NCBI GenBank assembly: GCA_031761405.1
Contig: JASEVX010000003.1
Location: 145,777,527 to 145,841,526, forward strand
Length of the DNA: 64,000 bases
Source of the DNA: Serripes groenlandicus
Lineage: Eukaryota > Mollusca > Bivalvia > Cardiida > Cardiidae
Direction: 5' to 3'
Position numbers and translations under genes: made by a program. The notes beneath the pieces are model-generated. The model was not told the DNA's origin and did no database searches. It saw only the letters and a list, made by a program, of their open reading frames with translations. Below, piece after piece: positions 1 to 64,000 of the stretch; within the stretch, counting starts at the first letter, position 1, and each line of letters opens with the position of its first letter.

Positions 1-6
1 AAGCGT

Positions 7-2085
7 ATGTGTAGCGAGAGGCCCAAGGATTGGGATAAGTACATTAATGCTGCGTTATTTGCGTATAGGGAAGTGCCACAGGAAAGTCTGGGGTTTTCCC
101 CATTTGAATTACTCTATGGCCGGACGGTCAGAGGACCGTTGAGCATTTTGAAAGAGTTATGGTCTGGCGAGGTCAATGATGTTGAAGTGAAATTGACATA
201 CCAGTACGTAATAGATTTACGTGAGCGACTCGAAGAGACATGTAAGATGGCACAGGATGAGTTAAGTAAGGCAAAGTCTAGACAGAAGATATACTATAAC
301 AAACGGGCAAAGGACAGAAGTTTCCCGATAGGTGCCAAGGTTCTGGTATTACTTCCGGTAAGTCATAATAAACTATTATTGCAGTGGAAGGGTCCATTTG
401 AAGTGATCAAGGTGATGAATAAGGTAGATTATAGAATTAATATGAAGGGCAAGGAAAAGACTTTTCATGCCAATATGTTGAAACAGTACAATGAGCGAAG
501 TGCTGATGACGGTAGTAGTGATAAAGGTATATTAGCAGTTGTTTGTTCTGCAGTTATTGAAGATAGTGAAGATCGGAAATTAGATAATGCAGACGTAGAT
601 TGGGTAGATGAGAAGATACCTTTAGAGTGTCTTTCTAGAGTAGGTAACGAGTCTAAAAAAGATGTAGACGTTTGTAAAGAATTGTCTCCTGAACAGAGGG
701 AGCAGGTTGACATGGTTTTGGAAGAGTTCGCCGATGTTTTGACAGACATACCGGGAACTACTTCACTTGTTGAACATGATATTAAATTAAATACATCAGA
801 ACCCATCAGGTTCAAGGGTTATCCTATTCCATACCAGTCGGTGGCAACAGTAAACGAAGAGGTCAGTAAGATGTTAGAGTTAGGAGTCATAGAGCATTCT
901 AATGCACCGTTTTCGAGTCCTATAGTATTGGTTAGGAAGAAGGACGGCACAGTTCGTTTCTGTATAGATTTCAGACAGTTAAACAGGGTGACAGTGTTTG
1001 ACGCTGAGCCAATGCCAAATATCGAAGAGATATTCTCGAAGGTATCGAGGGCAAAGTATTTTACTAAAATTGATCTTAGTAAGGGTTATTGGCAGGTGCC
1101 GTTGACAGAGCAGGCGAAAGATATGACGTCTTTTGAAACGCCAAAAGGGTTGTTTCGGTTCAACAAGATGCCTTTTGGTTTGGTTTGTGCGGCAAGTACT
1201 TTTTGTAGATTGATGAGGAAGGTTTTAAAGGATTTAGATTTTGCGGATAGTTTCATAGACGACATATTAGTATTTACCGTTACATGGGAGGAACATATAA
1301 CCGCTTTAAGAGAGATTTTTAGTAGGTTGAAGGTAGCCAAGTTAACAGCTAGACCGAGTAAATGTAGCATAGGATTTGGAAATCTGGAATGTTTGGGACA
1401 TGTCATTGATAGGGCTAGTGGGTTGATGCCAGTTCAGGGGAAGATAGAGGCACTACAAAAAGCAGAAAGACCGATTTCGAAGAAACAGGTTAGATCTTTT
1501 TTAGGGGTAGTTGGGTTTTACAGAAAATTCATTCCCAACTTTTCTGCAATTGCAGTACCTTTAACAGATCTTACTAAGAAAGGTCAACCAAATAAGGTTA
1601 TGTGGGGAGAATGTCAGGAAGTTGCTTTTCAGACTTTGAAGAAAAGTTTAGTAGGTCCTCCTATATTGAAGTTACCGGAATTTGATAAGTCTTTCATCCT
1701 TAGAACCGATGCTTCAGACATTGGATTAGGGGCGGTATTGTTACAGGATTCAGAAGGTGAGAAATTACCAGTTGCGTATGCAAGTAAGAAATTGTTAGAC
1801 AGGGAGAGAAATTACTCAGTAATTGAAAAGGAGTGTCTTGGTGTTATTTGGGGAGTGTCGAAATTTCATAGGTATTTGTTTGGCAAGGAATTCATCTTAG
1901 AGACTGATCATCAGCCTCTGACTTATTTAAATAAGTCTAAGATGGCGAATTCCAGACTGATGCGATGGGCGTTATCTTTGCAGCCCTATAGGATGAGCAT
2001 TAGAGCGATTCCAGGTAGAGAAAATGTAGGGGCAGATTACTTAAGTAGAGTAAACAGTCAAGTAAAGGAATCAGAAAACAGTTAG
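7..2085 (+). CDS. pol: Ty3/gypsy polyprotein 3' part, integrase before RT-RNase H (Gmr1-like)
   Basis: This is the C-terminal part of an LTR-retrotransposon Pol that copies element RNA and integrates the cDNA; it is open at the window edge. Residues about 15-45 match the end of a gypsy-type integrase core (LFAYREVPQ, SPFELLYGR), and residues about 115-155 match the integrase C-terminal module (QWKGPFEVI). After a linker, reverse transcriptase runs from about residue 230 to 430 with DFRQLN and the catalytic FIDD near residues 416-419. RNase H follows from about 560 to 680, with the TDAS Asp near 568, an Ile-Glu-Lys-Glu block and TDHQPLT. The RT and RNase H are of Ty3/gypsy type, yet integrase comes first, as in the Gmr1-like group. 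No stop or frameshift is visible. The integrase HHCC and DDE parts, protease and Gag would lie left of the window. Family assignment is strong; clade needs a tree. Confidence 0.9.
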   Translation: MCSERPKDWDKYINAALFAYREVPQESLGFSPFELLYGRTVRGPLSILKELWSGEVNDVEVKLTYQYVIDLRERLEETCKMAQDELSKAKSRQKIYYNKRAKDRSFPIGAKVLVLLPVSHNKLLLQWKGPFEVIKVMNKVDYRINMKGKEKTFHANMLKQYNERSADDGSSDKGILAVVCSAVIEDSEDRKLDNADVDWVDEKIPLECLSRVGNESKKDVDVCKELSPEQREQVDMVLEEFADVLTDIPGTTSLVEHDIKLNTSEPIRFKGYPIPYQSVATVNEEVSKMLELGVIEHSNAPFSSPIVLVRKKDGTVRFCIDFRQLNRVTVFDAEPMPNIEEIFSKVSRAKYFTKIDLSKGYWQVPLTEQAKDMTSFETPKGLFRFNKMPFGLVCAASTFCRLMRKVLKDLDFADSFIDDILVFTVTWEEHITALREIFSRLKVAKLTARPSKCSIGFGNLECLGHVIDRASGLMPVQGKIEALQKAERPISKKQVRSFLGVVGFYRKFIPNFSAIAVPLTDLTKKGQPNKVMWGECQEVAFQTLKKSLVGPPILKLPEFDKSFILRTDASDIGLGAVLLQDSEGEKLPVAYASKKLLDRERNYSVIEKECLGVIWGVSKFHRYLFGKEFILETDHQPLTYLNKSKMANSRLMRWALSLQPYRMSIRAIPGRENVGADYLSRVNSQVKESENS

Positions 2086-2262
2086 TGAAATGAGTATTTT
2101 AGGCACACATTGGAGTCATGACAGCTGTGTAATCGTGTATATATATATCAGGAATGCAATACTAAGGGAAATTAAGATACGGGTTGTAAATAGTACAGGG
2201 AACGAACCTGGTGTATTTTGTTAAATAGACAAAGTGTAACCACTTTATCCTTGGGGGGAACG
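2086..2262 (+). other. Spacer and polypurine tract before the 3' LTR
   Basis: Non-coding stretch between the Pol stop codon and the LTR. It ends in a purine run, ttggggggaacg at 2251-2262, directly before TGTTGTAACA. That is the position of the plus-strand primer (polypurine tract) in LTR elements. Confidence 0.6.
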
Positions 2263-3600
2263 TGTTGTAACAAAATAGATTTGGCGTGGCCTAAATAAAA
2301 GACGGTCAGTTAGTGCAGGTTGGTCACGTATGGTTTTAACTTATCGCAGGATTGTCAGGGAGATCATTGTTTATGAAGTTAATATCACTTATCACATATG
2401 TATATGATAATAAGCATATTAAGAGTTCATTTCATGTAAATCCGTTGAGAATTAAGGAATTGACGGGTTTAAAAACGTTAATTACGTTAAACTATGTTGC
2501 TATTTTCATTTGGCCTATAATTGTATTGAAACTAGTTGTTGATTGTGAATTACGATTTGCACGGGAATTTCGCCTGTCATCAGGAGACCCAGAGGTTGAT
2601 TGGTGCTATATAACTTACTCAAACATTTGTTTTGACCGTCAGTATCATAGGAGTCGCCAGAGGGTTTTCACTCGTTATAGTGAGAGGTAGTTGATGTGAC
2701 CAATTCACACGGCATATGGGTATGTAAATTCTTAGTTATTGTGCAAAGGGGTTGTCGGCATAATTAAGGAATGGAATCTGTGCAAATTTACAATGTTAGG
2801 GATTGAGATAATTATTACATGATTGAATTGTTTAGAGAATTTCTGGTTCACGAAGTGAATGTTTTTTACAGAAATTGAGTCCGTTAGGAGCGAGACAATG
2901 TGTTATGCTATTGGGAAAGATATGTTTGTATGAAAAGGATAAGAATGGAAGTGGGAAATGTAAAAGTATATTAGTATAGAGATGAGCTACCATAGGAGTA
3001 TAAAATGGTAGGCTGTTAGGTTTACGGAACATTATTGATATTATTGTAAGACATGGTTATTTATTACAATTTTAGCCGTGTTATGTCTATGGCTAGTCCA
3101 TATCGATAGCCAGACAACCGAAGTTCCAAACGCAGAAGTTTGAAGAACCAGTGTGTGTGACGCAGTCCACAACTTAATAAGACGTCGTAACGGGGGACAT
3201 TAGGAGGAGTGCCGTCATAGGACGTTTAGAACCATATATCCACAGTTGTGTGGCTTGTCGATCCCGGAATCCAAGGATATACGCGACGCAATGAATATAA
3301 GTACAACGACTCGGTGAAGTCGGGAAACGGATACAGTTGGATGTGAAGGACAACGTGTATGAACATTCCAAATACAGGGTACAGTAACGGAAGTGATGGG
3401 ACAGTTAAGTGATTTGGGTGAAAGTGTGGATGAGAGTGCGTGAGTAGTTCTTTTGTTTATAGCCTCTCGATTTGTCAGGAAAGTTGATTATTCAAAAATT
3501 GTATATATTTCATAACTGTAAATTAAACATATATTTTTATTCAACCATCGGCGTTCAATTCTACTTTAGTGAGTTGTCGACCCTTGACCATCTTGTGACA
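2263..3600 (+). repeat. Putative 3' LTR of the Gmr1-like element
   Basis: Begins with TGTTGTAACA right after the polypurine tract and ends in TTGTGACA near 3600, giving the usual TG..CA ends and about 1.34 kb. The right border is supported independently: from about 3601 onward the sequence is the mirror image of the right arm of the large palindrome. An AATAAA lies near 2295. The short open frames inside (for example 112 codons at 2352-2690) show no family features. The 5' LTR is outside the window, so the ends and target duplication cannot be confirmed here. Confidence 0.6.
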
Positions 3601-4330
3601 TAGATGTGTATTTCAAATATTTGGATGTTTGTAGTATTCTCTCAGATATTTTTCATAGTAGTCTATTCGACACATTTGTTTGGTGTCCTTTTTTAGTGTA
3701 TTGTATTGTACGGTATATTCAAAATACATGTCTTCGTCTGTTACTTTCTTATGTTATGGATCGAAATTGGCATTTGTAAATATTATTGGAACTAAAGAAA
3801 ATTCACAGTTTGAATTTGCGTAAACATGTTGCAAAAAGATGGATAAAGTCTATAGCGTAAAGCAATCTGCTGATAAGCCCTGCATTTCATTGGTGTTTCC
3901 GATGACCAATAACATTACAGCGAGAACCATGATCGCGTTACTACTCTGAATCATTCCGTGTTTGTAAATAACCTCGTTTCGTATAATAACCCGATCAAAT
4001 TCACCCTGCATATACTCTGTACCGTTCAATTAAACATAAACAAGCATTATCCTGCTGAAGACATGAATATAACAAGTTTGTACTATTCAATTATCAAATG
4101 ATCGTGAATTCGAACAACTGCTCGGCCATTCATTATTTTCTATGGGTTGTAATTTTACTCTTTTGGAGAAGGCAGAATCTTGTTTGAGAAGGACGTGTAA
4201 GTGAACTATCTTTGAAAACGGCGTTAAACTCCAATTCATCAATTAATTACTAAGACTAATGTCTCGTTGTGAACAAACTGATACTACTGGTGCCAGCGCT
4301 CTGAAATCACTTCAATGCAGAGGTATAATA

Positions 4331-4432
4331 ACCCTTTCCCACATATAGGCGCATATAGGCGCCTCTGCAGCAGACGATTTTTGGACCCATTGTGGCAAAA
4401 GGATAAATTGCTCATAATGAGAAATGATTTCA
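4331..4432 (+). mobile_element. MITE piece at the edge of the 51-bp array (left arm)
   Basis: Starts with TA|ACCCTTTCCC and runs through CTGCAGCAGACG and ATTGTGGCAAAAGGA before giving way to the tandem array. A 10-12 bp block (tataggcgc) is doubled. Mirror copy at 9627-9687 in the right arm. Confidence 0.7.
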
Positions 4433-4445
4433 ATATTAATACATA

Positions 4446-5175
4446 TGTCTGCTGAATGTGAATAATAGTAAACAAATAGTAATATGTATAACCCTTATAC
4501 CGCTGAATGTGGATAATAGTAAACAAATAGTAATATGTATAACCCTGATACCGCTGAATCTGGATAATAGTAAACAAATAGTAATATGTATAACCATTAT
4601 CTCGCTGAATGTGGATAATAGTAAACAAATAGTAATATGTATAACCCTTATACCGCTGAATGTGGATAATAGTAAACAAATAGTAATATGTATAACCATT
4701 ATCTCGCTGAATGTGGATAATAGTAAACAAATAGTAATATGTATAACCCTTATACCGCTGAATGTGGATAATAGTAAACAAATAGTAATATGTATAACCC
4801 TGATACCGCTGAATGTGGATAATAGTAAACAAATAGTAATATGTATAACCCTTATACCGCTGAATGTGGGTATGAGTAAACAAATAGTAATATGTATAAC
4901 TCTTATACCGCTGAATGTGGATAATAGTAAACAAATAGTAATATGTATAACCCTTATACCGCTGAATGTGGATAATAGTAAACAAATAGTAATATGTATA
5001 ACCCTGATACCGCTGAATGTGGATAATAGTAAACAAATCGTAAAATGTATAACCCTTAAACCGCTGAATGTGGATAATAGTAAACAAATCGTAATATGTA
5101 TAACTCTTATCCAGCTGAGTGTGGATAATAGTAAACAAATCGTATCATGTATAACCCTTATACCGCTGAATTCCT
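4446..5175. repeat. 51-bp tandem array, about 14 units (left arm)
   Basis: Head-to-tail units of 51 bp, each containing gtggataatagtaaacaaat followed by an AT-rich part ending in ttataccgctgaat. Variants alternate, with cccttataccg, ccctgataccg or ccattatctcg ends. Because 51 is a multiple of three and the unit lacks stops in several frames, long open frames with a 17-residue period appear on both strands; these are not evidence of a gene. The mirror array is longer, about 22 units. Confidence 0.9.
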
Positions 5176-5350
5176 GCATTCTTTATCATCACTCCTGATA
5201 TTGTGACAAGTTCTAACATATTTATGAACTAATCTTTACTATATATTGATAGATGAATAGCCAGACTAGGCTTGAACGGTGGGTAGGCTGATTTGGATCT
5301 ATAGTGTTCTAAAATGTCAACGGCTTGCTCTGCGGATAACGTAAACGGGG

Positions 5351-5495
5351 TATCCTTTTCCCATCTTCAGCAATTCTGCAGCAGACGAATTTGAAAACAT
5401 CTAGGCAAAAGTATATAAAATCTCTATACGTGAAAGTACTATTAATGTAGAGTTGAAAAGACTGTGAGAGAAGGAGTAATTGCCTTTATATTCTT
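5351..5495 (+). mobile_element. MITE, first half (left arm)
   Basis: Reads tccttttccc, CTGCAGCAGACG, TTTGAAAACATCTAGGCAAAA and a TATAGAGAT-like segment in the usual MITE order. Mirror copy at about 8172-8308. Confidence 0.65.
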
Positions 5496-5879
5496 TATAC
5501 GTAATACATATGTATGTATAGTCAGCTTCTTTATAAATTCATTGTAGTGTTTAAAAGTTGCAAGCGAGAAAACAAGTTTGATGATACAACAAAGCAGCAG
5601 TTTCGAATGCTCGTGTGATGCAATCTCTCTATGTTTCTGGAGAATTTCTCAAATACTCGGTAAGTGAACATTAAAGACAAAAACGAGAGGTACTTTCCTT
5701 ATGGTTGCAGTTACCACTGTTGAACTGTCTTTTGAGTGCGCACAAGGTAGGGTTTGTTTGAGTCATAAGATAGATAATGTTGGTAAGAGATCAGTAACTC
5801 CTCCTTATCTAGTCCCAGTTTCAGCACCTCATAACCTCCTTGTGGAGTATTACTTATTAGACCACACGTGACATTTAAT

Positions 5880-6290
5880 TGTAATATAAATAAATACTTA
5901 ATTAAATATCACCCATATACATTTTTAGCTATACCAGGGACACTATATTACTGTAATCTTTTGACCTTGTTTATTTCAACTTTAATTAAATATCATCCAT
6001 GTACATTTATCTGTACCAATAGAAATCCGCCATCTTTTGACTTTGTTTATTTCAACTTGAATTAAATATCACCCATATACATTTAGCTATACCAATAAAT
6101 ATCCGCCATCTTTTGACCTTGTTTATTTCAACTTTAATTAAATGTCACCCATATACATTTGAGCTGTACCAATAGAAATCTGCCATATTTTGAATTTGTT
6201 TATTCCAGCTTTAATTAAATGTCACCAATACACATTTAGCTGTACCAATAGAAATATGCCGTATTTTGACATGAATGTTTTAATCAAATA
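5880..6290. repeat. About 80-bp AT-rich tandem repeats (left arm)
   Basis: Four to five diverged units, each with taattaaatatcacccatat, an imperfect tagctataccaatagaaat and gccatcttttgac(c)ttgtttattt. The mirror array is at 7390-7770. Confidence 0.75.
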
Positions 6291-6488
6291 TGTGATTCGT
6301 CTTTTTGAAAAGAAACATAGTGGTTTAAAGGACGCACGGTTCTAAATTCAATGCTACAATATAGGTACATCGTAATGATGAATGCGTTTTCCTAAACGTC
6401 AGGAACAGGTTAATTATGTGGAGTAACATTCTAATAAACAGCAAACGATAAGATCAGTAATTGATAATCTATCTCAAGCACCATCTGG

Positions 6489-6760
6489 TCAATAGTACTT
6501 GTATTTGATTGGCTGTCCAACTGACCAGTGGCACAAGTGGACATTCTGGGGTAAACATGAGTAATATTAAGTCCAATCATAGACTGGAAATAATTAATCT
6601 CTGTGAACAGTTGTTGTGATCATCTGGTTAATAGTACTAGTATGTGATTGGCTGTATGGTTGACCCGTGGCACGAGTGGACATTTGAAGTATGCATAAGT
6701 AATAGTGACCGTTTCTGCAAGACAAATTATAGACTGGAAAAAAAAACCATCGCTGTAAAC
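6489..6760. repeat. Diverged tandem duplication at the inner end of the left arm
   Basis: The block starting catctggtcaatagtact near 6489 recurs from about 6620 (catctggttaatagtact), with shared gtgattggctgt, gtggcac.agtggacatt and tatagactggaaa. Only the outer copy is mirrored in the right arm (7048-7180), so the inner copy belongs to the spacer. Confidence 0.7.
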
Positions 6761-7046
6761 AACAGGTATTGTGACTTTCATTTATAGAGAGTTTCCATGT
6801 TTTGCCCGAATGGATTCAAAGTCGTCTCCTACTAGCAGTTGTGATACAAAAGGTTTAATAAAAATAAGATTGTGGTAAAATCATGAGACATTTACACATT
6901 TATCGTCAAATGTGACAAAGTGTCCGATGTTGCAATTTTTCAAATTGCCCGGTGTTGTAAGAAAATGCGATATCTGAACTTACGTAGTTGTGAGGCAGTT
7001 TCGGACGATTCTTTAGACACGATCGCGCGAAATCTCACGAAACACC
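6611..7046. other. Spacer of the palindrome
   Basis: About 436 bp not mirrored. In order it holds the inner copy of the duplication, a MITE piece (about 6774-6848, with catttatagagagtttccat and caaagtcgtct), unique AT-rich sequence and the FBXL-like coding fragment at 6908-7033. Confidence 0.75.
6908..7033 (+). pseudogene. FBXL-type leucine-rich-repeat exon fragment
   Basis: In one open frame this 126-bp stretch encodes about 42 residues of the kind seen in F-box/LRR proteins: CDKVSDVAI, ARCCKKMRYLNLRSCE, VSDDSLDTIARN. The spacing of Cys-Lys, SD(x), L-x-L-x-x-C and a second SDD block fits two consecutive Cys-containing LRRs of the FBXL7/FBXL20 type, which pick substrates for SCF ubiquitin ligases. 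After ARN the expected Cys-x-x-Leu continuation is absent and the frame runs within about 13 bp into the right arm. No F-box, other LRRs or clear splice sites are nearby, so it looks like a captured or broken exon. Family call is good; which FBXL cannot be said. Confidence 0.7.
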
Positions 7047-7389
7047 TGTTGTTCACAGAGATGAATTATTTCCAGTCTATGATTGGACTTAATATTACTC
7101 ATGTTTACCCCAGAATGTCCACTTGTGCCACTGGTCAGTCGGATAGCCAATCAAATACAAGTACTATTGACCAGATGGCGCTTGAGACAGATTATCAATT
7201 ACTAACCTTATCGCTGACTGTTTATTAGAATGTTACTCCACATAATTAACCTGTTCCTGACCTTTATGAAAACGTATTCATCATTGTGATGTACCTATAT
7301 TGTAGCATTGAATTTGAACTGTGCGTCCTTTAAACCACTATGTTTCTTTTCAAAAAGACGAATCACATATTTGATTAAAACATTCATGT

Positions 7390-7770
7390 CAAAAGACGGC
7401 ATATTTCTATTGGTACAGCTAAATGTGTATTGGTGACATTTAATTAAAGCTGGAATAAACAAATTCAAAATATGGCAGATTTCTATTGGTACAGCTCAAA
7501 TGTATATGGGTGACATTTAATTAAAGTTGAAATAAACAAGGTCAAAAGATGGCGGCTATCTATTGGTATAGCTAAATGTATATGGGTGATATTTAATTCA
7601 AGTTGAAATAAACAAAGTCAAAAGATGGCGGATTTCTATTGGTACAGATAAATGTACATGGATGATATTTAATTAAAGTTGAAATAAACAAGGTCAAAAG
7701 ATTACAGTAATATAGTGTCCCTGGTATAGCTAAAAATGTATATGGGTGATATTTGATAAAGCATTTATTT
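7390..7770. repeat. About 80-bp AT-rich tandem repeats (right arm)
   Basis: Mirror of the array at 5880-6290, with atgggtgatatttaatt and aaataaacaaggtcaaaaga recurring four to five times. Confidence 0.75.
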
Positions 7771-8171
7771 ATATTACAATTAAATGTCACGTGTGGTCTA
7801 ATAAATAATACTCCACAAGGAGGTTATGAGATGCTGCAACTGGAACTAGATAAGGAGGAGTTACTGATCTCTTACCAACATTATCTATCTTATGACTCAA
7901 ACAAACCCTACCTTGTGTGCACTCAAAAGACAGTTCAACCGTGGTAACTGCAACCATAAGGAAAGTACCTCTCGTTTTTTTCTTTAATGTTCAACTTACC
8001 GAGTATTTGAGAAAGTCTCAAGAAACATACAGAGATTGCATCACACGAGCATTCGAAACTGCTGCTTTGTTGTATCATCAAACTTGTTTTCTCGCTTGCA
8101 ACTTTTAAACACTACAATGAATTTATAAAGAAGCTGACTAAACATACATACGTATTACGTATAAAGAACAT

Positions 8172-8308
8172 AAAGGCAATTACTCCTTCTCTCACAGTCT
8201 TTTCAACTCTACATTAATAGTACTTTCACGTATAGAGATTTTACAGACTTTTGCCTAGATGTTTTCAAATTCGTCTGCTGCAGAATTGCTGAAGATGGGA
8301 AACGGATA
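8172..8308 (-). mobile_element. MITE, first half (right arm)
   Basis: Mirror of 5351-5495; contains cttttgcctagatgttttca and tcgtctgctgcagaattgct, ending in gatgggaaacgga. Confidence 0.65.
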
Positions 8309-8488
8309 CCCCGTTTACGTTATCCGCAGAGCAAGCCTTTCACATTTTAGAACACTATAGATCCAATTCAGCCTACCCACCGTTCAAGCCTAGTCTGGTT
8401 ATTCATTTATCAATATATAGTAAAGACTAGTTCATAAATATGTTAGAAATTTTCACAATATCAGGAGTGAGGATAAAGGATGCAGGAA

Positions 8489-9630
8489 TTCATCAGTATA
8501 AGGGTTATACATATTACGATTTGTTTACTCTTATTCAGATTCAGCGGTATAAGGGTTATACATATTACGATTCGTTTACTATTATCCACATTCAGCGGTA
8601 TAAGGATTATACATATTACTATTTGTTTACTATTATCCACATTCAGCGGGATAAGGGTTATACATATTACGATTTGTTTACTATTATCCACATTCAGCTG
8701 GATAAGGGTTATACATATTACTATTTGTTTACTTTTATCCACATTCAGCGGGATAAGGGTTATACATATTACGATTTGTTTACTATTATCCACATTCAGC
8801 TGGATAAGGGTTATACATATTACTATTCGTTTACTATTATCCACATTCAGCGGTATAAGGATTATACATATTAATATTCGTTTACTCTTATCCACATTCA
8901 GCGGTATAAGGGTTATACATATTACTATTTGTTTACTCTTATTCAGATTCAGCGGTATAAGGGTTACACATATTGCGATTTGTTAACTCTTATTCAGATT
9001 CAGCGGTATAAGGGTTATACATATTACGATTCGTTTACTATTATCCACATTCAGCGGTATAAGGGTTATACATATTACTATTTGTTTACTCTTATTCAGA
9101 TTCAGCGGTATAAGGGTTACACCTATATTGCGATTTGTTTACTCTTATTCAGATTCAGCGGTATAAGGGTTATACATATTACGATTCGTTTACTATTATC
9201 CACATTCAGCGGTATAAGGGTTATACATATTACGATTTGTTTACTATTATCCACATTCAGCGGTATAAGGGTTATACATATTACTATTTGTTTACTATTA
9301 TCCACATTCAGCGGGATAATGGTTATACATATTACTATTTGTTTACTATCATCCACATTCAGCGGGATAATGGTTATACATATTACTATTTGTTTACTAT
9401 TATCCACATTCAGCGGGATAATGGTTATACATATTACTATTTGTTTACTATTATCCACATTCAGCGGGATAAGGGTTATACATATTACTATTTGTTTACT
9501 ATTATCCACATTCAGCGGTATAAGGGTTATACATATTACTATTTGTTTACTATTATCCACATTCAGCTGGATAAGGGTTATACATATTACGATTCGTTTG
9601 TTTACTATTATTCACATTCAGCGGTATAAA
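8489..9630. repeat. 51-bp tandem array, about 22 units (right arm)
   Basis: Inverted relative to the left-arm array, with atttgtttactattatccac and attcagcggtataagggtta recurring every 51 bp. Units mix ataagg, ataatgg and gctggataagg variants. The two arms differ in unit number and variant order, so they expanded or converted independently after the duplication. Open frames here share the 17-residue period and are not genes. Confidence 0.9.
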
Positions 9631-9687
9631 AAGTCGTCTGCTCCAGAGGCGCCTATATGCGCCTATATGTGGGAAAGGGTTATTATA
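9631..9687 (-). mobile_element. MITE end flanking the array (right arm)
   Basis: Mirror of 4331-4380: gtcgtctgctccagaggcgc, then the doubled gcctatatg block and GGGAAAGGGTTA. Confidence 0.7.
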
Positions 9688-10017
9688 CCTCTTCACTGAA
9701 GTGATTTCAGAGCGCTGGCCCCAGTAGTATCAGTTTGTTCACAACGAGACATTAGTCTTAGTAATTAATTGATGGATTGGAGTTTAACGCCCTTTTCAAA
9801 GATAGTTCTAACTCTTTACCTGTTTTTCTTGGCTTTTTCACACGACTAGCCAACACGTCCTTCTCAAACAAGATTCTGCCTTCCCCAAAAGAGTAAACTT
9901 ACAACCCATAGAAAATAATGAATGGCCGATCATTGGATTTTTTTTTACAGAAATGTAATAGCACAAACTTGTTATATACATGTCTTCAGCCGGATAAGGG
10001 TTGTTTATGTTTAATTG

Positions 10018-10196
10018 AATGGTACAGAGTATGTGCAGGGTGGATTTGAACGGGTTATTATCCAGGACTTATACGAAACGAAGTTATTTACCTGTATATG
10101 AAGGTGAAGGGTGAATCTGAACGGTACAGAGTATGTGCAGGGTGAATTTGAACGGGTTATTATCCAGGACTTATACGAAACGAAGTTATTTACAAA
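10018..10196. repeat. Roughly 100-bp tandem duplication (right arm only)
   Basis: The block aatggtacagagtatgtgca through cgaaacgaagttatttac (10018-10092) recurs at 10117-10192. The left arm has only one copy, near 3962-4030, so the duplication is later than the inversion. Confidence 0.8.
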
Positions 10197-10553
10197 CAAA
10201 GAATGAAACAGATCATGTTTCTCGCTGTAATGTTATTGGTCATCGGAAACACCAATGAAATGCTGGGCTTATCAGCAGATTGCTTTACGCTATAGACTTT
10301 CTCCATCTTTTTGCAACATGTTAACCAACACACAGAAAGCTGTTTACGCAAATTCAAACTGTGAATTTTCTTTATTTCCAATAATATTTACAAATGCAAA
10401 TTTCGATCCATAACATAAGAAAGTAACAGACGAAGACATGCATTTTGAATATACCGTACAATATAATACACTGAAAAAGGACACCAAACAAATATGTAGA
10501 ATAGACTGCTAAGAAAATATCTGAGAGAATACTACAAACATCCAAATATTTGG

Positions 10554-10859
10554 ATTGATTGATTGATTGATTGGGGTTTAACGCCGTTTTCTTTAACAAT
10601 TTCTCAGTTATATCACGGCGGCCAGTTCACCTACTCATGCATTACCTGGTTTTCTCAGACCAGTACTCCACACAACAATCTTCCCAAACAACTGGCTGCT
10701 TTTCCGCATAGACTTAGCCCATTGCTGGAGGACGAGTGAAGCATGTCGCATTGACTTTTGTCAATCGTCGGAAAGAAAGTTGGCCGAGCCGAGATTCGAA
10801 CTCACAACCCATGGATTGAAAGCCCGCGTCGCTTCCGCCTGAGCTACTGGGGCTCGGCC
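10554..10859 (-). mobile_element. tRNA-derived SINE (family A) with 11-bp target duplication
   Basis: On the minus strand it begins GGCCGAGCCCCAGTAGCTCA, a tRNA-like head with an A box (TAGCTCAG) and a B box-like GAGTTCGAATCTC. It continues with a body containing gacaaaagtcaatgcgaca and ends in CGGCGTTAAACCCCAATC and a (CAAT)n tail. The target duplication caaatatttgg is present on both sides (10543-10553 and 10860-10870). It is inserted in the outer part of the right palindrome arm. Confidence 0.9.
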
Positions 10860-10937
10860 CAAATATTTGGAATACACACATGTAATAAAGATTTAAATTA
10901 AAAGAAGGAATTGACATTGAGAAACAATGTTTCCTTA

Positions 10938-11161
10938 ACCCTTTCCCTCATACGACAATTCTGCAGCAGACGTCTTTGAACATATTTTGTCAAAAAATGG
11001 AAAATCTGTATAACTGAATGGATAACCTATGACTAAAAGTGGAAAACATTGTGGCAAAAGGAGAAATTGCTCGTCTTGAGCAATTTCTTCTTTTGTCACT
11101 ATGTTTTCAAAAAGCCGTCTGCTGCAGAAGCGTCAGAAAGCATCTTTATGGGGGAAAGGGT
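10938..11161 (+). mobile_element. MITE, complete copy (reference copy of the family)
   Basis: A 224-bp element with inverted ends ACCCTTTCCC..GGGAAAGGGT flanked by TA on both sides. The interior is itself quasi-palindromic: CTGCAGCAGACG near the left end mirrors CGTCTGCTGCAG near the right, and gagaaattgctcg..gagcaatttc forms the central stem. There is no ORF. TA flanks suggest mobilisation by a Tc1/mariner-type transposase; no such enzyme is in the window. This subtype carries CTCATACGACAATTCTGC after the left end. Confidence 0.9.
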
Positions 11162-11507
11162 TAAAATTCAATGCTTTCAATGTCTTATGACGCATCATCA
11201 TAAGTTGGATTGAAGGAAATAACCAATTCAAGATCGATAACTACAGTATTTAGAGATATTAATGACTGCAATTTAAAGAATGTGTTCAAGCAATATATTT
11301 TAACTACAACATTGAATGGGTTATTTGTTCCAAATGTCTGTAAGGGATATGGTTGGTAGAAACCGTTCTTATTCGATAATCCAAAATCGATGTAAATGTT
11401 AGCTATTAAAACCTGTAGCATTTTGTTCCGAAACAGTCTTTAACTGGCTTGGGACAATCAATCTCACGTGACCCCACTTGACAGGTCAAGGTCGTAACGA
11501 AATATGG

Positions 11508-11513
11508 TATAAA
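11508..11513 (+). promoter_or_regulatory. TATA box of the WAP/acidic secreted-protein gene
   Basis: TATAAA about 88 bp before the ATG, giving an expected start near 11535-11545 and a 5' UTR of about 50-60 nt. A CACGTG E-box lies upstream at 11465-11470. Confidence 0.6.
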
Positions 11514-11595
11514 TGGAAGAACTGACCGTTGTTGTTTCATAGTTCAGCAAGACCACTAGCGACTTAGGCGTAATAGTTCAAACGAAATAACAAAG

Positions 11596-14500
11596 ATGGA
11601 AGTTATCTCAAAGATTGTGTTGGTGCTTATATTTGCTGCTATTTGTACAGGTAAGATTGTTATTAACAATTGTCAGTTTTAAAACTTTCGTTATTCGGCA
11701 AAAATGACAGGTGTCAGTATTGGCAGCAATGCAAGCTTAAACTGGGTAAATAATTTTTAGAAACAACAATAACTTAATACATCTACAATGATGGGTTTTG
11801 AAAGGCAAGTTAGGAAAAGGAGTACTCGCTTATAAATGAGCGATTTATTTCCCTTTTTGACACAATGTTTTAAGATCTATTCAAACTACTTTGATTTATT
11901 GAGATTTTCCATAATTTTATTTAAGAATTTTTGAATTCATCTGCTGCATATTTAATATATATGGGGAGTGGTTTCGAGGCTGTCAATTCAAAAAAGGAGA
12001 TTTTTACAACTTATCAATTTTTCATGTAAATAAATAGAGAGACTTAAGAACAGCACCTTCTTTCTAGGTTACTATTTAATCGCCATGAATGGGCCTGCTG
12101 CTATCACATGTTTACATTTACCCCACAATGGTTTACAATACTGTGTCTGCTTAATATGCGTGCAGAAGTAAATCTATCGTAGAAAGGGGTTCATTTAAAC
12201 GCTGTTTGGTAACCATAGGTATGGGGTTAGCCTAACTCTCAATGATATATATATATAAAGTGTTATTATTGAGCTTGGTATTTCTGATATTAGGTTAAAC
12301 AAGTTTGGAAAAGATAAAAAAGCAAACAACCAAAATATTAATCATGAGCAATATTTAGTTTTATGGGATGCTTTCTCTTTAAAATCTATATTCATTTGTC
12401 TTGATTATTCAATACGTCACCCATACTATATTTATTTGTATTGATTATTCAATTCATCACCCATACTATATTTATTTGTCTTGATTATTCAATTCATCAC
12501 CCATACTATATTTATTTGTCTTGATTATTCAATTCATCACCCATACTATATTTATTTGTCTTGATTATTCAATTCATCACCCATACTATATTTATTTGTC
12601 TTGATTATTCAATTCATCACCCATACTATATTTATTTGTCTTGATTATTCAATTCATCACCCATACTATATTTATTTGTCTTGATTATTCAAGTCATCAC
12701 CCATACTATATTTATTTGTCTTGATTATTCAAGTCATCACCCATACTATATTTATTTGTCTTGATTATTCAAGTCATCACCCATACTATATTTATTTGTC
12801 TTGATTATTCAAGTCATCACCCATACTATATTTGTTTGTCTTGATTATTCAATTCATCACCCATACTATATTTATTTGTCTTGATTATTCAATTCATCAC
12901 CCATACTATATTTATTTGTCTTGATTATTCAATTCATCACCCATACTATATTTATTTGTCTTGATTATTCAATTCATCACCCATACGTTTTGGAAGGGTT
13001 TAACAAGAACTAGTTGTTGTATTTGTCCGATTCCATTCAACGATAGCCGAATACTGCCGACAAATGATTTGACAATTTTTTTTGTGATTTTCCGAAAAAA
13101 TTTGCCACGACTACTTGTTATGTCTCCAGGAGGCAGACATCGAGCAAGATTAATATAAGCTCAAAGCTTCCTTTGCAATCGATGTAAAATAAAAAAGCAT
13201 TTATATAACGATCGTTTATTATTCAATCTACATATAGTCTAATATACGTTATTGGTAATACAAAAGAATAATCTCAGGGAGGAGTTGAAAGTCAGATCTG
13301 GATTTATAACTCAACACCCCTCGTGTGTGAATGTTAATGTTATATTTTCTATAACAGCGAGTAAGCCTGGCTTTTGCCCGTCCGATTTAGACCTGCCATC
13401 ACGGATAACAGTGCACAGATATGCGGCCTGTCTAAATGACTACCAGTGTCCAGGGGATCATAAATGTTGTGGGGAAATATGTCACCCACCAGGTGAGTAA
13501 AGAACGAATGCCGTAATGGTATTGTTATCTAGTAAGTTAGTAGTAACCCTTTCCCAAATACAGCAATTCTCCAACAAACGAATTTGAAAAGATACTGGCA
13601 AAAAATTATACAGTTGTATAACATTGTGGCAAAAGGCTATATTGCTTATTATAAACAGTACAATCTCTCCTTTTGCCATAATGTGTCCAAAAGTTGTATA
13701 CCGCAAAGGCGTCAGAAGGCGTCTGAGAGGGTGAAAGTGTTTATCTTAATATGTATATAGCGCGCAATGTTTCACTGTGAGTGTGTGTCACAGTATGCCA
13801 GTTATATCACAGCTCTCACCAGGATTACTAAAACTACCTGTATGTATTCTCATTCTAATGAATCGGTCGTAATGTTTTCAACGATTGATTGTTCGATTGG
13901 GGTTGAACGCAGTTTTCAACAACTGTTCAGTAATATCACGGCAGTAAGCTACTCATGTTTTTCCTGGCTTCATCACACCACACAACATACCTTCCAAGCT
14001 ACGGGCTGATTGAGGGTCAATGAAGTTCATATAATTTTCGCCAAAACATATACGCGAGTAGCCCTAAAAAAGCAGATGCACACTTCCAGAATATGTGTTG
14101 AGTGTAATTAAATGAAGAGTCTAATTGAGAAAAATTGCTTTTAGACAAAGTACACGGACACTTTAGGGTTTTGAGTTCAAATATGGCTTTTCAATCTTGA
14201 CATACAAGTCAAGTGCCCTTATCATGTATCCTGTATCTGTATTATTTGCAGCATGTGATCGGGACGTTCCAAAGGTTGCGTGTCTGGTCAATCCATGTGA
14301 CTTTTCAGTATGCAATGCAGTGCCGGATGCAAAGTGTTTGTAAGTAAATAGTTATTACTTATTGTTAGTATGTTGTTAATATGAACTATGTTACGATGAC
14401 GTAAATGAACTCGGTATGTAAAGTGCAATGCTCTTGTGTTTGTATTTTGTTTGTTTTGACCTTTGTTTTCCATCTTCTTTTTCAAGTGTATCGTACGTAA

Positions 14501-16013
14501 GCTGTTATTAACCCTTTTCCACATGCACACACAATCTGCAGCAGACGACTTTGAAGACAATTACACAAATATAGGGGAAATGTCTATCTATGTATGAAAG
14601 TGTAACTATTGAATATATTTAAAAAGATTGCGACTAAAGGAGAAAATGCTCATCATGAGTAATTTCTCCCTTTGCCACAATGTTTTCAAAAGTTGTCTGA
14701 TGCAAAGGCGTCATAAAGCGCATGTGTGTGGGAAAGGGTGAATGCATCATGCACGGATTAAAACTCTTTGTGAAATTAAGTCAATTTAAGTGCAGCATAT
14801 AGATGATACTTGCATAAAAATTCATTGTAAATCATGAATTATAGAAAGTACTTTATTTTGATTGGTTGAAATACATGTAGCGATCTGGTATTTTCCGAAA
14901 AGGAGTCAAATGACAAAATATTCGAGGTTCTTTTTTTATTTTTAGATGACTTAGCAGAAATGTTGCTTAAGTGGCCCTCTACAAAACGTATTCAATTTTT
15001 TTTGATAAGTAAAATTTAATGTAGTCATATTGTCCGAAAGAGCACATTCTCTGCTATGCGCATAGCAGAGAATGTGCTCTTCCAGACAATATGATTACAT
15101 TGAACCCGAGGCTATAGTATAACATTCTTACGTTACAATCATTAATATCTTCTTTCAGCCAGAACCCATGTGGCGAATGTAAGGCAGTGTGGTTTATTGA
15201 ATCGGGAAATGTAGACAGTCTTTGTAAAAATGAAGACGATCGAAGTATCGGCACTGCTGACGCTTTAGCTTCGGATGAAACATATGATTCAGTCGATAAG
15301 CTGGAAGACCTGTTAGGAGACGATGCAAGCGAAGATGGTGATGATCTTAACGATGACGTTGACGCAGATGAAGAGGAAAACAGCGATGACGACAAGGAAA
15401 GTGATGTTGATGTTAATTCAGATGATAATAATGATGATAATGACCATTCAGATGATAATGTTGATGCCGATTCAGCTGATATTGATGATGATGAAGATGA
15501 TGCCAATTCAAACGACGACGATGATGATAGCGACAACGTCGTGATTACTAGCGATGAAGAGTAAGTTAACCCTTTCATGATATGCTCGGCATAAATCTAC
15601 TCAGAAATATCATCGTGCGTCGGCAATAATTCATTGTCTTGATACTTTCATTCCTTCTCTACACATTGTTATATCCGGTTACTTTACAAGCGCGTTGACG
15701 AAAATACCACGTTTACCGATGTTTCTTCTTCATTCAACATAAAAAACACGTTCAATTTGCAGATATGCAAAACATCCTCCTGTTTTGAGGAAAGAGTTTG
15801 ACGTCTTCATTACTTTCTATTTTAAGATTATCATGGAGAGGCAGGAAAGCTCGGCGACGTGGAAGAAAACAAAAATCGAATGCCCTTAAAATGGCCAAGA
15901 AAGCCAAGCGTCAGGAACGACGAAAAGCAAAACTAGCCGCCAAAGGTGAAGAGGCAGAACAATCCAACACAAGAAAGAAAACAGGATGGAGAAAAGGAAG
16001 GCTTGGGTGTTAA
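11596..16013 (+). CDS. Secreted WAP / Cys-rich / Asp-rich / Lys-Arg-rich protein, five exons
   Basis: Predicted exons are 11596-11650, 13358-13492, 14252-14339, 15159-15560 and 15827-16013. All introns are GT..AG, phases agree (1,1,2,2), and the total is 867 nt (288 codons plus TAA). Exon 1 is a signal peptide (MEVISKIVLVLIFAAICT). Exon 2 is a WAP (four-disulfide-core-like) domain with KPGFCP, a Cys-x5-Cys pair, CPGDHKCC and ICHPP, but only six of eight cysteines. Exon 3 and the start of exon 4 form a second Cys-rich module (NPCDFSVC, AKC, NPCGEC). The rest of exon 4 is a long Asp/Glu tract; exon 5 is Lys/Arg-rich. WAP domains are protease-inhibitor or matrix modules, and Asp-rich tracts bind calcium in shell-matrix proteins, so an extracellular-matrix role is plausible but inferred. 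A different frame stays basic to 16309, suggesting a one-base frameshift near 15970-15990. If the exon 4 donor is unused, a TAA at 15562 ends the protein after the acidic tract. Confidence 0.8.
11651..13357 (+). other. Intron 1 of the WAP/acidic gene
   Basis: Donor GTAAGA after the signal-peptide exon, acceptor ttttctataacag before the WAP exon. No coding features; it holds the 40-bp minisatellite. A 65-codon open frame at 12961-13158 is an array-edge artefact. Confidence 0.7.
12404..12986. repeat. 40-bp minisatellite in intron 1, about 14.5 units
   Basis: Units of ttgattattcaattcatcac followed by ccatactatatttatttgtc repeat with almost no change. The main variant is aattcatcac against aagtcatcac, and the variants cluster in blocks. 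The high uniformity suggests recent expansion or strong homogenisation. Confidence 0.95.
13546..13735 (+). mobile_element. MITE copy in intron 2 of the WAP/acidic gene
   Basis: TA|ACCCTTTCCC left end, central tggcaaaagg..ccttttgcca stem, right end decayed to gagagggtg. Confidence 0.7.
13880..14010 (-). mobile_element. 3' part of a family A SINE (intron 2)
   Basis: ttgattgttcgattggggtt, gaacgcagttttcaacaa and taatatcacggcagtaagc match the 3' half of the SINE at 10554-10859. The tRNA head is missing, so it is a 5'-truncated old copy. Confidence 0.7.
14511..14740 (+). mobile_element. MITE copy in intron 3 of the WAP/acidic gene
   Basis: TTA|ACCCTTTTCC left end, CTGCAGCAGACGACTTTGAA, central stem, and GTGGGAAAGGGT right end; nearly full length. 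Confidence 0.8.
15018..15101. repeat. Near-perfect 84-bp palindrome in intron 3
   Basis: Two 42-bp arms with about three mismatches and no loop, centred at ctgctatgcgcatagcag. It ends about 58 bp before the exon 4 acceptor and does not match the MITE. It would form a strong hairpin in the pre-mRNA or a cruciform in DNA. Confidence 0.9.
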
Positions 16014-16309
16014 AGAGAAAGGCAATGAAGGCAGAACGAAAGGCCGCCAGGAAAGCCGCTAAATCGGAAAAATGGAACGGAATGTCCGCAGATGAAATAC
16101 AAGCAGCCAAGGCATCGAGGCGAGCAGCGAGAATTGAAAAGAAGCAACAGTTTCTGAGTATGTCTGTGGATGACAGACGCACAGCAAAAATGGAACGAAG
16201 ACAACAAAGGATCAACAAAAGTATGCGGAAAAAGGAAAACAGAATGGAAAAATCCGCACGTCAAATGCAAAAGATGTACCACCGAAGAGCTGGTATAAAA
16301 CGCACGTAA
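16014..16309 (+). pseudogene. Out-of-frame continuation of the basic tail
   Basis: From about 15970 a second frame stays open to TAA at 16307-16309 and encodes further Lys/Arg/Ala/Met-rich sequence (KAERKAARKAAK, MSADEIQAAKASRRAARIEK, MSVDDRRTAKMERRQQR). Composition and internal repetition match exon 5, so this is very likely the original C-terminus separated by a single-base indel. It could be a real mutation, an assembly error in an A-rich run, or an alternative 3' splice choice. Confidence 0.55.
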
Positions 16310-16357
16310 TTATACAAAAGTTATAAATTAGCAATTCAGGTTTAATCTTTTTTTTTC

Positions 16358-16562
16358 CCATTCCCACATACATACGCCCTCCGACGCCCCCGCAGCAGAC
16401 ACACTGTTTACATGATCGTGGCTAGAGAAGAATTTGCTGATGATGATAAATTTCTAATTTCTACTTATGCCACAATGTCTTCATTTTGATTCATTTTTTT
16501 TTCCATAAATTGAGCTTCCATATTCTGTTTTCAATGCTAAATTGTTATATGTGGGAAAGGGT
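16358..16562 (+). mobile_element. MITE copy, diverged
   Basis: cattcccacatacatacgcc at the left, gcagcagacacactg, and TATGTGGGAAAGGGT|TA at the right. It lies just after the WAP/acidic gene. Confidence 0.7.
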
Positions 16563-16771
16563 TAAGTCACCTCCGGTAATAGCATCGCATAAAGGTGAAG
16601 TGACGTAAAACTAGAAGAACTTAACTTCAAACATTTCACAAAGTTTACACCTATATATATATGTAGCCGGACAGTGAATGTTATTGGGAGTGAACGCACA
16701 CACTCGTCTGACGAGGTGCCTGTAAACAATAACTGAGGCACCGCACCATCCAAACCTCACTCCCTTGGTTA

Positions 16772-16995
16772 ACCCTTTCCCTCATACGACAATTCTGCAG
16801 CAGACGACTTTGAACATATTTTGTCAAAAAATAGAACATCTCTATAATTGAATGGATAACCTATGACTAAAAGTGGAAAACATTGTGGCAAAGGGAGAAA
16901 TTGCTCGTTCTGAGCAATTTCTTCTTTTGTCACTATGTTTTTAAAAAGCCGTCTGCTGCAGAGGTGTCAGAAAGCGTCTATATGACAGAAAGGGT
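16772..16995 (+). mobile_element. MITE, complete copy
   Basis: 224 bp, TA|ACCCTTTCCCTCATACGAC to cagaaAGGGT|TA, very close to the copy at 10938. Confidence 0.85.
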
Positions 16996-18325
16996 TAACA
17001 AGGCAAACCAACCTTAACCCGAATTTGAAAACATTTAGAAATAAGTGTTGTAACTTTTGAAATGAATTGCCTTACTTGTAATTTCAACTCGGTCAGCGCC
17101 AATTGAGGTTTATGCAAACAATACAGATTCAGGTGAGTGAGCTTGTAATGAGCTGTTTCACCTGATATCAGCATTGTTGGCCTTTCAAAATATTCTCAAA
17201 CTCTTATTACAATATAGGTATCCGATTTTGAACATTGAATAGTCTAATTTAGGAAATTCGGCGCTTAAAGATATTTACTTTGAAAATAAATTCAAATGCT
17301 ATGTTCAGATGAATACAGAGTTTTAAACACATTCTATATCTCCTTTTAAAACAATGCTTTCAAGAACTTATTTGCACCAGGGTCGTTAGATTGTTTCTAT
17401 TTAGGATAAAGGACCTATGGGTTTTCTTTCACAGTATGTACATTTATTTTAACTTGATTGTCAAAATGATGACATGTTTGTAAATCATTCATCAATACAT
17501 CGACGATTCCTTTATTTCCCCTTATTTGTAAGTATTGTTACTACTTTGCAACTTTAACGGCGTATTCCTTGTACTGCATGTATTTGGATAGTCTAAATAC
17601 AGAGAGTGGTATATATTGTCCAGCAGAAATGAATCTCAATACAAGTTTGGCTGTGTAGTTAACTTAACACATGGGTATATGACCCTTTGGTAGAAAATGA
17701 ATAAAACTTGAAACTTGAAACTTATAAATGATTCCTCCATGGTGTTCTTATTGAGTCATTGCTATATTTGAGTATAACTATGAGATATAATATGAAGCAG
17801 TGACTAAATTGAAACAAATCAGACTTATCCCAATTTTGCGAAAAATTAAATTTTACATATAAACTATTCCTTTTATTGGCTTATGAAAAATGGATATGTT
17901 GTGTATGCTATTGTTCTAAAACTTTCAATCCTTATCCGGCTACGTTTACTGCAACCGTTGATAGATTCGGCCATAAGGCGAGACTAGGCTTTCCACATTT
18001 CTTGAGCATATGTTGTTAAGATTGGTACAATATAGCAGACAATGTAGTCACATATCAAAATGCACGGATATTATCTCTGTGCATGCTTCGTTATTTTTTT
18101 CCTGCTAAATTGTCGTCTGCAACCTTTAGTTAATCTTTTAGGTTGATGGTGAAATGAGAATCTGGGTGTCAAACAGCTTGGGTCTCGTATCAGGCCCCAT
18201 GTTTGATTGGATTAATCTGGATCAAAACTGTTTGCGTAGTTCATCACCATTTGGCTATATCTGTCCTTCGCGTTCAAAGAGTTTAGGCTGATATTGGTGT
18301 TCATTGTTTCCAAACGTTGTTTATC
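16996..18325. other. AT-rich region without a recognisable gene
   Basis: No supported coding sequence. AATAAA at 17700-17705 is followed by repeated aacttgaaac and could be a distal polyadenylation site of the upstream gene; this is uncertain. Confidence 0.4.
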
Positions 18326-18547
18326 CTTTACCCTCATACAGACGCTTTCTGACGCCTATGAAGCAAAACACTTTTGAAGACGTTGTGACAATAGGAGAAA
18401 TTCCTCTAAACGAGCATTTTCCCCTTTTCCCACAGTGTTTCCAACCTTTTTTCAACAATTGACCTCAGATTTACAAAGAATTTCCATGTTATAGCCCAGA
18501 TGTTTTCAAAGCCGTCTGCTACAGATTGTATGTATGTGGGAAAAGGT
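18326..18547 (+). mobile_element. MITE copy
   Basis: Left end taccctcatacagacgcttt, central stem gagaaattcctctaaacgag, right end atgtgggaaaaggt|ta. Confidence 0.75.
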
Positions 18548-19045
18548 TAAAGTTCTATATAACAGAATATGTTAATTTTACTTAAATTCACCTAGAGCAG
18601 GATGAGGGTTAACGAGAGAGATTATGTATGTATTTATGTACTTGTACAAGTAAGTATTGAGTCACGTCACGTGGTTTGGTGTTTTACTGTTCCTCATAAT
18701 TGGCATCATATACGTTATATTGGCGTTCATGTAGTGGGGCTACGCTTTAAGAATTGTGTCAGAAAATGCATTTCTGTCTTTATAACCTATAGGTGGACGG
18801 TGGAGTCTCTAATGAGACTGTGTGTACCCATGGGCTTACCTGAGTCTTGACTGTGAACATATCCAATTAGACACCAAATCGCCAGACGTGGTACAAATGT
18901 ACAATTTTATATTTTTAATAAAACTTCTTTTTTGTATATAAATCGTTTTTGATTTTATTTCTTATTTTCTTTATAATGATTAATGTACGCTACTTTTACC
19001 ACATTCAACAGTATTTCAATTATATTACGACATTTTATGGGTTAA

Positions 19046-19627
19046 TTCCCAGTCATCTGCTGCAGATTTGTTGTAAGTTGGAAAGGTTAATTCCACGTAC
19101 AGTAACGGTATACATCGCATTATACTATTTATCCTCTCAATCCGGAACATGACGGAAATTACGACTTACATTTCGGAACCATTTCTCTGATACAGACGAT
19201 TTTGGACTCAACTCAATTTGACGAAAACTAAACAGAAAAGGGAGGAATTGCCCAAATCAAGCAGTGTCCCCATTTCCACACAATGTGTTCTGTTTCATTC
19301 CCCCAGCGAAACTTATTAGCAAATATCTTCTTCAAATATCAAAGATATTGCATATTTGCTCATTCGAAAAAGATATGTTTCTCTTTGTGTATTTCAATGC
19401 AGAATACTTTTAACCATTTCCACTTACGACTCATCTGCAACAGACGACTTTGGAAACTTCTCGACAAAACAATTGGTCTTTTCTATAAGTGAAAGTATGA
19501 TTATTGAACAGAATTGAACACATTGTGACAATAAAAGTAATTGCTCAGTCAGAGCAATTCCTCTTTTTGTCACAAAGTTATCAAAATGCGTCTGTTTCAA
19601 ATGCGTTTGCCAGTTGGAAATGGATTA
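19046..19627 (+). mobile_element. Cluster of MITE pieces
   Basis: A right-end fragment at 19046-19087 (catctgctgcagatttgttg), a diverged middle piece at about 19185-19292, and a nearly full diverged copy at 19411-19627 (taaccatttccacttacgac to ttggaaatgg). Confidence 0.6.
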
Positions 19628-20114
19628 CTATCATTTATTTATTAGGGATATTGTAAAGGGATTCGTGAACATGAAGATACTACACAGGTGTGTATGAGAA
19701 GTAGATGGTCTCAATTACCTAAAAGGGAAGTAACTCTTGTGATAATGCCTGAACATACTCATAATTGCGTCCCATATCGTCCTTTTTGGTTTTGAAACTC
19801 CCGGATCGATGTGTTTTGTCAACAACTATGTTTCACTGTTTGCTAGCTTGATCTGTATTTAAGACCGTTTTCAACTGTCTTTCACTTAGACCGAATGTAT
19901 TACCAAGCTCATCAAGGATCGATGTTTTATTATTCAACATCGATAAATCAATGTTTGCTAGCTTGCTCTATATATTCTGTGCTTAAGACCGTTTTCAACA
20001 ATATTACAACACCGATGTATCAGTGTTTCCTAGCTCGCTTTGTGTTTTAAACCTTTTCCAACAGTATTTCAATTAGATCCGACGTTCTTTCACATTGTAT
20101 TGCCGTACGCTTAC

Positions 20115-20345
20115 CAAGACTACATCGATATATCAGGACTGCCTCGGGTGCGAGAGGTCGCATATTCGATTCCCGATCGGGTCATTTCCATATGGTAGTA
20201 ATGGCTGCCCTCTTTGGCTCGCATGATTGCGGAGTTAGCATTACGACTGACTGGCTGGTGTCATGATAAACGTTACCAGTAGTACTGGTAACTTACCTAG
20301 GAAACGCCGTAATATAACTGAAAAATTGTTGAAAGTGATGTAAGA
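20115..20345 (+). mobile_element. tRNA-derived SINE (family B)
   Basis: The head has a B box-like catattcgattcccgatcgg, followed by a body (ggtagtaatggctgccc, ggtgtcatgataaacgttac). The 3' part, gccgtaatataactgaaaaattg, is shared with family A SINEs. Confidence 0.7.
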
Positions 20346-20449
20346 CACCAATCACAATTAATCGATATATCAGATATACCAATTTTTGCCAGAATGTTTT
20401 CGAAAAATGTCTGCTGCGTCAAAATGCGTCTGCGTCTACATGTGAGGAA

Positions 20450-20590
20450 TCGCCCCGGTAATGGTAGGTCGTCCTTCTCGGGTGTGGGAGATCGCGGGTT
20501 CGATCCCCGTCCGGGTCATACCAAATACTTTAAAGATAGAAGTAATGTGTTTCCCTTCTTGGCGTTCAGTATAGCAGGGTAAACATTATG
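20450..20590 (+). mobile_element. Family B SINE head and body leading into the 52-bp array
   Basis: gatcgcgggttcgatccccg is a clear B box, followed by gtccgggtcataccaaatac and the same body as the SINE at 20115 (tgatgtcatgataaatggac). It passes without a break into the tandem array. A MITE fragment (about 20385-20440) lies just before. Confidence 0.75.
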
Positions 20591-23045
20591 ACTGCTTCGC
20601 TGATGTCATGATAAATGGACTAATGGGTAATTTACCAAGGTAAACATGTTATAACTGATAAATGGACCGATAGTACGGGTAATTTACCAAGGTAAACATG
20701 TTATAACTGATAAATGGACCGATAGTACGGGTAATTTACCAAGGTAAACATGTTATAACTGATAAATGGACCGATAATACGGGTAATTTACCAAGGTAAA
20801 CATGTTATAACTGATAAATGGACCGATAGTACGGGTAATTTACCAAGGTAAACATGTTATAACTGATAAATGGACCGATAGTACGGGTAATTTACCAAGG
20901 TAAACATGTTATAACTGATAAATGGACCGATAGTACGGGTAATTCACCAAGGTAAACATGTTATAAATGATAAATGGACCGATAGTACGGGTAATTTACC
21001 AAGGTAAACATGTTATAACTGATAAATGGACCGATAGTACGGGTAATTCACCAAGGTAAACATGTTATAACTGATAAATGGACCGATAGTACGGGTAATT
21101 TACCAAGGTAAACATGTTATAACTGATACACGGACCGATAGTACGGGTAATTTACCAAGGTAAACATGTTATAACTGATAAATGGACCGATAGTACGGGT
21201 AATTTACCAAGGTAAACATGTTATTACTGATAAATGGACCGATAGTACGGATTAATTCACCAAGGTAAAGATGTTATAACTGATAAATGGACCGATAGTA
21301 CGGGTAATTTACCAAGGTAAACATGTTATAACTGATAAATGGACCGAAAGTACGGATTAATTCATCAAGGTAAACATGTTATAACTGATAAATGGACCGA
21401 TAGTACGGGTAATTTACCAAGGTAAACATGTTATAACTGATAAACGGACCGATAGTACGGGTAATTCACCAAGGTAAACATGTTATAACTGATAAACGGA
21501 CCGATAGTACGGGTAATTCACCAAGGTAAACATGTTATAACTGATAAATGGACCGATAGTACGTGTAATTTATTAAGGTAAACATGTTATAACTGATAAA
21601 TGGACCGATAGTACGGGTAATTTACCAAGGTAAACATGTTATAACTGATACACGGACCGATAGTACGGGTAATTTACCAAGGTAAACATGTTATAACTGA
21701 TACACGGACCGATAGTACGGGTAATTTACCAAGGTAAACATGTTATAACTGATACACGGACCGATAGTACGGGTAATTTACCAAGGTAAACATGTTATAA
21801 CTGATACACGGACCGATAGTACGGGTAATTCACAAAGGTAAACATGTTATAACTGATAAATGGACAGATAGTACGGGTAATTCACCAAGGTAAACGTGTT
21901 ATAACTGATAAATGGACCGATAGTACGGGTAATTTACCAAGGTAAACATGTTATAACTGATAAATGGACCGATAGTACGGGTAATTTACCAAGGTAAACA
22001 TGTTATAACTGATAAATGGACCGATAGTATGGATTAATTCACCAAGGTAAACATGTTATAACTGTTAAATGGACCGATAGTACGGGTAATTTACCAAGGT
22101 AAACATGTTATAACTGATAAATGGACCGATAGTACGGGTAATTTACCATGGTAAACATGTTATAACTGATAAACGGACCGATAGTACGGGTAATTTACCA
22201 AGGTAAACATGTTATAACTGATAAATGGACCGATAGTACGGGTAATTTACCAAGGTAAACATGTTATAACTGATAAATGGACCGATAGTACGGGTAATTC
22301 ACCAAGGTAAACATGTTATAACTGATACACGGACCGATAGTACGGGTAATTTACCAAGGTAAACATGTTATAACTGTTAAATGGACCGATAGTACGGGTA
22401 ATTTACCAAGGTAAACATGTTATAACTGATAAATGGACCGATAGTACGGGTAATTTACCAAGGTAAACATGTTATAACTGATAAATGGACCGATAGTACG
22501 GGTAATTTCCCAAGGTAAACATGTTATAACTGATAAATGGACCGATAGTACGGGTAATTCACCAAGGTAAACATGTTATAACTGATACGCGGACCGATAG
22601 TACGGGTAATTCACCAAGGTAAACATGTTATAACTGATTAATGGACCGATAGTACGGGTAATTTACCAAGGTAAACATGTTATAACTGATTAATGGACCG
22701 ATAGTACGGGTAATTTACCAAGGTAAACATGTTATAACTGATACACGGACCGATATTACGGGTAATTTACCAAGGTAAACATGTTATAACTGTTAAATGG
22801 ACCGATAGTACGGGTAATTTACCAAGGTAAACATGTTATAACTGATACACGGACCGATATTACGGGTAATTTACCGAGGTAAACATGTTATAACTGTTAA
22901 ATGGACCGACAGTACGGGTAATTTACCAAGGTAAACATGTTATAACTGATAAATGGACCGATAGTACGGGTAATTCACCAAGGTAAACATGTTATAACTG
23001 ATAAATGGACCGATAGTACGGGTAAACATGTTATAACTGATAAAC
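20591..23045. repeat. 52-bp satellite array, about 47 units, derived from a SINE
   Basis: Unit: aaggtaaacatgttataact followed by gataaatggaccgatagtac and gggtaatttacc. Common variants are gatacacgga, gttaaatgga and aattcacc. The unit aligns to the 3' portion of the adjacent family B SINE (gataaacgttaccagtagta, ctggtaacttacctaggaaa, cgccgtaatataact), so the array grew from a SINE. Confidence 0.9.
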
Positions 23046-23390
23046 GTTGCAAGCGTTGTAGACCGGCATACAAACACACCAGCAAGTGGGAAAAGGTTCA
23101 ACCTGGTATAAGGAAAAAATATCTTCTAAACATTGTTAAGTACGTTTTATTTTCAATATGATTTTTAACAAAATAACACCCCTGGTAAACTGTGGTCCGG
23201 GAAGATCGGTATGAATAGTTTTAAAACTATTCAGACAATCGCTCATTTACCTGTAACGACTCCTAACGGTAGAGAAAAACTCCGATCAAATTACAGCTGT
23301 TCAAAGGTAGATGAGAGTATTTGGCTGAATTTTCTATCGTCTGCTTAACCCTTTCCATCATACAACACACCTGCAGAAGACGACTTTGTG
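23046..23390. other. Non-coding, with MITE end fragments
   Basis: A MITE right end (agtgggaaaaggtt, about 23083-23097) follows the array and a MITE left end lies at 23348-23390 (accctttccatcatacaaca). No gene seen. Confidence 0.5.
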
Positions 23391-23534
23391 GAAAAGGGCC
23401 AAGTTAAAAGTAACAAGCTGAAGTTCGAAATGCTTTCATCTTATTTTTTACCATTGTCTAAACACGCAACGTTAATGCTTGAATGGAGTAACTGTAAGTA
23501 TTTTTATTGCCGTTGTACATTTGCTTTATTTGCT

Positions 23535-23704
23535 GTAGACAACACAATATATCTGCTACCTACTGATTGTGATAATACGTTGAAGCCTTGCCAGAAGGAA
23601 ATGGCATTGTTACTTATGTAACCATTGGAGATTCAGAAGACCCTACGTATCCAGACATGTTTAACATAGCATTAACTGTCCGTCTACATGTAATTCCCTT
23701 AATG
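23535..23704 (+). pseudogene. Possible degraded exon of a secreted or extracellular protein
   Basis: After a tttgctgtag acceptor-like site, one frame reads DCDNTLKPCQKE and a second frame, one base over, reads GNGIVTYVTIGDSEDPTYPD before a GTAAGT. The sense-looking sequence across a one-base shift suggests a decayed exon. No family recognised. Confidence 0.25.
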
Positions 23705-23732
23705 TAAGTACAGACAGAAATATACGTCTGGG

Positions 23733-24010
23733 ACTATACCGCCTGCAAGAGAACTCCTGGGACAATAGTTCTAATTCAATCGTTAGACACTACATCAAAA
23801 ACTATACTGCATGCAAGAGAACTCCTGGGACACTAGTTCTAAGTCAATCGTTAGACACTACATCAGAAACTATACTGCATGCAAGAGAACGCCTGGGACA
23901 ATAGTTCTAAGTCAATCGTTAGACACTACATCAGAAACTATATTGCATGCAAGAGAACTCCTTGGACAATAGTTCTAAGTCAATCGTTAGACACTACATC
24001 TGAGACTATA
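23733..24010. repeat. About 68-bp tandem repeat, four units
   Basis: Units share ctgcatgcaagagaactcct, gggacaatagttctaa and gtcaatcgttagacactaca. Confidence 0.85.
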
Positions 24011-24131
24011 CTGCAATCAAGTGGACACTGAAGACCCTGGTGAGACTGTGTGTTTTAATCTATTATCCGAATCGTTTCTGTACAAGACAACATAATTCGT
24101 CAGATGTGACTCATATAATATATTCCTACAG

Positions 24132-24226
24132 GTTTCAGTCATATGAGCATTGATGTGACCGTTAATTGGACAAGTGAAACGACATCGTTATATTACAATG
24201 GTTCATTAAGTCAGTATATGAGGTTA
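24132..24226 (+). other. Possible internal exon
   Basis: Flanked by tattcctacag and gttagg, it is open in the frame reading FSHMSIDVTVNWTSETTSLY, which carries two N-glycosylation-like sites (NWT, NGS). It does not join in frame with the candidate at 23535-23704. Weak support. Confidence 0.25.
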
Positions 24227-24504
24227 GGTAAAAATTGACTTTTGTGAACAGTGTAGATCCAGACTCTAAACTTGTCACATATAACTTACACACGCTTAAC
24301 ATGTGTAGATTCCGATAAGACTGAACAGGTGGATACGATAAGCATTTCCTACACTGTTCAGAAATGCTAACGTGTAATCTTCCTCATACATTGGCTCAAC
24401 TATGAACATACACTTTGGAATTGACATCATTTAAGTGTCGCCATCTTCGCTACACCAGGTCGCTTTGTTTATTGTATGTGCTTCGAGTCGCGATATATAT
24501 ATCG

Positions 24505-24712
24505 CAGCAGACGACTTTGAAAGCATCTGGTTTAAACTATGGTAAACCTCTATAAGTGAAAGTTTAATCTATGAACAGAGTTGAAAACTAGTTGGCAAAT
24601 GAGAAATTGCTCACTATGTGCAGTTTTCCCATTTTACCACAATCTTTTAAAAAGTCGTCTGCTGCAGAGTCATCAGAAAGCGTCTAAAAGCGTCTATATT
24701 TGGGGAAGAGTA
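24505..24712 (+). mobile_element. MITE copy, ends decayed
   Basis: cgcagcagacgactttgaaa, gagaaattgctcactatg, and gtcgtctgctgcagagtcat in the usual order. Confidence 0.65.
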
Positions 24713-24847
24713 GTCGGTTATACCGAAGACTATCTATCGAGGAGTCATGAGTTAGTTCGAATCTCGATTATTAATTATTTCACAAAAATGACAAAAGTCA
24801 CATATAACAGAAATACTGTTGTTTTGTTTTAAACTTATTTATTTTAC

Positions 24848-25033
24848 ATCGATTGCGAAACAAGCCTTGGGCTTAGATTAATCACGCTCGATGTCTGCTT
24901 CCTGGAGACTTCACCAGTACTCGCGCCGTTTGTGTGGAAAAATTCCAAAGTCAGGACCCGCTCATCACGGGACTCGAACCAGGGACCTTTGATATGAGAG
25001 GCCGACGCTCTACCTCTGCACCACTGTCTTCCA
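24848..25033 (-). mobile_element. tRNA-derived SINE (different head)
   Basis: Minus strand reads cagtggtgcagaggtagagc (A box) and ggtccctggttcgagtcccg (B box), then a tRNA-unrelated body. The motif agaaatact occurs on both sides, and may be part of the target duplication. Confidence 0.65.
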
Positions 25034-25362
25034 GAAATACTTAACAGAAATACTGTTGAAACAGCATTAAACTTCAGTTAATAAATACATTGTCGAACCT
25101 TATAATTACCTTTTTTTCAGAAAATACTTTAGTATAAATAGTTAAGTTAAAGTAAGGAAGTCCTTCTGCTCACACTACTCAAGCGTGACACCTGCAGCCC
25201 CTAGGGCGCCTCTTTGTACGCAGGTAAACAATCAACTACCTGTTCGTGGGGCATTGTGGGAGATTTGAGTCATGGCGGATGTTTGGTGATAAACTTTTTC
25301 GAAAACTCTGACTCAACTCACGGCATTTTCTATATTGTGTTGCCTTTAATAATAAGAAAAAG

Positions 25363-25420
25363 ATGGAATTATTAAAAACATTCTCGTGTTGTTTTCTTGT
25401 GATACTATCTATAACACATG
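25363..25420 (+). CDS. First coding exon of an unidentified secreted protein
   Basis: ATG followed by MELLKTFSCCFLVILSITH, a typical signal peptide (polar start, hydrophobic core), then GTAAGT at 25421. The exon is 58 nt and ends in phase 1, as does exon 1 of the WAP/acidic gene. Read-through of the donor gives a 68-residue frame without family features. No downstream exon was found before the LINE at 26793, so the rest of the gene may lie far away or be lost. A TATAAA is near 25134 but upstream ATGs make the start site unclear. Confidence 0.4.
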
Positions 25421-26200
25421 GTAAGTCACGATGTTATAATTGCCGTCTGCGGCCCATTTACCTTGAAACGGGTGACACAGTTTGGGAACTTCGTCGGTTG
25501 ACAATCTTCTCTTTGAATATATATGGTATATATATACGAAGGTGTGTTTCGGGTCATGGGTTTTGGTGAAACAAAAACCTGTCTACGAAAACAATATGTT
25601 TGCTCTATTTGGTCACCATCTATGTTTATTGCCAGACGAATTTGAAAATAATATATTGTCCTGAAGTTCCCGTTTGATTTAAAAACAAAATGGCCCATTA
25701 AATTATTGTTGAATGAAGGTCCACAAAAGGAGTTTTATCTACATGATAGATACCGCAGGGGCGCTATATTACAGGGATATGAAACGCGTGCGGTTACATC
25801 AGCCTTATCAGTAATATGTTGGCCTCGTTTCGTACGGGTGTCGGCGATTTTGTTTCACCCATTCCGGTAGATAACGGCCTTAACTTGCATAAGATAACGG
25901 TTACTTGCGCGTAAATACGACTGTTTTCGTTTATTCTCTCTCGCTTTCAGGTACCAGGGACACACAATATAGACTCCTTTGCATTACTATTTCAGCTTTA
26001 TCAGCCACGATTCTCCGACATAAATCATCGAAATTCTTTAAAAAGTACCAAGCGAAGTAAATAACCATTTGCCGTTTAAGAATTTATGATTCATGAGCAT
26101 ATTTTCCTTTTAAAAACATTTTTTGCCTTTTATTTTAATCATAATTACATTTACAATCTTATAGATAGATATATTTGCAAAATGTATTGCCGAGGATGAT
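25421..26200. other. Non-coding, no supported feature
   Basis: Possible intron of the gene starting at 25363. No exon with clear homology seen. Confidence 0.3.
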
Positions 26201-26204
26201 TTCG

Positions 26205-26461
26205 AATTTGTCTGCTGCAGAATTTAAGAATGTTGAGAAGGGTTATATAAGAAGACGATTTCTGACGCCTCTGCAGATGACGGCTTTTTGAAAACATAGT
26301 GACAAAAGAAGAAATTGCACAAAACGTGCAATTTCTCCTTTTGCCACAATGTTTTCCACTTTTAGTCATAGGTTATCCATTCAATTATAGAGATTTTCTA
26401 TTTTTTGACAAAATACGTTCAAAGTCGTATGCTGCAGCATTGTCGTATAAGCGAAAGGTTT
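26205..26461 (+). mobile_element. MITE copy with an adjacent end fragment
   Basis: A right-end fragment at 26205-26247 (tgtctgctgcagaattt) is followed by a copy running from gacgatttctgacgcctctg through aaattgcacaaaacgtgcaa to a decayed right end at 26461. Confidence 0.65.
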
Positions 26462-26773
26462 AAGCCATATGTTGCAGGTTTGTGGTATGTGGATCATGGC
26501 AGAAAAATATCATGTTTCTGCTTAGCAGATTGAAAGCTTTAGCTCATTTAGCTCAATATATAGAAATGTTGCAAAAAGATATTTTTCTCAAGGGTCTCAA
26601 CTCAAACAGATTTTAAATTTTATTGGAACTATCAACATATGCACAACATTTGGTTTGAATTATTTTCTTTTCGGATTAAGTTCTTAGTTCAGATTAAGTG
26701 TGCCGACAGTTTCATTGCCCTTTGTGCCAAGCAATAGATGTCAAAGTATATATTATTCTTCTCATTCCCCATT

Positions 26774-26792
26774 TATCCCTTTCCCTCATATA
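26774..26792 (+). mobile_element. Left end of a MITE split by a LINE
   Basis: TA|TCCCTTTCCCTCATATA, continued at 32208 after the LINE. Confidence 0.75.
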
Positions 26793-27024
26793 CTGTGGTT
26801 ATTGGATGCCTGTTGGAACAAGCACATGTATACTGTGCTCTCCATAAATGTTGAATATAATAAAGTTTATTAAGATGTAAAAGGGAATCAAATTCACCAA
26901 AAGATGGATTATGATAGAAACTCAGTGTCTATGAAATTTTAACTGTGAAACTTAAAGGACTATAACAGAATTCTGGTAAAAACATTACTTCACTGTTTCT
27001 ATTATATAAAATTCAAATAACAAG

Positions 27025-27787
27025 ATGGCTGTCAATGTTACTCAGACAATAATGGATACTATATTTAATATGTCTAGCAGTATCATAGATTTTTCTGGCT
27101 TCTCAGAATCCTCAACAGAAGATATTCAGATGCAGTTTCCTGACTTTGTTACAGTTACAGTAAATAAGAAAAGTGTAACTGTTCTTCTAGACTGTAGAGA
27201 AAATTTGATGAAATTAAATAAAGAGTTGTGGAAACAGTATAAACCCTATGCATCATCAAAACAAAATGGGGATATTTTTAAAATTCCTTTTGGAGAAAGT
27301 GGTCAAGTTATTACATGTACAATATACTTTACAACAAACACTATACTAATCCAAGGAAATGACTTATCAAGATTTTCTTCAACAATGTAACAAAATTGAG
27401 ACAGACTCACAGAAAATAATATCTATGCAGCCCAGTAGTCTGCTTGAGGAGGCAAGGGTGAAGTGTCTTCCACCTTTAACCTCTACACCCAGCGCTTCCC
27501 AACAAACAGAACTAAAGACTGTTTTTACAGAGCGATTACATGTACCAACACAAGATGAGAGTGGAAGCATTATAAATGGACAGGATTCGCTTATCATAAA
27601 TCTGAATCAAAACACTAGTGCTACTTTTCCTACACTGGATATAAGTACACACTCAGACACTATTATAAGTGATCTGCTAACAATGATAAGGGACCTACAG
27701 GCAAAAGTCCAAACTCTAAAGACAGTTGTAAATGAATTACAAGAAAGGGATTCAAAGAACTCAAAGGGGGAGAAATTAATACAATAA
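27025..27787 (+). pseudogene. LINE ORF1, N-terminal part with coiled coil
   Basis: Two overlapping frames (27025-27390 and 27359-27787) join by a one-base shift near 27365. The first begins MAVNVTQTIMDTIFNMSSS and includes a strand-rich block ending TNTILIQGN. The second continues with YQDFLQQCNKIE, a Ser/Thr-rich linker and a heptad-like end (LLTMIRDLQAKVQTLKTVVN), a likely coiled coil for ORF1p oligomerisation. ORF1 proteins bind element RNA in the retrotransposition particle. Confidence 0.65.
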
Positions 27788-27863
27788 AAAAACAGTCACC
27801 AAGAAACTGTAATTAACAAATCTACAAACACCTCAAACATTTAGGCAAACAATTAGGAAGAAT

Positions 27864-28598
27864 TTGACTCCAGTTTATGAAGGACAGACATCCCACTGTG
27901 AAGTAAACACTGCTAAGGTCACGACCACTATCTGTAGTCAGTCTGCAGGTGACTTATGTAATACTACATTAATTAATGGAGTTCTGGGTTATGGTGTCTA
28001 TCACTTTAATGAGCCCATTACAGAGCCCATTAAACAGCTGGAAAACCCTTACCCAAGAAATGAAAGTGCAACCTCAATTGACCAAAATAACTTCTCACAC
28101 AGGGAAATTTCACAAAATGACAAAATCCTCATAGTAGGCGATTCTATTCTGAAATATATTAATAGTAAAGGGCTAGAAAAGAATGTTGATGTAAGAACAT
28201 GCAGATGTGCCACAGTTAAAGATATAAAGAATAGGCTGTTGAGGACAGACCTACAGACATATTCGAGTATTATCATCCACATAGGTGGAAATGATATAAG
28301 CAGAGGTGATACTATCTGGAATGTCCAATCTGACTTAATGAATTTAATTGACTTCCTGGAACATAAAAAACACAATATACACATAATCATGGCAGAAATC
28401 ACTCCAAGAACTGACTGCAACACTAAACAACTAAACAATGTTTACAAGGAATTGTGTCAAAGGCGTGGCCATACATTCATACGCAGTTATGATGAGTTTG
28501 TGGATACTCATGGATACCTGATGAACAAACAACCTGTATACTACGGACGGAATACACATCAACGAAAATGGAACCACAGTTTTCTTAAAGAACATTAA
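27864..28598 (+). pseudogene. LINE ORF1, SGNH (GDSL) hydrolase domain
   Basis: No ATG opens this frame; it is a continuation of ORF1 after a break. Residues about 90-240 form an SGNH hydrolase: ILIVGDSILKY holds the nucleophile Ser (block I) and IIHIGGNDIS holds the block III Asn. At the expected C-terminal Asp-x-x-His the sequence reads GRNTHQRK, so the acid residue looks lost. Esterase-like ORF1 proteins are known in CR1-group LINEs. The stop at 28598 comes from a frameshift. Confidence 0.75.
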
Positions 28599-28633
28599 TA
28601 AACACATTCAAATTCTAAAAAAAATCAAGAAAA

Positions 28634-28762
28634 ATGAGCAAACACGTTTGCTACTATTGTGGTGAAAGCGGACACTCAATGCAAGTTTGCAGACATGGGA
28701 AATCGATAAAATGCCATGACTGTGGAAACTATGGACACAAAAAGAAATATTGCCCTCTATAA
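28634..28762 (+). pseudogene. LINE ORF1 C-terminus, two CCHC zinc knuckles
   Basis: A 42-residue frame carries CYYCGESGHSMQVC and CHDCGNYGHKKKYC, two retroviral-type C-x2-C-x4-H-x4-C knuckles for nucleic-acid binding. It lies 36 bp after the SGNH frame, in a different frame, and was probably the end of the same ORF1 protein. Confidence 0.75.
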
Positions 28763-28898
28763 AATGCGGGCAAAGAGGATGTCGCCGATTATATAAAATC
28801 ATATCAGTCATTGCTCTAGTTATAACCAGACATTTTTACTGACTAGCTGCAACAATCCTTTCAGTGTCCTTGAAAATGACTCTTCCATTGCATGTTCT

Positions 28899-31800
28899 GT
28901 GTGTGAAAATGATTTTCAAAATTGTATCTGTATTTCTAAATCTCATGAGGTCCAAATCAATTTCCACAAATCAGTCGTAAATAACCAATACTATGACATG
29001 ATTGTACCTTCTAAAATTTTATTGTATATTTACTTTATCATTTTGTGTTTTATAATTGCTAATTTATGTCTAACAGAAAAAACAAAGACAGATAATGTAA
29101 ATGAAATTATTCGTATTGAACACAAAAATAGAGACTATAAATTCCAAACAGAAAAAAGTAACAATATTACTAAAAATGCAGAGTATCAGTCAAAACAGAC
29201 CTCACAACAATTTGACCAAGACTTTGACCTTGTAAAAAAGGGTCTCAAAATTGGATCCCTAAATGTTCGCCAACTGCTTCCGAAATTGGAAGAAATCAAA
29301 ATGTGTTTAACTAATCTAAATAGTTTAGATGTTCTTGGATTATGTGAAACATTCCTAAACCCTGATATAAATGACTCAGAATTGAACATTGGAGGTTTTA
29401 CATTTGAACGAAAAGACAGAACAAGTAGAAGTGGAGGAGGTCTACTTGTTTACATAAAACACAATTTAAATTATAGAAGAAGAGTAGATTTGGAATTAAA
29501 TGAATCTGAAACAATGTGGATAGAATTTAATTTTCCTTACTCAAGACCACTATTAACATGCTTCATTTACCGCCCACCAAATTCTCTAACCTCATGGATA
29601 GACAATTTTGAGGAAGAAATAATATCAGCTTCATCAGAAAATCATGAACTTATCTTACTTGGTGACTTTAATATCAATTATTATCCACATTGTACCAATA
29701 AGAAATGGCTAAATATGGTAGCTATGTACAGTCTAACACAGTTAGTTAATGTTCCAACACGTGTTACTGAAAACTCTTCTTCGATTATAGACCACATCTA
29801 TGCATCAATACCTGATAACATCTGTGAAACTCAAGTACCACATTTTGCAATTAGTGATCATTTTCCTGTTTGTTTTACTCATAAAGTGGCTACAACAACA
29901 TATAAAGGCAATCACATAACTATGAAATATAAGTCATATAAACACTTTAATGAAGAACAATTTCGAAATGACTTATCCTGTTCATCATTTGATGAAATTT
30001 TTCAACATGAAGATCCAGATTTTTGTTTAAATATGTTTTATGAAAAGTTTCTAAATGTTCTTGACCATCATGCTCCTTGCAAACAAAAACGGATAAAATC
30101 ATTTCGCCAGCCCCAATGGTACAGTAACAACATTAATTTGCTTCGGAAACAAAGAAATGATTACCATAAACAGAAAGACTGGATTAATTACAGAAAATGG
30201 CGCAACAAAACATCAGCAGCGATTAAAAATGCGAAACAAAAATACTTTATGCATGCAATAGACCAAAATAAAGATACTAAAACTTTATGGAAATATATAA
30301 GAGAGTTACATCCGAGAGAAAATCCTGGTTTTCCCACTCAATTAAAGGAAGGAGATGCAGTACTCACGCAAACACCAGAAATAGTTCAAAAATTAAATAC
30401 CCATTTTTGTGAAATAGCTGATAAAATTAAAACTCTAAAACATGCACCAAATCATCAACTACTTCGCCAGTTTATATCTACCAAAATAAACAAAATTGAG
30501 ATTGATACCAAATTCAAAACTACACCTATTAAACCTGAGAAAGTGATATTGTATACATATAAATAAAGGCACTGGTCTGGATGGTTTGGGACCAAAAATT
30601 TTAAAATTAGCTGCAAGAGAAATTTGCCTACCATTAACACACATTATCAACATGTGTCTTAAGTATAATACTTTTCCCAGTTGTTTAAAAAAGCTAGGAT
30701 TAGACCCATTTTCAAGTCGGGTGACAAGGAACTGCCTGAAAACTACAGACCTATATCAATTTTACCAACTATCTCTAAAAGCATTGAAAAGCATATTGCT
30801 TCTCTTATCACATACTATTTACAGGAAAAGGACCTCCTTCATAAATACCAATCAGGTTTCAGAAAAAATCACTCCTGTCAGTCTGCTCTTTCAAAATTAA
30901 TTGATGATTGGCTCTATGCAATTGACCAGGGTAATATTGTTGGAGCAGTATTCTTAGACATGAAGAAAGCTTTTGATTTAGTAGATCACAAAATCCTTCT
31001 TGAAAAACTAGCCATCTACAACTTTCATACAGATGCAGTAAAATTGATAAAGTCTTACTTATGTGATAGGACGCAACAAGTCCAATTCAATAATACAACA
31101 TCTTCCCCCGGAATAATAAAGTATGGAGTCCCCCAAGGCTCCATTCTAGGCCCGATATTGTTTCTTATATATGTAAATGATATGCCACTCTATACAACTA
31201 ATACTGAAATTGATATGTATGCTGATGATGCAACCTTTCACACTGCAAATAAAGACCCCAAAATAATAAAAGAAAATATCCAGACAGATTTAGGAAATAT
31301 CAACCTATGGTGTCAGAACAATGGCATGTATATAAATACAAATAAAACAAAGACAATGCTTTTCGGAACAACACAAAAACTTAAACATCAAAATTCTCTG
31401 AGTGTAACCATAAATAATAATGTTATTAGCAGCACAGATAGTCATAAACTACTTGGTGTCCATATTGATAATAAATTAACATGGGATTCACATGTTAGTT
31501 ATCTATGTAAAGCAGTTGCTGCCCGACTTGCATTATTGCAAAGATTGAAAATATATCTTCCCATGCATGCTAGAAAAGTTTTTTATTCTTCGTACATTTT
31601 ACCATTATTGGATAACTGCTGTACAGTTTGGGGTTCATGTTCTCAAAACAATATGGAAGCAATAACGAAACTTCAAAAACGAGCCATCGGCTGATATGTT
31701 TAGACTCCTAAATTGGCTTCCATTTAAAACGAGAGTCCACTATCTCAAATGTGTGATGATCTATAAATCTCTTCACAACCTAACACCTGAGTATATGAAT

Positions 31801-32013
31801 AATAGACTTATTCCAGTAAGCGATACAAATTATTCTTTGCGATCTGCAGCAAACTTGAACCTTAAATTAGATAAACCAAAAACAAATACTTGGAAACGAT
31901 CCCTAACATACTCTGGCTCAGACCTTTGGAATAAACTACCCTTACAAATAAAATCATCAGAATCTCTAAACACATTTAAAGACAAATGTTATCAGTATTT
32001 TCACACTACGTAA
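28899..32013 (+). pseudogene. LINE ORF2, AP endonuclease and reverse transcriptase, frameshifted
   Basis: Frames 28899-30566, about 30560-30690, 30681-31694 and 31696-32013 join through three one-base shifts. The N-terminus has a hydrophobic stretch (LLYIYFIILCFIIANLCL). The endonuclease shows SLNVRQL, LCETFL, FIYRPPNS, LLGDFNINY and ISDHFPV. The RT shows YRPISILP, SGFRKNHS, FLDMKKAFD, GVPQGSILGP and the catalytic YADD. The C-terminal part (LNWLPFKTRVHY, SGSDLWNKLP) is typical of the CR1/L2 group. There is no RNase H. Confidence 0.85.
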
Positions 32014-32207
32014 TAAGTATCGTCTACATTTATGCATGTCATACATGAAATTTTCAGAAATGACTTCATAACATATATAATGTTTTTCCCCTATGATCTT
32101 ATGTCAGTACTTCAAAAAAGAGGGCCTCATGGGAGATTAGTTATAATAACTAAATGAGTTTGTACCCTCTTTAAATAAAGTATTATTATTATTATTATTA
32201 TTATTAT

Positions 32208-32429
32208 ACCTCTGCAGTAGATGGCTTTAGACAATTTCTTTTTATGTCACTAATTTAGTGACATAAAAAGAAATTGCTCAAAACGAGCAATTTCTCCTTT
32301 TGCCACAATGTTTTCCACTTTTAGTCATACATGCATAGGTTATCAATTCAATTATATAGATTTTCTATTTTTTTTGCAAAATATGTTCAAAGTTGTCTGC
32401 TGCAGAATTGTCGTATGATGGAAAAGGTT
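32208..32429 (+). mobile_element. Remainder of the MITE split by the LINE
   Basis: Resumes acctctgcagtagatggctt, passes through aaaagaaattgctcaaaacg and ends tgatggaaaaggt|ta. About 14 bp between catata and cctctgcag are missing at the insertion point. Confidence 0.75.
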
Positions 32430-32451
32430 ATCCAGAAAGAAACCATATTTA

Positions 32452-32620
32452 ACCCTTTTTCTCAAATATGCTAATTTAAGTCATTAGTTTTGACAAAAAT
32501 ATGATGATAACAATCTGTGCAATTTTAAGTTTGATCTTTAATATTTTGTGGAAAGGAAGAATTTGTCCACATTTTGGATGATTTCTTCTTTTGCTACACA
32601 GTTAGCAAATGGAGAGGGCT
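32452..32620 (+). mobile_element. Diverged MITE piece
   Basis: taaccctttttctcaaatat start and tttcttcttttgctacacag, no clear right end. Confidence 0.4.
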
Positions 32621-32790
32621 GCAGAAACATTTACATTTTTTACATTAAAAGGTAGACAGGATCTTACTGTCCAGAGACATGTACAAGCTGATCTGGATAT
32701 GCGCAGGTGGCAAAGACCCCCTCCCCCTCAATCGTTCAGTCTGGTAAGACATGGCACAGATAATGATTAAAAATTGAGGTCAAAATTATA

Positions 32791-33003
32791 ACCCTTTCCC
32801 ACATCTCTGCAGCAGACATCTTTTGAAAACATTTTGACAAAAGGAGAAATTTTCAAAAAATTATTAATTTCTCCTTTTGCCCAAAAAGTTTCAACTTTTC
32901 TCTGTAATTAATTATTATAACTTCATTTATAGAGATGTCTCATGTTTTTGCCTAAATGTTTCAATGTTATCTCCTGCAGATTTATTGTATGTGGGAAAAG
33001 GGT
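32791..33003 (+). mobile_element. MITE copy, near complete
   Basis: TA|ACCCTTTCCCACATCTCTGC, central stem aaggagaaattttcaaaaaa, right end TGTATGTGGGAAAAGGGT. Confidence 0.8.
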
Positions 33004-33127
33004 TGAGATAGTGCCCATCTCAAGAGAGCTATAAGTTTGAAAACTGATTGTGTATAACAAGAACCAACATGGATTTGATTTTTGTTTTATCATAGAAACT
33101 TAAAAGTGTAGATAAAACATCAAATAG

Positions 33128-33242
33128 CCCTTTCCCTCATACGACAATTCTGCAGCAGACGACTTTTGAACATATTTTGTCAAAAAATAGAAAATCTCTA
33201 TATAAATTGAATGGATAACCAATGACTAAAAGTGGAAAACTT
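33128..33242 (+). mobile_element. MITE left half interrupted by the 20-bp minisatellite
   Basis: gccctttccctcatacgac, ctgcagcagacgactttt and ggataaccaatgactaaaag match the MITE up to gtggaaaac. The next bases should be attgtggcaaaagg but are instead the first minisatellite unit. Confidence 0.8.
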
Positions 33243-34452
33243 ATTGCAAGGCTCCAGTCCTTATTGCAAGGCTCAAGTCCTTATTGCAAGGCTCCAGTCG
33301 TTATTGCAAGTCTCCAGTCCTTATTGCAAGGCTCCAGTCCTTATTGTAAGGCTCCAGTCCTTATTGCTAGGCTCCAGTCCTTATTGCAATGCTCCAGTTC
33401 TTATTGTTAGACTCCAGTTGTTATTGTTAGGCTCCAGTCCTTATTGCAAGGCTCCAGTCCTTATTGCAAGGCTCCAGTCCTTATTGTAAGGCTCCAGTCC
33501 TTATTGCAAGGCTCCAGTCCTTATTGCAAGGCTTCAGTTCTTATTGTTAGGCTACAGTCCATATTGCAAGGCTCCAGTCAATATTGTAAGGCTCCAGTCC
33601 TTATTGTAAGGCTCCAGTCCTTATTGCAAGGCTCCAGTCCATATTGTAAGGCTCCAGTCCTTATTGTAAGGCTCCAGTCCTTATTGCAAGGCTCAAGTCC
33701 TTATTGTAAGGCTCCAGTCCATATTGCAAGGCTCCAGTCCATATTGTAAGGCTCCAGTCCTTATTGAAAGGCTCTAATCCTTATTGCAAGGCTCCAGTCA
33801 TTATTGTAAGGCTCCAGTCCTTATTGTAAGGCTCCAGTCCTTATTGCAAGGCTCCAATTCTTATTGTAAGGCTCCAGTTCTTATTGTAAGGCACCAGTCC
33901 TTATTGTAAGGCTCCAGTCCTTATTTTAGAGCTCCAGTCCTTATTGCAAGTCTCCAGTCGTTATTGCAAGGCTCCAGTCCTTTTTGTAAGGCTCCAGTCC
34001 TTATTGTAAGGCTCCAGTCCTTATTGTAAGACTCCAGTGCTCCAGTCCTTATTGTAAGACTCCAGTGCTCCAGTCCTTATTGTAAGACTCCAGTCCTTAT
34101 TGCAATTGAGGCTCTGGACAGTCCGTATTGTAAGACTCCAGTCCTTATTGCAATTGAGGCTCTGGGCAGTCCTTATTGTAAGACTCCAGTGCTCCAGTCC
34201 TTATTGTAAGACTCCAGTCCTTATTGCAATTGAGACACTGGACAGTCCTTATTGTAAGGCTCCAGTCCTTATTGTAAGTCTCCAGTTCTTATTGTAAGGC
34301 TCCAGTCCTTACTGCAAGGCTCCAGTCCTTATTGTAAGGCTCCAGTCTTTACTGTAAGTCTCCAGTCCTTATTGTAAGGCTCCAGTCCTTACTGCAAGGC
34401 TACAGTCCTTATTGCAAGGCTCTAGTCCTTATTTCAAGGCTCCAGTCCTTAT
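33243..34452. repeat. 20-bp minisatellite, about 60 units
   Basis: Unit ttattgcaaggctccagtcc with variants in three positions (gcaagg/gtaagg, ctccag/ctcaag, cagtcc/cagttc). From about 34030 to 34260 a longer compound unit appears with gtgctccag and gcaattgaggctctgg inserts. Open frames with a short period here are artefacts. Confidence 0.95.
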
Positions 34453-34639
34453 TGCCTTAAATTTGGTTTTACCTGCAGCAGATGACTATAAATGAAAGCT
34501 TTTTGGCAGTAGGTGGAAACTAATGAAAATCATTATATAAAGAAACATATAATTATTATGGCCACCTTTCTGCATGCTTTGAAAATGTTGGTCGGTCCAT
34601 GGGTAGACCAAAAGCTTAAAATCATTTTCAATATATGTA

Positions 34640-34800
34640 ATATAAATAAATCTACAGCAGATGAGTTTGAAAAACATTTCTGTACAAACAATTGAAAATG
34701 TCTATAATGAAAGTGTAATTTGTAACAGATGAATAATACAAAAAAATGTATCATTCAATATAAAAAAATTCTCCTTTTGGTACAATGGTTTTGATTTGAT
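34640..34800 (+). mobile_element. Diverged MITE
   Basis: aaatctacagcagatgagtt, tgtctataatgaaagtg and tctccttttggtacaatgg in MITE order. No ends. Confidence 0.45.
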
Positions 34801-34977
34801 TTCTATAGATGCGTTTATAAATGTGTTAGAAAAGTAAAACCTGTTTCTATTGTACAAGATGCAGGAGATAAGCCTTTATAAAAGTTTAACATGATATTTT
34901 AGAATGTATAAAGGGATAATGGCTTTGAACATAATGCACATAGCACCTGATATGTTAGTGGTGCAAATTACCTGTAA

Positions 34978-35346
34978 ATTGCTCCTAACTCATTGCTACG
35001 AGCTAGCAAGGACAGCCTGAGAGCCGCACCATTGGAGTCGAAACTCCTCTTGGGTGGAAGGATTGCTGCTGTGACAGCTTCTGATGCTTCAGAACAGTCT
35101 CGACGCCTTTCGGCGAACGCAGCTAATGCTTTTGCGTAGGGCCAGAAACGTTCTGCGTATTCTGCGAATGTGGGTAATTCGAAAAAACCCAACCCAGCAA
35201 AGAAGCCAAAACGGGATGTAAAGGCGTTTCAGCCTACACAAACCCCTTCCAACGGTCAGAAATCGACTAGACTGAAGCGCCCCTATCAGGGTACTAAGTA
35301 TCGGCAGCCTGCTAGAATTAACACGAACCCTAAACCGCAGCCCTAG
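34978..35346 (+). pseudogene. DIRS Gag C-terminal part
   Basis: One frame reads LRAAPLESKLLLGGRIAAVT, then after an internal TAG (35137) a Lys/Gln/Pro-rich tail (KKPNPAKKPKRDVKAF, RPYQGTKYRQPARIN) ending in TAG at 35344. This resembles the basic C-terminus of DIRS Gag-like proteins. Assignment rests on position and composition. Confidence 0.5.
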
Positions 35347-37300
35347 GGATTTGCTCCTCTCTATGACAATCCCAAGGTCGGAGATTGCAGTCGGGGGCCG
35401 CCTGTCATATTTCATGGAGGAGTGGGAAAGTGTCACAGAGGTTGTTGGATCTTGTCTGTGATACAGGAAGGGTATCTGATTCCCTTCATTTTCCCCCCTC
35501 CTCTGACAAGTGTGCCGATCGACATGTCGTCACGTCATCCGGCCATGTCAGACGTGATTTCATCACTTCTGAAAAAGAATGCCATAGAGAGGGTTCTCAA
35601 CCCCAATTCTCGGGGTTTCTACAGCCGTCTTTTCCTTGTTCCGAAGAAAGACGGCGAGTGGAGACCGGTTATAGATTTATCTTCGCTAAATCTATTGATT
35701 CCGGTCGAGAAAACTCAAAATGGAATCGACCCGCTCCATCCGAGTAGCTATTCGGAAAGGCGACTGGGCGGTCTCTCTAGACCTAACAGACACCTATTAT
35801 CACATCTCGATCGCTTCCTCGTCGAGGAAATATCTTCGGTTTGTGATAGAAGGAGAAGTGTTCCAATTCAGGGCTCTTCCCTTCGGCCTCAAGTCCGCCC
35901 CTCGAGTATTTACGAAGATAATCTGTGCTGTGGGAGCCTTTCTTCGTATGAAAGGACCCCAACTTCTTCAATACTTCGACGATTGGCTTCTCCACAGGAC
36001 GGATCGTTTACTTCTAATTCACGATCTATCCCTAGCCTGGCGGACCATTCTGCGATTGGGTTTAATACCCAACACGCAGAAGTCGGAATTAATTCCGTCA
36101 AAGAGGTTCACGTTCGTGGGTATGACGTTTCTCACCGACCTAGAGGTAATTCGAGTACCTTCGGACAGAGTCGATTCTCTGTTACAGAAAATCGGTCTCA
36201 CACTGGAACAGGCTGCGGTAACAGCCCGATCCATGCTGGCACTTCTGGGTTCCCTGAGTGCAGCAGCCGACCTAGTCTTTCTAGGAAGGCTCCACATGCG
36301 ACCCCTTCAGTTTCTTTTTCTGTCCCGGTGGCGTCCGTCTGTGGACTCACTGGAACAGGAGATAGCTTTGACGGATTTCTTCAAGTCCCACCTTCGGTGG
36401 TGGCTGATCCGTTAATCTATCAACAAGGGGTACCCTTACTCACACCGCCTCCGTATCTGTACCTATTTACAGATGCCAGTGCTGCGGGTTGGGGAGCTCA
36501 TTTAGAGCCACAGGGCCTAACAGTCCAGGGCATGTGGACAGCGGAGGAGAAGTGTTTTCACATAAACAACTTGGACCTGAGGGCAGTCCTGCTAGCCCTC
36601 GATCAGTTCTCTGCCTCCGTTGCGAACAGAACTGTTTTGTTGTCGACGGACAACACTACTGTTGTGTATTACATTTGCAGGCAAGGAGGAACGCACTCCT
36701 ATCTTCTCTTTTTAGAGACGTGGAAGTTACTCCTTTGGTGCCAGGCGACGTCGTTAGTACTGCTAGTAAAACACGTCCCAGGTCATCTGAATGTCTTAGC
36801 AGACAGTCTATCCCGCCAAAACAAAATTCTTCCTGCGGAATGGACACTGAACCAGAGTGTGTTGAACTCATTGTTCATGCGAATCGGGACGCCCCTGGTG
36901 GATCTTTTCGACACCAGAGTCAATCATCGGCTGCCACTCTATGTATCTCCGATGTACGATCCTGCAGCTTGGGCAGTGGACGCACTGACCCTCGATTGGA
37001 ACCTCCTGTTCGGGTATGCATTTCCCCCGTTCATACTGGTTCCGATTGTGCTTCAAAAAGTTCTTCGCTCGCAACAGTGCAAAATACTGTTGATAGCACC
37101 CTGTTGGCCCCAGAGGTCGAGGTTCAGCGACCTCCTGGCCTGTCTCTCGGCAAATCCACTACGACTTCCTATTCGAGAAGACGTACTGTTTATGCAACCA
37201 GGTCGGCGTCTTCATCCCAACCTGGCAATGCTACATCTTCACGCTTGGACATTATCAAGCGTTCTGTCCGAGAGAGAAACTTTTCTCAGAAAGTTGCCTC
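35347..37300 (+). pseudogene. DIRS reverse transcriptase and RNase H, frameshifted
   Basis: Starts with GGRLSYFMEEWESVTE, shifts frame near 35440 (EGYLIPF), and carries LFLVPKKDGEWRPVIDLSSL. It shifts near 35715 into KGDWAVSLDLTDTYYHI, FRALPFGLKSAPRVFT and the catalytic YFDDWL (about 35972). It shifts again near 36410 into YLFTDASAAGWGAH, LLSTDNTTVVYYI and VPGHLNVLADSLSRQN of RNase H. The motifs and spacing are those of DIRS Pol. Confidence 0.85.
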
Positions 37301-38298
37301 TCATATCGCAGAATCAAGACGATCCACTAGAATCGTTTATGATTCCAAGTGGAAAGTTTTCTCAGATTGGTGGGGTACAAGGTCGATCAATCCGGAGTGT
37401 CCCTCTGTAACTCGGATTGCCGATGTCCTTCTTTTTCTCTTCGAAGAAAAACAGCTGGCAGTTAGTACGGTAAAGGGCTACCGTTCTATGTTATCGAATA
37501 CGTTTAAGTTCATTGGGGGAGAGAGTATCGGTTCAAATCCTTTTCTCCCTTACACGATCTTTCGAAATAGAAAAACCTGTTTGTAGGAGTTTAACTCCAA
37601 AATGGGATTTATCTTGCGTCCTCTGGTCGCTTACTAGAGCTCCATACGAACCTCTGGGATCGGCGTCTTTAAAGTTCCTACCTTTTAAAACCGTCTTTTT
37701 GTTAGCTTTCGCTACAGCTCGTCGAAGGAGCGAATTACATGCTCTTTCGGTAGAAGCAGGGCATATCAGATTCAGGGAATCTGATGGCTCTTTTACTCTA
37801 CTCTGTCAACCGGGATTACTGGCTAAAAACCAGTCACCTTCAGTTCTACCTTCTCCGATCACAGTTCCCATCCTCTCGGCAACCTGTGGTCCTTCGGACT
37901 CCGATAGAACCCTTTGTCCCGTTAGGGCTCTTAAGCATTATCTTAAGAGAGTTGAAGGGACTAGAGATCGGAGAAAGAGGTTATTTCTTCCTCTTATAGG
38001 TTGTAAAGATATTTCAGCGGCATCTATTTCCCGCTGGATATCTATTACTATTAAATTAGCTTATAAAGACCTTTCAAGTCGAGATCTCTCGCTTCCGCGG
38101 ATTCGTCCTCACGAAATTAGAGCTCTCTCGACAAGTTGGGCGTTTTCTAATAATATTCCTCTTGAAGAGATTCTTCAAGCGGCGGTGTGGAAAACGCAAT
38201 CAACTTGTTCGTCTTTTTATTTACATTCGATGGCTAGTCAGACAGAGAACTTATTCTCTCTGGGTCCCCTAGTGGCTTCTCAGCGAATTGTTCGCTAA
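37210..38298 (+). pseudogene. DIRS tyrosine recombinase, one frameshift
   Basis: The N-terminal helical domain is in one frame (VYDSKWKVFSDWW, STVKGYRSMLSNTFKF), then near 37550 the frame changes. The catalytic domain follows with ATARRRSELHAL (first Arg), RPHEIRALSTSWAF (His-x-x-Arg), and the nucleophile Tyr in SSFYLHSM (about 38218). The set R..HxxR..Y is complete. This enzyme replaces integrase in DIRS elements and joins a circular DNA intermediate. Confidence 0.85.
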
Positions 38299-38489
38299 TT
38301 TACATAATCCAACACATAAATAAAGTGAATACTGATTGAACCTGTCTTCAATCCCCACTTCCACTTTATACAACCGTTGGAATCAAGTATGTTTGTTCTT
38401 AAAAATATGGAATAATATACTACAACGTACCTGGAACTACAGTAAGTATTGGTCGAACCTCCCATCCTATGCTACAAAGTCATCAGGTA

Positions 38490-38826
38490 TTAAATAACTG
38501 GTAATGTATTTTTGATATAAAAATGAAGTTTTTTAAAGAAAACATATTTTTATTAGAAAATACTTACCAGTCATTTATAGAGTACCACCTCCCAACCCCG
38601 CGTCGTCACCAACACTTAACGGTGAATGAAAAGTGATATTCTTATCACGTGCGCGCCCGTACTTCCGGGCGGCCTTGTATGTCACGTATACGTGAGGGAT
38701 ACGCTTTGCGTGGGCTTTTTATTCTGGATAATTAAGGTGTATAGAGATGATATATCGGGTATTAAATGACTGGTAAGTATTGTCTAATAAAAATATGTTT
38801 TACTTTAAAAAAAACTTCATTTTTAG
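38490..38826. repeat. Inverted repeats at the DIRS 3' end
   Basis: 38518-38579 (aaaatgaagttttttaaaga .. taccagtcattta) is the reverse complement of 38763-38824 (taaatgactggtaagtatt .. aacttcattttt). A direct partial copy of the second arm (tattaaataactggtaa) lies at 38489. Such complementary terminal sequences are expected of DIRS elements, though the left terminal repeat was not found. Confidence 0.7.
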
Positions 38827-38854
38827 AAATTTTCTGTAATTTTGACTTGATTAT

Positions 38855-38901
38855 TTAAAAGTCGTCTGCTGCAGATTTATTGCATGCTGGTATAAGGGTT
38901 A
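38855..38901 (+). mobile_element. MITE right-end fragment
   Basis: aagtcgtctgctgcagattt to tataagggt|ta. Confidence 0.6.
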
Positions 38902-39131
38902 AACATATTATTCTAATTAGGGGGATTCTAAAATCACAATATATACATGTATCACTTTTCAGAAAATGTCAGGGGTTTATTAATTTGTGAAAGGATGAAG
39001 ACTTGTTTGGTACTTGTGACACAGACACTAAATTTACCATGCAATTAATGTCATCCAGTCTCTTGAAACTGTAATATAAATTCAGCTAGGTTGAGATAGA
39101 AAATTGAAAAGGTTCAAGTTTTGTCTTGTTA

Positions 39132-39354
39132 ACCTTTCCCACATAGACGCTTTCTAACGCCTCTGCAGCAGACGACTTCTTGAAAACATTGTGACAAAAG
39201 AAGAAATTGCTCATGATGAGCAATTACTCCTTTTGCCACAATGTTTTCAACTCTATTTAACAATTAAACTCTCATTTATGGAGATTTAATTTATATTTGT
39301 AAATATGTTTTAAGTCGTCTGGTACAGAATTGTTGTATGTCAACTTGGAAAGGG
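39132..39354 (+). mobile_element. MITE copy, near complete
   Basis: TTA|ACCTTTCCCACATAGACGC, central stem gaaattgctcatgatgagca, right end cttggaaaggg. Confidence 0.8.
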
Positions 39355-40052
39355 ATATTTAAACTCCTTACCACAGTACCTGTATACTAATTATTACAAC
39401 TTCAAAAGCTTTTGTTACCCACTTTTTTGCATTGGAAATTTATTACCATTTGGCTTTCAATATTGTATAAACTTGTAAGTGCAAATTTAAGTTATAATGT
39501 ATAGTTCTGCATGTGATAGATTTATATGAATCTTGGCTTTTCCTGGATAGGTTTTAGTTTTCGTGCCATCTGTCTGTCTGTCTGTCTGTCTGTTGGTCAT
39601 GCGTTTAGATACTGACCTTGCAAGTGCCACATGACTTCCTTTGAAAACTCTTTAATTGTTAAGAGTTATAATTGCAGTTCAATTTCAACGATTTATTTTA
39701 TTTATGGCAAGTAACCACTGTTCCTTCAATAATTGACCCAATAAAATATTACCGTATATTTTAACTAATTGAATTTTGATAGGGAGAAAAGCAAACAAAC
39801 TTTTATAGCTTAAGTATTTAGCAAATATGATTCAAAATTACTTTCACAAACATTTTCAATGGGCCTTCACTGAGATAAGGAGAACAGCAAATCTTTTTTC
39901 TAAAATATTTCATTTTATTTGGTATTTTCCTTGTTGAACACAAATATTTAATTATGTTTTGAAAATAAATTCCGCGAATTTTGAACCTACTCCAAAATGA
40001 AAGTCTGACATATAATTGCTAGGCCATTTAACTTGTTACTAATACCTACCTA
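39355..40052. other. AT-rich region, no gene seen
   Basis: Contains a short (CTGT)n run at about 39570-39592. Nothing else supported. Confidence 0.5.
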
Positions 40053-40228
40053 ACCCTTTCCCACATACAACAAATATGCAGCAGACAACTTTGAGAACAT
40101 CTAAGCAAAAACATTGAAAATCTCTATATTATGAAGTGCAAATTATTGAATAGATTTTAAAATGTTGTGACTAAAAGAGAAAATGCATATTATGAGATCT
40201 CAGCTTTATCTTTTTCCCCTTTTGTTTA
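40053..40228 (+). mobile_element. MITE copy, right part lost
   Basis: TA|ACCCTTTCCCACATACAAC, gcagcagacaactttgag, ctctatattatgaagtg; ends after the centre. Confidence 0.7.
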
Positions 40229-40480
40229 GAAGCGTATTGCAGATATAAACCTTTTAGAGCTTTCCTTTGGAAGGCAGGTCCTCACTTGTGGACTGATAAG
40301 GCAAGATAAACTAGAACTTGACCCCAGCCTGTATGGTCACTGGGACAGACAGCAAGATAACTGAGATATAAAACAGAACATTTCCTTTGCCATAAAATAC
40401 TGAATGTTCGCCTGGCACATGCCTGTTGTAGTTTTAATTGTTATTTGTTCCAATGTGAAGAATTTGAACTCATTTCTATT

Positions 40481-40605
40481 CCCAAAGTCCACCGTTTGAA
40501 ACCTGTAGAATCATTTCTTTTTTCCAGAGGTCCACGGTTTGAAACCTGTAGAATCATTTCTTTTCCAGAGGTCCAAGATCTGAAACCTGTAGAACATAAC
40601 CAGGA
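40481..40605. repeat. About 42-bp tandem repeat, three units
   Basis: Each unit has agtccac/aggtcca, then gtttgaaacctgtagaatca and tttcttttcc. Confidence 0.8.
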
Positions 40606-40703
40606 CTACTGGATTGAATATTATCTGTTGGCACTAGAATTCTATTGGTCTCCATAAAGCAATTTTTACAATTAAATGGCCATTTTGGGCAAAAGTCTTT
40701 TTA

Positions 40704-40795
40704 ACCCTTTCCCACATACAGACACTTTCTGACGCATCTGTAGCAGACGGCTCTTGACTGAATAATGAGCAATTTCTCCTATAGTCATAATGTGA
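40704..40795 (+). mobile_element. MITE, left part
   Basis: TTA|ACCCTTTCCCACATACAGAC, tagcagacggctcttg, then a shortened centre. Confidence 0.65.
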
Positions 40796-41077
40796 AAAAA
40801 TTAAACAAGCAATCTAAAAAGGTCAATAATTAATTAAACCTGACATGTCAAAAGTCAATGTCAGATCAGTGAAATAAAACAAATTGACCTTTGATACGAA
40901 GGCTCAGAAAATTTACTTTTCAATTTAATTTGAAATAACTTCATTATAACATGAATCAATTAAGCCAGTTGTGTTTTCCAGTCTGCACAGCTTAATCTCT
41001 TTCCAACATGTGACACATCTTGACCCAGGAAGTTTTCATTTATAGAGCTTTTCAATAAATTTTACTTAGATGTCTTC

Positions 41078-41255
41078 CCTTTCACTCATTAGACAATGCT
41101 GCAGAGCGACGACTTTGAACGTATTTTGTCAAAACATAGAAAATCTCCATAATTGAATGGATAACCTATGACTAAAAGTGGAAAACATTGTGGCAAAAGG
41201 AGAAATTGCACGTTTCGTGCAATTTCTTCTTTTGTCACTGATATTTCACTTGTAT
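41078..41255 (+). mobile_element. MITE, right end lost near the LINE tail
   Basis: ccctttcactcattagacaa, gagcgacgactttgaacgt, gagaaattgcacgtttcg and cttttgtcact; stops shortly before the poly(T) at 41283. Confidence 0.65.
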
Positions 41256-41282
41256 GCATTATGTGCTGCACTTTAAGACTCT

Positions 41283-44200
41283 CTTTTTTTTTTTTTTTAG
41301 TTTAAACATATTTAATTCTCATATATTTTTACATAGTAGGTTACATCAAGAAATATACAATGGAGAAATGGATTGGACCGAAAGCTCATAGCTTATTGAA
41401 GGTCCTCTCCAATAAAGATAAATTTACAGGAAGCACGGTGAATATTTAACATGTGCAGAAAATATCAGCTTACTTAAGCTTTGTAATTTATAATACAAGA
41501 AACAGATACATAAAAGAGAGTGGAGAGAGAGAGCAAGGAAGGAGAAAGAGGAAGAAAGAGATAGATGTAAAGAGAGCAGAAATAGACAAAGGAGGGTGGT
41601 GCGCGTATGGGAGTCTAGTTAATGTATATATGTCGATTATCCATACCGAATAAAATATAACATAAAAAGATACTTAAAAAGTTGCAAGTTAACAAAAAAG
41701 CAATTAAGGAAAAGGGTGAATTATCGTGAGCTAAACCTTTTGGTTCCGATTATAAATTGTTGGACTGATTCAAAAATAGCATTATTTTCTTCGATTGGTG
41801 AGTTTGGATTTCCGTATAACAACGTATCAAGCCTAATGTTTTGAGGAAGTTCTCTTAGCATGCCATGTCTCCTATCGTTATAGCGGGGACATTCAAGTAG
41901 GTAATGTAATGTATTTTCAATTTGTCCACATGCACAAAGGGGAGAATCAACAATATTCCTGAGAAAAAGATGATGGTTGAGTCCACTACATTGTGTTCTT
42001 AATCGGGTATGTAATACCTGAGAATACCTATCCCCAAGGTAATAATATAGAGGTGGTTTCCTATTTTCTTTATTTAATAATAGTTTAAAAGATCTTACTG
42101 ATTCAGCATTTTGTATTTCGGGAGACAATGTATTCCATTCTCTTATTGATGATGGAAGAAACGAATTATAGTATAGTGTTGTTCTAGAGTGGATTGTTTG
42201 TAAGTCATTAGAGTTTCTTAGGGAATATTGAGAATTTTGACCTACCATAGTTGGGACTTTATTAGATAAATATGCTGGAGTTAGATTGTTTTTCATTTTA
42301 TACAACATGATCAACTTGTGTTTAGTTCTTCTATTTTCTAAAGATTCCCACCTCACTTCATTGTAAAGATCACAAATTGAAATAAGTTTAGTAGCTCCGG
42401 AAACAATTCTCGCTCCTTCATGTTGTATCTTTTCTAATCTATCCTTATCGTTTTGATTACAGTTATCCCAAACAACATCTGCATATTCCAAAATAGGTCT
42501 TATGAAAGAAAAGTAAATAATTTCAAGGGAGTTTCTATCCAAAACAAATTTTAATTTTCTCATTATGTTGATTCTTTTCCAAGCTTTAGCCGCTACATAA
42601 TCAATATGTTCGTGCCACGTGCAATCAGAAGCAAAATTAAGACCTAGATGTTTATGTATATTAACTTCTTTTATTGGCTGGGTACGCATATATAAGGGAT
42701 CGTGTGCATTTCTGTTAAGTTTGCGCGAGAAGAGAAGAGTTTCAGATTTGGAGGGATTAAAATTAACTAGCCATGTATCAGCCCAATCGGATATTTTAAC
42801 TATATCAGTCAATAGATTGGAAGTTGCTACTTGCGGATTTTGTACTATAACATACAGACTAGTATCATCAGCAAAAAGACGGATACTGCTGTTTATTTCC
42901 GATGTAATATCATTTATAAAGATTAAAAACAGAAGAGGACCAAGTATCGAACCTTGGGGTACCCCAGAATCAATAGCTGCCCAGTCCGATTCGACTCCAG
43001 GAAGTACAACACGTTGCCTACGGTTAGATAAATAACTTTTGAACCAAGAGTAGAGTGATTCTGTAATACCAGCGCTTTGAAGCTTATGGAGAAGTCCCTT
43101 ATGCCACACCTTATCAAACGCTTTACTTATATCGAAAAATACAGTTCGGACCTCCAAACCATCGTCCAGAGCTTTACAAAAAGTATCATACAAGAAGGTC
43201 AGTTGGTTTACTGTGGAATCACCTGGAACAAAACCTGACTGTGCGCTAGTGAGGAAGTGTATATCTTGGAGATGGTTAAAAACATGTTTAAAGATTAGGC
43301 GTTCAAACACCTTTTCAATGGTATTGAGAAGTGAGATAGGTCTATAATTGTTAGGTTTAGTATTATCACCACTTTTAAAAACAGCGGTTACGTGCGCCTC
43401 CTTCCAACAGTCTGGCACAATTTTACAAGATAGAGACTTATTGAAAAGTGCACATAATGGCCCAGAAAGTTCGATAGAAGCCTCACGCAACATTGTATTA
43501 CTTATACCATCTGGACCAGATGCTTTCCCAATTGGCACATTTTTGAGAATATCAACTACTTCTGGGGTTGTTAAAACTATAGAGTCGATTACTTTGTCAG
43601 GGATAAGTAGTTCTGGCACATTCTTGCCGAGATCATTTAAACAGTTTTGTGATCTAAAATAATCATTTAATACATTAGCCTTTTCCATATCATTATTTGA
43701 TAATCTATTTAATTCCTCATTATAAAGTGGTGGAATGTTTTGTTTATTGGTTTTTGATATAAACTTTTTCAGTGTTTTCCACCAATCATTTTGACTAAGG
43801 TTATTTTGCTTATCTTTTAATTTTCTTGCAAGGTTTTTAAAATAATTTGCTTTAGCTTCACGTAGGTCAGAGACTATCTCATTTCTTAATTGTTTGAAAG
43901 AATACCAATCATGATCATACTTAGTTATCTTTGCTTTTTTGTATGCGCGTTTTCTTTGTTTGATTTTATGTTTAATACCACTATGTATCCAAGGGATGTC
44001 GTCAGGGTTTACAACTACAACTTTGTTTGGAATGTTTCGATTTGCTATCTCGAACAAGCAATTTGAAAATTTAGATGCATGATCATGAATGTTATTCATT
44101 TCAAGTTCTTCCCAGTTAAAATTTCTAATATCAGCGCGAAAACTTCCGAAATTAGCTTGGTCATATTTCCACACCCTACGTTTAAATGATTTCCGCTTGT

Positions 44201-45400
44201 ACGAATGGTGTTTAAAGACTACATAAACCGGGCAGTGAAATCGTTGCTGCTGATTAAGAAAGGGCTCACTAACACCTGATGTAAGGATATCATTGGAGGA
44301 GGACACAAGGATCAGATCTATAATCGAAGAACTATTTTCTGTAAAATGTGTTGGCTCTTCAATCATTTGTGTCAAGGCAAATTGTTGACATATCAATTCA
44401 ATTTTACGAGCAGACATAGGGTTTAGTAAATTGTAATTAAAATCTCCAGTAATAATAATGTTTTTTAAATTAGTATCTCGAGCGAGCGATATAGAATCTT
44501 GTATTAAACTGTATGTAGTGGAATCTGAATTCGGTGGTCTATAAAAAACGCCTAGTAGTATATTTGTAGACTTACTAACAATTATTTCAATCCATATACA
44601 TTCAAGATTATTAATTTCAAGATCAAATCTACGTTTAAAATGTAAAGTATCTTTAATATAGACCATGACTCCACCGTGACTATCGCCTTGTCGGTCTTTC
44701 CGAACTGGTGAATGAAATGACCCAATTTCTAGATCATTTGAATCTACGGAGTCGCTTAGCCATGTCTCAGTGAAACATAAAATATCAAATTCATAGAGTT
44801 CCGGACCGATTAAATCGATTTTGGTAGCTATACTTTGAACGTTATAGTGGACTATGGAAAAATGTTTGGATAAAACAGGCGAAGGTATCTGCTCTTGAGA
44901 GGAGAAACTTACATTAGCAGACTCGTTGGACTCTTTTAATGGACCAGGATGCGGATGTATATCTCCAGACAAAATGAGCAAAAATACAAGAGACACATTT
45001 GTTATAAGTGTTTTAAGTACTGAGCATATTCTTGGAATTGTCACAGGACTTATGAGAACATAACCTAATTTTTACGAGTAACCGCCACAGGGCTATACTA
45101 CAAGCTAAATGTAACATAACCACCTCTCCGCCACCAAGGATATAAAAAGAATGAAGAAAAGATTTAGAGAAGACATATAAACAAAGATATAAATGCATAC
45201 GAGAAAAATAGGATCGAATATGGGTCAAATTATAAATCAATGGGATCTAAAGCCTCAAAAATAAAAAAGGCATACATACAAATAATGTACATATAGAACA
45301 CCAGACAGTTACAAGTTTCAAGTTGTAGGATGTAAATTTTAAAGTTTTATTATATATCCTTTTAGTTCAATTTTAGGCTATAGCATTTATTTTTGACTGT
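41283..45400 (-). mobile_element. Non-LTR retrotransposon with one intact EN-RT ORF
   Basis: On the minus strand it runs from about 45400 to a poly(A) tail (the poly(T) at 41283-41300). Only about 350 bp precede the large ORF, so there is no ORF1: either the 5' end is truncated or the type lacks it. The right end abuts a MITE beginning at 45403. Target duplication not identified. Confidence 0.8.
41721..45044 (-). CDS. LINE endonuclease-reverse transcriptase, 1107 aa, intact
   Basis: One unbroken ORF. Residues 1-40 form a hydrophobic segment (VSLVFLLILSG) followed by DIHPHPGP, which resembles the 2A-like leaders of invertebrate LINEs but with His in place of the key Asn. The AP endonuclease spans about 60-280, with HYNVQS, FTETWLSD, FYRPPNSD and ITGDFNYN. 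RT spans about 500-790: NYRPISLLNT, QSGFVPGDSTV, FFDISKAFDKVWH, GVPQGSILGPLLF and the catalytic FADD. The C-terminal region has a Cys-His motif (CACGQ..HYLLECP). The CR1/Jockey group is likely; there is no RNase H. As all motifs are present, the enzyme could be active. Confidence 0.92.
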   Translation of the reverse strand: MTIPRICSVLKTLITNVSLVFLLILSGDIHPHPGPLKESNESANVSFSSQEQIPSPVLSKHFSIVHYNVQSIATKIDLIGPELYEFDILCFTETWLSDSVDSNDLEIGSFHSPVRKDRQGDSHGGVMVYIKDTLHFKRRFDLEINNLECIWIEIIVSKSTNILLGVFYRPPNSDSTTYSLIQDSISLARDTNLKNIIITGDFNYNLLNPMSARKIELICQQFALTQMIEEPTHFTENSSSIIDLILVSSSNDILTSGVSEPFLNQQQRFHCPVYVVFKHHSYKRKSFKRRVWKYDQANFGSFRADIRNFNWEELEMNNIHDHASKFSNCLFEIANRNIPNKVVVVNPDDIPWIHSGIKHKIKQRKRAYKKAKITKYDHDWYSFKQLRNEIVSDLREAKANYFKNLARKLKDKQNNLSQNDWWKTLKKFISKTNKQNIPPLYNEELNRLSNNDMEKANVLNDYFRSQNCLNDLGKNVPELLIPDKVIDSIVLTTPEVVDILKNVPIGKASGPDGISNTMLREASIELSGPLCALFNKSLSCKIVPDCWKEAHVTAVFKSGDNTKPNNYRPISLLNTIEKVFERLIFKHVFNHLQDIHFLTSAQSGFVPGDSTVNQLTFLYDTFCKALDDGLEVRTVFFDISKAFDKVWHKGLLHKLQSAGITESLYSWFKSYLSNRRQRVVLPGVESDWAAIDSGVPQGSILGPLLFLIFINDITSEINSSIRLFADDTSLYVIVQNPQVATSNLLTDIVKISDWADTWLVNFNPSKSETLLFSRKLNRNAHDPLYMRTQPIKEVNIHKHLGLNFASDCTWHEHIDYVAAKAWKRINIMRKLKFVLDRNSLEIIYFSFIRPILEYADVVWDNCNQNDKDRLEKIQHEGARIVSGATKLISICDLYNEVRWESLENRRTKHKLIMLYKMKNNLTPAYLSNKVPTMVGQNSQYSLRNSNDLQTIHSRTTLYYNSFLPSSIREWNTLSPEIQNAESVRSFKLLLNKENRKPPLYYYLGDRYSQVLHTRLRTQCSGLNHHLFLRNIVDSPLCACGQIENTLHYLLECPRYNDRRHGMLRELPQNIRLDTLLYGNPNSPIEENNAIFESVQQFIIGTKRFSSR

Positions 45401-45402
45401 TC

Positions 45403-45631
45403 ACCCTTTCACACATACAACACATTTGCTGCAGACACATTTGAAATTGTCATAAGATATATATGGTACATCTCTTTTTATAAAAGTTCAGTTTGAGAAT
45501 ATAGATTTGAATTATTGGGGAAAAAGGGAGAAGTTGCTCATTTACTATGAGCAATTTCTCCTTTTGCCACAATGGTTTCAAAGGTCGTCTGCAGCAGAGG
45601 CGTCAGAAAGTGTTTATATTTGGGAAAGGGT
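45403..45631 (+). mobile_element. MITE copy, complete
   Basis: ACCCTTTCACACATACAAC to TTGGGAAAGGGT|TA with a good central stem (gaagttgctcatttactatg). Confidence 0.8.
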
Positions 45632-46183
45632 TAAGGCTGACTTTAAATCTTATTTTTGCCAAACTATTAATCCTTATATAAATTAATATTTGTTTTGTTT
45701 TTAACTTTTCAAATGTTTTGACATTGTTATACGAGATCATCGTCCATTAAGATGACACATACTGTTTGTTATGTCAAATTATTTGCATTGAAAAATTTAA
45801 AAAACAACATTGTTGAATATGAATTTAAAGTGCAACTCCTTCATTGCCAAATGAAATAAGAACTGTATTTTTATTCAATTTAGTATACAGATGTAACCAT
45901 CAATTGTTACTTTTATACATTACTTCAAAAAGACAAATCCTGAAAAAGTCATAAGGACATCTTCATTCCCAGTCCTATAATGTTAGTTACTTTCTGTGTA
46001 CTGTTATAAATACTTTCAATAAATATATATCATTGCCAGCCCATTGTCAAATGAGATTGCATATTTTGATGATGGGAAATGATTAATAAAGGCAGTAAAA
46101 AATGCTAATTTACTAATTTATTGTTAATCAGAGGTTTGTTTCTGTCAGAAAAAGGATTATTTTAGATGTTCAAAGACATTTAA
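45632..46183. other. AT-rich region, no gene seen
   Basis: No supported feature. Confidence 0.5.
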
Positions 46184-46738
46184 ACCTTTCCCACTTCAGA
46201 TGCATATTGCCGAATCTACAGCAACTTTGAAAACATTGGCCGAGCCCCGGTAGCTCAGTCGGTAGCGACGCGGGCTGTCAATCCAGGGGTTGTGAGTTTG
46301 AATTCCGGCTCGGCCAACTTTCTTTCCGACGATTGACAAAAGTCAATGCGACATGCGTCATTCGTCTTCTACCACTGGGTTAAGTCTATGTGGAAAAGCA
46401 GCCAGTTGCTTGGGAAGATTGTTGTGTGGAGTACTGGTGTGAGAAAACCAGGAAATGCATGAGTAGGTGAACTGGCCGCCGTGATATAACTGAGAAATTG
46501 TTAAAAACGGCGTTAAACCCCAATCAATCAATCAATCAATTGAAAACATTGATCCAAATGCAGAAATTCCCCATCATGAGCAAATTCTCCTTTTGCTACA
46601 ATGTTTAAAATCCTATCCAATAATAAGATCCTCATATATATATATATGTTGATTTTTAATTTTTTTGCATTAGATCAACTCGAGTGAGTGAGTGTTTTCA
46701 AAGTTTTCTGCCGCAGACTTGTTGTATGTGAGAAAGAA
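46184..46738 (+). mobile_element. MITE interrupted by a SINE
   Basis: Left part to ctacagcaactttgaaaaca, then the SINE at 46238-46539, then the rest from tgaaaacattgatccaaatg to gttgtatgtgagaaag. Confidence 0.8.
46238..46539 (+). mobile_element. tRNA-derived SINE (family A), full length with 11-bp target duplication
   Basis: GGCCGAGCCCCGGTAGCTCA head with A box, gagtttgaattccggctcgg B box region, then a body. The 3' part is gccgtgatataactgagaaa and ggcgttaaaccccaatc, with a (AATC)n tail. Target duplication ttgaaaacatt at 46227-46237 and 46540-46550 lies inside the MITE. Confidence 0.95.
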
Positions 46739-47194
46739 CCTTCTTATGCGATTGCCTCTGACCCAAATAGAATATGCCCTATAACATTTAATTCTACAGG
46801 AACTTTTTTATACATACGCTAATCAATATAGTGCGATGAATTCAAAGTAAAATCTACCTAATAGTCTTTTCATTTACAATCAGTTGAATGAAGAATATAG
46901 AGTTTATACTTTATTTTCAAACTGAAAATGTATTTGCGTCTTTTAAATTGAATTTTATTCTAAGAAATACAAATATTTCTGCAGTAAACATTACTATGTA
47001 TATTCTTACGCGCCACGCTTTTGTGAACTACACCAATACACCGGATCAGATATACATTACACGAACTAGGTCAATTCGATGAGATACCGTGTCGTAGGAT
47101 AGTTTCCCCAAAATATGCTAATCTATCCTTGATTACGACTTTCAGTTATATTCTTTATATTTCCTCTAGTATATTCATTTATAGGTTTTTACAT

Positions 47195-47297
47195 CATTTA
47201 TATATATTATATATATTATATATGTATATATATTATATATGTATATATATATTATATATGTATATATATATTATATATATATGTGGGGGGGGGGGGG
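47195..47297. repeat. (TA)n-rich microsatellite followed by a G run
   Basis: Repeating tatatatgtatatatatta, then about 12 consecutive G. Confidence 0.9.
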
Positions 47298-47336
47298 CAT
47301 TCTAAATGGTAAATTAAAGAATGATTATATAAAAAG

Positions 47337-47616
47337 GATTGATTGATTAGGCTTTAACGCCGTTTTCAACAATTGTTAAGTCATATCACGGCGGCAAGTT
47401 CACCTATTCATGTGTTGTCTGGCTTTCTCACACAAGTAATCCACACAACATTCTTTCCAAGCAACTGGCTTCTTTTCCAAATAGACTGTTAGCCCATTGG
47501 TGAAAGATGAATGACGCTCGTCACATTGGCGGAAAGAATAATGGCCGAGCTTTGATTCGAACGTACAACTGCTGGATTGACAGCCCGCGTCGCTACCGAC
47601 TAATTTACCGGGGGAA
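47337..47616 (-). mobile_element. Family A SINE, older copy
   Basis: Minus-strand SINE with tRNA-like head (cggtaaattagtcggtagcg), B box-like gttcgaatcaaag and 3' end cggcgttaaagcctaatcaa. No clear target duplication. Confidence 0.8.
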
Positions 47617-48711
47617 AGTTGAAAGATGTGGAAATCTCTTTTCCTGAATTGGTATGGTAAAATGGAACTCATGCATACTGGATAAGCACCCTAACATGTT
47701 GCCTCTTTAGATATTGTAGCTCTTGAAAAAAAATGTTGTGGGAAAAGAAGCCTTTGGTTTTAATATACATTGGGTGTTGTTTTTTTAAACAATTTGTTTC
47801 AATCAATCAGATTTTATCCGAATATCTAATTGTTTTAAATTGTAAAATATTTTGAAGTGTTTGAATCCACGCTTGACGCGTAATACACATCAAATAAAAT
47901 TATTTCTATACAAATCTGATCATCGTGAGATGTCATGATATTATTTAAATTTTACAACACTTTCTTAATGTTTTTGTTATGTGAGAATTGATTTAAATTG
48001 AGGGCACACCTATACTTAATATGAAATTTACTTGCTCTTCAAATTTAGAAGAAATAAAGAATATCTATCTATATATCTTTGTCCTTATACAGACGCATAA
48101 AAAGATAGCATTAGCTATTGACGGATATGAGTGGATTTTATTATTTCCTGTACATTTCTGTCTAAATATGAAAAAATGCTTTCTATATTTTTTACAATAA
48201 TTTCTTTCTATTTTTTTTTAACAAAAATATATTTTGTTTCAATGCAATTTCTAAATGAATTGTATGTATGCAATACTCCTCACTTCTTGACAGTGTTTGC
48301 TTTTAAACTATTGTGAATATAATATAATGTCCAGCTGTCAACAATTTTGAAGTTTTTATTCTTTCTTTATTATTGTATTCTACTGATGAAGGTGTTCTTC
48401 CGAAATTATATAGTATAACCGTATAAACAACAAGTGTTTGTGTTTTTTATTATATTTGTTTGATTTATTCTTTTTATACAATTTTACCTATTCCGAAACT
48501 GCAGCGAAATAAAGAAGTTTAAAAGACTTTAATTCTTTCATTCATTTATTTTCCAACATATTTGCTCTCGTTTGTTCCTATCCATATATCCTAGCCATGA
48601 TATGTTCATACCTTGCATACAATTCATTATCCCATCTGCACCTGGCTGACATCAATCTAAAATCACCTTCCAGCAGTACTTACAGTACTTTGATTTAAAT
48701 TAACTTTTTAA
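47617..48711. other. AT-rich region, no gene seen
   Basis: Short open frames only; none has a family feature. Confidence 0.5.
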
Positions 48712-49300
48712 CCCTTTCCCTAATGTAATTCATGTAAATGTGAATTTTGACTACTGCAATCAAGATTAGAATTTTCTATGAAAGAAGACTGGTTGATCTG
48801 TCCCTTATAATTAATTTCATATTTTTCAATATTGTGTTTTATTCTTTTTCGATCAAGATAATTCTTGTGCATTTTATTTGGCCCTGTGTCACTCGAGTCT
48901 TCACTATTTTCATACATTTAGGAAAGTCATTATATATATCAAACAACAGATGGAAAACTAGAAAGGAAGCCCCCTTAGTACTGCTCTCAGTCTCTTGTAT
49001 GTGAAGCTAAACTTTTAAAATGGACTAATTTGTTAAGTTTTACATTTAGAAGAGTTCCCTTTCTCAATGAATATAAGATAAAAATGTTGTGTTGATCAAC
49101 CAACAGTATATAGTTTTGTCAGACAGTGTGAAGACACTGGTTTTGCCTCACTGGCTCTATGCTGACAGATGGCAACTTGGCTTCACAAAATCAGTTAAAG
49201 CAGTCCAATGTGCAAACCCTTTCCCACATATATATGGACTACAAATCTGAAAACATTGTGGCAAAAGAAGAAACTGATCAAGTCAAAATTGCTTATATAT
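48712..49300 (+). mobile_element. Two MITE fragments with AT-rich DNA between
   Basis: Left ends at 48712-48740 (taaccctttccctaatgtaa) and 49215-49300 (aaccctttcccacatatat, aacattgtggcaaaagaag). Confidence 0.5.
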
Positions 49301-49352
49301 ACTGTTTTTAATTTCACACCAGAGGCAAGTTGTTTGAGTTGACCTGGGTTTA

Positions 49353-49580
49353 ACCCTTTCCCTCAATTACGACAATTCTACAGCAGACGACTTTGCACAT
49401 ATTTTGTCAAAAAAAAGAAAATCTCTGTAATTGAATGGATAACCTATGACTGAAAGTGGAAAACATTGTGGCAAAGAGTGAAAATGCTCGTTTTGAGCAA
49501 TTTCTTCTTTTGTCACTATGTTTTCAAAAAGCCGTCTGTTGCAGAGGCGTCAAAAAGCGTCTATATGAAGGAAAGGTATA
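49353..49580 (+). mobile_element. MITE copy, complete
   Basis: TTTA|ACCCTTTCCCTCAATTAC to tatgaaggaaaggt|ata, 10938-type. Confidence 0.8.
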
Positions 49581-49680
49581 ATCACCCACATCCTGTGCTG
49601 AAGTGATTCCCATATTAATCATCACAATCTGTCCAATATTGTATTGGGGTTTATTTAACCTCTGGTAATTTGGTACCTAA

Positions 49681-49870
49681 CCCTTTCCCACAATCAACAA
49701 ATCTACAGCAGACAACTTTGAAAACATCAAAGTAAAATATTAAAATCTTTTTAAATCTTAAAATTAAACATAGTTGAAAAGCTGAAGTAATAAATACTCA
49801 TTATTTCTCCTTTTATCACACAAATTTCAAAGGTAAATGTCTGCGTAACAGCTAGATGTGTCAAAATGCA
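49681..49870 (+). mobile_element. MITE copy, diverged
   Basis: TA|ACCCTTTCCCACAATCAAC, acagcagacaactttgaa; the right end is degenerate. Confidence 0.6.
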
Positions 49871-50099
49871 ACAGCAAGTGGTTTGAGTCTGATGTGAAGA
49901 TTATACCTGGAACATCTTTGAATGGCATGTACTATTTTGATATCCACTTGAAAACATTGTAAAAAAAAAGGGGGAAAATGCACTTGCTTCTTTTCCCACA
50001 CCGTGTTAGTAACTACGTTACGTAACCTTGCATGAAATTATATTCTCACCACCAATTTAAATCAGATGTTACATTTTCTGTTATAATTGGCTATTCTAA

Positions 50100-50309
50100 C
50101 CCTTTCCAACATATAGACACGTTCTGACACCTGCAGCAGACGACTTTTGAAAACATTGTGGCAAAAGAGAGAATTGCTCAATTTCTCCCATTGCCACAAT
50201 ATTTTCAACTCTAATTAATAATAGATTTTTGGTTTATAGAGATTTTCAACATTTTATTTGGATGATTTTGAAGTCGTCTGCTGCAAATTTGTTGTATATG
50301 GGAAAGGGT
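50100..50309 (+). mobile_element. MITE copy, complete
   Basis: TA|ACCCTTTCCAACATATAGAC to TATATGGGAAAGGGT|TA. The flanks are TA but not TTAA. Confidence 0.85.
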
Positions 50310-50711
50310 TACAAGCAGAATGACACTCAAAATATAATATCAGGTTAAAGAGTTAAGTTGTCTTGTTTTTATGTGAGAAATTCTTGTTCAATTCTATAAT
50401 TAAATAGTTGTTTCATGCTGCGTTTACAACCATACTTTCTTTAGCCATTGTTGTATACCAGCAGGCCTGCTAATTTTCACCCCAATCGTATTCAAGTTAT
50501 TGTTATAACATCATTTCAAATTCAAATATGTGTAATGTGAGCTTTTGAACAGACTTGCAGTTTAAAGAGATAGATATGAATTTAATCCTAAACCCTTTTA
50601 AGTGTGCAGCAGATTGTCTTCGAAGGGAAAATATGGGGAAATCTATAAATCACATTAAGATTACAAATAAGAATATTACAAATGAACTTGTTAAATCATA
50701 TCATATATCCA

Positions 50712-50920
50712 TCATTATATATCAAATCTGCAGCAGACAACTTTAAAAACATCGAGGTAATAACATAGAAATTCTCTTTAAATCACTATTGAATGAGTAG
50801 AAAATGTTGTGTCAAAAAGAGATATTGCTCATAATGAGCAATTTCTCATGTTGCCATATGATTATGGTTTCAAAAGTCGTCTGCTTTAGATGCGTCTAAA
50901 TGTGAAAATAGGTGGGAATT
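50712..50920 (+). mobile_element. MITE copy, ends decayed
   Basis: atcaaatctgcagcagacaa, gatattgctcataatgagca and aaaagtcgtctgctttagat. Confidence 0.65.
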
Positions 50921-51009
50921 TACTAAGGGTTAAATAAAGATTCAACTTTCACTGATTAATCATTTATTATAAGAAAATTTTGATTAATGCAAGCATATAA
51001 TATATTTAA

Positions 51010-51150
51010 CCCTTTCCCTCATACGACACTTCTGCAGCAGACGACTTTGAACATATTGTGTAAAAAAAATAGAAAATTTCTATAACTGAATGGATAACCT
51101 ACGACCAAAAGTGGTGCAGAAGCGTCAGAAAGCGTCTATATGAGGGAAAG
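51010..51150 (+). mobile_element. MITE with a large central deletion
   Basis: Both ends are good (ACCCTTTCCCTCATACGAC, TATGAGGGAAAGGG), but the sequence jumps from gaccaaaagtgg to tgcagaagcgtcag, losing the central stem. Confidence 0.8.
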
Positions 51151-51224
51151 GGATATATATAATTTTGAGATCAATTTCCAGTTGATTTTTGTTAAAGAAA
51201 TAATCTGTAATAAATAAGTAAACC

Positions 51225-51427
51225 ATTTTTCACATACAAATACATTTTAACATAACAGCAGCAGGGACCTAAGTCAAAGACCTAATAACATGTGTTATTA
51301 GGTCTTTGCCTAAGTTGAAAACATTCTGCTCAAAATGAGTCATTTCTTTTCTATAATGTTCACCTCCATGTTTTTAAAGTCATCTGCTGCAGCATTGTTG
51401 ACACCTTTTATGTGGGAAAGGTTTAAA
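51225..51427 (+). mobile_element. MITE carrying an extra hairpin
   Basis: MITE-like ends (tttttcacatacaaatac, tatgtgggaaaggt). The middle holds caaagacctaataacatgtg ttattaggtctttg, a near-perfect 34-bp palindrome at about 51270-51305 that is not in other copies. Confidence 0.55.
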
Positions 51428-51604
51428 AGGTCCTTCAGGTCCTCCAGGACCAGGCTTAACCCACAAGGGTTGTTAAATCCCTGGGAAAAGCCCAAATAAT
51501 CATCCCCACCATCAGGTTACATATCACCATGGTAACAGAGATATTGTCAATTATGATGATAAAACTGTGGATTTTAACCCCCCCCCCCCCCCCTTTCAAG
51601 TTTA

Positions 51605-51845
51605 TTCCTTTCCCACATACTATAGATGCATTTTGACACACATCTGTAGCAGGTGTCTTGAAAACAGTGTGACAACTCGAGAAATTGCTCATAATTATTG
51701 AGCAATTTCTCATTTTGACCAAAAAAATGTTCAGCTCTATTAAATAATTATACTTTTATTTATAGGGATTTTCAATAATGTTTGCAACATGTTTTCAATT
51801 AAGTCACCTGCTGCAGATTTGTTGTATATCACCTAGGAAAAGGTT
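51605..51845 (+). mobile_element. MITE copy
   Basis: cctttcccacatactataga, stem gaaattgctcataattattg, right end ttgttgtatatcacctagga. A C run (51578-51594) lies just before. Confidence 0.7.
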
Positions 51846-51989
51846 AAGGCTAACACAACTGATATAAATTAAAATTATTATGATAAACAGACCAATGAGC
51901 ACACTTAAACAATGTAGGAATGCAAGGAAAATAACCAGAATGAAATTGGTGACAGTTGCTTAATTAGTTTGTAAATTATCTAATTGTTA

Positions 51990-52195
51990 TCCCTTTCCCA
52001 TTTGCAGATGTACTTTGATGTATATAAAGCAGACACATTTTGCTTTTAATAAGCAATTACTCTGTTACAATGATGCCACAATTTGGTCATCTCTATTGAT
52101 CAATAGTTTCACTTTCGTTTATAGAGATTTGCAATACTTTTGTTCAGATGTTTTCAAATTAGTCTTCTGCAGATTGTCTGTATGTTAGAAAGGGT
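51990..52195 (+). mobile_element. MITE copy, diverged
   Basis: TTA|TCCCTTTCCCATTTGCAG to gtatgttagaaagggt. Confidence 0.65.
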
Positions 52196-52448
52196 TGTTC
52201 ACAGTGTATAATGTAGTCATTATTCTTGGGACAGAAAGATGAACTACTTCATGATTTGGCCAAAAATTAATTGAAATATGTTTTTTTAAACCGCAATAAA
52301 TCATTTTCAAGCAATAAATAAAATTTAAGTTAAAACATATTCAGACATTTTATTGGATCACCCGTTAGTCCCATTCCCATTGACCTCAGTGTAGGATGAT
52401 GCAGGCAACTTCTGTTAAATCCCTCAATAGCAGGCAACACAATCATGA

Positions 52449-52946
52449 GTGTGTGTATACCATGTGACTTTGACGTCATAAATGCTACGGCGAATAGAAA
52501 TATCTAAATTCGGTTTAGAAGTAAAAACAAAGGTAACTTTTTTTATTTCTTCATCATTTTTAATGAAACATGGCGTAGTCTACGCAGCTGACAGAGCCCT
52601 ATCTCCGGTTTTTTCAACGAAGTTTGATTAGTGGTTTAGTTTCTTCAAACACTTCGATGAACCTTTTCTCAAAATTTATTAATATCGCCGACAGCCGGAG
52701 CATTATCAAAACTGGATTTTGAGAACAGGTTTCTCGAAGTGTTTGAAGAAAAAACTAGACCACCAATCAAACTCCTGTAAACAATCGGAGATAGGACATT
52801 GTAAGCGGCATAGACTGCGCCATGTTTCATTAAAAAGGGTGAAGAAATAAAAAAAGTTTTAATTGTTTTTACATTCTTATCAAGAGCAATTATTGCTGTC
52901 TGACCATGCAAATATGACGTAAAAAGTCACGTGGTATACACACACT
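52449..52946. mobile_element. 498-bp foldback (long inverted-repeat) element
   Basis: Ends agtgtgtgtataccatgtga and tcacgtggtatacacacact are inverted copies, and the inner parts also pair. taatgaaacatggcgtagtc (52561) pairs with gactgcgccatgtttcatta (52813), and cttcaaacacttcgatgaac pairs with gtttctcgaagtgtttgaag. The axis is near 52690. No ORF. Unrelated to the ACCCTTTCCC MITE. Confidence 0.8.
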
Positions 52947-53039
52947 GGTCATTATGGGGAAAAAAGCATTATGAACAATATTTCAAATTAAATTTCCTTA
53001 TGATTTCTTCACTTGAATATTTTGTATATTTTGAATATA

Positions 53040-53085
53040 ACCCTTTCACCCATACAACAAATCTGCAGCAGATTACTTTGAAATC
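53040..53085 (+). mobile_element. MITE left-end fragment
   Basis: taaccctttcacccatacaa, aatctgcagcagattacttt. Confidence 0.55.
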
Positions 53086-53418
53086 GTTTACACTAAAATA
53101 CAAGAGAAAGTTGATGCAACGCATCAATGTCGCCGGAAATCCATACTGCAGTTATGCATAACACTTACATTATAGTAGTTGAAAAAACAGTTATTAACTG
53201 AGGGGCATATTGAAACATCAGGCGTGGGGTCAAGTGAAAATGTATCATAACTTGCATTTTTTTGTCAATGAAGTGAATGGCCTTCATTGAGATATAATTG
53301 AAGCCTTTCATTGTTTATGATCAATCTCCATTCTAAGGTAGGTTGACCATACACACAGCCAACTAAATATTGATCATAAACAGGAAATGAGTAATCTTGC
53401 CAATCATAAGTCTACTCA

Positions 53419-53814
53419 TGTTTTAAAAGTATATAATGATGAGCGCCCTTGTGTCAATGATGCATAACAATATGCAGATCGCAAGCAAAATGCGTCTAGG
53501 GAATCTTATGACACATTTAAAATTGTCAAGGATGAAATAATTGTGTACGAAAGACCCGATTCGTTTCTTCTTCGCATAGTTGTCGTTCTTTACACTCTAT
53601 TTATAGGCAGAGGGTGTGTTTTAAAAGTATATAATGATGAGCGCCCTTATGTCAATGATGCATAACAATATACAGATCGCAAGCAAAATGACTGTAGAGA
53701 ATCTAATGACACATTTAAAATGTTCAAGGACGAAATAATTTTGTACGAAAGACCCGATTCGTTTCTTCTTCGCATAAGTGTAGTTCTTTACACTCTCTTT
53801 ATAGGCAAAGAGTG
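53419..53814. repeat. 198-bp tandem duplication upstream of a TATA promoter
   Basis: Copies start at 53419 and 53617 with tgttttaaaagtatataatg and share gagcgccctt.tgtcaatgat, acgaaagacccgattcgttt and ctttataggca. About 92-95% identical by eye. Ends about 120 bp before the TATA box at 53934. Confidence 0.9.
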
Positions 53815-53933
53815 TTCATTCAAAGTAATTTTTATATTAAAACCAGTTTAATCTCAGTTTGTTCTTTTTTCTTCATTTGTTTTAAACCAAATAAACATTT
53901 TAAATCACCTATAATTAATTATTTGTAAGTGAG

Positions 53934-53940
53934 TATAAAA
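53934..53940 (+). promoter_or_regulatory. TATA box of a putative gene
   Basis: gtgagtataaaaacggctct is a strong TATA context, with an expected start near 53962-53970. Confidence 0.5.
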
Positions 53941-54090
53941 ACGGCTCTCTGCACAGGAGATTTATCTACGCAGTCGGTATTCGGTAGTCACTTGATCAAC
54001 ATACTTAGCTTAGAAACAGTTCCTATTTTAGATATACATGGTTAAACATTATTAAATGCATTCTTCATCAATCAAGACATCTCTTTGAAC

Positions 54091-54106
54091 ATGAAAATAA
54101 CCTTCA
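54091..54106 (+). CDS. Very short putative first coding exon
   Basis: ATG AAA ATA ACC TTC A followed by GTAAGT: five codons (MKITF) and a phase 1 donor, about 125 nt after the expected start site. This layout (TATA, short 5' UTR, tiny exon, phase 1) matches the WAP/acidic gene. No downstream exon identified, so this is a suggestion only. Confidence 0.3.
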
Positions 54107-54449
54107 GTAAGTTAAAATTGCTATTAAAAGGAGAATTCGACGTGATTTTTATCTCGATATTGACACATAACAGTCTGCTGCAAGTCTAATAGGGACTGTT
54201 TTGTCTTCGTAAATAAAACAAAAAAAACATAAATGCGAGTCAAAATAAAGAAACTGCAAATACTTAAAACATCGGAATATTTATTTCATTTTAGATGTGT
54301 CATAACTTAGTGTTTTTAAACAAACGCAATTGTAATATGTTCAAGACATTTAAATTTGTTTTTTTCTAATAATAATTTCTCCTCCCATGTCATTTCCGAA
54401 AAGCTATTAAAAATAGAAGTCGCGGGCTTCTGACCGGCGACTAATGAAA

Positions 54450-54765
54450 CAAAATGTAAATGAAAGTATAATTATTGATTAGAGTTTAAAACATTGTGGT
54501 AAAAGGAGAAAAAGCTCATTATGACCGATTTCACCTTTTGTCACAATGTTTTCGAAAGTCGTCTGCTGTAGAGGTGTCAGAAATCGTCTGTTTGTGGGAG
54601 AGGGTTTATAAGCTGAAAACTTAATATATTCCATTACTCTGGTTTAACCTTTTTCCACATACAACAAATCAGCAGCAGACGGCTTTGAAAACATCAAGGT
54701 GAAAAACAAGGGGTCTCCTGCAAACATTTATTCTCAAAATGTGTCTATATTTGGGAAATAGTTAA
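54450..54765 (+). mobile_element. Two adjacent MITE pieces
   Basis: A left-truncated copy at 54450-54607 (stem, then agtcgtctgctgtagaggtg and gggagagggtt) and a centre-deleted copy at 54647-54765 (taacctttttccacatacaa to tttgggaaatagtt). Confidence 0.65.
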
Positions 54766-55192
54766 ATTTTCAACTGAACATTTAGTGTGTCATACTAGTA
54801 AACTACCAGGTATAACAATCAATTCAAACACAAACTATGAATGAAATCCTGTGTTGCCTTTGTATATTTAGTTACGGAAGCATGTTTCAAAGGCAGATAT
54901 ATGTGACAGGAAAAAAACACTGTATATTCAAAATATTTGCTTTTTATTTGGAGTCTTCCCTTTTCTACTTTAATGTGTTTACTTTGTTGAATGGCACATG
55001 AGCCCGTCCATGAGAAAAGGTACAAATTGGCTTTTGTGAACAGTGACGATTCAGACCTTAGTAACACTGTTCACATGTTAATTATATAAGCTTGTGTAGA
55101 TTATGATAAGATGGAGCAGAGTTATAGGCTGATCCAAACCTACACAAGAACCTTCTGGACAAAAATGCACTTTAAGCATGCCCTTAGCATGA

Positions 55193-55320
55193 ATCCGCCA
55201 TTAACGTGGTTGAGTGGTTAGTGTCGGGGATTTGAAACCCAGAGTCCCGGGATCGAACTGCAGTCTAGGCACAATGGTCATTGTTGAGTGCCTTTGAGCT
55301 AGGCACATTTTCTAACAGTC
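55193..55320 (+). mobile_element. tRNA-derived SINE (third head type), partial
   Basis: acgtggttgagtggttagtg (A box-like) and gtcccgggatcgaactgcag (B box-like), followed by a body with gttgagtgcctttgagctag. A related copy is at 60015-60215. Confidence 0.55.
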
Positions 55321-55461
55321 ATTGAATGTTGACAATATGTACTGTCACACTGGAAGCCATGCAATATTTATTTTATTATACAGAACAAAATTACAAGTTT
55401 ATTCAATTTATTCTGTACCCTTATTTTGAGGTGAACATGTTACACTATAACATTACATATG

Positions 55462-55573
55462 AATATACTGTTACATGGCACGCGCGTCTAAACGGTGACG
55501 TTATTTTTTTAAATGATGTCATGCACATGCATGACCAACATTTTAGACGCGTGTGCCATGTAACAGTATACTG
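55462..55573. repeat. Hairpin with about 30-bp arms
   Basis: atactgttacatggcacgcg cgtctaaa pairs with tttagacgcgtgtgccatgt aacagtat across a loop of about 48 bp; about three mismatches. Two short repeats (atgcacatgcat) sit in the loop. Confidence 0.85.
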
Positions 55574-55754
55574 TTAACTGGTCAAAAACATACCGTTAGC
55601 ATGAGACAGTAAGCAATTGCCCATGATGAGTATATGATAAAATTAACATTACAAAGTCACATGAGGTTACTATAATAATATAAATTGTTCAAAATGTTCC
55701 TGATGACAGACTTGTATTCAAGTATTATATAGACATCTTTTGTAAAAAGATTTA

Positions 55755-55960
55755 ACCCTTTCTCAAATACAACAAATATATACAGCAGATGACATAGATC
55801 TCAGACAACATATGGAATGTATGTCTCTATAAATAATCGTTTGTTAATTGAACAGTGTTAAAAACATTTTGGCAATAGGAAAAAGTGTTCCTCATGAGCA
55901 GTTTCTTCTTTTACCAAAATGCTCTCGAAGAGGTTTTAAGTGATTAAAGTGTCAAACCTT
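55755..55960 (+). mobile_element. MITE copy, diverged
   Basis: TTTA|ACCCTTTCTCAAATACAAC, acagcagatgacatagat and ttcctcatgagcagtttc; right end lost. Confidence 0.6.
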
Positions 55961-56648
55961 TTTGTTTTCTGTTTGATTTTTTGGGTCAATCATGTGCCTG
56001 CATATTGATGTGGTGATTGATTTTGTAAATTTCAGTTTGATTACCTTTTGTCCCTGTTCTCTCTACTTCTATTGAGGACTTTTCTTCGGTACAATTTTTC
56101 CATGACATCTAAGTCAAGCACTCACATTCATTGCTGATTTTAGCATAAAAATATGTCATTGATTTATTCTTTTTGTCGAATCTAAGCATTGTGAGTGAAA
56201 AAGCAATTTTTATCATTTTGGCAATGTTTTTGGACTGTATAATTATGTAATATATTAATATGAGACCAGGAAAATAACGTTCATGAACACAGGTTGAGAA
56301 AGGGTTGAATGAATAACATCCGTTAACTCAAAAATATATTCAAACTTTGCCATCCTGAGGGTAAGAAGATTTAACCAGTCAAGCCTTATTAAATTTATAA
56401 TGTATCACTGATGTGCCTGTATAAAGCTATCAGAATTAATAAATTTCTCAAGCAATGTTCTGTCCCCACTTGTCTTTTTTATCCCTTGCCAATGGTTCAG
56501 ACTGGATATTGGTTTGGCGTTGTCAGTCTGTCCTGCCAGAGCCATATGTTAGGCATATGCTGGATGGATTTGATGTAAGCTATAAAGAAATGTTAACCAC
56601 CATATATAATATATACCACCTTATGTAGTCTTGCTATGGCCAGCCTTT
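55961..56648. other. AT-rich region, no gene seen
   Basis: No supported feature. Confidence 0.5.
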
Positions 56649-56649
56649 A

Positions 56650-56862
56650 ACCCTTTCCCTCATATAGACGCTTTCTGACGCCTCTGCAGCAGACATATTT
56701 TTGAAAACATAGTGACAAAAGAAGAAATTGCTCAAAACGTGCAATTTCTCCTTTTGCCACAATGTTTTCCACTTTTTGTCATAGGTTTATCCACTCAATT
56801 ATAGAGATTTTCTATGTTTTGACAAAACATGTTCAAAATCGTCTGCTGCAGATTTTTTACCT
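56650..56862 (+). mobile_element. MITE copy, right end lost
   Basis: TTTA|ACCCTTTCCCTCATATAGA, stem gaaattgctcaaaacgtgca, ends at gtcgtctgctgcagatttt-like sequence. Confidence 0.75.
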
Positions 56863-56879
56863 AAACAAGCAGTGCTCAA

Positions 56880-57500
56880 GGTGAGTTATTGTGATCGCCC
56901 TTTGTCCGGTGTGCGTCATCTGCGCGTCAACATTTTCTCCACTGTAACCAAAGGGTCAATTGGGATGAAACTTACCAGAAAGCATCCTCTCAATGTCCTG
57001 AACAAAATTTATTTGATCCATGCAGAATATTGGTTTCCATGAAAAACCTAATGAAAAAACTATTATTCTCCTCCAGAAACATGTTCACTGATTTAAAATA
57101 ATTTTGTAGAAATGATCCTTGGGTGACCTTCTATCAGATTCCCTTTGGTCGAAAAAACATGGCCGCCAGGCTTTAGTGAAAACTTTAAAAATCTACTTTT
57201 CTGAAAGTATTTGGCTGATTTCCAAATATTTTCGTAGAAATGTTCCTAAATCTAGGTCACACCCTCTATCAGATTCCTTTATGCCAGGTTGATTGGTCAA
57301 CGAATGGCTGTCAGGGGAAGACCATAATCTGCCTTATATGACTATAGTGGAAACTTTAAAAAATCTTCTTCTCCGAAAGTTCAGGTTATATTTTCAAAGA
57401 CATTTGTAGAAATGTTCCTTGGGCGACCCTCTAATAGATTACTTCAAGCCTTGCAAATTGGTTCAAAAGCGATCCAGGCCCATTATGGTCCTCTTGTCAA
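56880..57500. repeat. Dispersed repeat with degenerate internal units of about 125-170 bp
   Basis: tttgtagaaatg.tccttggg, accctctatcagattcc and agtg(g)aaactttaaaaa recur near 57110-57200, 57235-57380 and 57400-57480. Possibly an old unclassified transposable element. Confidence 0.5.
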
Positions 57501-58114
57501 GATTTAGCATTGCAAGCGTTAAAAAAGCACTGTGGTATTTAGTCAGTATTGGTCATGATGACACCAACCAGGGAAGATGAGAGTTTTTAGAATGAGTTAT
57601 GTGAGTAGAATGTCACATTCATCAATCACAGCTTGGGAATTTGGTATGTGAATATGAAAAGAGCATATATATATTTTTCTAACCTTTCCTTCTTAGCAGC
57701 TCTTTATGGTTCGTTTTTAACAAGTGAATTATTTCTGAAATTTCTAAGAGTAAATTCTGTCGTAAAGCAGGTGATTGTCATCTTATACTATAGTATATAT
57801 AATTCTTTGTTAGATCAATACAGTTGTGCTAGCATTTTTTATTTAATAGAAACTTGCATAATTTAACTTTTACGCCAAAGGTACTGGAGAAGAAGGCAGG
57901 AACTATCATATGAAAGGTGTTTGTTATCATTTCTTTTAACAATGACAGATAAAGAAAGAATAATGATAGTAAGTAAAACTGAATTATGACAACTGTCCAC
58001 ACTAATGCAGCAGCAAGTTATATTAAAGTTATGAAATGTTAGATATTGTCAATCGGTTCACCTGGGCTAAAAGTGTAAATGGACAATTTATAAACGGCCA
58101 TAAACCTCACTCAG

Positions 58115-58275
58115 TCCCATTTGCAGCAAATATTAATTAAAGCATTATTGAAAACACTATGAGCAATTTTTCTTTTTCCTCAATATTTTCAAACGTTGCT
58201 TACTGCAGTTACATCATAGTTTTGCCCATATGTTATCTAAATTGACATCTGCAGATTTATGTATGGGAAAAGGTT
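58115..58275 (+). mobile_element. Diverged MITE
   Basis: cactatgagcaatttttctt, then catctgcagatttatgtatg and ggaaaaggtt. Confidence 0.5.
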
Positions 58276-58506
58276 AAATGGCTCACTTGATAAGCCTTTT
58301 TAGCTGGACTCTTCAGAGAATATTAGAGCTATAGCTATATATGGTATTCTGTCTGGCCTCAGCCTCCGCTTACCACCTTTTGGTTAATGATTTGCATTCA
58401 AGTACATATATTACATCATAGCTCAGTTACTTTTAAATGTATTGCATTGACACTGTCTACAGTGCTTCCCAACCATCGCACCTATGTAATGAATCAAGTT
58501 AGACAT

Positions 58507-58534
58507 GTATATATATATATATATATATATATAA
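58507..58534. repeat. (TA)n microsatellite
   Basis: About 13 consecutive TA units. Confidence 0.9.
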
Positions 58535-59062
58535 TGCAAATTATGGACCTTTTTTCTACTTAGAAATTGTAGTTATAGTTTTGCATGCAACTACATTAAG
58601 AGTCGATCTCTCAGTAACTAAATACTTGATGCAATGCAAATGAATGCATTCAAACAAACCTTGCAACCCTGATACTAATAAGCGGTGGAATAGTCAAGGG
58701 TGCTAGCTGTCTTTTGGACAGCTCTTCTTAGCTCGTGTCCTAGTTTTGTATATATACATAATTACTATTTACAATGAAGCCAACTGTACCTGTCAGCTAT
58801 TAGCTGTCAATGAAACATTAGCTTTTGTTTCCGTAGATTCCTGCTTCAGAACATGGTTTCAAATGTTTCCAATATTGGGGTAGGGTATGAGATTATCCCC
58901 AAGTGCAAGGTTATTTTGTGGGGGGGTCGTGAATCTTATGTCAAAAATTATAGTATTGATTCATGAGCTAATAGATAAAGCCAGACAACAAGTTATCTCT
59001 ACAAGTTCATTTGTTTATATTTGTGACATAACTGGGTGGGATTTGTGGAGTAATAAATCCCT
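58535..59062. other. AT-rich region, no gene seen
   Basis: No supported feature. Confidence 0.5.
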
Positions 59063-59066
59063 TTTA

Positions 59067-59264
59067 ACCCTTTCCCTCATTCGACAATTCTGCAGCAGAC
59101 GACTTTGAACTTATTTTGTAAAAACATAGAAAATCTCCATAGTTAAATGGATAACCTATGACAAAATGTGGAAAACATTGTGGCAAAAGGAGAAATTGCA
59201 CGTTTTGTTTTCAAAAAGCCGTCTGCTGCAGAGGCGTCAGAAAGCGTCTATATGAGGGAAAGGG
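59067..59264 (+). mobile_element. MITE, complete ends, small central deletion
   Basis: TTTTA|ACCCTTTCCCTCATTCG to ATGAGGGAAAGGGT|TA. The right half of the central stem is shortened (cacgttttgttttcaaaaag). Confidence 0.85.
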
Positions 59265-60014
59265 TTAAATCTTGTTCTCAAGATTATCTAGATAGGTTTT
59301 GAATACCGTAACTTGTGCCTTGTTGATGTGACCTTTACCAATCGGGATATTTGATTAGCTTTCTGCTTTGAAAACCAACAATTTGTGTTGTAAAATTTAA
59401 AAACCTGGAACATTGTCACTGGTCAGAACATTGTAGATAAAGGAGATAATTCTTGTTAAATTGAAAAAAATAGCCTTTTACCACAATGTTTTCAGAAATC
59501 AAATGTCATCTGTTGCAGGGAATTTTTAGGGTCAAATAAAACTTTGAAATTTTAGATATCGACCTAATGTTATAGATGAATGTTTAGGATTTTACACTGC
59601 TTTTAATAGAAATGAAAATATTTACCTGCCATATATGCCAAGGTTGGTTGACATGTACATGTCTTATCCATAAGAGTATGCTCACATAGCATTTAAAAGT
59701 TCAAAACTATATTTGTTTTCATTAACTGTGTTATGAGCGCTTAAAATTAAGTATATGTAATATATATATATATTTAACACTTTGAAAGGTTGTTTTCAAC
59801 TCTGAATACAAATTTGACTATAATTTATAACTTTTTATAAGCAGGAATTTGAGAATACTCGTCTTTGTAGTTTTCTTCAGCAAATCTCAACCCTTTCTGC
59901 TTGTAGGTAATAAGTTTGTTTTTGTGAGATATTTTAAGTCATCTAGGAAAAAAGCATTAATGAGAAATTGTCCTTTTTATTTGCTGTAAATTTTAATGCA
60001 CACTAAATGACCTA
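59265..60014. other. AT-rich region, no gene seen
   Basis: A weak MITE-like trace near 59410-59520 (aggagataattcttg, ccttttaccacaatgttttc). Confidence 0.4.
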
Positions 60015-60215
60015 GGCTGTCGATGTACCATTGCCGAGCAATGAGCATGGGGGATTTGAAACAGGGGATCCCAGGTTAGATCCCCCTTATGGCAGTCATT
60101 TGGGAATGACTTTTGGAAAGGCACATTTCTTTGCCTAGTACCCAGTTAGTTTACCCATGAATAAGGGTGATCTGTTGCGGCTATATTACTGAAGTTATGT
60201 TATGAAGTAATAGAA
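60015..60215 (+). mobile_element. tRNA-derived SINE (third head type), older copy
   Basis: gcatgggggatttgaaacag, ggatcccaggttagatcccc and a body with ggaaaggcacatttctttgc; the 3' part ggctatattactgaagtta recalls the other SINE ends. Confidence 0.45.
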
Positions 60216-61084
60216 AACAATGTAAATCTCCAATTAGACATTTACCATAAAACACCATTTATCCATTCATACCAGGTAAATGAATAAGGTATTAAAGGAT
60301 TAAATACTCTTACATCATAAGACATTTGTTGAAACAGTCTGTTTAAACCATTAAACAAACATTTTGGATCATCCTTCCATGTGTGCCAAAAGTCATGCAT
60401 GGCCACTTTAAAATCCAATAATACATTGTTTTCTCACATAGTTAAGAAATTACTTGTTTTCAATGTTGGTTATTACCCTTCTTCTGATAGAATTGTCCTC
60501 AAATCAATAAGTCAGGAGACAAGAAACACCACACAACATGGTAGGAAAAGGAGTCAATGCTCACAATGAGTAATTGTGCTTCCTGTAAATTAGTCTTTAT
60601 ATGAGAGGACCTAACATAAGCTATGAGCTGTCCGAGTAATCCATTTCTCCATTGCATATTTCTTACGTTTTCAACTTTTTGTACTGTCACTTATAATGTT
60701 TCAATTGTTTCAGAATCATAAATATGTTTATGACTTTGTCCTTATTCCTAATCTTGTTTTGAAATGGACAATGGTAATAAGCGGAGTCAAATAAAATAGT
60801 CTTCATTCCAGCATATTACTGAATTCTAAAGAACAGTTATTACAAGGTTAATCTTAAAAGATTACCTCCTGAATGAAAGACGAGAAGGTCAAAATGACAA
60901 AAGAAAAGCAAATATCTACTGGAAAAAAATGTAAATTTAGCCCCACTCCTTCTGTTATTTTTAACACCAAAAATATCTTGGCCTATTTTGGTGTAAAAAA
61001 GATGTTAATTACATATTGTATGACGTTTGTGCATAACTGGTACAATAGTCATATTGAAGAGCGAGTGGAGTAAATTTAATTTTA
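60216..61084. other. AT-rich region, no gene seen
   Basis: Only short open frames without family features. Confidence 0.5.
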
Positions 61085-61140
61085 AAGCCTTTCCCTGTAC
61101 AGATGTATTTTGTCACCTCTGCAGAAGATGTTGCAAAACA
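61085..61140 (+). mobile_element. MITE left-end fragment
   Basis: gcctttccctgtacagatgt, cacctctgcagaagatgttg. Confidence 0.45.
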
Positions 61141-61450
61141 TCTCTGATCTGCTAGTGAGTTCAGTAACACAAACTTTCATATTAGGAATAAAGAAAAACG
61201 TTGTTCTTAAAACTTATTTGCAAAATTTGTTTAATTGCAAATGATTTGATGACAACTAGGTATATTCAAATACAGGAGAAATGTTTTTTTTTTCCCATAG
61301 TGTGGTTCGTAATGTCTTGTAAATGCTATTATAATAATGTATTTACTAATTACCTGAAGGGAGTAGTTGTGGTAATTTGAAATCTATGACAATAGAATAA
61401 CAAGACGAATGTTTGACGCAAAGCGTCAAAGAGAAGCCGCAATTTTTCGT

Positions 61451-61532
61451 TGTTCATGTAGAAATAAGAAAAAAGAACCTTTAAGTTGTTCATGTAGAAA
61501 TAAGAAAAAAGAACCTTTAAATCCACAAACAA
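61451..61532. repeat. 41-bp tandem duplication
   Basis: gttgttcatgtagaaataag aaaaaagaacctttaa occurs twice in a row without visible change. Confidence 0.9.
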
Positions 61533-61569
61533 CTGTAGACGGTAATACGCTGACATATTTATCCCTTTG

Positions 61570-62265
61570 AAGACTGTTGTATACTTCAAATTACCTCCCT
61601 TTAAGCAATACAAGGACATTTACCTTGTGATTCGTATAAATAAGATTAATAAACATTGAAATTATATGAATGAAAACTATTATTTAAATTAGTAACAACA
61701 TCAAAATCAAATTTAAGCCAAGATAAATGTGTACACATTTCATTAATTGTTTGTAGATACCCTAATGTATAGGTATGAATATAAAATTTATAATCTTATA
61801 AACACATTTTCATTTCAACGTACTAAGTCTGTGAATCTCACAGAAACACCCATTTCAATATATCAACATGTTAAAGTAAACTTAAGTATGAACCGTTTTT
61901 GTATGTACTGAAACTAGAAACGTCCGTTTGTGTATAAGTATATTTCCAATATTTGCGATTTTATATTGCGACTAGCTAACCCGGCACGACGTAAACTTTC
62001 CTCTACCAAATTGGTTGTTGTATGTGGGAAACGGTTAGCTGCTGAACATGTATTTAAATGATTAAATGTGTTAAATATTTGTATTCCCTTTAAATTGTTT
62101 ATTTAAATCGTCATACATGTGTATAATTAGACAAAGGTGTCAGACCAAATGGGAACTTAGTTAAATTGTGCGTATAATACTTCAAATTACCTCCCTTTAA
62201 GTACTACCAGGATTTTTTTTCTTGTGATTCGTATGAATAAGTTTGATAAACATTAACATTTCAAC
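61570..62265. repeat. Pair of about 85-bp direct repeats, about 600 bp apart
   Basis: 61570-61655 and 62180-62265 share atacttcaaattacctccct, cttgtgattcgtat and aataaacatt. The DNA between has no coding features. Could be a tandem duplication remnant or the ends of a small element. Confidence 0.6.
62010..62036 (+). mobile_element. MITE right-end fragment
   Basis: gttgttgtatgtgggaaacg gtta only. Confidence 0.5.
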
Positions 62266-62734
62266 TAGACGGCAACATTTATTGTGAAACAGATATTTCT
62301 GTGGTTTATATATGTTCATGTCTGCACTTCTTCATCTAGAATTACTGCGTAATATATGATAGCATGTAAGGAACGGAATGGCATTAATGCCGAGCGCGAG
62401 GGTAAACAACGCCAAACAACAACAACAAGAACAAGAAACAGATTACATTTACTGCGTGCCTTCTCTTGTTCGTGGTTCCCGGTTTAAAATACTATCGAAC
62501 TAAAAAAGCGTATGAGGCAGGTAACCATTTCAGTTTACTGTTTAGACAAGATACAGTATGAATTTCGCTTAAATACAAATGTACATATATTCAATTAATA
62601 TACTGGCCTTTGTCTTTTGTTTTTAATTTGTAAAACTCACACATGTATATAGAGTCTAAAAGGGATGTTTTAAAAGTCATTAACTTAAATTAATGTACTT
62701 AGTAAGGACAAAGAGAAATCAAGATATGTTGAAA

Positions 62735-62773
62735 GAAATCTGCTTCAGATTTGTTGTATGTGGGAAAGCATTA
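62735..62773 (+). mobile_element. MITE right-end fragment
   Basis: tctgcttcagatttgttgta tgtgggaaag. Confidence 0.6.
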
Positions 62774-62843
62774 GAGCAATAGATAGTTACTTAAATGTTT
62801 GTATCAGATTAACTAGATCGCAGGGTTCATTACTCATTACTTA

Positions 62844-63060
62844 ACCCTTTCCCACATATAGACGCTTTTTGATGACTTTGAAAATTGAAAACACTGACAA
62901 AAGGAGAAATTGCTCAAAACGAGCAATTTCTCCTTTTGCCACATTGATGATGTTTTCAACTTTTGTCATTAATTGTACCTTTATTTATGGAGATTTTCCA
63001 TGTTTTGTCTAGATGTTTTCAAAGTCGTCTACTGCAGATTTGTTGTATGTGGGTAAGGGT
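62844..63060 (+). mobile_element. MITE copy, near complete
   Basis: CTTA|ACCCTTTCCCACATATAG to ATGTGGGTAAGGGT|TA, with a perfect central stem (aaaggagaaattgctcaaaa / cgagcaatttctcctttt). Confidence 0.85.
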
Positions 63061-63744
63061 TAATGTTATCTGGGTTTGTTTAGAAAAGAAATGTCCTGGC
63101 TGGGTCAAAAAGAGTTCTTGGTGCATATACAAGCCATGACTCATGAAAGGCGGAAAAAGACTATCTGACTCAGATCAGCAATGGCCATCAAAACTGTCAC
63201 TGATTACGAAAATGAATATAAAACCTTATTGTAAGTAGTTGAGATATAATTAGAAGGGAAACCATAATGAATTGAATGGCATGGATTTGATTATTATGTT
63301 TTACCATGGGCCTTTTTATTGTATAGCATGTTTTAAGTATATATCACTCAATTACTTACCGAAAGTTTAATGCTTTGAATGCTTAGCCCTGTAGACAAAA
63401 TGATTGAATATCATCATCACAGTGTCCGCCTCATTTACCAACATTGTATAAATAGATGAGCCGCCTCACGCGATTGGCCTCAGCTTATAGGGAAGACCAA
63501 GGTTAGCCTGTGCATGCACACAGTCTTACCAGAGTTGTTACTGTCTGTATATATGTATGTATGCAATAACAGTAACTGTCCTAAATTAGGAAACTTTTTA
63601 CAAAAATCTATAATTTTAGCCAGGCTAAGGTATTATCTGTGTTGCCATATTGGACATGCAATAGGACCCCAAATCACTAGTGATTGCAGCTCACTCCGAG
63701 ATGCATCAAAACTGTTGGGTTAGATAACATCTGGAGAGTTAATT
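63061..63744. other. Region without a recognisable gene
   Basis: No supported feature; a 69-codon open frame at 63514-63723 has none. Confidence 0.5.
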
Positions 63745-64000
63745 GTTAACTTGGTGCTGTGGTTAGAGTGATCATCTCTGGAGTAGGAGATCAGGACTTT
63801 GATCTCCTTTCCAGTAATACCAAATACTTATAAAATAGTAGTAATGGCTTCCCAGTCCTTCCTGACAGGCGCTCAGGGCTGTAGGAGTAGTATTATATAA
63901 CTGATGCATTGGTGTGTGTGTGTGTGCAGCCATACCAAATACTTATAAAATTGTAATAATGGCTTCCCTGCTTCCTGACAGGTGCTCAGGGCTGTAGGAG
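63745..64000 (+). mobile_element. tRNA-derived SINE (family B-like) with duplicated body, cut by the window edge
   Basis: ctgtggttagagtgatcat (A box-like) and aggactttgatctcctttcc (B box-like), then ataccaaatacttataaaat and aatggcttccc, as in the family B SINE at 20450. The body from ataccaaatac to gctgtaggag appears again at 63933-64000 after a (GT)n run. Confidence 0.6.

Follow-up and report, generated by a model that had tools for sequence, protein, structure and literature searches.

A candidate secreted protein with Cys-rich heads and two oppositely charged blocks in the bivalve Serripes groenlandicus

Introduction

A locus in the genome of the cardiid bivalve Serripes groenlandicus seems to join a WAP-like domain, a further Cys-rich module and two long stretches of opposite charge, and raises the question of what kind of protein, if any, it encodes. 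It lies at positions 11,596 to 16,309 of the window, the whole stretch of 64,000 nucleotides that was analysed (assembly GCA_031761405.1, contig JASEVX010000003.1, positions 145,777,527 to 145,841,526, forward strand). WAP proteins are described from the shell matrix of Lottia (PMC3374290), and WAP is listed as one of seven toolbox domains of bivalves (PMC8382897). In the shell proteome of Pinctada fucata, WAP proteins were reported as not found, perhaps because they were too scarce (PMC4660305). Poly-Asp regions have been taken as Ca2+ binders and basic domains have been suggested as anchors for polyanions (PMC8217771), and Pif80 is described to form Ca2+-dependent liquid condensates (PMC9496343).

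Results

Gene structure

The first four exons (55, 135, 88 and 402 nt; Table 1) are bordered by GT-AG sites and are joined in phase, and this part of the gene outline is real. All GT (n = 307) and AG (n = 302) sites between 11500 and 17000 were scored and ranked. The donor of exon 2 ranked first and its acceptor tenth, and both sites of exon 4 (acceptor at 15157) ranked 11. An out-of-phase AG at 15161, 4 nt beyond the latter acceptor, outscored the used site (rank 2). The 148-codon open stretch on the forward strand of 15100-15620 was equalled in none of 1000 dinucleotide shuffles. A sequence-only reading had proposed five exons with consistent phases, which held for exons 1-4, but not for the fifth: the frame opened by its acceptor at 15825 differs from the frame of the stop at 16309. 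The locus is bordered by repeats of about 230 bp, and its introns contain partial relatives.

Table 1. Features of the locus (positions in the window; ranks among 307 GT and 302 AG sites)
Feature	Position	Strand	Remarks
TATA-box-like TATAAA	11508..11513	+	88 nt 5' of the ATG; role putative
Exon 1: ATG and signal-peptide-like leader	11596..11650	+	ends in phase 1; donor rank 2/307
Exon 2: WAP-like domain, 6 Cys	13358..13492	+	135 nt; symmetric phase 1-1
Exon 3: start of second Cys-rich module, 5 of 8 Cys	14252..14339	+	acceptor rank 6/302, donor rank 27/307
Exon 4: remaining 3 Cys of second module, then Asp-rich block	15159..15560	+	
In-frame TAA in exon 4 donor GTAAGT	15562..15564	+	with intron 4 retained, would end an acidic form of 227 aa
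Exon 5, first part of tail	15827..15944	+	frame 1; net charge +18 over 39 codons (15828-15944)
Interval of frame change, frame 1 to frame 0	15945..15970	+	
Exon 5, second part of tail and stop	15971..16309	+	frame 0; net charge +28 over 112 codons; predicted helical

Leader, Cys-rich heads and acidic block

The leader has a 9-residue hydropathy maximum of 3.49, in agreement with the signal peptide that had been claimed. The claimed WAP domain was recovered in incomplete form. The Pfam model PF00095 matched residues 21-61 above its cut-off (E 4.6e-7; 30.4 bits versus 20.8), but WAP domains have eight Cys in four disulfides and exon 2 encodes six. A Cys is absent at the place of Cys II of elafin, and the candidate for Cys VIII (residue 65) lies one residue too far. 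The domain was therefore named "WAP-like". Crustin-like antimicrobial WAP proteins are defined by a complete WAP domain together with bactericidal activity; the domain found here is incomplete. The nearest solved chain was the protease inhibitor elafin, a weak match with an E-value of 0.12, and the predicted fold of exon 2 alone was poor (mean pLDDT 57.2). A search for tandem WAP domains yielded a single PF00095 match, and a tblastn search of the window with the heads retrieved nothing else below E 0.99.

The second Cys-rich module and the acidic tract of about 100 residues, both of which had been proposed, were confirmed. The module spans exons 3 and 4 and contains eight Cys with the spacing C-x8-C-x4-C-x4-C-x7-C-x4-C-x2-C-x14-C, for which no Pfam match above cut-off was obtained. 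Residues 119-227 have a net charge of -50, and the final 95 codons of this exon 4 part comprise 40 Asp (30 GAT, 10 GAC) and 9 Glu. The longest pure (GAT)n run has three copies, and thus the block is not a plain microsatellite. The observed fraction of acidic residues was 0.385, and a shuffle count set at a fraction of 0.40 or more was left aside because it demands more than this value. A long and strongly negative Asp-rich block is the property by which Asp-rich shell proteins are recognized, and the block found here has this property.

Basic tail and frame change

Splicing of exon 4 to the acceptor at 15825 (rank 30) keeps the phase and leads into frame 1, which, read onward, stops at 16011-16013. 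Codon statistics indicated that frame 1 of 15828-15944 is coding-like, with 32.2 bits versus a maximum of 18.8 at 117,968 other positions; with stricter training the score was 20.9 bits versus at most 16.5 elsewhere. Frame 0 of 15971-16090, scored after training on other parts of the tail, reached 43.5 bits, and none of 117,962 other positions exceeded 16.0. In addition, two copies of the motif KKENRMEK are encoded at 15971 and 16229, and their four differences are all at synonymous third positions, leaving every residue unchanged. The open length of the tail itself was reached by 32 of 1000 shuffles of 15800-16330 and is thus weak evidence. Because both frames are coding-like parts of one basic tail, the frame has to change between 15945 and 15970. 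The tail that had been assigned to the fifth exon is therefore basic and coding-like in both its pieces, but it spans a frame change and the exon had been misread. The two pieces add up to +46, the codons between 15945 and 15970 excluded, which nearly cancels the acidic block.

An in-phase route from exon 4 to the stop at 16309 without a frame change would require one of 15 AGs at 15950-16286. Those at 15950 and 15956 would retain nearly all of the frame-0 tail, but they rank 160 and 221 of 302; the best of the 15, at 16175 (rank 51), would lose nearly two thirds of it. Candidate causes of the frame change are an allele, a base error, decay or recoding, and, less likely, an extra intron. Most likely the gene normally lacks it, and either an allele at this locus or a base error accounts for it. 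With regard to programmed -1 slippage, 15900-16010 lacks an X XXY YYZ heptamer in every phase, which speaks against the classic -1 type only.

The distal 113 residues (15968-16306) were predicted by AlphaFold2 to be helical (mean pLDDT 88.6, pTM 0.39). A Foldseek search of this model against the PDB gave no match at E <= 10. In a sequence search of the tail against the PDB the sole match at E <= 1 was an enkurin-domain protein (E 0.38), which was taken as a chance hit.

Searches for relatives

Residues 1-125 of the joined protein yielded 24 candidates, none of them at E <= 0.01, and no candidate had three words in common with the 106-aa heads, both in a collection that covers eukaryotes poorly. 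Pieces of exon 4 and of the tail had, as expected, no relative in the prokaryotic and viral contigs scanned. As a control, a part of a LINE protein of the window was used, and 3545 proteins at E <= 1e-20 were obtained among 6510 candidates. Among the 120 matches listed, at least 17 were named Candidatus Thiodiazotropha and at least one belonged to Sedimenticola MAGs. Candidatus Thiodiazotropha are symbionts of lucinid clams, and the matches in them would represent host contamination. Animal sequences are thus present in the searched set, but probably as open frames of contigs, in which short exons would be missing, and the lack of a homologue was therefore not read as absence.

Discussion

The protein is a new combination of known parts. 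The order of leader, WAP-like head, 8-Cys module, Asp-rich block and basic tail can be read from the sequence, and exons 1-4, the net charge of the acidic block and the basic tail support the earlier proposal of a secreted modular protein that is first acidic and then basic. It is tempting to speculate, with a probability of roughly 40%, that it is a self-associating protein that binds calcium and is of the shell-matrix type. The WAP match, the phases and splice ranks, the Asp-rich block with its mixed Asp codons, the two coding-like basic pieces of the tail, its predicted helix and the published cases of WAP, poly-Asp and basic domains and of Pif80 speak for this. The heads would fold as disulfide knots, and the acidic block would be disordered and a weak bulk binder of Ca2+. 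For the basic, probably helical tail, the binding partners might be the acidic blocks of adjacent molecules, acidic polysaccharide or carbonate. Since the charges of the two blocks almost cancel, the molecules could self-associate and form a condensed phase or film rich in calcium, for which the shell matrix would be the most likely place. The self-association that had been suggested fits the match of -50 and +46, while mineral binding and a location in the shell go one step beyond it. Several points argue against this explanation: exon 5 changes frame, the WAP-like domain is devoid of Cys II, some competing splice sites score better than those used, and WAP proteins were reported as not found in the shell proteome of Pinctada fucata (PMC4660305). 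Moreover, WAP proteins also act in immunity, and a secreted protein with acidic and basic blocks need not be a mineral protein.

The known shell proteins share single features with this protein. Perlwapin and the WAP shell proteins of Lottia and Haliotis are likewise secreted, with a WAP-type domain and a possible shell role; however, Perlwapin is described with three WAP domains and the Lottia proteins with up to eleven (PMC3374290), whereas the protein described here has a single WAP-like domain, with six Cys, and carries charged blocks in addition. Aspein, Asprich, MSP-1 and other Asp-rich shell proteins also have a long Asp-rich block that is taken as a Ca2+ binder, but their descriptions, on which this comparison rests, name no Cys-rich heads. 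The Accripin11 family (Pinna, Pinctada, Atrina, Crassostrea, Mytilus) comes with a leader, an 8-Cys centre, an acidic C-terminus and halves of opposite charge. However, its reported Cys spacing is C-x3-C-x6-C-x3-C-x12-C-x3-C-x6-C-x3-C, which differs from the spacing found here, and in that family a basic part comes first and a short acidic end follows. KRMP and Lustrin A have a basic domain, which Lustrin A combines with Cys-rich modules, but neither the Gly/Tyr domain of KRMP nor the ten Cys-rich and eight Pro-rich domains described for Lustrin A is found here; the frame-0 tail contains two Gly and one Tyr, unlike the Lys-rich then Gly/Tyr plan of KRMP. Pif80, to judge from its description, is similar in being acidic, disordered and condensing with Ca2+, but it is a fragment cut from a longer protein, and a WAP-like head is not named in that description (PMC9496343).

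If transcripts confirm the gene, it would encode a natural block polyampholyte with disulfide heads, and would make it possible to examine directly if the condensation of calcium carbonate precursors is driven by charge matching inside a single matrix protein. The symmetric 1-1 WAP-like exon, joined to charged low-complexity exons, would also be an example of domain shuffling, which shell secretomes are said to show (PMC8382897).

It is unlikely that the protein is instead an immune effector, in which the WAP-like head and a cationic helical tail would be antimicrobial and the acidic block would be a pro-piece that masks the tail until proteolysis at a polybasic junction. The near match of the blocks would fit this, antimicrobial WAP proteins have been reported from marine arthropods, and the tail is basic, predicted to be helical and partly amphipathic (maximal hydrophobic moment 0.64, in helix 1). 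However, the very Asp-rich block resembles mineral proteins, and the tail has about 160 residues of which few are hydrophobic (24-42% per helix). Typical antimicrobial peptides are short, unlike this long tail. Likewise unlikely is a decaying or non-functional copy, in which the frame change would be fixed, a truncated 288-aa protein or none would be made, and intact paralogues might exist elsewhere. The frame change and the repeats around and within the locus would be in accord with decay, but the start, the splice sites of four exons and two long open stretches are intact, the distal frame is open for 112 codons with KKENRMEK copies that differ only synonymously, and a single base error in the assembly would explain the frame change too.

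A secreted protease inhibitor, or an adhesive protein of foot, gland or egg coat in which the charged blocks provide cohesion, is rather improbable. Elafin as the nearest solved chain points in this direction, and block polyampholytes can condense without mineral. However, nothing positive speaks for any such tissue, and a WAP-like domain lacking Cys II offers no basis to judge inhibition.

It is quite improbable that the acidic protein ends at residue 227 with intron 4 unspliced, or at another short end, and that the basic stretch 15827-16309 belongs to another transcript. The in-frame TAA within the exon 4 donor (rank 11 of 307) would be compatible with this, and the AGs at 15788 (rank 16) and 15761 (rank 17) outscore that at 15825; they would lead to ends of 33 and 42 residues, neither of them strongly basic. 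On the other hand, the acceptor at 15825 keeps the phase and coincides with the start of the coding-like basic frame. Moreover, the first ATG of frame 1 (open from 15789) lies at 15891, already within the basic stretch, and that of frame 0 (open from 15950) at 15986, and thus a separate basic gene would need an upstream exon of its own.

It is very improbable that one gene provides, by alternative splicing, two oppositely charged tools. With intron 4 retained, the protein would stop directly behind the acidic block (227 aa, mature net charge -54), and this form would be a soluble polyanion that holds calcium, while the spliced form would gain the matched cationic helical tail (about +46) and become a self-condensing block polyampholyte; a third setting of the tail would come from the frame change at 15945-15970 or from a further, optional intron at 15946. 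Six exons, with an additional intron from the donor-like site at 15946 (rank 4 of 307) to an in-phase acceptor such as the best one at 16090 (146 nt; rank 55 of 302), would avoid the frame break and leave a tail of about +34, but are most improbable, as 15971-16090, which makes up most of what would be removed, is strongly coding-like in frame 0 and carries one of the two KKENRMEK copies.

Exon-intron structure and the frame of the basic tail

The region 11596-15560 can be read as four exons whose borders follow GT-AG and whose phases match, and a TATAAA motif is found 88 nt upstream of the ATG. The splice sites were ranked with a simple frequency-based splice model, among the 307 GT and 302 AG sites of 11500-17000. 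Donors 1 to 4 had ranks 2, 1, 27, and 11, and the acceptors of exons 2, 3, and 4 had ranks 10, 6, and 11. A competing AG at 15161, four bases inside exon 4, ranked second and its use would break the phase, so the ranks support the four-exon model rather than prove it. The G+C contents of exons 2 and 3 (0.50 and 0.48) were higher than those of the four introns (0.30–0.37), and exon 1 (0.35) showed no such enrichment. The length of the open stretch of exon 4 was reached in none of 1000 shuffles.

The sequence-only reading had proposed five phase-consistent exons, with the basic tail as a single exon ending at 16309. Exons 1-4 were borne out, whereas exon 5 was not: the stop at 16309 lies in frame 0, the frame of the distal tail piece (15971-16306), while the acceptor at 15825, which is in phase with exon 4, opens frame 1, the frame of the proximal piece (15828-15944). 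From this acceptor, frame 1 runs to a stop at 16011-16013 and yields a product of 288 aa. The acceptors that could rescue the single exon had ranks of 160 and 221 of 302.

Both frames were scored with a codon model. After training with 16016-16306, frame 1 of 15828-15944 scored 32.2 bits, which was matched neither at 117,968 other positions on both strands outside about 11500-16400 (maximum 18.8) nor in 2000 mononucleotide shuffles of the segment. With training restricted to 16094-16306 the score was 20.9 bits, compared to a maximum of 16.5 elsewhere, and it was attained by 2 of 2000 shuffles. Frame 0 of 15971-16090 scored 43.5 bits versus a maximum of 16.0 when the remaining parts of the tail served as the training set. 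The peptide KKENRMEK occurs twice, at 15971 and at 16229, and four third-position changes separate the two copies without altering any residue. The scores and these exclusively synonymous differences therefore indicate that both frames are coding-like. The coding frame switches within 15945-15970, and the optimum of a switch scan was at 15963-15971.

An extra intron could also account for the frame change, reaching from the donor-like site 15946 (rank 4 of 307) to an acceptor such as 16090, the top in-phase candidate (rank 55 of 302), and leaving a tail charge of +34. However, the stretch with the high frame 0 score would then be spliced out, and therefore a six-exon gene is regarded as quite improbable; if present, the intron would perhaps be optional. 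Two acceptors upstream of 15825, at 15788 (rank 16) and 15761 (rank 17), outscore it and lead to ends of 33 and 42 residues, respectively, neither strongly basic. The exon 4 donor GTAAGT contains an in-frame TAA, so that retention of intron 4 would stop the protein right behind the acidic block, at 227 aa.

Domains of the predicted protein

The leader comprises residues 1-18 (hydropathy maximum 3.49), and residues 21-61 matched the Pfam WAP family (PF00095) with an E-value of 4.6e-7, exceeding the curated cut-off. An alignment with elafin, a solved WAP-type protease inhibitor, revealed that the cysteine set is incomplete: Cys II is absent, and the sole candidate for Cys VIII, residue 65, is one residue late and encoded by the next exon. 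The WAP-like exon has phase 1 on both sides, a symmetry that would be compatible with exon shuffling. The second module has the spacing C-x8-C-x4-C-x4-C-x7-C-x4-C-x2-C-x14-C, and no Pfam family exceeded its cut-off. Together the modules contain 14 cysteines, an even number, and thus complete pairing is possible.

The acidic block has a net charge of -50 over residues 119-227. The final 95 codons of exon 4 include 30 GAT and 10 GAC codons for Asp, and pure GAT runs have at most three copies; the block is therefore not a recent triplet expansion. The charge of both tail pieces together, +46 (codons of 15945-15970 excluded), is near that of the acidic block in magnitude. Helices were predicted for residues 2-37, 41-64, and 67-107 of the distal tail. 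With a mean pLDDT of 88.6 but a pTM of 0.39, the distal tail is likely to be helical, while the model leaves the helix arrangement unfixed. The prediction is support and no proof, as lone chains with many Ala, Lys, Arg, and Glu residues are easily predicted to be helical.

Proposed function

The product would be a secreted matrix protein, and a self-associating, Ca2+-binding protein of the shell-matrix type is the best reading, with a probability of roughly 0.4. Its block order, charges, and Pfam match are backed by the sequence, and secretion, disorder, calcium binding, condensation, and a shell role are presumed. The heads would be held by disulfides, the acidic block would collect Ca2+, and the basic tail might tether the protein to acidic partners or to its own kind. 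Passages of several papers contain precedents (PMC3374290, PMC8217771, PMC8382897, PMC9496343, PMC4498902, PMC6641155, PMC9808598). Other passages speak against a shell role: in one, WAP proteins were not detected in Pinctada fucata shells, with a sensitivity that was perhaps too low (PMC4660305), and in another they are classed under immunity and matrix protection (PMC6641155). The same domain combination was not found among the literature matches listed, which covered open-licence papers without supplementary tables and are no proof of absence. The individual parts are of known kinds; the novelty lies in their combination and in the charge balance.

Repeats and mobile elements around the gene

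Repeats and mobile elements within and around the gene
Feature	Position	Strand	Characteristics
Satellite-like arrays	4451-5171, 8488-9629, 20625-23025		
tRNA-Glu-like sequence	10781-10853	-	anticodon ttc
Direct repeat pair flanking the gene	10935-11164, 16769-16998		~230 bp, 93% identical
Tandem array in intron 1	12386-12986		15 copies, 40-bp unit, 98% matches
Loop-free palindrome in intron 3	15015-15104		45-nt arms, 91% complementary
Second LINE-like element, fragmented	27813-31691	+	GDSL-like, endonuclease, and reverse transcriptase frames
Overlapping long open frames	35347-38298	+	
LINE-like protein	41721-45071	-	1116 codons open

The tRNA-Glu-like sequence probably forms the head of a tRNA-derived SINE extending to a TTGATTGATTGGGGTTTAACG end near 10555; by eye, ends resembling TTGATTGATTGGGGTTTAACG were also seen near 9770 and 13884. 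Shorter and inverted relatives of the flanking repeat occur in the introns of the gene. The satellite-like arrays include 46 copies of a 52-bp unit, and those 5' of the gene consist of 51-bp units, by eye in opposite orientations. The overlapping open frames resemble a DIRS-like element; a Pfam search with two of them yielded nothing at E <= 0.001. Among the 120 matches listed for the LINE-like protein, 17 were named Candidatus Thiodiazotropha MAGs, which suggests the presence of host DNA in symbiont bins and makes a bivalve a reasonable candidate for the host of the gene.
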